Positions 1 to 64,000 of a stretch of 64,000 bases of DNA are shown here, one piece after another. The notes beneath the pieces are model-generated. The model searched no databases. It was not told the DNA's origin and was given only the letters and a program-made list of their open reading frames with translations. Where the stretch lies: positions 1 to 64,000 of the forward strand of contig JALIZF010001292.1 in assembly GCA_029948255.1 (NCBI GenBank). Direction: 5' to 3'. Within the stretch, counting starts at the first letter, position 1. Every line of letters starts with the position of its first letter. Source of the stretch: Telmatactis stephensoni. Lineage: Eukaryota > Cnidaria > Anthozoa > Actiniaria > Isophelliidae. The translations under genes were made by a program, and so were the position numbers.

Positions 1-318
1 AAGATAATGCATTTCATCGGTAACCTGTTAGTTTACACATACGTATATGAGCGAATTTCAAGCACTTGCTGCGTGAATGGTTTGCGCAGTTCACAGTTCG
101 GTGCGTGAACTACATTCACGCATATCAACATACTCCTAAGCTGAATTGTATGCTAATGATTGCGCAAAGGTGCGTCAGAAGTTGACGTAGACAAAACGCA
201 AAAGCTACGTTACCAATGCGAGTCGAAGTCGTTCAAAATCAAGGAGACCCGGAACAAGATTTGAAAATGTTTCAAATCTGACAAAAGGCTTTATAAGGTC
301 TCCCAGAGAAGGTGCCAT

Positions 319-396
319 TCTCTCTCTCTCTCCCTCCCTCCCTCCCTCCCTCCCTCCCTCCCTCCCTTCCTCTCTCCCTCTCTCTCTCTCTCTCTG
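319..396. repeat. CT/CTCC simple repeat
   Basis: Pyrimidine-only microsatellite of CT and CTCC units. The open frame across it on the minus strand (Arg/Glu/Gly repeats) is a by-product of the repeat. Confidence 0.85.
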
Positions 397-792
397 TATT
401 AGATAGTGATTCTGTATTACACACTCCATTCTCGTTCCCAGTGCCTTCTTAACTTTAATGGGCCTGGGAACGAGGATGTATACACTCAAAATGAAATATT
501 CAAAAGGAGTGGTACCCATAGATGTTTATTTGCTCACAATTAAAAGAACTTATTATTGACAAACATTGTCACCAGGTCTAATTGTATTGACATAAAGCAC
601 TTCGATTAACCACATGTATGAACATGTATAACATTCCATACCTTTGTCTCCCCGATTAGTAGGGTACCAGTGCCCGGCTAGAAGATTGAGACGTTAATAT
701 ATAAAGTTATTATACCTAACCACATCTTAATTATAGTGTCTTTTTTTAGACTCAGTTTTCGATATGTTTACAAGAATTCCTTTGCTTATAAT

Positions 793-803
793 TTTATTTT
801 ATT
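793..803 (-). promoter_or_regulatory. Overlapping AATAAA poly(A) signals of the CUB/MAM gene
   Basis: Two overlapping AATAAA hexamers on the minus strand, 135-145 bp downstream of the stop codon. Position and strand fit 3' end formation for this gene; the cleavage site itself is not visible. Confidence 0.5.
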
Positions 804-937
804 CTTAGCCATACCCGCTTAGATACCGTTGTTACGCTTTATTTAATTAGTATAATAGTGGTATTGGTTTAAAGAGTTTGACACAGGATTCCCGGTAAGG
901 TTCATATGACAGGCCAGTTGCCATGGTTACCGTGAAC

Positions 938-3900
938 CTACAATGCGGTGTAACGAGCCTTAAAACCGCGCGCAACATGTAAATGCGCGGACTGGAACCT
1001 AATATTGACCACATTGCCCTTGATACTTATGGGCAGCGGTTTGTGCATCCCACAAAATCGACCAATTTCGCGATTATTTTGCGCGTCTAAAATCAGTAAA
1101 TAGTCATAGGAGCACGTGACAGGCGAGTCATCAATGGCGAAGTCTTCGAACTCAATCTTGATCTCCTTGGCTTTAGGGACATTGATTTCCCAGTCACATG
1201 TCTGAAAGGTGGAATATATAACGTCATGAATTCATAAAAGTATTTCTTTGTGCGTGCAGGACACCCGAGGGAAGGGGTACGCACTCTGTTTGAGTGGGGT
1301 GTAAGCCTTAACGAAACCCTTACCCTATTTTATACTACAATACTCAGGTGCGATATTTCTCCTGCCTTATTTCAAACCAAAAAGGTGATTTTTAGACCAA
1401 AATGGTAGTTTTAAGACAGGGCGATACCCTTCAACTCACCACTCTGTTGGGGTAGCTATTGGGGTAGTTTGGACTGGAGAACTGGCCACTATTTCCTGAT
1501 AGCTGCCCACCGCAAACTGAAAGAACAATATCAAAATTAATTGATTGATCAGAATGACTTGGTACTTCACGTACCTAAGCTTACGCTACTAGGGGGGACA
1601 AGGGGTAAATTTCCTTTCCCTTGCACTTCTTTCCTCCACTTTAGAGTTAACTTTGCAGGCTAACATAACCGTGGACAGAGTCAACAAACAGATACCCTGA
1701 GATTAATGTAAATGTTCTTCTCACAATCTAGACAACGAGGGCAATTGGAGAGGGAACACAGGATTAACCTCCGGGATCCAGCGCTGAGTAATGAGCCCCA
1801 AGCGTGATGACGATTTGACCCCCTCTCTATGCCAGAACTGAAGTAAAGTTAAGTAAAGTAAAGTGACCATATTTTACGTCGATAACTCGTGACAGTGATT
1901 TGAGTAACTGATAAACATGAGGTCGACGGTGCACTCATTTTTACTCCCCTCTCTTCATCAGTGCTCCGCTTTCAGAGTATTTAAAGCTACTTAAAGCTGC
2001 ACAGAAAGGAAAGAAGTTGAAACAAGGATGTGAGATCCGGGGATCGAATTCTGGACATCTCGGCACCGCAGGCCGCGCACTAACCATTTGTGCCATCCTT
2101 CCTCTTTCAAAGTCACTAAGCAGAATCCTTTTCGGGTTGCAAAAATACGTTTTTGAAAAGGATTCTGGTATATAGAGGGAATTGGTCAAAGCGTCATCAC
2201 GCTAGGGGCTTACTGACCAGCGGACTGAAAATTTGACAGAAAAACGTGACAGCCGGACAAATTCATGACTGACCAACTGACTGATCGACCGATCGACTAC
2301 TGTTTATAAATGACTGATTGTATGACAAAACTATATACAAACAAACCTGGTAAAGGTCCAAAGGCACGGTACGACGCTTCAAATCCCTTACCAACAGTGC
2401 TACCGTCTGAATGAAAGTGTACTTTGGACCGGTGCCAGTCTATTTCTACTGTCTCGTTTGTTAGTGATCCACACAGTTTAGGTCCCTTTGGGGTTCCTGT
2501 GATATCCTCGATAGCAATATAGTCCTTACTGCAAACAACAGAAAAATCATGATCAATGATGAAGAACGACGAACTGATTTGTTGGTTGCAAGTTTCGTTA
2601 AAGCTTTCTTTCTTTCAGATCCTATGATTGAGTTTAACATACCTGCATTGTGGGCTGGCCTCGATATCAACCCGGTGAAATGTAATAACAACATCTTCGA
2701 AGTGTGGCGGAGGAATGATTACCCATGTACAATCTACCCCATTAGGGTAGGGAGAGGGGAAGTTTGGACTGTGAAATGATCCGCTTGCTCCAGTTAATAT
2801 CCTACTACATCCTGTCAAAGAATTAAAAATACTTGAGTCAAGACAAAAATGTCAATTCATGTCGTCCATAAACGCTTTACCTGTTTTGGGTGCGCATTGT
2901 CCATTCGTGAAAGAGATTTCATCAATTGCAATGTCACTGGTGAAGGTCTCTCCAACAACGCCTTCAAAAACCACCTTTAAACAAATAAATGTAAATAGCT
3001 TTAGCTAAGCATCTATGCTTGGCTTGAAAGACACAAGGGCGTGGTCATATGGTGGTCTTACTGCACCACTGAGTATGGTTCCATCAATAAATAAATAAAT
3101 AATGAATATATAAATTTGGGGTAGCTCATCACCCTTCCTTGCAGCCAAGTGCTGAATTACGAAGGGCGCTGCTCAGCTAGTTATAAAACGGATCTTCAGA
3201 GTGAGTGACCTCACCCCAGTTAAAATGGAAATTAGAACCTACCTACCTGGAATAAACAGACAAATAATCATTATATGATAACCATGATATAACGCACGCT
3301 CTCATTAGCCGAAGGACGCGTATACTACGAACTCTAAATATGCACACAGCACGCGCGCGCACTTTTCGAATTTTTGGTCAGTGTAAATGAATACTGAATG
3401 TTCATCCAAAGCAATTTTGATTTTATAAAAGAAATAGAAACTTGCTCGCTGTGTTGTGTACAGATTTAATGCACTAGGATTTTGATTAGATCACTCGAGA
3501 ACCGTAACATTTCTCTCGTGTTCTGATCAATCCCCGCGTGCTTTAAATCTGCACACAGCACGCGCGCGCGTTTTCTATTTATTTAATGGAAGAAAGTTTA
3601 ACAAAAACGATGAGCAGAAAAATTGTCTTTGACCACACTTTGCTTTGCGTGACAGATGACGCAATCTCTATGTGTCTGTCCTCTTATTGATCATATCTGA
3701 CAGCCAATCAGAAAGCGAGAAAATCACACGTTGTAGTAAAAATTGTCCTTGATCACATGCGAACTACAGCCAGGTATAGATAGCAGCGATTACCTGATAC
3801 GACTCTCCACCGTCCACGTTAACATTATCTTTTATCCAGAATTTCCCATGATCACCTGCAGCCGTCCAGACCATCCGGGAACCCTGAGTATTTTTAACAG

Positions 3901-6238
3901 AAACAAACAGGGATCCCATCTGTTGACCGTTCATGTTGTATGAAAAGCTTAGGCACTGGGGACCAGTCATAGGGCCGCTGACCAGAACTGCTTTGTCTCC
4001 TGGGCGCCTACCACTTGCTTCTATGTACGCATAGTTTCCTAGGATCATGAATGGAAAAATTAAATCATTGTTAACTTAGCGTTACGCAGGTTTCACGCAA
4101 TGAGTTATGTCACGTAACAGTGTTTTGCCTAGTCCATACTGATATGGGAAAATGCGCAAGTGCTTCTTGTAGATAATACTTGTAGTCCAGGACGAGGTGC
4201 GTACGAGAACAAGAACGTATCCAAGGGATTACGTAAATGACAGTTTAACGGCGTAAGAAATTGAAGTGGCCGTAACATTCCTAGGATCCGCTGCATTCTT
4301 GAGTTATTAGGGAGCTTAAGCATGAGGCGTTTTTGTCAACACGGACGTCACGCGTACGTTTTTGTTTGTGCGCGCGCCGTCAAAGATGAAATCTAGAACG
4401 TGAGAAAGCCTCAACTGACGTTCTAGCGAGAACGGGAGCCCTCTCTATTACGGCACAGGTCATGCGTACGTTTTTGTCCGTGCGAGCGCCGTCATAGATG
4501 AAATCTAGAACGTGAGAAAGCCTCAACTGACGTTCCGTTCTAGTGAGAACGGGAACCTCATCTATGACGGCGGACTCAAGAACATAAACGTACGCGTAAC
4601 GTCCGTGTTGACAAAAACGTCTCGTGCTTAACATTCCTTTTACCGTTTCTTGCGGCATTACGTATACAGTTATTTCAAAAAACTTTGGATACTGCATCCT
4701 GCATACTGAATAGTGCATTCAGAGACCAAAATTCCTTGTAGTTATTCAGTATGTTTTGGAGATGGCATGGTGAAAATCCTCTATAACAGCTATAACTAGG
4801 CAAATAGGTGGCAAAACGACAACAGAAACGATCAAAAATGCAATTTGTAAGTCTTGGAATGCACTATTCAGTATGCGGAATGCAGTATTCAGTATTCAAA
4901 GTTTTTTGAAACAGCTGTATACCTATTTAAAAAAGGTTGTCCTCAGTTTTAATGCATACTGCATAGTGAATACCGCATACCAAGACCAAAATGCTGTGGA
5001 TATCAAATTTTGGGTATTTTTCACAATTGTTATAAGTAGAAAAGTTGCGGAAAAAGTCCACTTAGATTCAACCTGGGAGGAAACAGAGAATCAACATTAG
5101 TATTATATAAAGCCTCTTGTTACCCAATTACAAATTGTCCATAATACATTTCAGTCTTGGTATGCAGTATTCACTATGCAGTATGCACCAAAACCAAGGA
5201 CAACCTTTTTTGAAATAGGTATATATGAATTAACGTACCTATAACGTATATGAATTTACGTACCTATAACGTATATGAATTAACGTACCTATAACGTATA
5301 TGAATTAACGTACCTATAACGTATATGAATTAACGTACCTATAACGTATATGAATTTACGTACCTATAACGTATATGAATTTACGTACCTATAACGTATA
5401 TGAATTTACGTACCTATAACGTATATGAATTAACGTACCTATAACGTATATGAATTAACGTACCTATAACGTATATGAATTAACGTACCTATAACGTATA
5501 TGAATTTACGTACCTATAACGTATATGAATTTACGTACCTATAACGTAAACATCACCGTATCGTGGACCAGTAAAATAGCTCGGTGTTTTGTCTTTACCA
5601 ATGGACCAATCAAAATCATCATTCGCAGCGTTAGTCCACGTTGGACACAAGCCATTATCAAAGTCACAGTCTCCTAGAAAAGAAAACTGTTAATGAGTAC
5701 TGATGTTAACATGCCCAGCGCGCGCGTACAGCACTGATGCAATTAATAATTTTTTTTTCTGTACGGTGTGTTCACCCCTGCAATATTGCGCGCAACACAG
5801 TTACACCGTGTGTCTACCTCTGCAATGTTGCGCGCAATACAAGAGAAACATTTGCAGAAGTAGAACTCGATCCTAAACCTGCAATTGTTGCATGCGCAAC
5901 TTTGCACGGGTGGACACACGGTTCAACTCTGTTCGAAATGTTGCAAAAACGTTTCAAGAAAAGTTTCATCAGTGTGTCTGTTTTTTTAAAACAGTATTGA
6001 CCAAAAACTGGATATAGTTTTTACTCATTAGTCGACATTCGAGATACTTTACAAACTAAAATGAGTTATAAACTCCGTCTTAGCGATTCTCGATGTTTCG
6101 AGGATTTATTATAGCCTTTGCTACGTTCTAGGGGTTAAGGGCATTACCTCGTTCCGAGCTGAGGGCCCTAGTTAACTGGCCCCCTCGGAACGAGGAAAAC
6201 AGGATAACACCACCACCACCACCACCACCACCACCACC

Positions 6239-6286
<48 letters not shown>

Positions 6287-7397
6287 AACAACACCGCGCA
6301 CAACGCACCTAACAAAATCAATTACCTGACGATATTGTTGGAATAGTTTCATACGAAACCTCAAAACCTTTGTCCGTCAAGTGATCGTTGCTATGGAAAT
6401 ATACCCTGGCTTCGTTTCCAGGGACTTTTAAACCAAAGCCGTTACCATAGAAACCACAAAATCTAGCTTTTTTGATGGGTTGACCTTTGGAGTTGGATAC
6501 AGTAACGTAATCATCTCTATGGAAAAATACTTATTCACAGTTACAATGTATCGCAGTCCTCTTGTAGTAATTCCACTCTTCTCAAAATTGTAAACTTTTC
6601 TCGTTTTTAAAACGTTTCAATTGCTTTTGTTATGCGCTTCGGAATGAGCGCGTCGTGTAGAACTTGAATTGTTGTTCCTCAGATAAAATACTTCATCGAA
6701 TATTGCGCTGGTTAGGGAATGCTGAACCAGTTAGGTAGGGTACAAGATAGCATAGAGTACAATGATATTACATAAAAATCTCACTCTATAATCTACAATC
6801 TCATATAATATTGGCCTGCAAGCTGAAGCGCTGGGATCCTTAACAAACTACGGCAACTTTGAGATTGGAATTGAAGTAGGATGTTTGAAAAAATATTGTC
6901 AGCCACTATACAGTTCTCATGTGCCAAGAGACCATAATACTAAGAGAGCGAATTAGTGGTATGATGGTATGGTATGATGATGTCTGCGCGATGTGCTTGA
7001 ACGGTGCTTAAGGATAGTTATAGTAACAGGTGGTTGATGCCATATCATCGCGCGCAAACAAAGAAATTTGATTGCTGGAGGAGAAACGGTTTGTATCCGC
7101 ACCCGCGCGCGTGAAAACCAATTCTATTGTGTCTTTTGTATGTACCTGCAGTTTGGTTCCATTTCAAGTCGAAATGCTTGAAATCTAATAACGACGGCAG
7201 CAGTTGAAGTAGCAGGTCTAATGACCCACTCACATCGTAGGTTATCTGGATAGTTATAGGGATATTGTGGACTTGTAAATGTACCACGTGATGCAGTTAG
7301 AATACTATGACATCCTGAAAATATTCAACAAAATATCGTTAGTGAACTTTGCTTGATTTGTCACTTTTTCAGTCCCAAGAATCCGTTAAATTAAGGA

Positions 7398-7477
<80 letters not shown>

Positions 7478-10400
7478 AAAAAAATCTCAGTAAATCCTCG
7501 AAAAGTGAGCTCGAAAAACACAATTTTTATAAAAGTTGAACATAGTAATGCAGTGAGGTCGCGAGGTTGTGACTTACAAATTGCTAAGACAAGCAAAAGG
7601 AACGATGACCGTCGCTTTTGAGAGAGAACTTAAATGATGCGGAAAAGTAAAATAACACATGTTGCCATCAAACATTTATTTATCAAAAAGCTCATTGTAT
7701 CGATTCGTTGGTTTCAGGCATAACGAATTACCTGTTTTAGGGCCACACGAGGTCTTAGAGAAAATGATATCATCAATTGCGATGTCGGAGTAGTCAGACT
7801 CTCCTACAATTCCTTCAAACATCACCTGAAACATTGTCAATAAATAACCAAGTCCTTAGTCTATAGTATGATTAAATCTCTACAATATAGCTACGCGGGA
7901 AGTCAAGATAGCCATTGGTAGAAAGGTAGTTGGCAGGAAGAGGTACATCTTATCTGGGCTGTTACGTTACCTTATAAGGAGTGTTTTCACTGATTTGGAC
8001 TTGCGCCTTCTTCCACTGGTTGCCTTGGTTACCTGATAAACTCATTACCAAGCTTCTCTGTCCATTGGTTACAATATAAACCTTTAGACTCCCCATACCA
8101 ATGACACCATACATATGATAGAAGAATGTCAAGCATCTCTCCCCTGTTATTTCTATGGTCTGTAGTTGTGCTTTATCACCTTTGACTCGACCAGTGGATT
8201 CTATGTACACGTATTGCCCTGCAGTAGAATATTTGTTAGTTCTCTCTAGGATGTTCAGACCGATAAATTCAAAAGATAAGACTTGTGCGAACACGAATAA
8301 GTAGCTTGGTGGGTTGATTGATTGATTGAATGATTGATTGATGGATGAATGGATAGATGAACGGATTTCTGCTGTCCATATGCCGGTTGCCGGGTATATC
8401 CCCCCATAAGCATCCCTCTTTACCTAGCTTGAAAATTTAATAAGCGCCCCTGACGCTTATTCAAATCTTTGCGTTTCATTGTATCGATGATAGCTGGAGA
8501 GCAATGTGACGTTCTATAGCTGTTACTAGAATTCTTGTTTAATGTCTGAGTATTCAGTGCTTTCCAGTTCAGTTACAAACCTTTTCCCGAGTGATCTGTT
8601 TTTGGTCCTGTTAGCGGCGTGGGTGTGTCACCTCTGTGTACTGTCCAATCAAAGTCATCTACGTTAGCAACGTTTGTTAGCTCTTGACACAGACCTTGGT
8701 CAAAGTCACAGCTACCTGGATAATGAGAAAAGATTTATACATAATTTGACATCTTTTTCGTGGGTTTACACAGGGACAGAGGGGGCAGTTGCATTTAACT
8801 CGCTAAGGAAATACATATCCTGCTCTTTATACCTAAATATTTGCTATAAAAGAAATATAACTGATGGGTCCCCGAGAAATTTGGCTTACATACGGCCCTA
8901 GTTCACCATACCCACCCCCAACCATCCCAAAAATTAACACGAAAAATAAAGGGGGATTATTTTAAAAATCCATGAGGCACATGTTTTCTTTTTCCGACTA
9001 TAATTAATCCAAAGGTACTTTCCGAAAGATTTCAGAAACAGTGGAAGGATGTAAGTGTGAAGAGGTAACTGGAAGAGTGCAACACTCGGCTAAACAACCG
9101 TTTCTATGCTGCGCAAATAAGCTATAATGTTGCGATTTGACTAACTCTATTTCTAGATATCCCTTCTCCCTACATCAATGTTGTACCAGAAGTTAATTCA
9201 TGGTGTAGACGAGATTGTGCGCCAAGCTCTGCAACATTGAGTGAGAGGGAAGGGGAGAAAACACTATCAGAAAGTCTTTGCAACAAAACGCTGTCAGAAA
9301 GTCTTTAAAAACGCATGCATTTTCCGATTTGTCTTAACACTTTGTTCCCCTTTCTAGCTACATATAACTGTGTGTGCTTATATGTATTTTTCAATGAGAT
9401 GATATCCATTCTATTACCGGCTTCAACTGAAGCTGATGGTGCTACAGCAACATATCTTGCTTTAAACCCCTTCTCGTTGACTGCGTCATCAGACTTAAGC
9501 AGGACGATTGCTTGGTTTCCTGGTACGGTAACTTTTTGTTTGTCAAGTCGACCACAAACCTTTTTACCAACTTGTTGACCGTTTTTGTCTTGGACTATGA
9601 CAGAGTCCCATCTAGAAATAATACAAAAAGACACAACAAGAATAAATAAATGAATACAAATAAAATAAAATCAAGGGACAATAATACTAAGAGAGCGAAA
9701 CTGGTATTGATGTCTGCGCGAGGTGCTTGGCGCATAAGTTTATTACACAGGAAGTTGACGCATCGCGCGCGCAAACAATTATGAAATTTAATTGCTGGAT
9801 TCAGCAAACAGTTCGTATCCGCGCGCGTAAAAATCAAATTCCATTGTTTGAGAGCCTTGCGTGCGCGCGCGATATAGCTGATATAATACTATATAGGGTA
9901 TTTGTTTATAATATTTGTTTACTTACTCGCATTTCGCTCCCCATTCTATATTCAGATATTCAAATACGATGTCAATACGTTGTGTTTCTGGTGGTCCTTG
10001 TATAGTCCATTTGCAGTCAGCGTCATTAGGGTAGTTTTGTGGATAGTTAGGACTAGTAAAGGTACCGCTTGCTCCCGTTAACGTAGCACCACATACTAAA
10101 AATAAAGAATAATTAGTTATAAGCTTGAAGATAAACTGGACAACTGCAATATGGATGGCACGATGGGAAATAGGAAGAAATGAGGGAAATGGAAAATGAA
10201 AGGATGACGGAGGGAAGAAAAAGAAGCAAATTAAACTGACAGATTAAAGTAGGATGGATAAGATAGTCGATAGCTCAGTTGGTAGATCAAGGACATGTAT
10301 TCTTGGGGTCGTGGGTTGGAGTCACACTTTAGTTAGAGTTTTTTCCCTGTTTTTCGTTGAGCGTGCATCAGGGCACTTCAGCTTTTCATTCTTTCACAGT

Positions 10401-10708
10401 GATAACAGAAACGAAGGATTTAATTTTATGAATTAAAAGGCAACGGTGGTGAAATGAATGTTATTGAGAATAAAAAATAGAACAATTACAAAATTTTATA
10501 ATAAAATTAGAACTTACCAAAAAGAAAGAAAGAAGGAAAGAGAGAAAGAAAGAAAAAGGAAAGAAAAAAAAAAAAAAAAGAAGAGAAAAAGAAAGGAAAA
10601 ATGGACGCGCAAGAAAGGAGTAAATATGTTACCTTTTCTTTTAGCCAAACTAGTAGCATCACTCTCTGAAATGAAGAAAAGCAGCAAAATCCCCAGTAAA
10701 AACACCAT
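938..10708 (-). CDS. Secreted CUB-MAM-CUB-MAM-CUB-CUB protein, 15 exons, 813 aa
   Basis: Exons on the minus strand: 10633-10708, 9927-10095, 9418-9611, 8581-8715, 7971-8218, 7732-7825, 7146-7314, 6326-6516, 5539-5673, 3794-4038, 2881-2974, 2643-2811, 2347-2528, 1440-1516, 938-1201. All junctions are GT..AG and the joined frame is open to TAG. Residues 1-18 form a signal peptide (hydrophobic LLGILLLFF core). CUB domains lie near 27-146, 306-425, 584-700 and 701-813, with the G-x-F-x-S-P-N/Q-Y/F-P signature; MAM domains lie near 147-305 and 426-583, each opening with CDF and ending in a DIAIDDI-type motif. CUB and MAM modules mediate adhesion and protein-protein binding in extracellular matrix or secreted proteins. 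No protease or transmembrane segment is present. Exon sizes repeat by module: CUB 169+194/191/182, MAM 135+248/245+94. The exact partner and role are unknown. Confidence 0.93.
1940..2105 (-). mobile_element. tRNA-derived SINE-like element
   Basis: On the minus strand, 2026-2098 reads as a degenerate 73-nt tRNA-like body. GGATG pairs with CATCC at the ends, an A-box-like GGTTAGTGCG is followed by a 4-bp stem (CGGC/GCCG) with a 7-nt loop, and a B-box-like ATTCGATCCC follows. The T-arm stem no longer pairs, so it is not a working tRNA. The roughly 85-bp tail down to 1940 may be the SINE body. It sits between exons 13 and 14 of the CUB/MAM gene. Confidence 0.45.
4316..4631. mobile_element. Foldback MITE flanked by TTAA
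   Basis: Inverted ends of about 40 bp (a shared core of GTTTTTGTCAACACGGACG) enclose an internally duplicated segment of about 100 bp containing GAAATCTAGAACGTGAG twice. TTAA stands at both outer edges (4316-4319, 4628-4631), the target used by piggyBac-type elements. Assignment to that superfamily is inference. It lies in an intron of the CUB/MAM gene. Confidence 0.65.
4663..4921. mobile_element. Foldback MITE, copy 1 of a back-to-back pair
   Basis: Arms of about 60 bp: TATACAGTTATTTCAAAAAA at the left matches the reverse complement of the right end near 4858-4921. The inner arm carries GCATACTGAATAGTGCATTC. It abuts a related element starting near 4917. Confidence 0.7.
4917..5224. mobile_element. 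Foldback MITE, copy 2 of a back-to-back pair
   Basis: Arms of about 75 bp: the left end (ACCTATTT, then AAAAGGTTGTCCT) matches the reverse complement of 5150-5224. The inner GCATACTGCATAGTGAATAC motif relates it to the neighbouring element at 4663-4921. Confidence 0.7.
5222..5546 (-). repeat. 25-bp minisatellite, 13 copies, starting on a 5' splice site
   Basis: Thirteen copies of a 25-bp unit differing mainly at one A/T position. On the minus strand each unit reads TTATAG|GTACGTAA, a good 5' splice site. The copy nearest the exon supplies the donor at 5538/5539, giving a 135-nt MAM exon, the same size as its counterpart at 8581-8715. Confidence 0.9.
5755..5970. repeat. GCAACATTGCAG-type dispersed repeat, intronic copy
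   Basis: Copies of a motif like GCAATATTGCGCGCAACA next to GGTGGACACACGG. The segment around 5845-5965 aligns by eye with 33060-33180 in the pseudokinase gene. Family unknown. Confidence 0.6.
6206..6296. repeat. (CAC)n(AAC)n trinucleotide repeat
   Basis: About 16 CAC units run into about 15 AAC units, within an intron of the CUB/MAM gene and about 30 bp from exon 6326-6516. Confidence 0.9.
6935..7127. repeat. Intronic block homologous to 9682-9870
   Basis: Shares TAATACTAAGAGAGCGAA, TGATGTCTGCGCGA, ATCGCGCGC and TTTGATTGCTGGA in the same order and spacing class as 9682-9870. Both lie just downstream of the first exon of a CUB domain (7146-7314 and 9927-10095), so they look like paralogous introns left by a module duplication. 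Confidence 0.65.
7396..7480. repeat. (AAAG)n microsatellite
   Basis: About 21 uninterrupted AAAG units in an intron of the CUB/MAM gene. The Lys/Glu/Arg frame over it is spurious. Confidence 0.92.
9682..9870. repeat. Intronic block homologous to 6935-7127
   Basis: Partner of 6935-7127 in the equivalent intron after the first CUB domain. Independent insertion of one mobile repeat into both introns is the alternative. Confidence 0.65.
10262..10435 (+). mobile_element. tRNA-derived SINE-like element
   Basis: Contains ATAGCTCAGTTGGTAGATCA, a near-perfect tRNA A box, followed at the right distance by GTCGTGGGTTGGAGTCAC, a worn B box. The tail (TTTTCGTTGAGCGTGCATCA region) is not tRNA. It lies in intron 1 of the CUB/MAM gene. 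The altered T-loop argues against a functional tRNA. Confidence 0.55.
10520..10607. repeat. AAAG/A-rich simple repeat
   Basis: Imperfect AAAG, AAGG and poly(A) units in intron 1 of the CUB/MAM gene, about 25 bp from exon 1. Confidence 0.85.
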
Positions 10709-10774
10709 GACTACTTTTGTTCCTAACCTGCTAACTGGTCAGCTCAGCTGTATCAGCTATGTGTTTGTTTGTTA

Positions 10775-10782
10775 CTTATATA
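10775..10782 (-). promoter_or_regulatory. TATA box of the CUB/MAM gene
   Basis: TATATAAG on the minus strand, 67 bp upstream of the ATG at 10708. A start site about 30 bp downstream would leave a 5' UTR of roughly 40 nt. Position and match are good, but transcription was not measured. Confidence 0.6.
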
Positions 10783-11141
10783 GTAACCCTTAAAGACTGA
10801 GGACATGGAATATTTGACACATTAATAGCTTAAAGAAATAAAGACTGAATGAAAAATAAATAAACACTTTAGACTGCAAACAAGTTCTTGCAAAATATGA
10901 AATAACAGATTGGAAAAGTATTGCAAAATTTATTCACAGCAATTGATCATTATCTCTCTCCCTGTTTTTGTGTTTTCTTTTCTCGCTGTTTCTTCTTTGG
11001 TATACTGACCCTGTGGACTTTAGTTTTGTGTGTTCTGATTTCAAAAACCTCAAAATATAATGCGACAAACCAGTTACTAAATTGAAAACAAGCCGCTAAA
11101 AATTGTACGTGTCACGATGGAAAGCGCAAAATTTATACCCA

Positions 11142-11169
11142 GCAAGAAAGAAAGATTGAAAGAAAATAA

Positions 11170-11200
<31 letters not shown>

Positions 11201-11213
11201 GGAAAGAAAGAAG

Positions 11214-11247
<34 letters not shown>

Positions 11248-11541
11248 GAGAAAGATAGAGAGAAAGAAAGAAAGATAGAGAGAAAGATAGAGAGAAAGAA
11301 AGGAAGGAAGGAAGGAAGGAAGGAAGGAAGGAAGGAAGGAAGGAAGGAAGGAAGGAAGGAAGGAAGGAAGGAAGGAAGAAGGGAAGAAAGAAGAACAAAG
11401 AAGAACAAAGAAGAACAAAGAAGAACAAAGAAGAAGAAGAAGAAGAAGAAGAAGAAGAAGAAGAAGAAGAAGAAGAAGAAGAAGAAGAAGAAGAAGAAGA
11501 AGAAGAAGAAGAAGAAGAAGAAGAAGAAGAAGAAGAAGAAG
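11142..11541. repeat. Compound AAAG / AAGG / AAC(A)AAG / GAA microsatellite
   Basis: Pure purine-rich strand of about 400 bp: AAAG with GATAGAGA interruptions, then about 25 AAGG units to about 11380, four AAGAACA units, then about 40 GAA units to 11541. Leu-, Ser- and Phe-rich open frames on the minus strand come only from the repeat. Long GAA and AAGG tracts are prone to triplex formation and length change. Confidence 0.95.
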
Positions 11542-11864
11542 AAAACAATGTCTTTGCCAATATCGCAACAACTACTTCCAGCAAAACGCAAACCATCGTT
11601 ATACCGCTGTACTCTGTATTGATTAAATGTTTTAAAGTAATGAAAAATCACCAAAGAAACCGACGCAGACAAAGCTTGTGTCCACAAAAAGAAACTTATT
11701 TCATTTTCTTTATGTTGAAAACTGATTTAAAATGTACCGGATGTCAAAGTGTATTATTTCAAACCAACACCAAATGTCGTAACTTTTTATTAAGCTCAAA
11801 AGTTGAAAAACAAACTTGTCTATGAATATTTTCATTTCCTTTCTTCTCTGTTCAACTTCTATTT

Positions 11865-12025
11865 TTTCTATCTATCTTTCTTTCTACCTATCTTTCTATC
11901 TTTCCTTCTTTTTTCTCTGTCTTCATTCCTTCGTTTCTTTCTTTCCTTTCTTTCTTCTCTGTTTCTTCCGTTAGTCCTTCCGTTCGTTTGTTCGTTCGTT
12001 CTTTTCTTTTCTTTCTTCGACACTC
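11865..12025. repeat. CTTT-rich pyrimidine tract
   Basis: Irregular TTTC/TTCTTTC and GTTCGTTC units; no coding signal. Confidence 0.75.
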
Positions 12026-12029
12026 TCCC

Positions 12030-13060
12030 TTTCTTTTTGAATGCAAAATAACATTATATTGACTTGTATTTGTTTCATAGGTTTCTAAAGCTACAACAAA
12101 CATAAAGCGATACTTCCTTCCGCAGTAAGTTTAATATTTCCGACATTATTACTTTCTAATTGCTTTTTGAGTTGTAACGCTCTTATTCTGCTCTCCACGT
12201 ATTGACAAGCCTCCAAACCGCTGGCATTGCAAATTAAATACATCATCTACTTATTCCACAATATCGAATTAATACTACAATCTTTGCTTTTCTTCAATTT
12301 TCGCTTCACGTTTCGTAATCCAATATTATCAATTTTTCGATTCAATTTAAGATTGTGTTACATTTTAGAATCCGTGCATGTCCAGTTAAATTGGATTTAG
12401 AACAACTGGATTCTCTGTATGTGGCATCACTCTATCTTTTACCATTATTATTGTAGTATTTTGGCGTCATAGTGTGTCTACGATTTTAGACAGGAGCGAT
12501 TTGCTTCCATCCTGTTGTTCCTTTAAAAGCTAGAAGTTTCTTTTCAAGATCGAGTAATAGTGATTAAAGCGCCAAAACTATTAGCTCCTCTTGCAAATTT
12601 TATTTCAAAGTTTTCCTTTGGAATAACACTCAGATTCTATTTTTACCAGTTAGAAATTGAAATGTTTGTTATCCTATCTTGCATTTTATTCAAATTTAGC
12701 AACATTCAAGCTGAGTGTAAATAATATACATATATATATGGCAAATTTGAAAACTGTAGTGTTCAACTATAGCGCGCGCTTTTCAGATAAATTATTATTG
12801 AATTATTATTAAAAGAGCGACGGAGATCTTAAAGTTATTTTGGATATAAATTTTCACTTTGGATTAACATTTTAATTTGACATTTATTAACCAAACCAAC
12901 TACAAACAACATAAACTTTCCAAAATAAATAAATCACTTTAGTTTTGTACAATGTGAAAAAAACCTCCTCTCAAAATATTAATACTATATTATTAGCGAT
13001 TTCACAAGCATCATGTCCTGAAATCAAAAGGACGTTCAACTAAAAAAATGAAGTTTCCCT
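12030..13060. other. Intergenic DNA, nothing recognised
   Basis: AT-rich sequence with no open frame of note, no clear tandem repeat and no recognised transposon end, apart from a short TATATATA run near 12730. Confidence 0.5.
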
Positions 13061-13138
13061 CCAGATAGGATTCGAATGCCTTATTCAAATATAATATTTG
13101 AATACACCGTCCGTATGAACTACAGCGAGGGAAAAAAA
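13058..13138 (-). other. tRNA-like stem-loop, function unknown
   Basis: On the minus strand the ends TTTCCCTC and GAGGGAAA pair, enclosing a perfect internal stem (TATTCAAATA/TATTTGAATA) and a B-box-like GCATTCGAATCC. The fold resembles a tRNA outline, but the D and T arms are poor, so this could be a tRNA relic, a SINE head or chance. Confidence 0.2.
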
Positions 13139-13267
13139 CCATAAAATTGTCGTATAGATTTACGTGACGGAGGATGATTTTTTATGTAATGGGTGAAAAA
13201 CTGTAGTACTTATTTTGAAAACTTCTCTACTAGCAGAATCTCCTTTTCTTCTTTGTTTTCTGCACGT

Positions 13268-13367
13268 TACAGCAGGAATTTCAAATGTTTTTATAGACAA
13301 CACGGCGCTGGCAGAGTCTCGGCACGGCACGGTCCGTTTCACACTCATAGGAAATCTGCTCTCATGT
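13268..13367. mobile_element. Half copy of the AGAGCAGATTTC-ended foldback family
   Basis: Contains CAGCAGGAATTTCAAATG, TTTTTATAGACAACACGGC and the terminus CCGTTTCACACTCATAGG followed by AAATCTGCTCT, all shared with copies at 14134, 20985, 21792 and 58843. The opposite end is not clear. Confidence 0.6.
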
Positions 13368-13675
13368 GATGCGTCAGTACAACTTTTAATGAACATAAAC
13401 AACTTTTAGCCACGTTTTTATCTCTGAGATGATCAAGATGAAATCTCCTAAGCGGGTCACAGTGGCATGTTAGAGCACGCAATCGCGCACCTAAAATTGA
13501 TGTTTTACGTAACAACTCTACGTTTTAGGGAAGTATATATTTTTTGGATTCTAGCATTTATCCGCGTTGTAGCGTTTTACGTAGCAACTACGTACCGCTA
13601 GCTAATTCCTGTGGATAAGGGATTGGTGGTGACCACAGGAAGCCCATATGCACACTTACGAACAGTCGAGTAGTT

Positions 13676-13846
13676 CACAGGGGCCCCAACTTTTGAGAGA
13701 CCTTAGCTTTGCTAGCTCTTTGGGTTTCTTTCTGTTTTCACGCAATCGAGTTTCATCGAGCGTCGCCACAGGAAACCCAAAGAACTTCAGTACATTAATC
13801 TTTTTATATTATAAAAAGAACTCTCAAAAACTGGGACCCCTGTGGG
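13676..13846. mobile_element. Foldback element with CACAGGGGYCCCA ends
   Basis: Left end CACAGGGGCCCCAACTTTTG mirrors the right end near 13820-13846 (CTCTCAAAAACTGGGACCCC), and inner TGGGTTTC mirrors GAAACCCA. A foldback MITE is the simplest reading. Confidence 0.55.
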
Positions 13847-13975
13847 ATAGGTGCCGGTCGGTCCATTGATAATTGGTTTGATGAAAGTGTCAGCCTACAT
13901 TATAGTGTTTTTCATACTGTGACCTTCTCTAATAAGGATTTTTACAATAAATTAGAACAGTTTTCTTTTAAGTGT

Positions 13976-14131
13976 CGAAATCTGGTCCAGTCGATCAGTT
14001 GCGTAGTTACCTGTAAGTACCTGTACGCATATATGCGCGTGCGTGACACGTACGTACTTCAGACGGTTTTTACACTCATACGATCGAAATCTGGTCCAGT
14101 CGATCAGTTGCGTAGTTACCTGTAAGTACCT
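13976..14131. repeat. 47-bp direct duplication flanking a 41-bp repeat
   Basis: 13976-14022 is repeated exactly at 14085-14131 (begins CGAAATCTGGTCCAGTCGAT). Between them, 14027-14067 recurs with one change at 21049-21089, beyond the far GTACC array. Confidence 0.85.
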
Positions 14132-14245
14132 TTAGAGTAGATTCGTATGACTGTGAAAACGGCACCGCAGGGTCACGACACGGTTACGGCAGAAATTTCG
14201 AATGTTTTTATAGACATCACCATATGATGCGCGTTATAGGAATGC
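14132..14245. mobile_element. Left end of the AGAGCAGATTTC-ended foldback family
   Basis: TTAGAGTAGATTCGTATGAC, then GGCACCG, CGGTTACGGCAGAAATTTCG and TTTTTATAGACATCAC, closely matching 58843-58920. It leads directly into the first GTACC array. Confidence 0.65.
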
Positions 14246-14325
14246 CTTTTCGAGTTTTCTTTTTTGGTACTTGTATTTGGGTACCACATCCCATATGAAT
14301 ATCCCATGCACCCCTGGTATGTCGG

Positions 14326-16247
14326 TATCACAGTACCACATTATCACAATACCAAGTATCACATACATAACCAGTATCACAGTACCACGGTATCAATACC
14401 ACGGTATCACAGCACCGCGGCATCACAGTGCCAGATTATCACGGTATCACAGTACCACGATATCACAGTACCTAAGTACCACGGTACCATGTACCATGTA
14501 CCACAGTACCAAGGTACCGCAATACCACAGTACCACAGTACCACAGTACCAAGGTACCACAGTACCACAGTACCAAAGTACCACAGTAGCAAAGTACCAA
14601 GGTACCAAGGTACCAAGTATCACAGTACCAAGGACCACAGTAGCAAAGTACCAAGGTACCACAGTACCATGGTACCACAGGTACCACAGTACCATGGTAC
14701 CACAGTACCAAGGTACCACAGTACCAATGTATCACAGTAGCAAAGTACCAAGTACCACAGTACCAAGTACCAAGTACCAAGTACCAAGCTAAGGTACCAC
14801 AGTACCAAGGTACCACAGTACCAAGGTACCATGGTACCACAGTACCAAGTACCAAGGTACCACAGTACCACAGTACCACAGTACCACAGTACCACAGTAC
14901 CATGGTACCACAGTACCACAGTACCAAGTACCACAGTACCAAGTACCACAGTACCAAGTACCAAGGTACCACAGTACCACAGTAGCAAGGTACCACAGTA
15001 GCAAAGTACCAAGGTACCATGGTACCACAGTACCAAGTACCAAAGTACCAAGGTACCACAGTAGCACAGTACCAAGGTACCAAGGCACCACAGATACCAC
15101 AGTACCACAGTACCAAGGTACCACAGTACCACAGGTACCACAGTACCACAGTACCACAGTACCACAGTACCAAGTACCATAGTACCATAGTACCACAGTA
15201 CCAAGGTACCACAGTACCACAGTACCAAAGTACCAAGGTACCACAGTAGCAAAGTACCAAGGTACCACAGGTACCACAGTACCACAGTACCAAGGTACCA
15301 CAGTAGCAAAGTACCAAGTACCACAGTACCAAGTACCAAGTACCAAGTACCAAGCTAAGGTACCACAGTACCAAGGTACCATGGTACCAAGGTACCAAGT
15401 ACCAAGGTACCACAGTACCACAGTACCAAGTACCATAGTACCAAGGTACCACACTACCAAGGTACCACAGTAACAAGGTACCACAGTACCACAGTACCAA
15501 GGTACCACAGTACCACAGGTACCACAGTACCACAGTACAAAGGTACCACAGTACCACAGTACCAAGGTACCACAGTACCACAGTACCAAGGTATCAAGGT
15601 ACCACAGTAGCAAAGTACCAAGGTACCAAGGTAACACAGGTACCACAGTACCAAGGTACCACAGTAGCAAAGTACCAAGTACCACAGTACCAAGTACCAA
15701 GTGCCAAGCTAAGGTACCACAGTACCAAGGTACCACAGTACCAAGGTACCATGGTACCAAGGTACCAAGTACCAAGGTACCACAGTACCACAGTACCACA
15801 GTACCACAGTACCACAGTACCAAGTACCATAGTACCAAGGTACCACACTACCAAGGTACCACAGTACCAAGGTACCACAGTACCAAGGTACCACAGTAGC
15901 AAAGTACCAAGGTACCAAGGTACCACAGGTACCACAGTAGCAAAGTACCAAGGTACCACAGTACCACAGTACCACAGTACCAAAGTACCAAGGTACCACA
16001 GTACCACAGTACCAAGGTACCACAGTACCACAGTACCAAAGTACCAAGGTACCACAGTAGCAAAGTACCAAGGTACCACAGTACCACAGGTACCACAGTA
16101 CCACAGTACCAAGGTACCAAGGTACCAAGTATCACAGTACCAAGAACCACAGTAGCAAAGTACCAAGGTACCACAGTACCAAGGTACCACAGTACCATGG
16201 TACCACAGTACCAAGGTACCAAGGTACCACAGTACCAAGTATCACAC
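14326..16247 (+). repeat. GTACC minisatellite array 1 (GTACCACA / GTACCAAG units)
   Basis: About 1.9 kb of 8-bp units GTACCACA, GTACCAAG, GTACCAAA and GTAGCAAA, with 7-bp GTACCAA variants. The outer edge (14326-14470) is worn, with GTATCACA and CACCGCGGCATCACA forms; the inner edge at 16247 is abrupt. A marker block ending AAGTACCAAGCTAAGG occurs three times (about 14790, 15355, 15710), showing higher-order duplication. Open frames of up to 369 codons (Val-Pro-Trp-Tyr-Cys-Gly-Thr-like) arise only because the units lack stop codons. Confidence 0.97.
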
Positions 16248-18254
16248 TAGTACTTTGAGTTGTTTGTACGTCGTTAATTATAAATGTCATTGATGTCTTG
16301 AATGTATAATACTTCAGGATACTTCTAATACTGTTGAACTGTTTGTCAATTATAAAATGCACACAAGTTTTAGAATTGCTGTCGTACAACTTACGTGTTA
16401 TAATAAATTATATGCGGGATCGCCTTGTAGCTTGTCGTTGAAATCAGTTATACAACAATGCAGAATTGCTAGTTGGACTATTTTTGGTCGTTATCGAAAG
16501 ACATTTATTCATTCCTCAATAATATCTGAATATTGCTCTCCAATTAACACACACACACACACAACAGGAAATGTTTACTGACTAACTGTCATGCAGCGGA
16601 GACTCGGTTGCCGCGATTCGGCGAATTTTAAGCTTCTAAAAGTTCAGATCTTCAGTTTTACATTCAGTCAAAATATGATTCTGGCACATAAATTTTTAAA
16701 GAAGATACATGTTACTTGTGGTAATCATACGAAGGAAATCCTGAAGAAATAATAGAGAAGTGTGTTGTGTTTGAGTCTCGCGGGGGATCTAATTTCCGTG
16801 ACGTATAACAGCGCTGCGCTATTTCTGGTATAATAATTTTTGGCGCCAAAACCATTGAATACATTTTGCTCAGTCACTGCTGTCATGCTGCAATTGCTTC
16901 TTTTACTTGGCATTTTTATATTGGCATTTTTCAATCTCTTTCATTTACAGCAGATTACCTACCAGTTAGATACATGGAATTGCTAGCTGTAGAAAGAAAC
17001 TTTCGAATCGAAACATTCCAATCGAACATTTTGCTAAATAATAGCCTTAGTCATGTTAGTTCAGAAAACATTCTCTCAAAGAGAAATTACAAGATCATCA
17101 AGATTGACCCCGGGTCATGCTAGTAATAAAGTTTGTTAATAACTGGAGTCCATCAAGCTGTCAAAACATCGACACATCAAACACTAATCAATCACGAGTC
17201 TCTTTTCTTAAATAAACTAGCTTTTTAAAATCAGTTAGTTTTATAATCATTGCCAACGCTAGCTGTTTGAGATTGTTTGAAAAATTGTTTTATACTCAAA
17301 GTACTAAATATTTTGAACTGTGTGTGTCCGACACTGATCCTTTTAGTTCAATATTGAAGGTCAACTAGCAGTGTTCGTCACACAACGCACAGGAGATAGA
17401 CAAGAAAGATATATCAGACAAAGCGGTGTACTTTCGTGAGTTTTAGGGGAACAGTTCTGCTAACGTGGATACACCAGCTGTTGTCTGCTCGCAGCACTTC
17501 ACTTTCTATTAGAAATAGCTAGTCTATAATCGTACTATTTGCTTGGGGCCTCAGAACACGGAGGCAGGTCATCGGGCCGTTTGATCTTTGTCTGACGCGA
17601 TCAATGTTATGTCCTCTTGCGACATAGCGGTTGCACTTGTGATAACAGATTATATGTCATATGTAAACACAAGGTCCGAAAGTGCAACCCGACCAACAAA
17701 GGCATGTCTTGTCCATCCGTTTACACTGGATCACATACTGAGACAAAATTGTTGTCCTTGATCCTGCTAGTAGAACACCCTATGGCGTGGAGTGGCATTC
17801 AAAGTCATTTTTAATTCAATGCTGGCATAGCCGCCAGTATTGCCTGCTGTTAGTCATTATTCCGATAGAACTTCCCCATAAATCTCTAAAACTTATCGGA
17901 CGGCAAAGCAAAGTAGCGGATGTATCTAAAATAGACAATGGTATGTAATTTGAAGACCATTTGTGATATAAGATACAGCCACGTCACTGTTAGTATGACT
18001 TGGACGCCACAATAGATAGCCCTTCACTTTTCTTCTTCTTCTTCTTCCTTTTATCAGGGGGACTGATTAGACAGAAATGCTCAAATCATAAATTAATAAT
18101 TGTCTGCTCATCCATTAATTGGCATCAGTTCCCCTGATTTAAATGCTTGATTGTTGATTTTAACTGTTTTAGTTGAGGGCACCTAGTTGAATAAAAGGTG
18201 CCTGCCAAAATCTTTAAATTTGCCATGTTGTTTTATCCAATTAGCACTGTGAAC
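16248..18254. other. 2-kb spacer between opposed GTACC arrays; no gene seen
   Basis: Ordinary AT-rich sequence. I see a short (CA)n at about 16548-16563, no open frame above 90 codons with coding character, no transposase and no RNA gene. Confidence 0.5.
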
Positions 18255-20875
18255 CTGTGGTATCTTGGTTCCTGATATTGTGGTACCTTGGTCCAGTTGG
18301 TACTGTGGTAGTCCTGGTACTGTGGTACCTTGGTACTGTGGTACCTTGGTAGTGTGGTACCTTGGTAGTGTGGTACCTTGGTACTGTGGTACTTGGTACT
18401 GTGTTACTTGGTACTGTGGTACTTGGTACTGTGGTACCTTGGTACTGTGGTACCTTGGTACTTTGCTACTGTGGTACTTTAGTACTGTGGTACCTTGGTA
18501 CCTTGGTACTGTGGTACCTTGGTACTGTGGTACCTTGGTACTATGGTACTTGGTACTGTGGTACCTTGGTACTTTGTTACTGTGGTACTTGGTACTGTGG
18601 TACCTTGGTACTTTGCTACTGTGGTACCTTGGTACTATGGTACCTTGGTACTTGGTACTGTGTTACCTTGGTACTGTGGTACCTTGGTACCTTGGTACTG
18701 TGTTACCTTGGTACTTTGCTACTGTGGTACTTTGGTACTGTGGTACCTTGGTACCTTGGTACTGTGGTACTTTGGTACTGTGGTACCTTGGTACCTTGGT
18801 ACTGTGGTACCTTGGTACTGTGGTACCTTGGCACTGTGGTACCTTGGTACTGTGGTACCTTGGTACTGTGGTACCTTGGTACTGTGGTACCTTGGTACTG
18901 TGGTACTTTGCTACTGTGGTACTGTGGTACCTTGGTACTTGGTACTGTGGTACTTGGTACTTGGTACTGCATGTGGTACCTTGGTACTTGGTACTGTGGT
19001 ACTGTGGTACCTTGGTACTTGGTACTGTGGTACTGTGGTACTTGGTACTGTGGTACCTTGGTACTTGGTACTGTGGTACTGTGGTACTGTGGTACTGTGG
19101 TACCTTGGTACCTTGGTACTGTGGTACCTTGGTACTGTGGTACTGTGGTACTGTGGTACCTTGGTACCTTGGTACTGTGGTACCTTGGTACTGTGGTACC
19201 TTGGCACTGTGGTACCTTGGTACTGTGGTACCTTGGTACTGTGGTACCTTGGTACTGTGGTACCTTGGTACTTTGGTACTTGGTACTTGGTACTTTGGTA
19301 CTGTGGTACTGTGGTACCTTGGTACTTGGTACTGTGGTACTTGGTACATGGTACTGTGGTACTGTGGTACCTTGGTACTGTGGTACCTTGGTACTGTGGT
19401 ACCTTGGTACTGTGGTACCTTGGTACTGTGGTACTTGGTACTGTGGTACCTTGGTACTGTGGTACCTTGGTACTTGGTACTGTGTTACCTTGGTACCTTG
19501 GTACTGTGTTACCTTGGTACTGTGGTACCTTGGTACCTTGGTACTGTGGTACTTTGGTACTGTGGTACTGTGGTACCTTGGTACCTTGGTACTGTGGTAC
19601 CTTGGTACTGTGGTACCTTGGCACTGTGGTACCTTGGTACTGTGGTACCTTGGTACTGTGGTACCTTGGTACTGTGGTACCTTGGTACTGTGGTACCTTG
19701 GTACTGTGGTACCTTGGTACTTGGTACTTGGTACTTGGTACTTGGTACTTGGTACTTTGGTACTTGGTACTTGGTACTTGGTACTTGGTACTTGGTACTT
19801 GGTACTTGGTACTTGGTACTTGGTACTTTGGTACTGTGGTACCTTGGTACCTTGGTACTTGGTACTGTGGTACTTGGTCCTTGGTACTGTGGTACCTTGG
19901 TACTGTGGTACCTTGGTACTGTGGTACTTGGTACTGTGGTACTTGGTACTGTGGTACCTTGGTACTGTGGTACTTGGTACTGTGGTACTTTGCTACTGTG
20001 GTACTGTGGTACCTTGGTACTTGGTACTGTGGTACTTGGTACTTGGTACTGCATGTGGTACCTTGGTACTTGGTACTGTGGTACTGTGGTACCTTGGTAC
20101 TTGGTACTGTGGTACTGTGGTACTTGGTACTGTGGTACCTTGGTACTTGGTACTGTGGTACTGTGGTACTGTGGTACTGTGGTACCTTGGTACCTTGGTA
20201 CTGTGGTACCTTGGTACTGTGGTACTGTGGTACTGTGGTACCTTGGTACCTTGGTACTGTGGTACCTTGGTACTGTGGTACCTTGGTACTTTGCTACTGT
20301 GGTACTTTAGTACTGTGGTACCTTGGTACCTTGGTACTGTGGTACCTTGGTACTGTGGTACCTTGGTACTATGGTACTTGGTACTGTGGTACCTTGGTAC
20401 TTTGTTACTGTGGTACTTGGTACTGTGGTACCTTGGTACTTTGCTACTGTGGTACCTTGGTACTGTGGTACTGTTGTACTTGGTACTGTGGTACCTTGGT
20501 ACTTGGTACTGTGGTACTGTGGTACCTTGGTACTGTGGTACCTTGGTACTGTGGTACTGTGGTACCTTGGTACTGTGGTACCTTGGTGGTACCTTGGTAC
20601 TTGGTACTGTGGTACCTTGGTACTGTGGTACTGTGGTACCTTGGTACTGTGGTACTGTGGTACTGTGGTACCTTGGTACTGTGGTACTGTGGTACTGTGA
20701 TACTGCGGTACTGTGGTACTGTGGTACTGTGCTACTGTGATACTTGGTACTGTGATACTGCGGTACTGTGGTACTGTGGTACTGTGATACTTGGTACTGT
20801 GATACTGCGGTACTGTGGCACTGCGGTGCCGTGACAACGTGGTGCTGTGACACCGCGGTGCCGTGACAACGCTAA
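18255..20875 (-). repeat. GTACC minisatellite array 2, opposite orientation
   Basis: About 2.6 kb of GGTACCTTGGTACTGT units, the reverse complement of array 1. A block around 18905-19195, marked by TACTGCATGTGGTACC, recurs at about 19986-20277, so a segment of about 1,081 bp was duplicated. A run of 7-bp units (GGTACTT) lies at 19710-19830. The outer edge (20700-20875) decays into GATACTGCGGTACTGTGGCA and GCGGTGCCGTGACAACG forms. Stop-free frames of 681-792 codons exist in all three forward frames and are judged spurious. Confidence 0.97.
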
Positions 20876-20959
20876 TGCCGGGGTTGTAGGATTCCAGTCT
20901 TAGTTCATTTTTGAGCACCTTTTCGTCTTATCATTCTCGTTATTTTCGGGTACTATGTT

Positions 20960-21047
20960 ACGTGTATCATGGGGAATTTGACATCACGGCACTGACACGG
21001 CCACAGCACGGCGCGGTCCGTTTCACACTCATATGAAATCTGCTCTA
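20960..21047. mobile_element. Right end of the AGAGCAGATTTC-ended foldback family
   Basis: Contains CACGGCACTGACACGGCCAC and CGGTCCGTTTCACACTCATA, then GAAATCTGCTCT: the inverted counterpart of 14132-14170 and nearly identical to 59385-59441. The 41-bp direct repeat follows at 21049-21089. Confidence 0.65.
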
Positions 21048-21254
21048 TGCATATATGCACGTGCGTGACACGTACGTACTTCAGACGGTAGAAATATAAA
21101 ATAGAAATAACTGAGAGCAGAACACTAACAGAGCAAAACACAGCAGAACAATTGAAAACAAAGCAGAAGTCTAGAACTCGGAACCGGATCAAAACAGAGC
21201 AGAATAAATAATGCCGATTGAGCAGACCAAAATAGAGCAGTGCAAAGTTGTTCG

Positions 21255-21350
21255 AAAGACGATTAGCCTTAACCCAGGATTAAATCTAAAGAAAACCATT
21301 CATTTTAACCCAGGTTTAAATCTAAAGAAAGCCATTTATTTAATCCAGGA
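21255..21350. repeat. Short tandem duplication (about 43 bp)
   Basis: TTAACCCAGGATTAAATCTA recurs as TTAACCCAGGTTTAAATCTA and, worn, as TTTAATCCAGGATTA. Minor repeat, origin unknown. Confidence 0.6.
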
Positions 21351-21791
21351 TTAGCATTAATTGCCCTTTGAACAAGCGGGCCTAGAACAGAGAAGAGCAG
21401 AAAGTTGTCAGTAGTAAAGATTCAGTTGACATTGTTGACAACAACTGCAGAACTAGCAACCCCACGTTTAAACACGCGTCCATACACTGATATCATTTCC
21501 GAAAAAGGATATTGCCCAAAGTTGGGTTAGAAGATGTAATTCTTACTAGACCTTACTACTATGCTGGGAAAGAAAGAGACATTGATATAATTGGTGAGTT
21601 AACAAGCATAAAAAAAAACTTAAGTGGAGAAGAAAAATGAATATTGATCGTCATTAATCCCAACAATTATATTTAATATTTATTAGCAAAACATCTGCAA
21701 TGGCTACTATGATAACATATAAGCTGGCCGGTTGTTTTTTTTTGGTATATTTATGTTAGCCTCGGGATCAAGTATTTGTATTAAGCAGTTG

Positions 21792-21945
21792 TTAGAGTCG
21801 TTTTCGTATGAGTGGGAAACTTACCGTACCGTATCGTAACTGTACCAGCTGTATCATAGTTTCTATAAAAACTTTCGAAATTCCTGCTGTAACCGTATCG
21901 TATCGTAACTGTACAGTGTTCCCACTCATACGAAAACCATTCTAT
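21792..21945. mobile_element. Short complete copy of the foldback family
   Basis: About 154 bp. The left end TTTTCGTATGAGTGGGAAAC mirrors the right end GTTCCCACTCATACGAAAAC. The core has GTACCGTATCGTAACTGTAC, TATAAAAACTTTCGAAATTC and CCTGCTGTAACCGTATCG. Confidence 0.75.
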
Positions 21946-22716
21946 TGATGGTGATGTTGTCGTCGCTATTGTTGCTTTTTGTCGCTGCTGTTGATATTTT
22001 TTGTTGTTGCTTATTGTTGTTGTTTGTTATCATTGTTATTGTTCGTAACTGAAAATTTCCAGGCCCCGCCCTTGTCAATATAAGCTAACTGAAGGGGATA
22101 ATTGTGAATTACATAAATAATAAACTCTTTTTATCGTCATTAATACGTTGTACATGATTCGGCATGAATGTTTGATGATGCATTGAAATAATGGGAGTGG
22201 CGGAAACCCAACGCTGAAATGAGAACAATAGCTAGATGACATCATTATCAAAATATGACTTCCCTCATCCAACGACAAAGCATCACTGTTGCGCAAGTTT
22301 GCACGGAGTGTTTGATTCACCGCAATCGGCAATCAATTTCCTACAATCGTGACAGCACCGTGCAGTCAATGAAACTGATAGCGTGCTGTTGCGTGACGTG
22401 AATCATTCTTCCGGTAAAAATATTCTTCTTCGTGACTCAGTTGCAGTTGAAGACTCACAAAAGTCATTGTCATTCCTTTCAGTAAAAGCTTCGAGGAAGG
22501 GCTAATTCTACCCACTACATACATTTAATTGGTTACACTTTTATGACATTCGGATGCGAGAATATTCGATGGGTTCATGGTGGCAGGCGGAAGTAGTAAT
22601 TCAAAGTATATTTTTCACTTTCAAGAGCACTCAAGACAGATTCGAACCTTGACACGATTGAGAGATCATAATCGTTAGTGAAGTCTATCACTTTAAAGCA
22701 GAGAATCGCCGTTAAG

Positions 22717-24984
22717 ATGTCGAACGACAATAATGCAACTTCATCGCCTTATGAAGAAATCCAACCTGTCCAAGGAGCAATACTTGGAATAATCGCCACG
22801 CCGGGCATTATTGCAAATTTTCTTACTATCATCGTCACTGTCAAACTACTGAGACAACAGAAGATGACTCCCAATATCTTTGTTCTTGCGTTAGCTTGCA
22901 TGGATATGTGTGGCATTATTATCATCTGCGTACCTACATGGTTGTGTTACATATTCAAAGGATGGGTCGGTGGTGACCATATGTGCAAATTTCAAGGTTT
23001 CATGACCTTGTTCTTCTCGTTGGGATCTGGATTTCTTGCAACGTCAATGTCTGTTGATCGATACGTGGCTGTAAAATGGCCTTTGTATCACAGGCAAAAG
23101 ATCACAGTTCCAGTCGTTCAAAGATTAGTTCTTGGATTGATACTATTTTCAGCCCTAATATCAAGCTTTCCTGTGCTTGGGTTTGGCAGTTTTGTCCGAA
23201 ATCTGACGGGAACATACTGTACCCTCAATTGGTTTGCAAAAGCGAAGGAGGACGTTGCTTTCTCGTGCTTGTTCGCTAGTATAGGACTATTTCTTGTGCT
23301 TGCTGTGGTCTTCTGTAATATCAACGTCGCAGCCAGACTCTACCGTCGAGAAAGCAAACTTCGCGACATGGCTTCAATCAGAGGCAAGAGAGAGGACAAT
23401 AAAACACTGGAAAAGCAGTTTGCCAAGATGATGATTGTCATCTCCATAATATTTCTTATCTGTTGGACTCCATTTGTGGTAAGTTAAGTGGAAAATTGTT
23501 AATTTTGGTAAGATGATTAGTTATAGTGTTAATCTTTTGGAATTATCAGTTGTTTTCGTCACGAAGGGTGATGCGTTTTACGCCAAAAAATGTTTTTTCT
23601 TTACTTTGACATTTAATTAATGCTACAGCTTGAGCTTCACTCAAAACTACTATTTCATTCATTGTAAGATCAATCTTTTTTTCTTAAAAATTGCATGCAT
23701 AAAGTTTAAGAAGAAAAAATAAAAACTTCTTGCGCAAGAAAACGGAATTGCACTTGACGTTTTCCTTTCAGAAAGGACAGGGAACACCTGGCATTTGCGT
23801 GGAGTTTAAATGTTTAATTTTACATCAAACAATATCTCGTCGGCAGTCATATTGTCAAAGGAAAAAGCACTTATGATTGGTCATTGTTTGAACAAATCAT
23901 TTGCTATCAATATAAAACAGTGTTTTTAATTTGAGTAAAGTGATTCTTGTCAAAAATTATATTAATAAAAATCTTTTGGGACAAGTGCCATGATAGATGT
24001 ATTAAACTAGTCGATGATTTCCCGGTTGTGTCATCAATTAAGGTGGATATCCAAATTAATAATATTCGACTGACATTGATTGATTTCGTAGGACGGAAGT
24101 ACTGTGCAAATTGTCTTCTCTCGAAGAAAACATACTTAAACTTGAAAGGAAAATTAAAGATTAAAACCCGTAGAAATGGCATGATTTGGAACAAAAAATG
24201 GGAAGTGATTAATGAGGCTGAAAGGTATACAGTCTGATTGGCATGATATGACAATCTTCTAGACTCTACGACGAGTGAACAGGTCGAGACGGAACAGATT
24301 GACGTGACATGAGATTGATCGCTTTTGTGTTTAATAAACGATCGGGTGTTGTAAACGTTGCGAAACGATTACTTAAGACATAGAGCTATTATCTAGTATG
24401 GGCATATGTCATTGATTTGATAGAATTGTCAAATATAAAAAAAGAACTAATGCTAAAGCAAATAGGCACTAAAAGCTCCAGTTACTGTCAAAATTGCTCG
24501 TTTTTTCTTCAGTTTTACTGACAAAATTGCGCGTTTTTCTCTACTGATTTTACTGACAAAATTGCTGTTCTCTTTTCTCTAAATTTACTGACAAAATTGA
24601 CGTTTTTTCTCCAGTTTCACTGACAAAATTGCCGTTCTTCCCCTCTAGGTTCGTACGGCTATTTGCAACATCTCAGGAGTATGGGTGAGCTGGTCAGCGG
24701 ATTTACAGTCGTCAAGGTTACTACTGCTTAATCTTGTTCTTGATCCATTTACCTACGTCATCACCAGAAAGCACTACCGCAATGCATTATGGAACATGTT
24801 CTGTGGGCGTTGCGGGAAGAAAAAAGGAAGCCTACAACCCAATAGCTTATCGACATCATCTACTAGGAATCTACGCCAAACCAAGGAAAGTGATATATCA
24901 CTGGCTAGTTTTGAAGTTGGAGGTCGGAAAAGAAAAGAGAGCAGAGAAGATATTAACAACATCTCTGTGGTGAACGAGAAATAA
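22717..24984 (+). CDS. Class A GPCR, prostanoid-receptor-like, 2 exons, 365 aa
   Basis: Exons 22717-23478 and 24649-24984 join in phase 0 (GTG|GTAAGT ... CCCCTCTAG|GTT). The first ATG is at 22717; the codon at 22678 that opens the frame is GTG. Seven membrane segments are visible: TM1 near 20-44 with N34, DRY at 114-116 ending TM3, a CWTPF motif in TM6. Cys90 can pair with the Cys of GTYCTLNW in loop 2. N6-A-T is a likely glycosylation site. TM7 reads RLLLLNLVLDPFTYVITRK. The DPxxY form in place of NPxxY, plus the Arg just ahead of it, match prostanoid receptors, where that Arg binds the ligand carboxylate. Ligand and G protein are inference; other lipid or orphan class A receptors remain possible. 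The tail is Ser/Lys-rich. Confidence 0.9.
24476..24648 (+). repeat. 34-bp array, 5 copies, ending on a 3' splice site
   Basis: Five copies of a 32-35 bp unit with core TTTACTGACAAAATTG followed by a T-rich stretch and an AG-type end (TTTTTTCTCCAG). The last copy forms the pyrimidine tract and AG used for exon 2 of the receptor gene. Confidence 0.85.
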
Positions 24985-25160
24985 TGGTGTCCAAAAATGG
25001 GGATACTGAAGCTACCTGATTGGTTGAATGATTCCACCAATTAGCGCGCGGGACAGAAATTGCTACACTCATACGCAAGACCGCTGATCTTCAGAAAAGC
25101 AGAACTGATAAATTAGCATTTGATCGTACATGAGATGTATAAAATGCAGTACCAATATTA

Positions 25161-25268
25161 GTCTCCTTCGCAGGCATTATTAGTCTAGCTCCCATTCCCC
25201 TGCGGTCCACTCCCGCAAACCACTGACGGCTGAATGGGAGCTAGACTAATAACGGCTACGAAGTAGAC
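25161..25268. mobile_element. Small foldback MITE
   Basis: Arms of about 37 bp: 25161-25197 mirrors 25232-25268, sharing ATTAGTCTAGCTCCCATTC. Spacer about 34 bp. Confidence 0.75.
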
Positions 25269-25269
25269 T

Positions 25270-26500
25270 ATACCGATATTTATGAATATATATATTAAGT
25301 TATTAATTGTTCGCTAAGTAGTTCGATTGAGAGACTGCAAAGCAGAGGCCAGCAAAAGATACGTCCATTTGGAAATCAAGCTTTTTTGCAAAGCATAATT
25401 TATGACTGATAGGTTTGAAATAGCTATTAGTGAAAGAGAAAGTGTGCATAAGAATATAAGTTAAAAGTTACGTGTGTAAATAATAACAGAAATATTCGAT
25501 CACACATTTGTGACAGAAAAATTTTAACGTAGATGATTAGCAATGATACAATTTAGCCTTTGTATTATAAAAAAATGATCAGAACTTAATAATAAAAAAT
25601 ACTCAAAGTTAAAGCTGTAATACCAATTTTATAGGAAAAAAGAAAAGAAAAGAAAATTAGAAAAAAGAACAAAAGCAAAAGGCGATCTCAACGCGGCTCG
25701 AACCTGTAACCCCCAAAAAGGCAATCCCCGGAAACAGTGTAACAAGATATATGGTTGAAAATTAAGAAAAAATAAAAATACATTTTGGGACGATACTCCC
25801 GAGACATTCTATGAGACATCGAATCGACTTACGTCACAGATGAAGATTTCGGCCCCATCCACGCTATCCAGGTGCTACATTAAACTGTAATGTTGTCTTA
25901 GCCCGAAGGCCAGGGAGGGAGACGATATCCGGACCCTAATCCATACCTTTAGATATCACCTTAAACCGCCTCGCTATCTAGACACTTAATGATTACGTCT
26001 AATCGGGGTAGCCTATTCAGCGAAGTTTCCGCATCATAATGCTAATATCTTTGTGCCATGCCAAGTCCGGTCATTAGAAGAAATATCTTATTAATTACAT
26101 AATAGTAAGTGATTAATAAAACAAACAAACAAATACAAACAAACAAACAACAAACAAACAAACAAACAAAAAATCCTCAGGCCCGGGCAAAAATCGTGAC
26201 CATTTTTAGTGCTAGTCAAATTCTCTCGGAAGCCACACTTTAATTTTCTATAAAAATGAAACTGGGTAAATTTGACCGGAAAAAAATTAAGGATTTATTA
26301 TAAAATTTGGGGTCAATGTCTTCGACGTGTCATTGCATGTTCCGAGTTCACTGTCGCGTGAATAATTTTTTTTTAATCAAAAGGAATTCAAACTGTTAAT
26401 TTTACAAAAAAATTCCTATTTACATTGAGTAAATTTGAATTCTTAGCTTCAAAATTTCTTTTACAATCATCGCACTTTCTGTTTTCTTTGTCTCTTTATT
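25270..26500. other. Intergenic DNA, no gene seen
   Basis: AT-rich, with an imperfect (AAAC)n tract at about 26119-26170 and a worn B-box-like AGGTTCGAGCC (minus strand, near 25700) that may be a SINE fragment. No coding signal. Confidence 0.45.
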
Positions 26501-27159
26501 CACAGGTAGCCCAAGCTGTGCATCTGTATATGAAATATATGGGATTCACGATCGATTTGCTGAAAAATAAATTTTGAATAAATAAACAATTTGGACTCAT
26601 GATACTGTTGTGCTTGTCTTTCTGTGTATTTCTGTGAAGTTTCAAGCCGTTTCGTGCTCATTTGAGGGAGTTATAGCGATTTGAATTTTTCTCCCTTCAT
26701 GTACATATATTACTGGAAGGTTGGAAGGCTCAACTGTCAAAAATTCAAACGACCGACAAAAAAGGCCTCGAAAATCACTCCAAAACCAAAACCAGGCCAA
26801 AATATTCCCAAAAAACCATTGCCACATGAATTTCCAATATGTCGATTGCCTTTATTTCTCCACATTTTACGTGCAACACCCTCAAAAAGACAGTTTTTGA
26901 AGTTTTTTTTCGCTGGACCTATGCTCTGCAAAACAGCCCCTGCACCACGGTTACCAAGCTCAATACCCCACTGGGGACGGGGAAATTTTGGCGCACATGT
27001 GTGGGGAGGTAGTGAGGTCGATTTTGTACCGCACATGAGGACGAAGGAAAAGCTTCACCCAGTACTTACAGTTCTTTTTCAGCAGTTTTTGCGAATTCTT
27101 CTGGATATCTTTGAGTAGAATGCCTAAAGAAAGACCATGTTAGCAAGGTACTATAGTAA
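26501..27159 (+). repeat. Left arm of a long, near-perfect inverted repeat
   Basis: About 659 bp matching the reverse complement of 27628-28287. An open frame of 145 codons in this arm (26681-27118) is identical in translation to its mirror at 27669-28106, so the arms agree over at least 438 bp. One single-base length difference lies near the outer end (GATTCACGATCG against GATTCCACGATCG). The frame opens on TTG and shows no recognisable domain; I do not call it a gene. Confidence 0.95.
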
Positions 27160-27627
27160 TGCTGCAGTAAGAATAGTGTTAAGTTGGATTTTTTAGTGAC
27201 TTTGGCATCAAAATGTGGCGGGAAACAACTTCTGCTATTTGATGGACCTTTTCATGGCTTATTATTCTTATTGCCCAGATGAATGATAAACGAAAACTTT
27301 TTAAAGGAATTGTTTCATTCAGTTTAATTCACCGTCTTGAACTTTGTAAAGATAACTTTGGCAAATTTACCGAAAATCTTCACAGTGCGTTGACTGAATT
27401 TCTGAGTTGAAAAACAACCGCTTCATCTCGTCGCTAGCTTTGCAAATTGGATAATCAGCATATACTGACATCCGTAATTTACTAGGAATTAATTACTAGT
27501 TTTCGAAATTGAATAAGCTACTTTATTTATTCGGAAGATTCTTGTTTTTACTTGATTTGCCTGTTCTTAGTTTTGCACGGTGTTGTTCATGACTGTTGTT
27601 ACATCGAAAAGGGAGAAATCACTTACC
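27160..27627. other. Spacer (468 bp) of the long inverted repeat
   Basis: Unique AT-rich sequence with no coding signal and no further symmetry seen. Confidence 0.7.
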
Positions 27628-28287
27628 TTACTATAGTACCTTGCTAACATGGTCTTTCTTTAGGCATTCTACTCAAAGATATCCAGAAGAATTCGCAAAA
27701 ACTGCTGAAAAAGAACTGTAAGTACTGGGTGAAGCTTTTCCTTCGTCCTCATGTGCGGTACAAAATCGACCTCACTACCTCCCCACACATGTGCGCCAAA
27801 ATTTCCCCGTCCCCAGTGGGGTATTGAGCTTGGTAACCGTGGTGCAGGGGCTGTTTTGCAGAGCATAGGTCCAGCGAAAAAAAACTTCAAAAACTGTCTT
27901 TTTGAGGGTGTTGCACGTAAAATGTGGAGAAATAAAGGCAATCGACATATTGGAAATTCATGTGGCAATGGTTTTTTGGGAATATTTTGGCCTGGTTTTG
28001 GTTTTGGAGTGATTTTCGAGGCCTTTTTTGTCGGTCGTTTGAATTTTTGACAGTTGAGCCTTCCAACCTTCCAGTAATATATGTACATGAAGGGAGAAAA
28101 ATTCAAATCGCTATAACTCCCTCAAATGAGCACGAAACGGCTTGAAACTTCACAGAAATACACAGAAAGACAAGCACAACAGTATCATGAGTCCAAATTG
28201 TTTATTTATTCAAAATTTATTTTTCAGCAAATCGATCGTGGAATCCCATATATTTCATATACAGATGCACAGCTTGGGCTACCTGTG
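27628..28287 (-). repeat. Right arm of the long, near-perfect inverted repeat
   Basis: Mirror of 26501-27159. The arm ends about 350 bp upstream of the first coding exon of the pseudokinase gene. If transcribed, both arms would fold into a hairpin of about 650 bp. Confidence 0.95.
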
Positions 28288-28634
28288 CTTTATTTCATTT
28301 TATTTCCTACATTCAAAAATCTAAATACAGTTTCGGGATTCCTGTGGAATTCAGCTGACCTGATGTTTGCGGGCACTACTGTCAGTATAACCTTCAGAAG
28401 TACGTGTAGAAGTTTGTTTATTCTAGGAAGATGTTTTACAAGAAAATAGCCCTAAGAATGATAGAATAGCGTAGCTTAGAATGGATGTACCTTAAAATAA
28501 CTGCACTCCTTAATTAGGTAAAAGAAAACCGAGCTAAACTAACGAGCAGTGTTCACTGCGCCAGTTCCTGCGAATAACTTACAAATATTTTGACGCAAGA
28601 AACTTAAGCTTAAATATTTGAAGTTTGTGCTTGA

Positions 28635-31600
28635 ATGGCTTCAACACCACCTTGGGTAAGTATTATCGGGAACCTATTACCGTGTAAGCCCATGTAGTTT
28701 ACGTTTGTAGAAGTACAAGCAATGAAATACCAAAACGTTGGTCGAATTTGGAGTCTGTCAGCTATTATCTCGTGGCACGATATAGTCACATGACTCGATA
28801 AAAAATGTCGAGCAGATTTTAATAATAATAATGATATTAAATTTTGTGACCTATTTCACTTTGTGAATTGATTGTTCAAATGTACAAAGACAATTTATAG
28901 TTGAGTTTTGTTTTGTACAATATTTGTAGGTATTCATAGTAGTTGGTATTGGAGGTGCATTTCTGATATTGATTATAGTATGGATAATATGTAAATGCAG
29001 GTATGTGTGCATGTAATGCATCAATCAGCCCCAGGGACCCATCCTCAGGAATGCAGATTGTTATTCTGTCCTTTTCTTAGGGTCTGATTATATGAACTGG
29101 GCTGGCCTGGTTAAGCAGGCTGATTTCTTTTCCCTTGGGGCCACAAAACAAAAGAAGTCAGGCCCTTACCCCTAGCTTGTTCTGCAAGTAAAGTTTTCTC
29201 TCATTTCTGATTGGTTAACCTGACCAGGTTGACCAATCAGCATCTAGTATTACAAACCACCAGTGTCTACCTCCGGCAACTGTGTGTGATAGCTCTGTGA
29301 ACAAAATTGGTGTTTTCTCCCACTTGGGCAAGAAATATATACCAGTATAGCAAATCTTGGCAAAGGCCCAGGGGTTGACCCCTGGGGAATCCCATGGTTG
29401 ATACATAAATACCTAGAGGAGAGAAGAAATCCCTGGGGCATGAGGTGATTTTAGTAGTAGCATTATCCTTATGTCAAAAAGCTATTTCCAGACTGTTCTC
29501 ATATTCTAAAGTTAAAAGTCCCAAATTTGCAACATGACATTCGCTAATCAAGTTCCTTCATGTTATCCTTTTCAAGCCTGAATGGCCTTGATGGCAATGA
29601 CATTTTTTAATGAATGATATATATATATTTTTTGCAGACAAAGGTATCAAATAGATTATTCTGCTCTGGATGAGGAGCGAAGTCTGTTACAGAAATGGGA
29701 AGATGAAAAAAGAATGAGAAAAAATACAGAAAGAGGTAAACTTGAGTCACTATCACTTCTCTCTGACCCTCTGCCCTGTCCTGGTACATGTGATCTACAC
29801 CACATTGAACAAATTCTGAGTCATCCAAAAATTTAACATACAGTAGCCCAACAGTGGGCCCTGGAAAATATATCATTGTTTCACTCACTGATCCAAGTTT
29901 TGGGCCCTTAAATGACGAGATGGTACAAACGACTCACAGCTTGGATTAGTCAACGATGCTATCTTTTTGGGGCTCACCATTTGGATACGTTACATTGAAT
30001 ATATTATGTCACTTTAAGTATGTGGATTATAACTTTGAGTATCTTTACCTTGCAGATGCTGTGTTATTAAACTGTTATTATTACTTAAGGGATAACAGTA
30101 ATTACAGTATTATCAATCATCTGACAGATATAGGTATGTTTTAATGGTAATAAGTGTTTGTTGTTTACTAGCTAAAGTAGCTATCTACCTCTGGTTATAC
30201 AAAGGTTGCATAGTGCTACTAACAGTATCTGTTGAGTTTTTCCTCCCTCAGCAAAAATCAACATGTGAATTGAGCGTTGTATGTAGAGTATATTGAATGT
30301 GGTGGTAGCGAGCGCGAATGGGAGTCTTGGAGATATTAGCAGTAATGCTACTCTGAAATTTGAGGATAAACTAAAATATTTGATTTTGATTTTTTGATTT
30401 GAGTAAATTCTTATGCAGTGGATAAAATGATTGCATTGTCCAATAAATGTATCTAGTGAATACAGGATTTATCCAATGCATGGTGTTATACACCCTTTCT
30501 GCATCCAGGACCTAATACCTTTGCAAGATGAAGAATCCTGTAATGAGAGACATTTCTTTCTGGCTCTAGCCAAAGTAAACAGGCCATAAAGCAGACATTT
30601 TTTGTCTGGCAGGGTCTGTTTTCCAGTACTTAACCTTTTCAAAGCAGCTATCTCTCTAAGTAAGGGCCAGTCCCAAGATAAGACGTTTATTGATAAGACG
30701 TTTATTGATAAGATGTTTATTGATAAGACGTTTATTGGGAGGAGAGTAGTTAGAAGGACAGTTGGAATGGCTTCTAAGGGATGAGAGCACTGAAATGCTA
30801 GTTCCATGGTGGTGTCTGCCATAGATAAAGACACTTTTTATACCTTAGAGCAGATTTTGTATGAGTATAAAACAGTATGCACTGTGTCGTAACCTGATGT
30901 CAGTGCCATGTTGTCTATAAAAACATTCAACATTTTTGCCTTAACCATGCCGTGCCATGTCATTTTCATAGTCATAATACAACTGTCCTATGTTTGCTTT
31001 ATCTGTAGGTAGTCGTATCAGTAAACATTGGTTCCTGGTTCAAGACTCGAGGTCAAGATCACAAAACCTATTAACAATGACACAGTGGAGTCAACAATGT
31101 ATTCTTCCTTGTAACAAACAAACAAAAAGAACTTTGTCTGAATTGTTTAATATATTAGCATCAGTAAGTATATTGTAATATAATGAATTATTCTTTTACT
31201 TACCAGTAATTGGAAAGACTTTAATAGTAAGACATTTTGGCCCTCAGCCAGGCCCTCAAACTGAGGCCTCACTCTATCATTTGCACTGAAGTAGTAGATA
31301 GGGAGGGAGGGAGGGAGAGAAGGAAGGAAGAATGGAGGGAGAGAGGGCCCCTCTCTCCCTCCATTGAGGGAGGGCAGGGAGGCAGGGAGGCAGGGAGGGA
31401 AAGATTATTTGAATGATTTGTAGAGACTGTTTGAGTCAACTTTTCACTATATTTTCTAGCATCCTTACATTTTTCCTGTTCAAAGCATTGATTTCATGTT
31501 AGAACAAAGGATGTTAGTTCTTATTCAACCATTTATTCAAGCTGGTTCATTAAAGGACATGATTTATTGTGTAAGTATTTGTCACCAACTAATAAACTTT

Positions 31601-34600
31601 GCTGGCTTTGTAATGTTTTCTAAGTGATGGCTGGGTACATGGTGCAGCTTTTCCTGCAATTTTTCTACAACCAGAGTTGCACTGGTGTCCACCCCTTTAA
31701 CAGTTGCATGTACTGTAGTTGGTTTTCAATGTAAGTTTTACTCTGCAACTTTCTCTGCAACATTGCATGCAACATTGCAGAGGTGGACACACTGTGCAAC
31801 TGTGTTGTGTGCAACATTGCAGAGGTGGACACACTGTGCACTGTACTGTGTGCAACATTCCAGAGGTGGACACACGGTGTAACTGTGTCATGTGCAACAT
31901 CGCAGAGGTGGACACACTGTGCAACTGTGTTGTGTGCAACATTGCAGGGGTGAACACATGGTGTAACTGTTGTGCACAACATTACAGGGGTGGACACAGT
32001 GTAACTGTGTTGTGCACAACATTGCAGGGGTACTCACACGGTGTAACTGTGTTGCATGCAACATTGCAGGGGTGGACACATGGTGTAACTGTGTTGAGCA
32101 CAACATTGCAGAGGTGGACACACGTTGTAAGTACTGTGTTGCACCCACATGTTGCAGAGAAAGTTACATCATGTGACTTTGCCTTAATGGTACTGAAGGA
32201 ATCTTGTTTTCTTCCAATGTGCAGTCCCATCCTCAGTCTGTCTGGCTTGAAAAGTATGAATTAAAAGGCAAGCAACTCTCAGAATCAAAGATCAAGAATT
32301 ATGGAAGGCAAATTTTAGAGGTATGTTATTTTGAGACAAATTACAGTGAATTCTTGCCTAATGAATTCCTCAATAGACTAGATACATGTAACACCTTTCT
32401 GTATAACTGACCAGTCGATGGCCTCTTAATGTTAAAAACTCAATGTCACACCATATGTAAACAATTCTGTTCTAACAAGAGTCTTGGCATATATGGTTGA
32501 GGAATTTTATTATGTTTGCAGGGATTAATCTATCTACAAACCAAAGGCCTACCACAGTGCATGCATGTTCATTCAGGAAATGTTTTCATTGTTGATGGAG
32601 TCTGCAAGTAAGTAATGACACTTCATATACAGAAATAAATTAGTATAGGGCTCTGAATTCTCCCCCAGGGGTGGTGGGTGAGTGGGACTCCTGGACATCT
32701 TTTTACAATGGATACAGTGTATGCCAAAGCTGCGATGAGCATCCTTGATATGGGAGTGCCCCAGGGATTTCATATTTTTTCTCTTTTATGTTGTAGCTGG
32801 TTCCTTTTCCTTGCTTTCTAACTTTATATTTTGATTACCTGTAGAGTTTCAGGCTATGAGACAACATTATTTGGTTATAAATCCAGACTTGAACCAACTG
32901 TTAAGACTCTAACAAAACACAATGAAGAGTCTTTTGAAGTGATTTCATTTGGTAAGCATTGAACGCCCAGAAAGTTGATGGAATGCAACATTTTTCCAAC
33001 ATTCATACAAGTACACATTGTGCCTTGTGTCCTGGAATGTTGTGCCCATCATTGTAGACTGAAACGTTGCAGAAGTTGAAATCAATCCTAAACCTGCAAC
33101 TGTTGTGTCAACTTCGAAGGGCAGACACACGATGCAAATATGTATTGTGTGCAATGTTGCAAAAAAGGTTTCAAGAAAGTATCTTGTTGCATACAACATT
33201 TCTGGGTGCAATGTGTTGTGTGTTGTATGCATTGTTATATACCAACAAACCACCTTTCTATGGTATGGAGTATGCTTCTCTGATGGACAGCACATGAAGA
33301 AGTTTTCGCTTTTATATCAGTATATGTATGTTAACAAACATTGACAACGTTCTTAGATCACGGAAAAAACATGTAAATGGCCGAGGCTTCCGATTGTGTG
33401 ACCACCACAGGAAGCCCACGGAACGAACAGACTGACTTAGACTGATTCCACAAGTTGTAGTTTTCGCTCCTTTCTATCATTAGGTTGAGCGACTACCACA
33501 GGAAGCCCACGGAACGAACAGACTGACTTAGACTGATTCCACAAGTTGTAGTTTGTGTGACCACCACAGGAAGCCCACTGAACGAACAGACTGACTTAGA
33601 CTGATTCCACAAGTTGTAGTTTGTGTGACCACCACAGGAAGCCCACGGAACGAACAGACCGCGACTTATGGAATCAGTTTACGGATCACGCATCACCTAG
33701 GAAATTTTGCCGCACTCACGCACGCTTCACGCGGCACCTTTTGACGCAAATCGCGCATTACGCGCGGGTTCATTCACGGAACGGCGCACGCTATTTTTGA
33801 CTTAATTTACGAGTTACACGAAACTCCTTTGCTGCTCTTATGAATGGTGTTGAATTAATTGAGTCTCAGTTAACCTGGAAAATCTCTCTCTTTCAGGTCA
33901 CTTACTTTTTGAGATGGCTGCTGGAATTGAGCTTAAAGCTCCTCAACCTGATGAAGAACAACTGTCAAAATGTCGCTCAGAACAAGTTGTAGAAGTAAGT
34001 ATACATGATAGTAGAAAATATTTGAGATATAACGCGCGCGCTGATTGGCTGGCTACCATGTTTATATCGGAGGACAGAGACATGGCTCGCTCAAAAAACG
34101 TTGAAAATATTTTATAAAAGCAATATAAAACGATCGCTTATGTCTCTGTACTGTGATATAAACACTCTGGAAGATGTAGAGTACTCGAAAAGAAATAATA
34201 ATAATAATAAATTTATTTATATAGCGCTTTTTAAAACTAGCTCAAAAGCGCTTTACAATTGATTAAAAACTACAATTTAAAGTAAAACAATCAAAAAAAT
34301 ATATACGGTAACTAACCTTGCGATTACGCCTCGCTACGCCTCGTGTTCCGAAGCTTGCTTTTCTCTTGCTCTACATCTTCCATCGTGTTTATATCACATT
34401 ACAGAGACATGCGCGCGCGTTTCATATTGCTTAAATAGAATACTCAATTTATGTGGAATGAAGATACTCTTGGTTTTATGAAACTTGTACTAATATTTGG
34501 TTTTGTGTACGATTTGTTAGGTGCTTAAGTTTATATTTTCTAATAACAGTGGATCATATCCATATTTAGAGGAGGTAAATCTTATATATATTTTTAAAAT

Positions 34601-37600
34601 ATTTATTAATATTTTAATTTTTAACTCATCTGTATTATCATCATCGATATTGATGACGATGATGATAATTTAAAGGTCAGTATTAGTGTAGTGATTATAA
34701 TGATGATACAATCTAAACTAAAGGGAGAGGTCAGTGAGTGTCACCCCTACCTGTGAAGACTTTTGGACCTTTTCTTTTTGGAATACAGAAATCACTTACT
34801 GATGAAACAAACTGTGTACCAACTTTGATGCTTTAGTCACTTCTTTCACAATTTCGTCAAATTTGGACTTACGCGACTTGACTAACAGGCCTGGATCTAG
34901 TGTTACAAATTATGTTTTGATGAAACCATTGTTACAGATGGTCGCGAATCAACAGCGCAGCAAAAGGGGGAAATATATGTTTCAATGATACGATCAAAAT
35001 TTTAAGATACGTTTACGGAACAGTTACAGTCACCGTTACGTTAACATCACGGTTACGTTATTGAAAATACAGCAAATCAGGAACTCTTGAGAGTGAATCA
35101 GACTTTGAAGATACGTTTACGGTACAGTTACGGTCACGTTTACGCTTTATGCTACTAAAAATACATCCAATCAGGAACTCTTAATTGAGAGCCAATCAAA
35201 CTTTGAAGATACGTTTACGGTACAGTTACAGTCACGGTTACGCTTTACGCTACTGAAAATACAGCCAATCAGGAACTCTTGAGAGCCAATCAAAATATAT
35301 TTTATTTTATATTTAAAATTTGAAGATACGTTTACGGTATAGTTGTAGTACGGAGAATATTGTACCGTCCTATTTTCCACCCATAGAAATCTGTTGCTTG
35401 CTCGTTTATTCTAATTATTTTATTATATTTATTACATGACCATAGATCGCCTGCCATCCTTTCTTTAACAATGCTGATGTTACTCATCTCAAGAAAAACA
35501 AAAAGGACAAGGTAACATATCTGTTATCACGTGATCTCATACGAAAATATCCTCCTGGTCGACTTAGTCTCGAAAACCGTCTTTGCATGACAACCTTGTA
35601 ATGGCACGGCATCCTTATATCTACCGACCCTCTTGTTTTGGAATCATAATAATCAGCGAGTGTAGCACCTGTGCCTTTGAGATAGTCCCGGGTCCGTCTA
35701 AGGGGGGTGTTTACATGGCACTAGAATCATCCTAGCAGGCGAATCATCCTACCTGCTATACATTTACTGCATTCTGTTTAGTAGGATGTTCCTAGTACTC
35801 GAAGTGAAGCCACAAATTTCCATGTAAACAGAATGCAGTAAATGTATAGCAGGTAGGATGATTCGCCTACTAGGATGATCCTAGTGTCATGTAAACACCT
35901 CCTAATAGGGATGTCGTGCCAAAATAATCTGACCGCGTACCTAGAATTAGGATTACCGTGCCATAATTTGGTTGTCGTGTAAAAAGGACTTTTATCTCAT
36001 TTCAGTTGCATTATTTCTAAACGGTCCCAGAGAAGACTTAAGCCCAATTTACGCGATAACCTTTTAATGGCACGGTACTCCTAAATCTTGGCACGAAGAC
36101 CGATTATTATGGGTACAGCACCCTTGTAAGGCCAACAAATTTTCTGTTCACACGATGATAATTACGGGTGTCGTGCCAGAACATGTTGGGCCCGCAAGTC
36201 CAGAATTAGGTGTACCGTGCCATAAAAAGGTTGGCGTGGAAATCGGCGTGCGAGTATAGCCGTCTTATATCACGCGCCGTATGTGAGGTGATTGTATTCG
36301 TAGTGAAGATTATACCTCAAGCTCTGTAATGTCCGATTATTTTTCTTTTTACAGACAAAATTTAGTTCTTCTGTTAAATCTCTACTTAAACTTTATCGAA
36401 AAGAGGGAGAAAATCCACAAAGGTGAGTTCAATTTTAAACAAAACTGATGAATGGATGAATAAATGGATGGATGGATGGATGAATGAATGAATGAATGAA
36501 TGAATGGATGGATGAATGAATGAATGGATGGATGGATGGATGGATGAATGGATGGATGGATGGATGGATGAATGAATGAATGAATGACAAAAAAATCATG
36601 TATAGATGAGTGAATATCTGAGTGAAAGTATGGATGATTGAATATAAGTGTAGACTAGCAATTTAGTTAATGAATTGAATAAATGAACTGAAAAATCATA
36701 AACGTTTTTAAAAACCTTTAAAAACAAAGGAAAATAACCCATTAAATCAAGTATATTACATTGCATATGAAATAGTTGACTAGTCTTTATGATTTTTCCC
36801 TTCATTAAAAATCATTAAATATAGGCGTCGTCGGAAAAGCGACAGGAAAAAGTCTCGAGGAGAAAGTATGACAGAAGGCAAAAAAGCACGCACACGGTCC
36901 AGGTGAGAAGTGATAATGTTCAATACGATTTCCTTTGAATCCAAAATCTCATTTAAAATTATGTCATGATCGTGTCAAAAACCCCAATTCACTTCTGATG
37001 TTCCTTTTTAATTAAGTGGAAGCTATTTAAACGTCATGTTGGTTTCAAACCCCTATTTAGATCATGTATACAGTGATTGGGATCTCTAAAAGCCATCTCA
37101 TTGCTATGGTGGAAGCCATTTAAATGTCTAGACAGCTTATCAAAAATGCCATTTAAAGGCACATCTAAAGTGCCACGCTGTAGAAATCGTAAATCGTTTA
37201 AAAAAGCCCATTCAGAGTCAATTTGGAAGCCGTTAAGGTGTTACACATTACACAGCGTTTAAAAAGCCCATTTAGGGTCAATTTGGAGGCCATTTGAGTG
37301 CTATTTAAAAATCATAATTATCTATTTGTGTTCCAAAAAGCCCATTCAGAGTCAATTTGGAAGCCATTTCAGTGGCACCCTGGAATTAAGTTATTTCTTT
37401 TAAATTGAACTATTTCTTATTAAAAAGATGCTGGTAAGAAAAAAGTAAGTTGTAGTCAATGAGATTTTACTCGAATGGGCAACATACTGAGCATTTCCAA
37501 ACAATTAATTAATTTTTGATTAATTTTTACTTAAGTAATTTTCAAACAATCCTGTTAACTCTAATTAGGTCAAAATCCACGAAAAAAGGGTCTGTCGGTG

Positions 37601-37833
37601 GTGCAGAGTCAGTTGTGGTTTTCAAACAAGCTCCAACTCCACCCATCCCCCCACCGCCAGTTTTTGGCTCTCCACCACCCCCACCCCCACCCACAACAAA
37701 TTTACCAAGACCGGAAGTGAGCTTCGAAAGACCTCAAGCGTCGGCAGGTCGAGCTTCGCTATTGGCTGACATTCGAAAAGGGAGGAGTCTTAAGAGAACA
37801 AAGGTCAATGACAGAAGTACACCTATGATTTGA
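28635..37833 (+). CDS. Membrane-anchored PXK/Slob-like pseudokinase with WH2 tail, 15 exons, 483 aa
   Basis: Exons: 28635-28655, 28930-29000, 29638-29735, 30056-30133, 31009-31163, 31460-31570, 32225-32320, 32522-32607, 32845-32951, 33897-33994, 34521-34574, 35446-35511, 36355-36422, 36825-36902, 37569-37833; all GT..AG, frame open to TGA. After MASTPPW comes one membrane segment (about 8-29), then a cytoplasmic charged linker. Residues about 90-345 form a kinase-like fold lacking catalytic motifs: HVHSGN (225-230) replaces HRDxxxxN, VSGYE (about 240-244) replaces DFG, and no VAIK lysine is seen; SFGHLLFEMAAG fits helix F. Basic stretches follow, then polyproline (about 419-438), then a WH2 actin-binding motif, LLADIRKGRSLKR (460-472). 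PXK and Drosophila Slob share the pseudokinase; PXK also has the proline-rich region and WH2, but its N-terminus is a PX domain, absent here. Known relatives modulate ion pumps and channels at membranes; the role here is inference. The 21-nt first exon is the least certain part. Confidence 0.88.
30679..30741. repeat. 16-bp tandem repeat, 4 copies
   Basis: Unit GATAAGACGTTTATTG, four copies, in intron 4 of the pseudokinase gene. Confidence 0.85.
30845..30980. mobile_element. Worn copy of the AGAGCAGATTTC-ended foldback family
   Basis: Begins TTAGAGCAGATTTTGTATGA and ends with CCATGCCGTGCCATG and TTCATAGTCATAATAC, a decayed inverted end. It also carries TATAAAAACATTCAAC. It sits about 30 bp upstream of exon 31009-31163. 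Confidence 0.55.
31290..31402. repeat. GGGA/GGAA simple repeat with a short hairpin
   Basis: Purine-rich units (GGGAGGGA, AAGGAAGG); GGAGGGAGAGAGGG is mirrored by CCCTCTCTCCCTCC. Intronic. Confidence 0.85.
31765..32160. repeat. 42-bp tandem repeat, about 9 copies
   Basis: Unit GCAACATTGCAGAGGTGGAC followed by ACACTGTGCAACTGTGTTGTGT. Copies are spaced 40-43 bp and diverged. Because 42 is a multiple of 3, long Cys/Val-rich frames appear on both strands; they are not genes. It lies in intron 6 of the pseudokinase gene, ending about 65 bp before exon 7. Confidence 0.9.
33040..33235. repeat. GCAACATTGCAG-type dispersed repeat, second intronic copy
   Basis: Shares CAATCCTAAACCTGCAA and AGGTTTCAAGAAA-type segments with 5845-5965, over about 120 bp. 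In an intron of the pseudokinase gene. Confidence 0.65.
33396..33661. repeat. 68-bp tandem repeat, about 4 copies
   Basis: Unit GTGTGACCACCACAGGAAGC, then CCACGGAACGAACAGACTGA and so on through ACAAGTTGTAGTTT. The second copy has a different leader. CCACAGGAAGCCCA also occurs at 13634, so the unit may come from a dispersed element. Confidence 0.88.
34195..34275. mobile_element. AGCGCTTT-hairpin repeat fragment
   Basis: (AAT)n, then TTTATTTATATAGCGCTTTT, then AAAAGCGCTTTACAATTG. The AGCGCTTT hairpin motif recurs in dispersed elements of many marine animals; the family here is not identified. Confidence 0.4.
34998..35345. repeat. Tandem repeat of about 100 bp, 3.5 copies
   Basis: AAGATACGTTTACGGTACAG recurs at intervals of about 104, 97 and 118 bp, with AATCAGGAACTCTT between. 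In an intron of the pseudokinase gene. Confidence 0.85.
35582..35983. mobile_element. ATGGCACGG foldback element, copy 1, interrupted
   Basis: The left end (GACAACCTTGTAATGGCACG) mirrors the right end (ACCGTGCCATAATTTGGTTG). A different MITE, about 35704-35913, is inserted in its middle. Copy 2, at 36048-36242, lacks the insert. Confidence 0.75.
35704..35913. mobile_element. GGGGTGTTTACATG-ended MITE, copy 1
   Basis: Inverted ends GGTGTTTACATGGCACTAG / CTAGTGTCATGTAAACACC, with longer arms holding GAATGCAGTAAATGTATAG and its mirror. A TAA stands at each edge. The 3-bp TWA target suits PIF/Harbinger-type elements (inference). The same family occurs at 49645-50067. Confidence 0.75.
36048..36242. 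mobile_element. ATGGCACGG foldback element, copy 2, uninterrupted
   Basis: The left end GATAACCTTTTAATGGCACG mirrors the right end CCGTGCCATAAAAAGGTTGG. About 195 bp, 65 bp downstream of copy 1. Confidence 0.75.
36456..36587. repeat. (ATGG/ATGA)n microsatellite
   Basis: GATGGATGAATGAATG units in an intron of the pseudokinase gene. Confidence 0.9.
37015..37385. repeat. Diverged direct repeats in the last intron
   Basis: AAAAAGCCCATTCAGAGTCA followed by ATTTGGAAGCC(A/G)TT occurs about three times, with older versions upstream. Origin unknown. Confidence 0.65.
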
Positions 37834-39161
37834 GAGATGAGCCCGCGCTTTACGTGGATAGCGGACGCCCAAGATAATCTTTCTGGGAACCCTGATTTCT
37901 AAAGAAAATTTGAAAATGGAAGAAAGGTGTCGACTGTGGAGTCTATAAACATTTTACGTGAAAACGTAGAGATAATTAGCATCGATAGTACTACATGGCT
38001 TGTCAAAAAAGCTAAAAAATTGTAGGCATTCATTGTGCAACGCTGTGTCGTCTGCATCAGTTCTAGTAAAGAACATAAGTTATGGACGATTTTAGAAATC
38101 AATTATTAAATCAACTTTTCTTAAAGTATGTTCCTAATCCAATTGAGTGATTTTCTATACGGAGGGGGATAGGGAGGGGTTTAGTTGTTGCCTCGTTTCA
38201 TTATGAGAACAAACGAACTATTTTTATAGTATTTACTTCCAGTATACGTTTGTATTCAATAATTTGAGGCAAATCTTGTTAATTAAAACTGTTAGTGAGT
38301 TCTGTTTTATACAGTTGGTTTGAAATCTAATTGAATTTCAAAATTAACATTTTCTTAAAATCCATTTTTCCCAACAGTCCATTCCAATTATTCTTTCCAC
38401 GGAATCTTACCTAAAACATTGCCTGTAGCCTAGTATTTCCAGCTGTAGCCTTAGCATAACTTGAGTATTTGCATATTACCAGCCTATATTTTATTTGTAC
38501 TGCTGTCTTAATTATGACCTTCCTGTTGAAAAAAACGGCTTCTCTCACATCACAGTGTTACTATGACAACCGAGTAATTTTATGTATTCGCGAAATATTG
38601 ATAACTGGAGTATTAAGCATCCATTTTAATTTAAACTTTCTGTTCTCGTTTGGAAAGAAGAGGAGCGATATAGAGAGATTTTAAAATGGGTAACTAATGA
38701 CTGAGAGGAAGACGATTTTCTCGACAGCTGTCATTGGCTTATCAGGAATCGATTTTTGAATGGGATTACAGTGGAATATCACTAAAATCAATTAGGAATT
38801 TTAGACCTTTATTCAAATTCGATATTCGCGAAATTCTGCGATGATATTTGTTGTTATTTCAAGGGAATCTGTTAAGAATATTGTGGCATAATTAATTGGT
38901 ATTTTAGGTGTTTGCTATTTTGAACAGACGAGCAAATAAGCTACAATTTACATGGCAATGTGAATGATAGACGTATTGATTGCTACTGGAAGATACGCGC
39001 GCGTTGCATCTGGTCGATCTTTCCGTCAATAGTGACACAGAGATAGTCTGACAGATCGATAAAAAAGTAGCTGAAGCTGGAGCTGCCCTCGCCGCACCAC
39101 GGAAGGGTCAAAGATGGTCTATCTCAACTGATCTACTAGGAGTATATCTGGTTCTTCCGTG
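37834..39161. other. Intergenic DNA between two plus-strand genes
   Basis: AT-rich; no repeat structure or credible coding frame seen. Presumably holds the 3' UTR of the pseudokinase gene and the promoter of the next gene; no clear TATA box. Confidence 0.5.
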
Positions 39162-40318
39162 ATGATGATCAGCGATATAAACGCATTCATTGTAAAATGG
39201 CTGATATTATTCCTTCTCTACACACAAAATCGCTTGCTAGGCTTTAAACATACCACAGCAAATCAAGGTGCAAATAGCTCCACTTTTAAAATGTCATCTT
39301 CAATTAACTCTACACTGGGACCATTTATGAAGACAAGCACAGGAAAGATAACACGATGGCGAGCAATTCTTACCGGAGAAATTGAAAACGGTTCCGCTCA
39401 GTCGGTGTTGGCCAAACCAACTCGACGAACTGAAACTTGTTTGAGGAATGGAGCAACTTGTAATACATATGTTGGTAGCTGGTCACAGTTTTATTTGAAG
39501 GTAAGGTTAATATTGTTTATATCGTGCTTGAACCTTAGTATTTCAACATCATTATATTTGCTACAGAAATCAAATATGTGATTGTAATTAGGAGGTTGAA
39601 ATGATGGTTTTTAGTGGATATAGTTTTAAAAATATTCGTTTAAACATTCACCTTGTGGATGAACTTCTCAATGTTTTTCTTCGATTTTAATTTGAAATAT
39701 TTTTGTTTTGTATTACTCTATTATTGAAATTTTTTATCGTAAATAATAATTCAGTAAATGTTAGTATGCTAAGTAAATTAAAATAAAAAGAGAGAGAAAG
39801 AGGAAAAACCTTGATGGACAAAGTGTGTTAATTTTCTTGTATTCTTTCGCGATCGATTGCCATAAAATTTTAAATCGTAAAATGTCATTTTGAGATCGAT
39901 GTCTGGAACTAGTATTGTCAAGGTACATCTGTCATGAGATATCGCATACTTGAAACAAAAACGACTTCTATTCTCTTTCAAAAGACTCCTTTATGATTCC
40001 GTAAAAAATAGAAAAAGATTTATAATCTCCAGAAATTAATAAAGGAACAGAAATGTATGCCTTCGCGAAGGTTATATTAGCAACTCCCTTATGTGATCTG
40101 AAAATGCAATTCTTGATAAACTAGTGTTCTTTTGTTATTAACAGATCGGTGGATGGTTGATGTTGGGGATAGTTCTTGTGGGTATAATGTGTTTATTAGT
40201 GACGCATTATCTTGGAATGAAGAAAGCCAAAAGTGATCTGCGACGTAAAAAATCTTCAATATCAAGACTCACATGGACAGACGCTAAAGCCAAGTCGAGG
40301 CTTGCAAAATGGATGTAA
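39162..40318 (+). CDS. Unrecognised single-pass membrane protein, 2 exons, 170 aa
   Basis: Exons 39162-39500 and 40145-40318 join in phase 0 (TTGAAG|GTAAGG ... AACAG|ATCGGT) and end in TAA. Translation most likely starts at one of two ATGs at 39162 or 39165; the GTG just upstream is not a start. Residues about 10-24 (FIVKWLILFLLYTQN) look like a signal peptide. Residues about 25-113 would be extracellular, with N-S-S/N-S-T glycosylation sites and two cysteines (CLRNGATC). The second exon opens with the membrane helix IGGWLMLGIVLVGIMCLLV (about 114-132). A short, strongly basic tail follows (KKAKSDLRRKK). Placing the membrane helix at an exon start is common for type I proteins. I do not recognise the family; a small accessory subunit is one possibility, without evidence. 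Confidence 0.6.
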
Positions 40319-41343
40319 CAAGGGCAACGAGACGGGGAAAGAGGAATTTCATCTAATCTCTGGATTGTAAAGGATTATCTTACTGTACACGGCACAGAGC
40401 AATCACTAATAGATATTTACACCATCATATGAAGAGGGAATTCCTGATCTTCGTCCATCATTGTAATATCTAAACAATTGCATCTCCTATATCATCTTGA
40501 GCATGCGCAGTAAACCTATTATACAATCGCCTTAACTCGTACAGCAGGCGATGGTAATGCATTAAAACGCGCTTCCTGTGCCGTTTATTTATTCTTTGAG
40601 CATCACAACACAATCTACAAACCACTCCATTAACAGTTGACTATTTATGGATACAAACAACAAGGAAATGGTAAACAAACTTTAATGTCGCACTTGCAAA
40701 TGCATTACTGGTCGCGTAGACAACACGCATCCTTTTTCGCCGTAAAACTACTAATGTATGAGCCCAAGAAAATTAATTAGCGGTGAAATTTCTTTTTGCT
40801 GCAAAATAAATAACATTACATACTTCCTGAAGTTTTCTTGTTGTGTCCGTATCTTAGCCCCTGGTCCAATCTCATCCGGATAATTTGATAACACTTCTTT
40901 TTGATATAGTTAGCCCTCTGGTACAATTAAAACGGCGTACTTCTTTTGCTTAAGGAAACACTGTTTCAATGTGGATAAGGAAAATAACGGAGGAAAAAAT
41001 GATGTGTTTTCAAAACACCTTAGAAATCTATCATAAAGACCTGCACGTACTAGGAGAAATAGTTGTCGATAACTAAACATATCCACAACTAAAAGCGACT
41101 TGTTTTCAAATTCAAATGAGTCTAGTTTATTATCGACAGCTACTTTTTTCTCAGTGTGTGGACTAGCCATCGACAGCTGATAAGAGTCAATAACAACTGG
41201 CTATCGATAACAATTCCCTAGTCGTGGAGGCCTTGATACTGATTAAAGTGCATACGAAGCGAAAATTCTTTTATAATTCTTTTTGCGTGTTCATTGATCA
41301 TATTGTTTGAAATACGTGACTCTAAAGTTTGAGATGTCTTCGG

Positions 41344-41514
41344 TTAGGCCCGGTTTACACGACGACATATACATAGACATAAGCATAAGTGTTTTTTTAC
41401 CGGTTCACACACGCAACATAACGTCATAAGCATAAGAAAATGGAAAAGTTTTGTTTCTTATGCTTATATGCTTAGGGCTATGCTTATCAGTGTCGTCTTG
41501 TGAACCGGGCCTTA
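41344..41514. mobile_element. MITE with GGCCCGGTTTACAC ends and TTA duplication
   Basis: TTA + GGCCCGGTTTACACGACGAC at the left; the mirror GTCGTCTTGTGAACCGGGCC + TTA at the right. The interior holds CATAAGCATAAG and its mirror CTTATGCTTAT. TTA target duplication and short size suit PIF/Harbinger MITEs. Confidence 0.8.
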
Positions 41515-42519
41515 GCATTGACAGTATTACAACTCCTAGTAGTGCCCGCATTTACGTTCAAAAAGTGGCCAGGGGAATTCCTCATGTTGGGTAGAAAATA
41601 GCGCGGAAAAAGTCATCTTTTATATCAGTTGCCAGTGATGATAATTTTAGAAAGAAAAACATTTTCTTCATTTCATGATATTCCTTTCTGGTTTTCCATC
41701 ATACTTTATCGATATATTCTGCAACCAAAATGACGTCATTTGGCAGAAGAAACAATTTTTAGGGCGTGTAAAATCGTCAATTCTATTTCTATATAGACAT
41801 TTCAAACTTTGAAATCGCATATAATATTGCAGATAGTGAATATCATAAAACCCGTTGGCAACAACAAATTTCGCTTCATATGCACTTTGATTAAGGCACG
41901 AATAATTAAAAGAAAACAACCAGTTAGTAACTTTAAACAAATCAATTTATTTTCAAGTTTTCTTTCATGGTTTAGCAAACCAAGTCGATGTCTTACTGGG
42001 AATTTAACTAAATTGAAGTGAAATCTAATTTCCGATCTCGAAAACAAATTCAGTTCAAATGCATGTATACTATAACTCCACCATAAACACCGTTGAGTCG
42101 TTTCATTTTGGCAAGTTATAAACGAACGTTTTCACGAATATTGGTGTCATCCATTCTTAGTTTTCCAATCCTAGCAGATTCCGTCGTAAAATTCCATATT
42201 GTTTGTCTTTTCCACTACTGCGCAGTAAGTCAAAGCAACTTGAAATTAATTACTCTTTAAATTAAATATCCTTCGATTGATCTGTTTTCATTTGTAAGCT
42301 GTCAACAAGGTTAAGACACTGCTGTGAGAGAAACTAAGCTAGTTTGACCGATTTTTTGGCTACCAACAGATACAGCTATTTTACAAAATATTGCGCAATA
42401 ATTATAACGCAACTGATTCCGAGATCGAAAAGCATGCTGGATCGTGGTGGGTTTTTTTTTTTTTTTGTCTCGATGAAGTTCATAGTTTCCCATAGTTTTC
42501 AAAATCTCAAAGAAAATAA

Positions 42520-42695
42520 GGTAGAAAGAAATGATGAAAGAAAGAAAAAAAAAACAAAGAAAAGGAAAGGAAGAAAGAAAGAAAGAAGGGAGGGAGGAAG
42601 GAAAGAAGGAAAAGAAAGGAAAAGAAAGAAAGAGATGGATGAAAGAAACAAGGGGAAAGGAAGAGGAAGGAAAAAAGAAGAGAGGAGAAAACCCA
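42520..42695. repeat. Purine-rich AAAG/GGAA repeat
   Basis: Irregular GAAAGAAA, GGAAGG and GGGAGG units; Lys/Glu/Arg and Phe/Leu/Ser frames over it are artefacts. Confidence 0.85.
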
Positions 42696-42943
42696 TTGTT
42701 TCCATTGTCTTCACTCCCCAATGTTTGCTTACGTTAATTTGTTCTATTTATGTATGATACAGAATATATTTTGGTGTTAAAATATATGTTGCCAAAATCC
42801 CAACATTTTTTTCAACATCTTTATGTGAAAACTAGATGTTCATTGTGAACTTGAGTCGAGACAGCAATAAACCACTAGTAAATAATCAATGAATTAACGA
42901 ACGCCAAACTGACAAACAGTCCCTTTCACGTGCTCATATTCTA

Positions 42944-44857
42944 CTAAAGATACGTATCTTGTACTGTGGGCTCATCGTTGTCTTCACTATTAACTCCGAG
43001 ATAGAATGAAGTCTTAGAACATGACGGAAAAATTCCTTCTGTGCTAGAAGGATGTTTGTCTAGTTTATCTGTAGTAGAATCGAGCTCTGATTGGTTAATA
43101 GACTGTGAATCTGTAGTAGAATCGAGCTCTGATTGGTTAATAGGCTGTGAATCTGTAGTAGAATCGAGCTCTGATTGGTTAATAGACGGTGAATCTGTAG
43201 TAGAATCGAGCTCTGATTCGTTAATAGATAGTAAATTTCTGCCTAATGGCTCCTGGTCTTCAAATCCCTCCTTTGCAATAATATGTTCATCGTTGATACT
43301 TGTGTCTGTATCTTGCGCGTGGGGATTTTCAAGTACTGTGCTCTTAAGCACGTTTTTCCCATCAAAGTTCGTCGGATTGTCGCCTTGAGCTATTTCCGAA
43401 GACATAATTTCGTCTTCAGTAGATATTTGCTGGTCATTTAGAGATACATCATCCGATAACAACCTTTTTGATCCACAGTTCTTACAATGCACGATAGGAT
43501 TTGTCGAAAAAATATCATTTTCAGTTATTCCAGACTTTGTATCTATGTCAGCAGAGCACATTTTAACGTCGACAGTGATCATCTTATTATCGATAATCAA
43601 AGGACTTGGCGGTCGAGGTGCACCCGAGTGTCGTCGTACTGAACTCGGAATTTGTCGAGAAGAAGTCGGAGATGTTCGCACTGAGTTCAGAGGTGGTCGT
43701 GCTGAACTCGGAGGTGATCGTGATACCGTCGGGGTAGTGTTCGTATGGCACGAAGATATTCGTGTAGGTCCCTGAAAACTCGACCTGACACCATTAACAC
43801 AGCTAGGCGGTGACCTTAAAGAGCCTTTATAGTCCAGTTTACCACTAAGTCCAGGATTTCTTGATAAATTTTGTGGATTTTCTGTTAAATGAATTGTTTT
43901 CTTGTTGCTCCGTCCACAGCAGCATACAAAGTTGATATACTTAATGTATCCTTCGCGAAACTGTCTAGTGATACTACCGTAAATTATCGGATTTACACAG
44001 CTATGGAAGAACATCAAAGCTTCTGCTAACAACCAAAACTTCTCCGAGAGATTTTTATATTGTTCTCCTCCAAAGTCCATAAGAATCCAAGCCATTTGGT
44101 TAGGTAGCATACAAATTACAAATAACACAACTATTATAGCAACTGTTCGTATAATATGGATGTTGTCTGCTCGTGATTTTTGCTTGACGAGTTGTCCACG
44201 ATGATTAATTGATGTCCTGTTTGGTACTTTTGTAGTAACAAGTGTGATGGCAATTGTTATGTAGGCAATAGCTATTATAGTTACTGGAATAGCAAACTGA
44301 AGGACAAACAGCACCGCAGTGTATGCCTTTCTATGCGTATCTTCAGCCCAACCTTCGACACAGTGAACTCCCTTGGCGTCTGTAACTACCATTAATGGAG
44401 CAATACAAATAATCGATAGCGTCCAAACTGATATAATTCCAAATAGTAAAGTAGGTTTTTTAATACGAGGTCTGAAGGGAAACAGTATCGCCCTGCATCT
44501 TTCAACAGCCATCAGAGTTAGAGTAAAGATGCTGACAAATAGCGACACGGACATCATAGGCCATAAGAACTTGCAATAAAACTGAAACTTTGTGAACTTC
44601 TCGAACAGCTCATAGTAGTAAAAAGGTAATGCAAAACACAAGAATGTAAGATCAGAGATTGCCAAGTTAAGAATGAAATAATCGTTGACAGTTCGTTGCT
44701 TGTGCTTGGATTTGATGACAACCACGACTAGAAAGTTTCCAATGGTACCAATAACAAAGAGAAGAACATAAAACACGATTTTGAAGATTGTTTCTGCTTC
44801 GCTTGGTGATTGAATTGGGGAGTTCCCACTCGTGGCATTGGTTGTATTATTAGTCAT
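42944..44857 (-). CDS. Class A GPCR, peptide-receptor-like, intronless, 637 aa
   Basis: Single open frame from ATG at 44857 to stop. The N-terminus has glycosylation sites (NNTTNAT). Seven membrane segments fill about 24-300: TM1 holds GN (N41), TM2 has NLAISDL, TM3 ends in ERC where most receptors have DRY, TM6 has the proline of CMLPNQ, TM7 has NPIIYG. FVCCCG after TM7 is a likely palmitoylation site. The architecture is closest to neuropeptide receptors; the ligand cannot be named from sequence. The tail of over 300 residues is unusually long, Ser/Pro/Arg-rich (TSPTSSRQIPSSVRR), and carries four 14-residue repeats (INQSELDSTTDSQS). Lack of introns, against the spliced receptor at 22.7 kb, suggests a retroposed or ancestrally intronless subfamily. 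Confidence 0.92.
   Translation of the reverse strand: MTNNTTNATSGNSPIQSPSEAETIFKIVFYVLLFVIGTIGNFLVVVVIKSKHKQRTVNDYFILNLAISDLTFLCFALPFYYYELFEKFTKFQFYCKFLWPMMSVSLFVSIFTLTLMAVERCRAILFPFRPRIKKPTLLFGIISVWTLSIICIAPLMVVTDAKGVHCVEGWAEDTHRKAYTAVLFVLQFAIPVTIIAIAYITIAITLVTTKVPNRTSINHRGQLVKQKSRADNIHIIRTVAIIVVLFVICMLPNQMAWILMDFGGEQYKNLSEKFWLLAEALMFFHSCVNPIIYGSITRQFREGYIKYINFVCCCGRSNKKTIHLTENPQNLSRNPGLSGKLDYKGSLRSPPSCVNGVRSSFQGPTRISSCHTNTTPTVSRSPPSSARPPLNSVRTSPTSSRQIPSSVRRHSGAPRPPSPLIIDNKMITVDVKMCSADIDTKSGITENDIFSTNPIVHCKNCGSKRLLSDDVSLNDQQISTEDEIMSSEIAQGDNPTNFDGKNVLKSTVLENPHAQDTDTSINDEHIIAKEGFEDQEPLGRNLLSINESELDSTTDSPSINQSELDSTTDSQPINQSELDSTTDSQSINQSELDSTTDKLDKHPSSTEGIFPSCSKTSFYLGVNSEDNDEPTVQDTYL
43060..43228 (-). 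repeat. 42-bp in-frame tandem repeat in the GPCR tail
   Basis: Four copies spaced exactly 42 bp (GAGCTCTGATT at about 43082, 43124, 43166, 43208), encoding INQSELDSTTDSxx. The last two positions vary (SP, SQ, KL) and the fourth genomic copy has ATTCG for ATTGG. Acidic and Ser/Thr-rich, so possible kinase sites. Confidence 0.93.
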
Positions 44858-47100
44858 TTTGACTTTTACTCCCTTCTCAAACGCAACTCAAGTTTGAATG
44901 CTCCGGTTTGTCAGGAAATTACCACTGCTTCCTTTTCTTAATGTCAAAGTTGTGTCGACAAATTCTAGATTTTGTAGTTTCTTTGACTAGTATAGGATGT
45001 ACGTCTTGAAATCGTTTACCTCATTGCAAAGCACATTCAGGTATATACAGAAGAAGATCTCAGCACTTTTCGCTCGGGTGTTTTCTTGCCTAATCAAGCT
45101 GCTATATTTCTTTTCCTGACACTGTCATGCCGTGCGTCAGTAAGCAAGTTGACTGCTTCCTTTATGGACGTCAAACTGTTGTCAGGCTTTCTACCCTATA
45201 GACGGCAAAGAACCATTAGTTTCGTTTAACGTCTAAAAGTTGATACGTTATTTGAGCAGCTGAAACTTATGGAATACAATAGAACATCTCTATTTTACAA
45301 GGGTATAGGGGATTATCCTACAAAATACCACTAGAAATGTGGAAAAAATATTCTAAAAACGTAGCTTGGTATTGTGCAGTTGAGTGACAATAAAAAAGCA
45401 ATGAAAAGAGTGTATCAAATTGGTACTAAAATATATACAACTTTATCTAAAAATGTTTACTACATGACAGTCGTAAGGATTAAATTATATCTGATGGATG
45501 GCTTTGATTTCCTTATATTCCTCTAAATGTTTTCTTTCTTATTTCTTTCTAATTCAATAGATCCATTAATGATTATATAGTAAACATTTAAAGAAAGAAA
45601 ACGTTTTCTTTCCTGTTGAAATGCTTTTCATTACTCCAAAAGAAAGCTTATCCAATTGAGCCATCAATATGTTCACGGTATCATTGTATGCTAATTAACT
45701 TTGATCGTACTTGCAGAGTAATTGACAGATTTGTCAACAACTCATTTTTTGATATATTTAAACATATTACCCTTGTTATTGCTACAAATCTTCTTTACAA
45801 TCTAAAAATAAGTTTAAAAATAGATGATATTTTGACGTAAAGTTGATATGTTATGTCTTTCTCCTCCTGACCAAATCAGCAGAAAAAAAAGAAGAAAAAA
45901 AAGGGAATATGTTTGAAAGTGAAATGTGTTAGGTTATCTCCCGAGAATATAGTTGACTTTATATTTATACCTGTATTTTGCTTTAATTAGTCGGTATTTT
46001 ATGAAGTTTGAAGGTAATCGAATAATCCACGTTTCCTATCCATTAGTTTAAAATCTTCCTGTGGAGTAATTTACTCTTACTTGGTCAGGAAATGGCATTC
46101 TTTAGCAGTTACTTTCCTACAGCAAGAAGTTAATCCACTTTGCATTAGATGCCTTGTAGGGGAGAAGAAGAACAACAAGACGCGGGTGTTTGTTTTCATT
46201 TTAGTTTTTCAAGGAAATTTGAATTTTGAAACAGAAATCTTGTGCTTAGATTAGACCCTGTATTTCGTAAGAACTGTACGAAACTGTTAGACTAAAATAT
46301 AAGTCAACTTTGTTATCTCAATCAATTTGGAACTCCTTGTTTGATTTTTGAATGGTTTCATATAGGCAAATGGTCTACCACGCCTGACTAAACTAACTTT
46401 GACTAAAATTTGAGTTGACAATGTCACACGAATTTTCAAAATGAAACTTCAAAAATCTTGTACCAACTTTGCTACATCTTCCGACATTGCTTCCGTTTGT
46501 TCTTGTTGCTTTGCACGTATCACAAAAGAAAAGAAAATACAACACTTTTATTTAGCTTTTCTTTCCCAACAAGACAGCTAGGGTTACCACAACAACTTTC
46601 GCCAATTACTGTGGGCCATGTAGTGTAGTAGGCCTGACCACACACACTGGCAACTTCATGGCCTACTCTCCCCAAATAGTGGTATGGGTTCTTTAACGTC
46701 CCTTTTGAATAAATATCTTTAGTAATCTCATATCCCTTTCATCTAAATACTGCAATCCATTCCTACCGCAGTAATACAAGTAGCTTAAGACGGTAATCCT
46801 GTACAAAACGGATACACTATCAACTAATGTACGTTGGGTTCATCTTATATAGAAACTAGTCCCTCTTATTTTCCATAAAAATGAATATAAACATACTTTA
46901 AGTAAAGAAACATCAAATTCTAAATAAGTATACATAAAGATTCAAACAACTTCTGGAGGTTTCAAAAAATATTATATTCTCACATGGAACTTACCGAAAT
47001 CTGGTGGAAGCTCGGGCAATTTGGTCCTAAACTAAGTCCTCGCGCGATGCATACTTTTCGCCCAGCAAATAGAAGCTATTTCTTAATAGGGTTTTTACGC
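44858..47100. other. Upstream region of the intronless GPCR; no gene seen
   Basis: AT-rich. No clear TATA box within 150 bp of the ATG at 44857. Near 46590-46720 the sequence TATGGGTTCTTTAACGTCCC resembles a dispersed repeat known from other invertebrates; family uncertain. No convincing open frame. Confidence 0.45.
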
Positions 47101-47139
47101 TTTACGTCACTCGACATTTAAAGTAAACATGCCTATAAA

Positions 47140-47400
47140 GCCGGATTTCTATGAAACCTCATTTCTTCGGTTGAAGCCTCGTTTTCATTAGACCTCATTT
47201 CCATGAAGCCTCGTTTCCATGTAGAGTCGTTTCTATGACAGCGGTGACCCATTATATAATGCCTCATTTATAGGACCTCATTTCCACTGATGAAACCTCG
47301 TTTTTTTTTTGTGAAGCCTCGATGCTATGAAGCCTCGTTTCCATGAAGCCTCGTTTCTATAACATAGGGCAGTCCATCATGCAATGTTTCCATATTTTTC
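47140..47400. repeat. Irregular GAAGCCTCGTTTCCAT repeats
   Basis: About ten diverged copies of a 15-16 bp unit (GAAGCCTCGTTTCCAT, GAAACCTCATTTC), not strictly tandem. Confidence 0.75.
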
Positions 47401-49187
47401 AACAAAATGGCGAACAATTTTGACGTCACCTCAACTAAAAATGAGGCTTTGTGTTTTGTAATAGTCAAGTTGTAAATATTTTATTAGTTATTGAATTTCG
47501 TGTTCAGTTTTTGTACTTTCTTTGCAGGAGGCCTTTACAATTTGAAGTCCTTTATCAACAATTATTTTGGAGAGCAATTTAAAACCCTAAGTTATTTCAA
47601 TCTTATTTTTTCTAATTCTCAAAACAATAATATTTATATTTTATAAATTAGGTTTAACTTGTTCTTCAGAAAAGAGCCTCGAGATGAGTGGCTAGATTTT
47701 GTTGAGTCAGTCTTTCGATTTTAAAACAATTAGAAACGATTCAATATCAAAATATTCTTGTATCTCGGCTGGAACAAATATACTTTTTGTATTTTCATCT
47801 TATTTTGATATCCGCCGGTGAATATTTCATTAATTCGTAATTCCTCTTCGGATTAATCGAGTTTACAAATAAAAGCTTTTTGGTCAGATTTGATTTACAA
47901 TACCTCTAGTACGGGAAAAGCCATTGTAATCCAATTGCAGTGCCATGTACTCAGTAAAGACTTGTTTTGGTGGCCTTAAAGCTCATTTTTTCTCCAACGT
48001 CCTGTTTGTGGTGCTTTCGATGCTTGGGGCAGGTGGTCTAAACACAGCACGATGTAAAACCCCAGTGTTTATTACTTTTCTTTCCTGCCTCTTATTTTTT
48101 AATTTACAGACATTCTCAAATCAATTACTTTCTTAAAAATGGTTAGTTTTTATTGGTGATATTGTTCAATAAAAGCCCATGAATTGTGTTGAGCCTATAC
48201 ATTTTTTGCATTATGTCTTAACGAATTGATTGATTTTTATTGTTTATATCTAACGAATCTTAAAAGTTAAATCACATTCCGCCCCCTACAGCTATTTTAA
48301 CCCAAATATCTCCGCTCCGATTCGTTTAGGGCTGTCGGTGATTTAATATACTCTGTAGAGTGTTGGATTGAAGAATCTTCCCTCGCCGCAATTCCTTGTC
48401 TGGCATCAATTTGAAAGTCGGGATAAGATCATTTCATTAAAGTAAAGCAATAAAAGTTGAAGATTTGGCGAGATAAAGGAAGGCAAGCGTTTTTCTTAAG
48501 GAGAAATCGTCTCTACATTTTTCTATCAGCACTGGTCCGTTCTATAAGGTAAGCGCTGTGAATATGAGATAAGTTGGATCTGAAATCCAAGCCTAAAATA
48601 ACAAAATGGGGCGCGCAAAATAAAAATTAAGAAGTCTCAATGAATGTGAAAACTACATTGGCAAATAGAAACTAAAAAAGCGTGCTGGATTTTGGTTTTA
48701 TAAAACTAGTGAATTCAACGAGTAAGTACTCTTCAGTTAATGAATTTATATAAGATTGAGGTTTAATGCAGAAGTATTCCCGTAAAGTGCATCTTTTATA
48801 AAAAGTATTTTTTACTATCCCACTTTTCGTTGAACTAACTAAAAATTAACTGTAGTTTCGATGCTACAATTCAACTTTTTATTAAAATTCAAGTAAAGTC
48901 GGCTTCTTTGAAGAATGTCAATCTAGACTCGTTTGTATAGGGGAAGATCTGTTTTACTACTTGCGCTGCCCCTCCTACGATTCTCAGGGAGCTTTTAGCC
49001 CATAGAATCATAGCTGATAATAGCAGAAACTCGGTAGTTTAAAGATAAATTCCTGTTCGATCCTTGCTCAGGTTTTCGTTGACAATTCAACCCACGTACA
49101 TTACTTACACTAGTAATTATTATGCTCATAAAATAGTTTACTGAAAGTCCTCTTATTGTGACGTTAATTTAACAAATATTGTCATGT
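47401..49187. other. Intergenic DNA, nothing recognised
   Basis: AT-rich. A 63-codon frame at 47945-48136 has an ATG and hydrophobic stretches but no context, so it is not called. Confidence 0.45.
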
Positions 49188-49324
49188 TTAAGGGCACGTT
49201 CACATGAGACAGGTGCCCCTTTGCAGTAGGGATAACAATTTTGTTTTGTGTCCCCCAGGGAAAAGAAACAAAAGAGGTATCCCTACTACATAGGGGCACC
49301 CTCTCTGACGTAAACGGGCCCTTA
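49188..49324. mobile_element. Short MITE flanked by TTA
   Basis: TTA + AGGGCACGTTCACATGAGAC and GGTGCCCC at the left; GGGGCACC and GACGTAAACGGGCCCT + TTA at the right; inner TAGGGATA mirrors TATCCCTA. About 137 bp. Confidence 0.7.
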
Positions 49325-49503
49325 GTAACGTAGATGCAAATATATATCGAGTAAGAGGTAACTAGATTTTAATCATTTTGATTTTCAACAACCATGCATG
49401 CAAAGTAAAATTACCTCAGATTTATTAAGCATGCGTTACCTAGCAACAATTATTCGTTCGTTTATAAAAGGATGTAGGCTATGACGTAGTATTATTAACT
49501 GTC

Positions 49504-49617
49504 CTGGGGCCCCTTTCTCAAAAGACCCGATAACTTTACGGACCCGTTAACCTAAATAAATCAAATAAGTTAACAGGTCCGTAAAGTTATCGAGTCTTTT
49601 GAGAAACGGGCCCCTGC
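49504..49617. mobile_element. Foldback element with GGGCCCCTTTCTCAAAAGAC ends
   Basis: Arms of about 46 bp (49504-49549 against 49570-49617) with the shared core GATAACTTTACGGACC. A related half copy (GGGCCCGTAAGGCTATCGGG) lies at 52908-52950. Confidence 0.85.
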
Positions 49618-49644
49618 ATGTACAAGTACGTCCAGGTTATATTA

Positions 49645-50067
49645 GGGGGTGTTTACATGACACTAGGATCATCCTAGCACTAGCATCATCCTAGCAGGCG
49701 AACCAACTTTTACGTTAAGTTTACATGCCCGAAGCAACCCGAAGCAGAGTTCAAAGGAAATGAGTGATTGCTCGTCCTAGATCACCCGAACTACCACAGT
49801 GGCCCCAGCATTAGCGTTTCCTAATCCTAGTTGGCGAGGTATCTCTACTTTTTCTGTTTACATGACCGAAGCATACTCCTATATTGCTAGGATATTCCTA
49901 CCGGCGAGACAGAATGATCCTAGTAGTAGGATGATCCTAGTACCCGAAGTGAAGACAAATTTCCATGTAAACAGAATGCAGTAAATGTATAACAGGTAGG
50001 ATGATTCGCCTTCTAGGATGATCTTAGTACTAGGATGATCCTAGTGTCATGTCAACACCCCCTTAAA
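49645..50067. mobile_element. GGGGTGTTTACATG-ended MITE, copy 2
   Basis: TTA + GGGGGTGTTTACATGACACT at the left; the mirror AGTGTCATGTCAACACCCCC + TTA at the right. Longer than the copy at 35704, with multiple GGATGATCCTAG palindromes and the shared AACAGAATGCAGTAAATGTA. Confidence 0.8.
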
Positions 50068-50272
50068 CCAGACTTTTTCGGTAAACGTTGGCCTTCTGTA
50101 ATATATCGGATGGCTATGATCACGTGACTATGATCACGTGACTACGATAAGCAAAACACTGTTGCAACAGCGAGCTTCAAAAACTTGCAACATTGTTAAA
50201 TGTTGCCATGAGATTTTTGTAGGCGTGCGTGCGCGCCAGCACGTTACTGACTACACGTAGTGTGACACATTT

Positions 50273-50375
50273 AACACTTATTGACTGGGACCGCGAGAAA
50301 GCAGTATGTTTTGTGGTCCCGAGATCGCCAATGTTTCCCGAGGCTGCTTTCCCGAGGTCCCAGTCAATAAGTGTT
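50273..50375. mobile_element. Foldback element with AACACTTATTGACTGGGACC ends
   Basis: The left end AACACTTATTGACTGGGACC mirrors GGTCCCAGTCAATAAGTGTT at the right. About 103 bp, with an inner CGAGAAAGCAG/CTGCTTTCCCG partial match. Confidence 0.8.
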
Positions 50376-50987
50376 TTGTCATATACCAACGGTCAAAGAA
50401 CAAAATAAAAAGCAAAACGTCGCTGCCTACAGTTAAAGTTAATCAAAATTCACACAAAACTGACCTTTTTCACACATGGTTTTTCGGAGAATTGTTGCAG
50501 CTCCTTTGGTGACATTCTTGGTTGGTTATCATCTTTTTCTCGGAATAAATGTTGTATATTGTTCTTAAAAGTTTGACAATAAACACGAGTTTTGCCTCAT
50601 GCATGTCCAAATGAATGAATTTGTAAACGCGCGCTGCCAAAAACGTGCCCTCAAAGCCCAATCAACTTCCGGTTTTGTTATTACCGGTCAACAAAACACA
50701 CTGTTGCCCGCTGAGAGTTGTTGCTGGGGAAACAGCAAAATTTGTTGACGTTCACGTGATGCGCTCTCGCCCAATCAGAGCACAGAAAAATTGACTTTGA
50801 CAGTTGGTATATAACAATAAGTTTTGTACGTCAAGGCTCATTTCGTAGTCAGGTTATAAAGCATCTATTTCATCTATTTCAAACTGTTAATTGAATCACG
50901 TAGCAGTGGTGAGTTTGTAGAATTTGACGTCATAGGGTATAGTTTACAGTCTTAATTGAAAAGTGAAAAATTTGCTTTGGGTATAAT

Positions 50988-51450
50988 ATCCGTTTATGTT
51001 TATACTATTCAGTGAGCGCATTACAGAAACACGTTAAAATGCAATTGGTGGTTTTGTACAAGTATATTACTCCAAATTCAAACAAAAAGATTTAAAAAAA
51101 GGGAAGGAAAGGAAAAGGAAAAGAAAAATAAGGAGGAAGGAAAAAGAAAAAAAAACGAAAGGAAAAAGAAAACGAGGTAGGACGGAAGCACAGAAAGAAA
51201 ATGAAAGAAAAGAAACTAATATCCGTTTATGTGTATATTCAGTGAGCGCATTACAGAAACACGTTAAAATGCAATTGGTACCGGTGGTTTTTGTACAAGT
51301 ATATTACTCCAAATTCAAACAAAAAGATTATAAAATGGAAAGGAAAGATAAAGGAAAAAAAAATAAGGAGAAAGGAAAAAAAAACGAAAGCAAAAAGAAA
51401 ACAAGGAGGTAGGACGGAAGCACAGAAAGAAAATGAAAGAAAAGAAACTA
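50988..51450. repeat. Tandem duplication of about 230 bp
   Basis: AATATCCGTTTATG, then TTCAGTGAGCGCATTACAGA and a purine-rich tail ending GGACGGAAGCACAGAAAG, occurs twice, at about 50988-51220 and 51220-51450. The second copy differs by small indels. Confidence 0.88.
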
Positions 51451-51965
51451 AAAACAAATACGCAAAACATTGTAGACGCATATGGAGAAAAGAGTAGCAT
51501 AGCCTTTGAGAACATATATGCAGTACATTTTTCGGATGCTGCATATACTTATCTTTATGTTACTAGTAAGGAACAGTGCTTAAGGCATTGATACAAGAAA
51601 AATGGTTTTCTAATAGCAAGCTATCAATATCCATATCATGGCTAGTTAACAATATTGGTACGACCTCGGGCATGAGTACAAATATGCTGCTAAGTTTTGT
51701 TTTCACATCATTTCTACATTTCATAAACGCAGGTAAACTCTGTGTCGTCTAAACAAACAATTTGTCATTACTTTCCCTTTCACTGCACGTAAATGTACCG
51801 ACACTTAAGAATCGCAAATATCTTAAAACGTGAAGCACACCTTCACTTTTCACTTTCTAGTGAATATTTTGCGACTTAAAGTCAGAAATATACCAGAATG
51901 AAGGAAAGGAAAGTACCTGAGTGAATGAAGGTGAGCTTGGCTGGTGATGCTTGAACGGGCCTCAC

Positions 51966-53716
51966 CTGAGAAAGAAAGGCATATGTTTGATGAGTAGAAA
52001 GGTAGAACAAAAGTGGAGGAAGCCGGAAAGTTCTCGTATCCACCTGCAAGTAATATAGATCTCGACAAGATTAATGTTGGACGAACTGTGTCTGTCAAAC
52101 CAATCACAGGAAAGCAATGCTAAGGTTTTGAAGACGTTGGTAACTAAGAGCTTTGCACTGATAATGTCGATGCTATTGTAATACGTGCCGTAAATTTACA
52201 GTAGCCAATTAAAGTAGTGCATCGGATATTGATCTAAGGTGAGAGTGTTTTAGGTCAGTTCAAGAACACCCCGTGTATTTTGATAAGCACTGATTTGTTG
52301 TAAGACGGTATTGACAAACTTTCTTCTTTTGCGCCCATTTGTTCACTGCTACGTGTTCTCTTGGGAAAAAGAACACTTAAAAGGCCCTCAAGTTATTCTT
52401 ATAGTGTCTTTAATGACCAAAGTGTTGAAACTAAAATGTTTCGTATTACCAGGTTATTATCGTAATTGCCAATTGAAAATCCATTCGCAAAATACTTAAG
52501 AGCAGTGATAGATATTCTCTCTTCAGAAACCATGCCGCCTTCGCGTGAGTGTTTGAACCAGCGAAATGGCTTGGACATTACAAACCAATGTTTGCAAACT
52601 AACTCAATAATTCATAGAAAGATTTCACAAACATAGCCGTTGTTTAGAGCAACATGATAAAATCGCATGACTAGTATTATATAAATCGTTTTCGTGAATA
52701 CGACACGTCAATGGTTGGGCACGTCTTCAAATCAGGAATTTCGATTTCATCTCGAAAAGCGGCGAGGCGTTCAAGAATAAAAATTAACAAAGAAAGTGTT
52801 AGAGAATGGCTGTGGACCCTGGGTTGCTCTCGTAACTTGCCTTTAAAATCATAGAAATTAATAACAACTTGCGCGTCGAGAAACACTCGTAAACTTTATC
52901 GGGTACGTTGACGGGCCCGTAAGGCTATCGGGTCTTTCGAGAAATGTTCTAAAGGGCACTAACACGATTACAATACGGCGCGATCCATTCCACACATGCG
53001 AAAGGCTGCTCTTAAGCTTAGACGTTTGCGTCTATTTGATTCCAAATGCTTAGTCCTAGGATTAATCTCAATTTATAAACTTATAAAGTCCTTTTAACGA
53101 TGGCCTGACGCCAGGACGCCCTCAATTGACTGGGCTTTTCTAAAGTTGTTTTGTTTTTTAGATGTTTGTCTATGACTCCAAATCCTGGACTTCTAGTATT
53201 AAATTGAGCGGTATCCCTTGGAATTGACCCAACTTCTTTTCATGGAAAATCTCATATAATCGTTTTTGGATTATGATAATTGTATCATTAAAATATGAAA
53301 ACGTTGCGTCTCACATCATTCCGTGATTCAGCCAAAATTCGATTCATGAATCAAAGCAAATTTAGGTATAATTCTGGTCAATATAATACAAGGACGGATC
53401 CAGGATTAATTATCCTTCAAGATGGCGCAGCGTTATAGAAATTGGAAGGATATTTTGAAATAGTCCTGATCGTCGAGAAAAAAGGTCGTCTCAGGGCCCG
53501 CTGCACTCTTCCCAAAAATCCGCCGCTGTAAGGTTGAATCAATGATGTACCGTGCGAAAAAACTCCCATAATTCGTGGTCGGTATTCTGTTTACCACAAT
53601 CCCACTAGGTCATCAGTTCTGCAGTCATCTTCAATCACTACTACATTTTTTGCAGTGTTTGCCATATCAAGTTTACCACAATCTGTCATTGTTCCGACAA
53701 AAATGAAGCTAGACAT
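51966..53716 (-). CDS. Candidate TATA-driven gene, partial, unrecognised
   Basis: A TATAAAAA box on the minus strand (53847-53854) is followed by a first ATG at 53716 and 40 open codons (start MSSFIFVGTMTDCGKLDMAN) ending at TG|GTAAAC, exon 53595-53716. A second possible exon, 51966-52043, is bounded by TTGCAG|GTGG and CTCAG|GTGAGG. The link between them is not established, since the second is open in more than one frame. No domain recognised. Chance is a real alternative. Confidence 0.2.
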
Positions 53717-53846
53717 CAAAAAGTACAAAGTCAAAAGACACCGAAACAAATAAAAGCCTTCGGGAAATTCCTCACACAAACAAAGTACTCCAGAAAGTCG
53801 CGCCAAAGGTCGACAAGAAGTGATAATATTGTGTGCTTATACAGGC

Positions 53847-53854
53847 TTTTTATA
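53847..53854 (-). promoter_or_regulatory. Possible TATA box
   Basis: TATAAAAA on the minus strand, about 130 bp upstream of the first ATG of a 40-codon open stretch. Matches consensus, but the gene itself is uncertain. Confidence 0.3.
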
Positions 53855-54929
53855 GTCGAGGATGTTCTGGCAAAGACATTGAGATTTTACTGAATGATAC
53901 AATTTGTGTACCGTGATTAACTTAGAGGCACGCAGATCGTTTAGCCATAGATATATTGCTTCTAGTTGGTACACACAAGCTTTCGATTAGATCAAAAAAT
54001 GACATGTCCACACTCAGTACTAGAGCTGGTTATTCGTCCAAAATATATATAGTTTGTCTTTAACGATTTTCATTTGTCTTGACCGACATAGCGGAAAAAC
54101 AGTTAAGCAACTTTTTTCATAGTTTTTTCATAAACTGATAATGAAGCATGAAAATCAGTAACTGCTACACTTTTACTGGCTTCAGTAAAAACATTTTACA
54201 AGACCGTGACGTTACAGTAAAGCTTCAGGAGGATATTTATTAAAACAATGATTTTTCTGCTGATCAAAATGTTACCTCTCCAAAAGTACAGGGCATTATA
54301 TCCCATGTACTAAACTTTGATATTATTTGATATTTTGTTCTTTGTGTCTAAAACAGCTTGTATACAAAATATTGAGCTTTAAAACCTTTAAAAGCTTTTA
54401 TAATGAGAGGCTATTAAACGTTTCTCCGCCTGTCGTCTTGACCGGTATGACAGCAAATCAAAATTTGAAGTAAGACTTGTACAATTTATCCGTTCAGAAA
54501 TGGATGAGAAATAAGGAAAGTTCGGAAATGGGTTCTTATGCATACAAACGCCGTTTATATTATGCGCCCTCTGATTGGTCAAGAACCGTGTGTGATTACA
54601 GTGCACACGCATAAATGACGTCATTGAATCTTACGCGCGCTCTGATTGGTTGAAATCGATAAATATTATATAAAACAAATAAATTCCATTTTTCCATTTT
54701 CTGTAGGTCTATACTCCAATAGATGAATAGAGAACGGTCAAACTGTGGTGAGAACTACAGTCACGCAACTCGACTTCACTGAATTCGTGCGTACCTTTTG
54801 TGTTCTCACCACAGTGCATGATGCATGACGTCAACTGTGCATCTATCAGAGTATAGATGCACTGAAATTGGAGTGCATGGCGACCTGTTTCGAAATTAAT
54901 TAGAAAAAAATGAATATAACAATAAATAT

Positions 54930-55055
54930 GTAAACAAACAAACAAACAAACAAATAAATAAATAGATAAATAAATAAATATATATATATATATATAACTG
55001 AATAAATAAATAAATAACTGAATAAATAAATAAATAACTGAATAAATAAATAAAT
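54930..55055. repeat. AAAT/AAAC/AT simple repeat
   Basis: ACAAACAAACAAATAAATAA, a TATATATATATATA run, then four AACTGAATAAATAAATAA-like units. Confidence 0.9.
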
Positions 55056-55568
55056 TCTAACGTAGTTATTTTCTTGCCCACTAGTTATCGATATTCTACT
55101 GCATGAGTTTCCCCCTTTTTTTCGAAGATTGTTTGTCTTTTTTTGAGTCAGGCAACCTTTTGACAATTTTTTATTATACTGTAATTATTTCGAGTGAAAC
55201 GATAGATGAGTAGTAATCCTATATTATGTCCCTTTGTTAAATGTCTTAAGTATTTAAAGAACGACTCTCTTGAACTATATTGGATGAATGTAGGTGCTAA
55301 ACTCGTATTCTATGATTACTTCACTTTATACCTCGTTTGTACTATTTACTGTGGAATATGTCGACGTTTAAATATCATTTTAAATGATGTTTTCACTTTG
55401 AAACATGCAGCACCGACTGAAGCGATCAATATATATTTCAAGTCGATTCGGTACAATTTTCATTAGTGCTAAACTAAAATAGAAAACACATTTATGAAAA
55501 AAGATGTTTACAAATGATGTATGTGTGCATGAAATATTAATACTGAACAACTCAGTAGATAGTCTTAC

Positions 55569-56754
55569 CCAAGCTCTTGTACGAGACCACAAATGTCCAG
55601 GATATATTGCCCACGTCTTATATGAGGTAACACTTTCCAGTAAAAGGCTTTTACCCTTCCAATCTCTCTTTTTCAAAGTATGAAAATAACCCCTTCGCTT
55701 ATTCTGTCACACCCTTCAACTTCAACATCATTTAGATTTGATCTTAGATAGGAAGCGGTTTATTTATCTACAATGGCTTAAAGGTTTACGGAGCATTAAA
55801 AAATTACTTTTTCTATTGTGAATTGTACTTCAAGAAATCGATATATGAAAAGACAGTAATATCCGTTTGTCGGTATTGAAAACGAGGCAGTTGCTATGGA
55901 AACCGATCTCAAAACAATGGGAAATTTTGCAATTAACTTTACCACCTGAAACAAATAGGTTTGTTAGAATCGGCGGGCGACATTTCAAGTTGAGTATTTT
56001 TACATTTTGAATTGAAAACTTGAAAGCTGTTTAAATAGCAATTGAAACTAAAGAATGGTTGAAAGACTTGTATTTATGCCTATTTAAACAGCCAATTATG
56101 TGTTATTACCGATATTTCAAAAAGTGAGTACGAATTGTAGAACTTCATCATGCAGTCTTACATTATTTTATTTACCAAGATTTCGAGCAACTTGCTCTTC
56201 ATCTCAAACACGGTCGACAAACTTTTACTGAAAACATATATTTTACTGATCCTTTTGCTATATACTTTATATCTATATTTGTGGACTTATTTTTTGAATA
56301 TAAGTAACGAAAATTTTCACTGAAATTTTATCTTTTAATTCTGTTCTATAATTAGTGTTTACTTTTGAAAATTAAGTAAGTAAAAACGCTCAGCGATAAA
56401 ATTAAGAAGCCAGTTGATTCAGACACGTAATCAAGAACCAGGATGACCGAGTGGTCCTGGAAACTATTCTTCTTCAATTAAAATATAATTATTTAAGTAT
56501 CTTACGGCATACATGTTAAAGCCGATATTACTCGTCTTTGTATCTTCTAAATACTTAACCTGCAGAGTATAATTTAATTTCATGAGTGGGTTTCTAAATC
56601 CAGCGGTCACTAAGGAATCCGACATGTTGATGACGTCATCAATGCACTCTCGATATCGTGTTAAGTTTTTTGACTGTAACTCGATGCGGACAACGTGTGG
56701 CTGTTTGATTTTATCATCGCATTCACGTCTACTGATAGTCATAGTTCGTATGTA
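55569..56754 (-). CDS. Candidate exon pair of an unrecognised gene
   Basis: Possible exon 56560-56754 (TTTATAG| ... CTGCAG|GTTAAG) has over 60 open codons with coding-like composition (IKQPHVVRIELQSKNLTRYR). It would join in phase 0 to 55569-55663 (open codons around FYWKVLPHIRRGQYILD, donor GG|GTAAGA). Neither end of the gene is visible and no family is recognised. The phase match is suggestive only. Confidence 0.22.
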
Positions 56755-58842
56755 CTATAAAACATAGGCAGTATTGTGAAGGACTTAAAGACGGACAGCT
56801 TAAGTACAATATCGAGCTGCAGATTTGGCCAGCACTGGGGCAAGAATTGAGGAAAATCACTACTTTGAATACAAAGACTCATTTAGATTGAACGTAGAGG
56901 TAAGACGACAGAATCATTTCTGCAAAACTTATACTTTGATACTGAAAATGAATTAATTCAGCTTTTATACATTTATTAATTTTGCATTCTAGATCTTGAC
57001 CACTGCAACGCATATTCACTAGAGTATATCAAAACTGACAGAGTTTAACTTTCGATTGTTGTACGTGGAAAGTGGGACTCGCCATCATATTTACAACACC
57101 AAAAAATGTTTCATTCAGAATAGCTTTTCCTCAGCTTCATTTAAGAAACGTGTTATCTAGTTTTGCGCGGGAAAGCCACTGAAACGAAAAGGAAATTAAT
57201 TTCAATTATCATACACTTCTTCAAAACAACCGGAGCATTAGTATTTGTTTTCTGTTTAACAGGAAATACTGTCAGAAGTATCATTTTACTTTTTTTTTCC
57301 AAGATGTATTTCGTGGTTAAGCGGGGATCCCCCGGCCATAAAAACGGGAATATAAAATTAATGACGGTAAATTATCGTAAAAAAACGTTAAAAGCAGCGG
57401 ATACTTTTTAGTGTAATTTTTTTGCAGGAAGTAGGGGTTCCCATTTTTGCCCTTTAATATTCTTTATTTCGATTGAACCATTCATTTTGCCCTGCCAGCT
57501 TTTATTTATCCATCCATTGTAATTGAAAAGACACAAAAATTTGTTCATTTTTATGAATACATTATTCTTATCTTGTGCAAATCTCTGGTATATGGCTGCA
57601 TGATGGACGGATGTAGACGCGATTAGAGCGATAAGCACATTTTTGAGCTCATGTTTTTGCTCTTTATTTTATAACCCATCAACTCTTCCTTGCGCAAAGT
57701 GACTCAAGATTGTGACAAGCGTTTTATCCCACTTGCATTTATCGTTGCATAATTTAGTCATAATTAGTAGTTTAGAAACATTTCTTTCTTCCCTATAATT
57801 ATAGAGCCTTCTAAACGCTCTTCGCTTCGCTTAAAGACTTGGTATAATTAAGTTGTTTTAGACTAAATAGGGAAAATTGCTATCAATCAAGCAAAAATTA
57901 AAGTGCGCGCATTTAGAAATGAGTTAAGAAAAGAGAATGAAATGTCTTTGCTTGAAATTTTATTTTCATCACTTGTAGCCAATTCTGTGCTTACCACTTG
58001 ATCGCTTTAGAAGGAACACGTTTCCTGCACACTTAGGGGTTTTTAATTGGATTGTGTGTAATTATTAGATAAACAATACCTTAGTTTGTCATACACGAAA
58101 TCCATAAACACGGCTACACTAGTTAACCAGAAGTCTGTACTGAAGCCTAAAACCTAGGAAAGGCTATATGAGTTTCATTAATTCCAGTAAGTGACTTAAT
58201 TTATATCTGAATACTTCTCAACTGGATGACTAATTTACGTCAAGCTATATAAATTAGGTTTCCTTTTCACAAAGCTCGCGCGCGTAACTTACGAGCGCTC
58301 GTAATGTTACGTTAGACGTAAAAAGTACGTAGAAAAGTATCTTCATGGTAAAATAAAGGGAATTTGCGGAAAGTTAATTCGATAGAATAACAATTTATTC
58401 CTATAAAATAACAAGAAATTGCATAGAAAGGGACTTAAGTGGATTCTCGAAAAAGCTTAAAATATTTGTAAATTCTTGGAAAATCCGAACATGGATTACG
58501 GTACTCGTAAGTACCGGACGCTTTGTGAAACGAGGCTCATCAATGTGGGAACCAACAATTTCCACATTTGGACAAGCATTAATTTCTGTCCAATCAAAGC
58601 AAGTTCTGATCTCATCACGTGATCAGAATTATTTTTAGAAAGTTGATGACAAGACGGCAACTGTTTATATAGGATTATCGTGGAAATCTTCAACGTTGTT
58701 ATCCCTATTAACATAACCCTATGTGTAATAAGCCTCTTGAGATACTTTAGTAGCAACACGCAACCTTTGAATCATCCTTAGTATTTGAGATCTCTTGATT
58801 AACAACATCTCATACTTCAGGCAAGGTATGTAACTGTGCCAA

Positions 58843-59447
58843 TAGAGTAGATTTCGTATGACTGTGAAAACGGCACCGTGTGGTCATGCGGAACAGTTAC
58901 GGCAGGAATTTCGAATAATAGAAGAGAGTTTAAGATTCACGTAAACGCTAAACGGTGGACCGCAGAGAGGATCACGTGACCTGCTGTCTTTTCCGGCGTT
59001 GCCGCTTTGATCGATGCGATGGTGAGTCATTTCGTGTTTGCCGTAAAAGTGAAACATCACTCTCTCATTTGCGTGCCAATCACACAACGACAGGTACGAA
59101 AAAGTAGTACGTGATCCTCTCTGCCGTCCGCCGTTTCCATTTTACGTGAATCTTCACCTCTACAGAGTTTAAAATTTACGAAAACGGCGGAGAGGTCTGG
59201 TTTTGTGTGTTTGGCACTCAAATGAAAGGGTGACTTTTCACCTTTACGTCAAATGCAAAATGATTAGGCATCGCGTTAAAACGGCAACGCCAGACGCGAC
59301 GGCGAAAAAGCAGGTCACGTGATTCTGTCGGCTTCCGTTTGCGTGAATCTTAATATCTCTTATGTTTTTATCTTGAGACAACACGACACTGACACGGTCA
59401 CGGTACGGCGCGGTCCGTTTCACACTCATACAAAATCTGCTTTATAA
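58843..59447. mobile_element. Full-length copy (about 600 bp) of the AGAGCAGATTTC-ended foldback family
   Basis: Left end TAGAGTAGATTTCGTATGAC, right end CGTTTCACACTCATACAAAA then TCTGCTTTATA. Between them lie further inverted blocks: ATTCACGTAAACG near 58933 mirrors ACGTGAATCT near 59150, each next to GATCACGTGACC-type sequence. No transposase, so nonautonomous. Confidence 0.7.
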
Positions 59448-60002
59448 CCATCATACATTGCACACCAAGTCTAACAATTGAATCCTCTCCCTTCCCCTCT
59501 TGGGCTGCTAAAAATTCTAGGGCCGCCAGCGGTTACAGCCATTATGAGCAACAAAAGAACCGCTTTTACGAACGAAATTCTAACGCAACTTTTACGCAGT
59601 GCAATATATACGCAGTGCAATAGACAGTGCAATAGACAGTGCAATATACTACACGTAGGCTTAGTTTACAGTCGTTGAGGTTAGTGCGCGGTCCCTTGAA
59701 GTGAAAAGAATTGTCAACAAGTTCCATGCCTTATTCCGGTTTGATAAAGTCCATAAATTGGACCACTCATATTATATCATCTGCTGCATCTACCTAGGAA
59801 ATAATTGCCCGTTATGGTTTGAATTTCTAATTGGTTCATTTATATTTTTCCTAGTCCATTATCATGCATTACCATATACAAAAACAAAGGAAAATAAAAA
59901 CTGAACGAAGGATAAAATTGAACCACAACACGTACTTCAGTATCAGAGAAATTATAGAGATCACTTCGTATGAAGCCACATAGTTCTAGAAGAATAAATA
60001 GC

Positions 60003-60679
60003 TCACTTAAATTGGCGTGTTGGCTCGAGTAGAGACATGCTTGAAATCATGCTACCAAATAATACTTGCAGTCTTTCCCGCGGACCACGTTTCACAACCG
60101 TTTTCTGTTACAAAAAGTAAGAGGTAGAATTTTGAAAGTGAATTGCAAGAATTTCTATCGAAAATGGAAATTATTAAATCAGCCCGATATAACAAGATCC
60201 CTGCAGCCAAACTAAAAAGCGTCAAGATCCAAATAAATACAGACATTTAGCGTGGAAGATGTAGCTTCTGTAAAACGTTTTACCTTGTAAATGGTTTTTG
60301 TACGCGAAGTGAAGTAGGAGATTTTTGTCCTTCTTTCAAATGTAGACTGCTTTTGAGCAGTGATATTTTGCCATCTACAGTACCCTCGATGAAAACAATT
60401 TAAGACGGTACTCTGGCGGTAGGCAGACTGTTGCATTTAAGGTACTTGAACACAATTTGGAAGTACGAGATCGCAAACTGATATAAATTTCTTGAATTTG
60501 ATATGCAAATAAACTTTAAACCAAAAACAGAGACAGACATATTCTCTATATGGTCGAAGTATCTCGAGGTCAGGAAACTCCAAAGCATTGTTGTAAGAAA
60601 TTGATGGTAGCAAAGACGTTGTTTTTGAAGATCGTTTAAAAAAACCCGCATCGTACCTGTTGCCACAATAATAGTCCAT
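60003..60679 (-). CDS. Candidate short three-exon gene, unrecognised
   Basis: 60657-60679 (ATG, donor AACAG|GTACG), 60284-60374 (TGTAG|ATGG ... TACAAG|GTAAAA) and 60003-60104 (GTAACAG|AAAA to TGA) join in frame into 71 codons (start MDYYCGNRWQNITAQKQSTF). Splice sites are acceptable but not strong, and the product matches nothing I know. Confidence 0.15.
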
Positions 60680-60684
60680 TGCAT

Positions 60685-60962
60685 TAAACACGTAGCAGTG
60701 CGCAATACTGTCAAATTTTAACGCAACAATATTGTACTAAAACACGTAGGCATGCGCACTGCTGTTCATTTTTAACGCAACGATATTGTACTAAAACACG
60801 TAGGCATGCGCACTGCTGTTCATTTTTAACGCAACGATATTGTACTAAAACACGTAGGCATGCGCACTGCTGTTAATTTTTGACGCAACAATATTGTACT
60901 AAAACACGTAGGCATGCGCACTGCTGTTAATTTTTGACGCAACAATATTGCACTAACTTACG
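60685..60962. repeat. 54-bp tandem repeat, about 5 copies
   Basis: Unit AACGCAACGATATTGTACTA followed by AAACACGTAGGCATGCGCAC and TGCTGTTCATTTTT. Copies start at about 60720, 60774, 60828, 60882 and 60936; the outermost is diverged. Confidence 0.93.
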
Positions 60963-60999
60963 CATCCGCGCGCCATATTACACTACACCAATTTTTAAC

Positions 61000-62640
61000 T
61001 CTACAATATATCGTTTAATTTATATGTTGTCTAATTTAATATTCTCTTTAGCATTTTTGAAATATAGTAGAATGTTGTTAATGATGTAGAACATTAATAC
61101 CAGGGCTGACTTCTGAAACTCCCAGCATGCTCTGCTATCATCGAGCATGCGAAATAGTTGAATAAATTCACTAGCAAAAACAGCAATTTGGAGTTTGGTT
61201 GTTTTCGTGTTGTTTAACTTTTAAAACCATTTTGGCAGATAGCTATAAGTAAAAAGTGAGCGATTACTGAAAAAATATCCGACATCTAATTGATTATAGA
61301 TCTTTCGTTGACATATACGACGGAATAACAGACTAATAGTTTTATGAACCTCAAATTAAATGTCAAAGTGTTTATACAATAATCTTGTTTATCAGTCTAA
61401 TACTCAGTCTGAACGAGAAAGCTCAGATGCAAATACGAGCAACATACAGAACTCTTAAGGGAATTCAATGTGAGGCAGATAAACTAACACTTGGAAATAT
61501 TCCTGAGGAAAAGTAAGTACTGGTAGGTCTTCGGGGATGAAAGTTGATTCAACATTTGCTTTAACGTTGAATAGCAGTGTTTGCCATCCCCTTTCAACCG
61601 TGTTGAAACGTGTTGAATTAATATTGAATTGATTTTGAATGAGTTTAAAAGCGATTAGACTTTGCTCCAACATCCTTTCAACATTTCATTTGCTCTCATG
61701 AATGTTCAATGGCCTGGAGTTGAAGCCGTTTGCCACCCTCTTGAGGAATTATAATGAGGATAGTGAAAACTCCTTAACTTTAGCGTCCAAAAACGATCCT
61801 TGAGGCAAGCCAATGCCGCAGCATTCTTTATATGTTGCAATCAGTAGGGATAAGAACTGTACATTTTGCTAGTTATTATGCATCACTCAAGAAAGAATTT
61901 CACAAAAAACGTGTAAAATTAACTCATCTATTCAGGTTAAGTAAATCAGTAGCATGGAAATTATTTCACTTTTTTCCCCATGTATGGGACGTACCTCTGG
62001 AGTCGTTAATAAGGACCTCAATTGAAAGACGAACACTCCGTTTACTTTCAAACAAACAACAGAGTAAAAAGGTCACATAATTTTCTTGTCAGTTTGACAA
62101 TATGTTGAGTTGAGGTCTCTGCGTTGCTCGACGTCCGTCATCATACAATTTTTATTGTCCTCAGTTGTCTCTGGTAGTCGTTATAAATTTTTTATTTTAT
62201 TTTCCCTGAGGATATTAAGAGAAAATTAAAGAAATATATCCCAGCTACCAGGGACAGCTCGCATTCATAGAAAGAGGACTAAGAGTTTAGTATACGTTAA
62301 ACAATCAAAAAATGACGCAAAAAACAATCAGAACAGACGTCAAGTAATGGCAAACTCTGCCAGCGAAATTCTCGCACGTGCGTGATGACTAATTTCGTTT
62401 TTCTTGGGCGACGAACTACAGTTGATGAAAACAAAAAAATATATATTTCAAGTTACCAATATCTCATACAAAGCAACATTTCTTCCCGATAAGTCGATAT
62501 TAATTTCAATCAACATCGTTGCTACCCACCATAAGAAGCTTCAATTCAGTCAATTACGCGGTGATCTGTAAACCGTGCGTCGAGGTTTGGCTAACCTGAA
62601 ACCACGGGCAGTGTTCACCTGTAGTTCTACAGGAAATTTT
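61000..62640. other. Intergenic DNA; one weak 82-codon frame
   Basis: AT-rich. The frame at 61832-62080 (+) has an ATG and a coding-like composition (start MLQSVGIRTVHFASY) but no recognisable domain and no promoter or splice context. Otherwise nothing seen. Confidence 0.35.
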
Positions 62641-62649
62641 AGCAGGAAC

Positions 62650-62726
62650 TCAGAAAGAAACTCAGAAAGAAAGAAAGAAAGAAATGAGGAAAGAAAGAAA
62701 GAAAGAAATGAGGAAAGAAAGAAAGG
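62650..62726. repeat. (AAAG)n with GAAATGAGG interruptions
   Basis: Simple repeat of AAAG units, in duplicated blocks. Confidence 0.88.
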
Positions 62727-63131
62727 ACTTCATCTCATCTTACGTCTTGTCTTTCTCCCTGATTCCAGCTGTTGAGGTCTTTTATAATTGATCTTGCAAG
62801 ATATTACTCATACATGCGGTAAATTTACAAACAGCCAGAGAACGTCCCACGTTTAAATTAAGTGCTAACAAATTTGATGGATGTAGTAAAACTATTTCTG
62901 TACATTACCCTTTGCGGCAAAAACGTCACTGACAACAAATTACTTTGCATTTGTTAGCATCAAAACTGTTCTCTTTCAATAACGTATTGTGAAATTACTC
63001 ACCATCAGATGGGACAGCTGGGAACTAATTATGCGCATGAGTCGGCAATCAGGATTGTATTAGCGTAGGATCCCCCTAACCGCCAGTTACCTTGGCTAGA
63101 TTGTATATACCTATTTCAATTAATGTTGTCG

Positions 63132-63418
63132 GCAAAAGCTTACGCAACTCACCCGAAAGGGAGTATCGGGTAGGAATTACTAAAGCTATAAAACCACACC
63201 GCAAATCAGCCATACGACAACTCAAAATAGCTTACCTTGACCTTAAACACTTAAGAACTTTACTTGTTGGCGCTAAAATCAAGACCCCACCTAAGAGAGT
63301 AATTTTTTTGCCTACTACCCATACTCCTTTTCGGCCTTGTCGCATAAGCTTGAGACCTCTCGTACGAAAAGCTGCAAAGTCGTTTGGAGGAAAGGTTGAA
63401 AAACCCTCATTTCAGTAA
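63132..63418 (+). CDS. Candidate 3'-terminal exon, unrecognised basic protein
   Basis: Open for about 96 codons without an ATG, ending in TAA, with rich Arg/Lys/Pro/Leu content (ITKAIKPHRKSAIRQLKIAY) unlike the surrounding AT-rich noise. A possible acceptor is GGCAAAAG| at 63139. Upstream exons are not identified. Confidence 0.22.
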
Positions 63419-63419
63419 T

Positions 63420-64000
63420 ACAGTAAAATTAATTTTAACAGCCCCTGCGTGTACTGAGTCCAAGAGTTTTTGGTACATGTCCACACACGTTTTATGACGT
63501 CATACCGCTGATAGAAAAGCTTCAATCACATTGTGGGCGATGTAAATATGATCATCTTAAAAACCCAAAAATAGGCCTGTAGCACAGTTTATAAGTGCTG
63601 TTTTAGTTATCTATTGACGTAATAACATAAATTTTAGTTTTAGATTCTTTTAAAAATTATGCAATTTGATGTCAAAAGTAACAGAATCAAATGCAATAAT
63701 TTTAATCTTTAACAAACAAATTAAATTCCTTTGAAGTTTTCTTTGAAAAATATTGACTTGAGTGACATTTATTTTAATTAAAATTAACTGCTCGTAATGT
63801 TGAAAGTTTAAAGAGGTTTTTCGGCATCCTTTTTCGATACAGATTTTTTGTGAATTTCGTGAATACCTTGCCTTACTGTGGTCAATTCAATTTACAATTG
63901 CTGGATTTGTTTTAAGTGAGTCAATGTGGTTTTACTTGTTATACGTGTGGTCAGCATATTGTCATCCACTTCATCCATGTACAAATAAAGTTACAATTTG
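63420..64000. other. AT-rich flank, nothing seen
   Basis: No open frame, repeat or element recognised. Confidence 0.5.

What the first reader, a model, noticed from the sequence alone, without database searches (positions are those of the whole stretch)
14326..20875. Two large GTACC arrays in opposite orientation around a 2-kb spacer
Array 1 (about 1.9 kb) reads GTACCACA/GTACCAAG; array 2 (about 2.6 kb) is its reverse complement. They have different higher-order blocks (AAGCTAAGG in array 1, GCATG in array 2), so each expanded on its own after the inversion. The GTAC core is itself palindromic and recurs every 7-8 bp, so each strand can fold locally and the arrays can pair with each other. 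I know no named satellite with this layout.
Basis: seen in the sequence. Interest (0 to 1): 0.8.

Follow-up and report, generated by a model that had tools for sequence, protein, structure and literature searches.

The report
Foldback transposon with repeat-array arms
The two opposed GTACC repeat blocks are the two arms of a recently active jumping DNA element in what looks like a sea-anemone genome, a known kind of element (foldback transposon) whose arms here grow and shrink like satellite DNA while its centre stays nearly unchanged.

Summary
Both arrays exist (14325-16246 and 18262-20872, opposite strands, 2,015-bp centre). They are the arms of one mobile element, window 14221-20983, that inserted into a ~150-bp MITE. 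The same 483-Mb genome (a receptor in the window is closest to sea-anemone proteins) holds 34 left-end and 32 right-end matches, window included; 22 contigs carry both ends in consistent orientation, with 22 different lengths (551-9,509 bp). Six of eleven copies examined at both ends have exact flush 8-bp target-site duplications. Nine near-identical centres differ pairwise at only 0-6 positions, so movement was recent, yet their nine left arms all differ in length. In the copies compared, left arms share long blocks with left arms and right arms with right arms, not across. One copy (C541) lacks the centre; one (C908) is a 551-bp mini-element. The window copy lost its last 30 bp and is probably immobile. 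Transposase and superfamily are not identified. Closest kinds: Tm1, Galileo, Tetris.

The parts
14221..20983 (+). Whole array-bearing transposon copy (right terminal 30 bp missing)
   Evidence: Ends conserved at other loci while MITE and flanks are not; inserted in a MITE
14221..14324 (+). Left subterminal region, terminus CATATGATGC; one GTAC at 61 bp from the terminus (14281-14284)
   Evidence: 34 genome matches, 34 of 34 candidates scored
14325..16246 (+). Left arm: array of 7-8-bp GTACCACA/GTACCAAG/GTACCAA units, 1,922 bp; outermost ~150 bp made of degenerate GTATCACAGTACC-like units
16247..18261 (+). Centre (spacer), 2,015 bp; no Pfam match in the nine ORFs of 46-104 aa that were scanned (of 32 listed at 35 aa or more, some of which run into the arrays)
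   Evidence: Nine near-identical copies in the genome, window included
18262..20872 (-). Right arm: same units on the other strand, 2,611 bp; outermost units GTGTCACGGCACCGC-like
20873..20983 (+). Right subterminal region, truncated: matches positions 1-111 of the 141-bp right end; GTAC at 20950-20953 would lie 61 bp from the lost terminus
14213..14220 (+). GACATCAC, left copy of the presumed 8-bp target-site duplication
   Evidence: Flush with CATATGATGC
20980..20987 (+). GACATCAC at the right junction; its GACA is also the element's own GACA, so a terminal deletion through this 4-bp match is inferred
   Evidence: Comparison with the C502 right end
14133..14220 (+). Left half of the target MITE (TA at 14133-14134, TIR TAGAGTAGATT...)
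20980..21047 (+). Right half of the same MITE (TA at 21046-21047)
13975..14131 (+). 109-bp local duplication whose first copy shows the MITE's own empty site

Best explanation
The two arrays are the inverted arms of one foldback-type DNA transposon that carries no recognised gene: short asymmetric ends (~104 and ~141 bp), two long opposed tandem arrays of 7-8-bp GTACC units, and a centre. Shown: it moves as a unit, makes 8-bp target-site duplications, moved recently, and carries the arrays opposed wherever both sides were seen. Shown: arm length changes much faster than the centre mutates, and the two arms evolve separately. Inferred: it moves by cut and paste with a transposase supplied by an unidentified relative; arms change length by slippage or unequal exchange within one arm, not by copying between arms; the GTACC unit, which also sits near both termini, began as a transposase-binding motif that was multiplied (this last step about 0.3). 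In the window the element jumped into a TA-flanked MITE at GACATCAC and later lost its last 30 bp.
For: Left end 34 matches and right end 32 matches in the own genome, every candidate scored; counted by hand from the two lists, 22 contigs carry both within 10 kb in the same orientation. Ends and centre are 99-100% alike at C19 and C66 while MITE and flanks give no hit there. Exact flush 8-bp duplications: C502, C67, C157, C254, C541, C908. Centre: nine copies, pairwise 0-6 differences, all ten variable columns private to one copy; nine left arms of nine lengths, about 1,047-2,365 bp. GTACCA array on one side and TGGTAC array on the other side of the centre in 18 of 18 loci where both neighbours of the centre are arrays in reach (L013-L021, of which L013 is the window, and L025-L033). 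Arms side-specific. Termini match at 15 of 23 ungapped positions (binomial P 1.4e-4, length chosen after looking). Empty site of the MITE. Precedent for transposase sites in arm repeats: Galileo (PMC3688188, passages).
Against: No transposase found. Five of eleven copies examined at both ends lack an exact flush duplication: C66 and C103 share 7-10-bp words that are not flush, none was seen at C19, C504 has a left flank shared with C103 and an unrelated right flank, and the window's right end is deleted. The TIR is short and imperfect. The GTAC symmetry at 61 bp was measured in two copies only (C502, C103), the left end has two other GTACs further out or in, and C504 carries a 4-bp insertion that shifts it. 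Some short-range unit order is shared between the window's arms (3-unit words with a rare unit: 14 shared, 5 in the reversed control; 4-unit words 14 against a Markov null of 10.8 +- 2.6, reached by 46 of 300). Binding function untested.
Confidence: 0.92

Rival explanations
1. Two ordinary local satellite or microsatellite arrays, opposed by a local inversion.
For: Units are short and the arrays have their own higher-order blocks.
Against: Same opposed pair with conserved ends and centre on many contigs, six with exact target-site duplications.
Confidence: 0.02
2. Assembly artefact or misassembly of one array.
For: C504 carries the left flank of C103 (231 of 231 bp) but another right flank, so at least one locus is chimeric or rearranged. 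No reads were available to me.
Against: Loci with different flanks, different arm lengths and exact duplications.
Confidence: 0.03
3. The arrays grew inside the TA-flanked MITE itself, which would be the true element (TIR at 14133 and 21047).
For: MITE TIRs flank the unit; TA target and empty site exist.
Against: At C19 and C66 the insert ends are present without the MITE; joining the two MITE halves at one GACATCAC restores continuity with other MITE copies.
Confidence: 0.02
4. Same transposon, but the arms are passive by-products of slippage in a palindrome-prone element, with no role in transposition.
For: The 551-bp copy C908 has only 311 bp of degenerate units in all between its ends, yet has an exact duplication: long arms are not needed for a successful insertion.
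Against: Both subfamilies keep arrays on both sides, and GTAC lies 61 bp from both termini in the two copies measured.
Confidence: 0.5
5. Same transposon, but its main biological effect is long hairpin RNA from the arms, processed into small RNAs.
For: 85.4% complementarity over 2,005 aligned columns.
Against: No transcript or small-RNA data were available; complementarity equals that of unit-shuffled controls (84.7-85.4%, three shuffles), so unit order is not kept for pairing.
Confidence: 0.1

Closest known systems
Tm1 (Mutator/Foldback family, root-knot nematodes; PMC3169594, passages seen)
   Same: TIRs built mostly of short tandem units (13-15 bp), differing in number between the two ends and between copies; asymmetric terminal motifs outside the inverted repeat; 8-10-bp target duplications.
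   Different: Tm1's unit is about 14 bp and the two TIRs of an element average 93% identity; here the unit is 7-8 bp, the window's arms pair at 85%, no better than unit-shuffled controls, the exact duplications are 8 bp, and no Phantom/Mutator transposase was found.
Galileo (P superfamily, Drosophila; PMC3688188 passages; PMC3573991 passages and one section)
   Same: Long internally repetitive TIRs, arm length varies between the two ends of a copy, chimeric copies with unmatched flanks; [quoted passage not shown]
   Different: In D. mojavensis the arm repeat is about 210 bp, up to three per arm, with 7-bp duplications; P-type transposase. Here hundreds of 8-bp units and no transposase found.
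Tetris / DAIBAM (Drosophila virilis group; PMC4079207, abstract, one results section and part 1 of the discussion)
   Same: Non-autonomous foldback element with tandem repeats in its TIRs, 8-10-bp duplications, a related short MITE-like form, repeats that expand.
   Different: About 220-bp repeats and a long outer flanking TIR domain; no 8-bp unit.
Drosophila FB and sea urchin TU elements (recalled; named in the Tetris paper, their own papers not read)
   Same: Recalled as long inverted repeats made of short tandem units.
   Different: Not compared here by sequence.

Membership tests
Foldback-type transposon (structural class) | Long inverted arms around a centre, arms internally repetitive | tested here: met
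Foldback-type transposon (structural class) | Mobile: many loci, unrelated flanks, target-site duplication | tested here: met
   6 of 11 copies examined at both ends have exact flush 8-bp duplications
Foldback-type transposon (structural class) | Arms variable in length between copies | tested here: met
   left arms; both arms of six copies
P superfamily (Galileo) | P-type transposase | tested here: inconclusive
   No Pfam match in nine centre ORFs or three peptides of the longer centre; the genome was not searched for the transposase
P superfamily (Galileo) | Secondary transposase sites in arm repeats | not testable with these tools
   Only the GTAC at 61 bp from both termini in C502 and C103 is suggestive
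Mutator superfamily (Tm1, Phantom) | 8-11-bp duplications (range partly recalled) and MULE/Phantom transposase | tested here: inconclusive
   Duplications are 8 bp in all six exact cases; no transposase found
hAT superfamily | 8-bp duplications; TIR of the hAT consensus (recalled) | tested here: inconclusive
   8 bp met; terminus CATAT does not fit the recalled consensus
Classical satellite DNA | Tandem array not bounded by conserved mobile-element ends | tested here: not met
   arrays outside this element were not looked for

The most novel reading that the evidence does not exclude
A transposon whose arms are a working platform of multiplied GTACC transposase-binding sites and that behaves as a satellite nursery: arm length is remade about every jump, each arm keeping its own lineage of higher-order blocks because growth is strictly within an arm, so the two arms of a foldable hairpin never correct each other.
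Probability: 0.3. Interest if true: 0.65.

Novelty: new member of a known kind. Interest (0 to 1): 0.5.

Why it matters
It gives a clean natural series for a long-standing question, how satellite-like arrays are born and kept inside transposons: nine copies with nearly identical centres but nine left-arm lengths, a centre-less copy (C541), a 551-bp mini-copy (C908) and a second subfamily. It also suggests that two long complementary arms of one element can stay separate lineages, which bears on whether foldback arms are homogenised by pairing. My literature searches listed no foldback element from a sea anemone: 'foldback' with 'sea anemone' gave one paper, on microRNA tools, and broader searches, of which capped listings were seen, listed none; the library holds open-licence papers only.

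Tried and rejected
Element = the TA-flanked MITE: my first reading, from TIRs at 14133 and 21047; rejected when other loci had the insert without the MITE. Right terminus at 20979 with flush GACATCAC on both sides: revised when C19, C66 and C502 showed 30 or more further bases. An early alignment of the window's own subterminal regions found no inverted repeat beyond shuffles (score 15, shuffle mean 16.1; for the outer 40-45 bp 176 of 5,000 shuffles as good), because the window's right terminus is missing; the imperfect 23-bp TIR only shows with an intact end. Array seed from the MITE: weak similarities of 16-38 columns without a significance test, not pursued since the MITE is only the target. 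Common order of units between arms: no run longer than the null (short words are told under evidence against). Protein in the longer centre of C1253/C866: two spliced-looking exons, no Pfam match at E 10, none of 13 candidates at E 0.001 (only proteins of similar length are candidates there). Viral and prokaryotic collections: no match to a 29-base array pattern. Text search for the unit letters in papers: 1,911 papers hold one of the two 8-letter words, 20 listed, no title about repeats. Search of the own genome for the exon peptide did not complete.
Full report
WHAT IS THERE. Array 1 spans 14325-16246 and array 2 18262-20872 on the other strand, with 2,015 bp between them. Of 227 and 320 parsed units, GTACCACA, GTACCAAG and GTACCAA make up most (86/48/24 in array 1; 129/91/50 in array 2), and rarer variants such as GTAGCAAA occur in both (12 and 7). 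GTACCA/TGGTAC counts are 194/8 in array 1, 0/288 in array 2 and 8/14 in 57,085 bp of the window outside 14133-21047.

THE UNIT IS A TRANSPOSON. The window lies in a 483,535,264-bp genome of 1,782 contigs. Its 647-aa receptor ORF at 42944-44887 is closest to sea-anemone proteins among the named hits (54% to Actinostola over 98% of the query, 70% to Actinia tenebrosa over 54%), so the host is most likely a sea anemone (inference). A search with the 2-kb centre listed 41 matches (40 of 2,058 first-look candidates were scored, so a lower bound): nine full copies at 99.7-100% including the window, two long copies at 97%, one copy split in two (C251), nine copies with only the first ~700 bp at 91-94% ('subfamily B'), and 19 hits of a ~330-bp stretch that is a separate repeat. 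A search with the 104-bp left end gave 34 matches (34 of 34 candidates scored) and with the 141-bp right end 32 (32 of 32), the window included in each. Counted by hand from these two lists, 22 contigs have both ends within 10 kb and in the same orientation: C688 (window), C541, C254, C230, C157, C67, C66, C502, C19, C908, C251, C866, C1355, C942, C528, C504, C392, C272, C103, C102, C1072, C266. Their lengths run from 551 bp (C908) to 9,509 bp (C66, which holds a foreign insert) and are all different. C413 has both ends about 36 kb apart and was not counted; the other contigs have one end only.

ENDS AND TARGET SITES. The left terminus is CATATGATGC or CATATGGTGC in nine of ten copies shown (C19 differs in its first four bases) and in C230, C67, C157 and C254; C1355 matches only from base 5. 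The right terminus is GGCATGGTATA, or GGCATGCTATA in C103. Eleven copies were examined at both ends. Six have exact, flush 8-bp duplications: TCACGTGC (C502), AAATTTTT (C67), GAGAGCTA (C157), AAATTTTA (C254), CTTGATTA (C541) and TGACATAT (C908). C66 and C103 share 7-10-bp words that are not flush, none was seen by eye at C19, C504 has the left flank of C103 (231 of 231 bp) but another right flank, and the window has GACATCAC flush on the left while its right end stops at position 111 of 141. There the element's own GACA meets the TCAC of the target, so I infer a 30-bp terminal deletion through a GACA repeat. In C502 the termini match at 15 of the first 23 ungapped positions as an inverted repeat (binomial P 1.4e-4, length chosen after looking).

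INSERTION HISTORY OF THE WINDOW COPY. The element sits in a short MITE with a TA target (14133-14220 and 20980-21047). Joining the halves at one GACATCAC gives a 148-bp sequence that aligns nearly end to end with the copies at 21793 and 30846, over its last two thirds with the copy at 13266, and, with many gaps in its left part, with the right end of the 600-bp copy at 58843. The MITE itself lies in a 109-bp local duplication, whose other copy shows the MITE's empty site.

ARMS. Six copies were compared. Among window, C19, C66 and C502, the longest exact shared blocks are 162-446 bp for left-left pairs and 261-645 bp for right-right pairs, but at most 72 bp for any left-right pair. In subfamily B (C103, C504) they are 228 and 275 bp against at most 103 bp, with the caution that these two share their left flank and so may be one insertion on the left; between subfamilies 53-89 bp. 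C541 agrees: left arm 201 bp with the window's left arm and 59 with its right; right arm 161 and 54. Unit order is not shared between the window's two arms in long runs (longest common run 6 units; first-order Markov null mean 7.0, 298 of 300 nulls at least as long), while short words with a rare unit are somewhat commoner than in the reversed control (14 against 5 for three units; 14 against 4 for four) but not beyond the Markov null for four units (mean 10.8, reached by 46 of 300). The arms align at 85.4% as a hairpin, no better than three unit-shuffled controls (84.7-85.4%), against 57.6% in direct orientation. A 251-base piece of array 1 folds as single-stranded DNA far better than shuffles (z -8.67, 0 of 200). 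The outermost ~150 bp of array 1 and ~100 bp of array 2 hold few canonical units.

TEMPO. The nine near-identical centres differ pairwise at 0-6 positions, three are identical, and all ten variable columns are private to one copy, which points to a recent burst. Their nine left arms are about 1,047, 1,700, 1,776, 1,922, 1,965, 1,986, 1,995, 2,266 and 2,365 bp (any nested insert would be included). So arm length changes far faster than the centre's sequence.

VARIANTS. C541 gives no match to the centre: the left arm (with AAGCTAAGG) runs directly into the right arm (with GCATG). C908 has 311 bp of degenerate units in all between its ends and no centre. C1253 and C866 carry about 2.8 kb more centre, 98-99% alike, with two spliced-looking exons of unknown relation. 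Opposed arrays flank the centre in 18 of 18 loci where both neighbours lie in reach (L013-L021, L025-L033; L013 is the window); in L022 and L023 the right array comes after the extra centre; in C251 (L024, L034) only the right array was seen; L035-L042 are the separate repeat and have no arrays.

HOW IT LIKELY WORKS. Shown: a mobile, opposed-arm element without a recognised gene, with 8-bp duplications. Inferred: a transposase from an unidentified relative cuts and pastes it. GTAC lies at exactly 61 bp from both termini in the two copies measured, C502 and C103, although the left ends hold three other GTACs each within 130 bp and C504 has a 4-bp insertion that shifts its right one. In Galileo the transposase binds about 70 bp from the end and again in the arm repeats (PMC3688188, passages), so I propose, at about 0.3, that the GTACC unit began as a binding site. 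Against a need for long arms stands C908, which inserted with very short ones.

WHAT IT IS COMPARED WITH. Structurally this is a foldback-type element, closest to Tm1, Galileo and Tetris. It cannot be filed under P, Mutator or hAT: no transposase was found and 8-bp duplications fit more than one. Differences from those relatives are the 7-8-bp unit, arms of up to about 5 kb (C230: centre end about 182952, right end from 188031; the parts of that arm that were fetched are array, the rest was not seen) and side-specific arm lineages.

MENDED ON RE-CHECK. 

Noticed in passing
window 26501-27159 and 27628-28287: An inverted repeat with arms of at least 659 bp, 99.8% alike, around a ~468-bp loop (my query began at 26501, so the arms may reach further out); each arm holds the same 150-aa ORF, without a Pfam match.
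   Followed up: partly
window 13266-13363, 21793-21944, 30846-30990, 58843-59444: Members of a TA-target MITE family with shared TIRs, the family that the array transposon jumped into.
   Followed up: partly
L010 about 2951-6450 (C66) and L061 (C1253): ORFs that by eye look like non-LTR retrotransposon endonuclease/reverse transcriptase (1,015 aa; 217 aa and 554 aa; not scanned against Pfam) lie inside the right arm of C66 and directly after the short right array of C1253.
   Followed up: partly
L022 from 3290 with L061, and L023 with L062 (C1253, C866): About 2.8 kb of extra centre, 98-99% alike in both copies, with two spliced-looking exons (MPKQ... and TCFVTCEELR...), no Pfam match and no homologue found: captured gene piece or remnant of the element's own gene.
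   Followed up: partly
L032/L045 (C504) and L033 (C103): Same left flank (231 of 231 bp) but different right flanks: ectopic recombination between copies, or an assembly switch.
   Followed up: partly
L025 about 760-920, L026 about 450-530: Within the left arms of C942 and C392 the array is met by a (TAA)n-tailed sequence beginning CGACGAAGATAAAACACCAGTTTCGACC, perhaps another mobile element (their left ends lie further out).
   Followed up: no
window about 17201-17527: A ~330-bp stretch of the centre is a separate repeat with at least 19 other places at 93-95% (capped).
   Followed up: no
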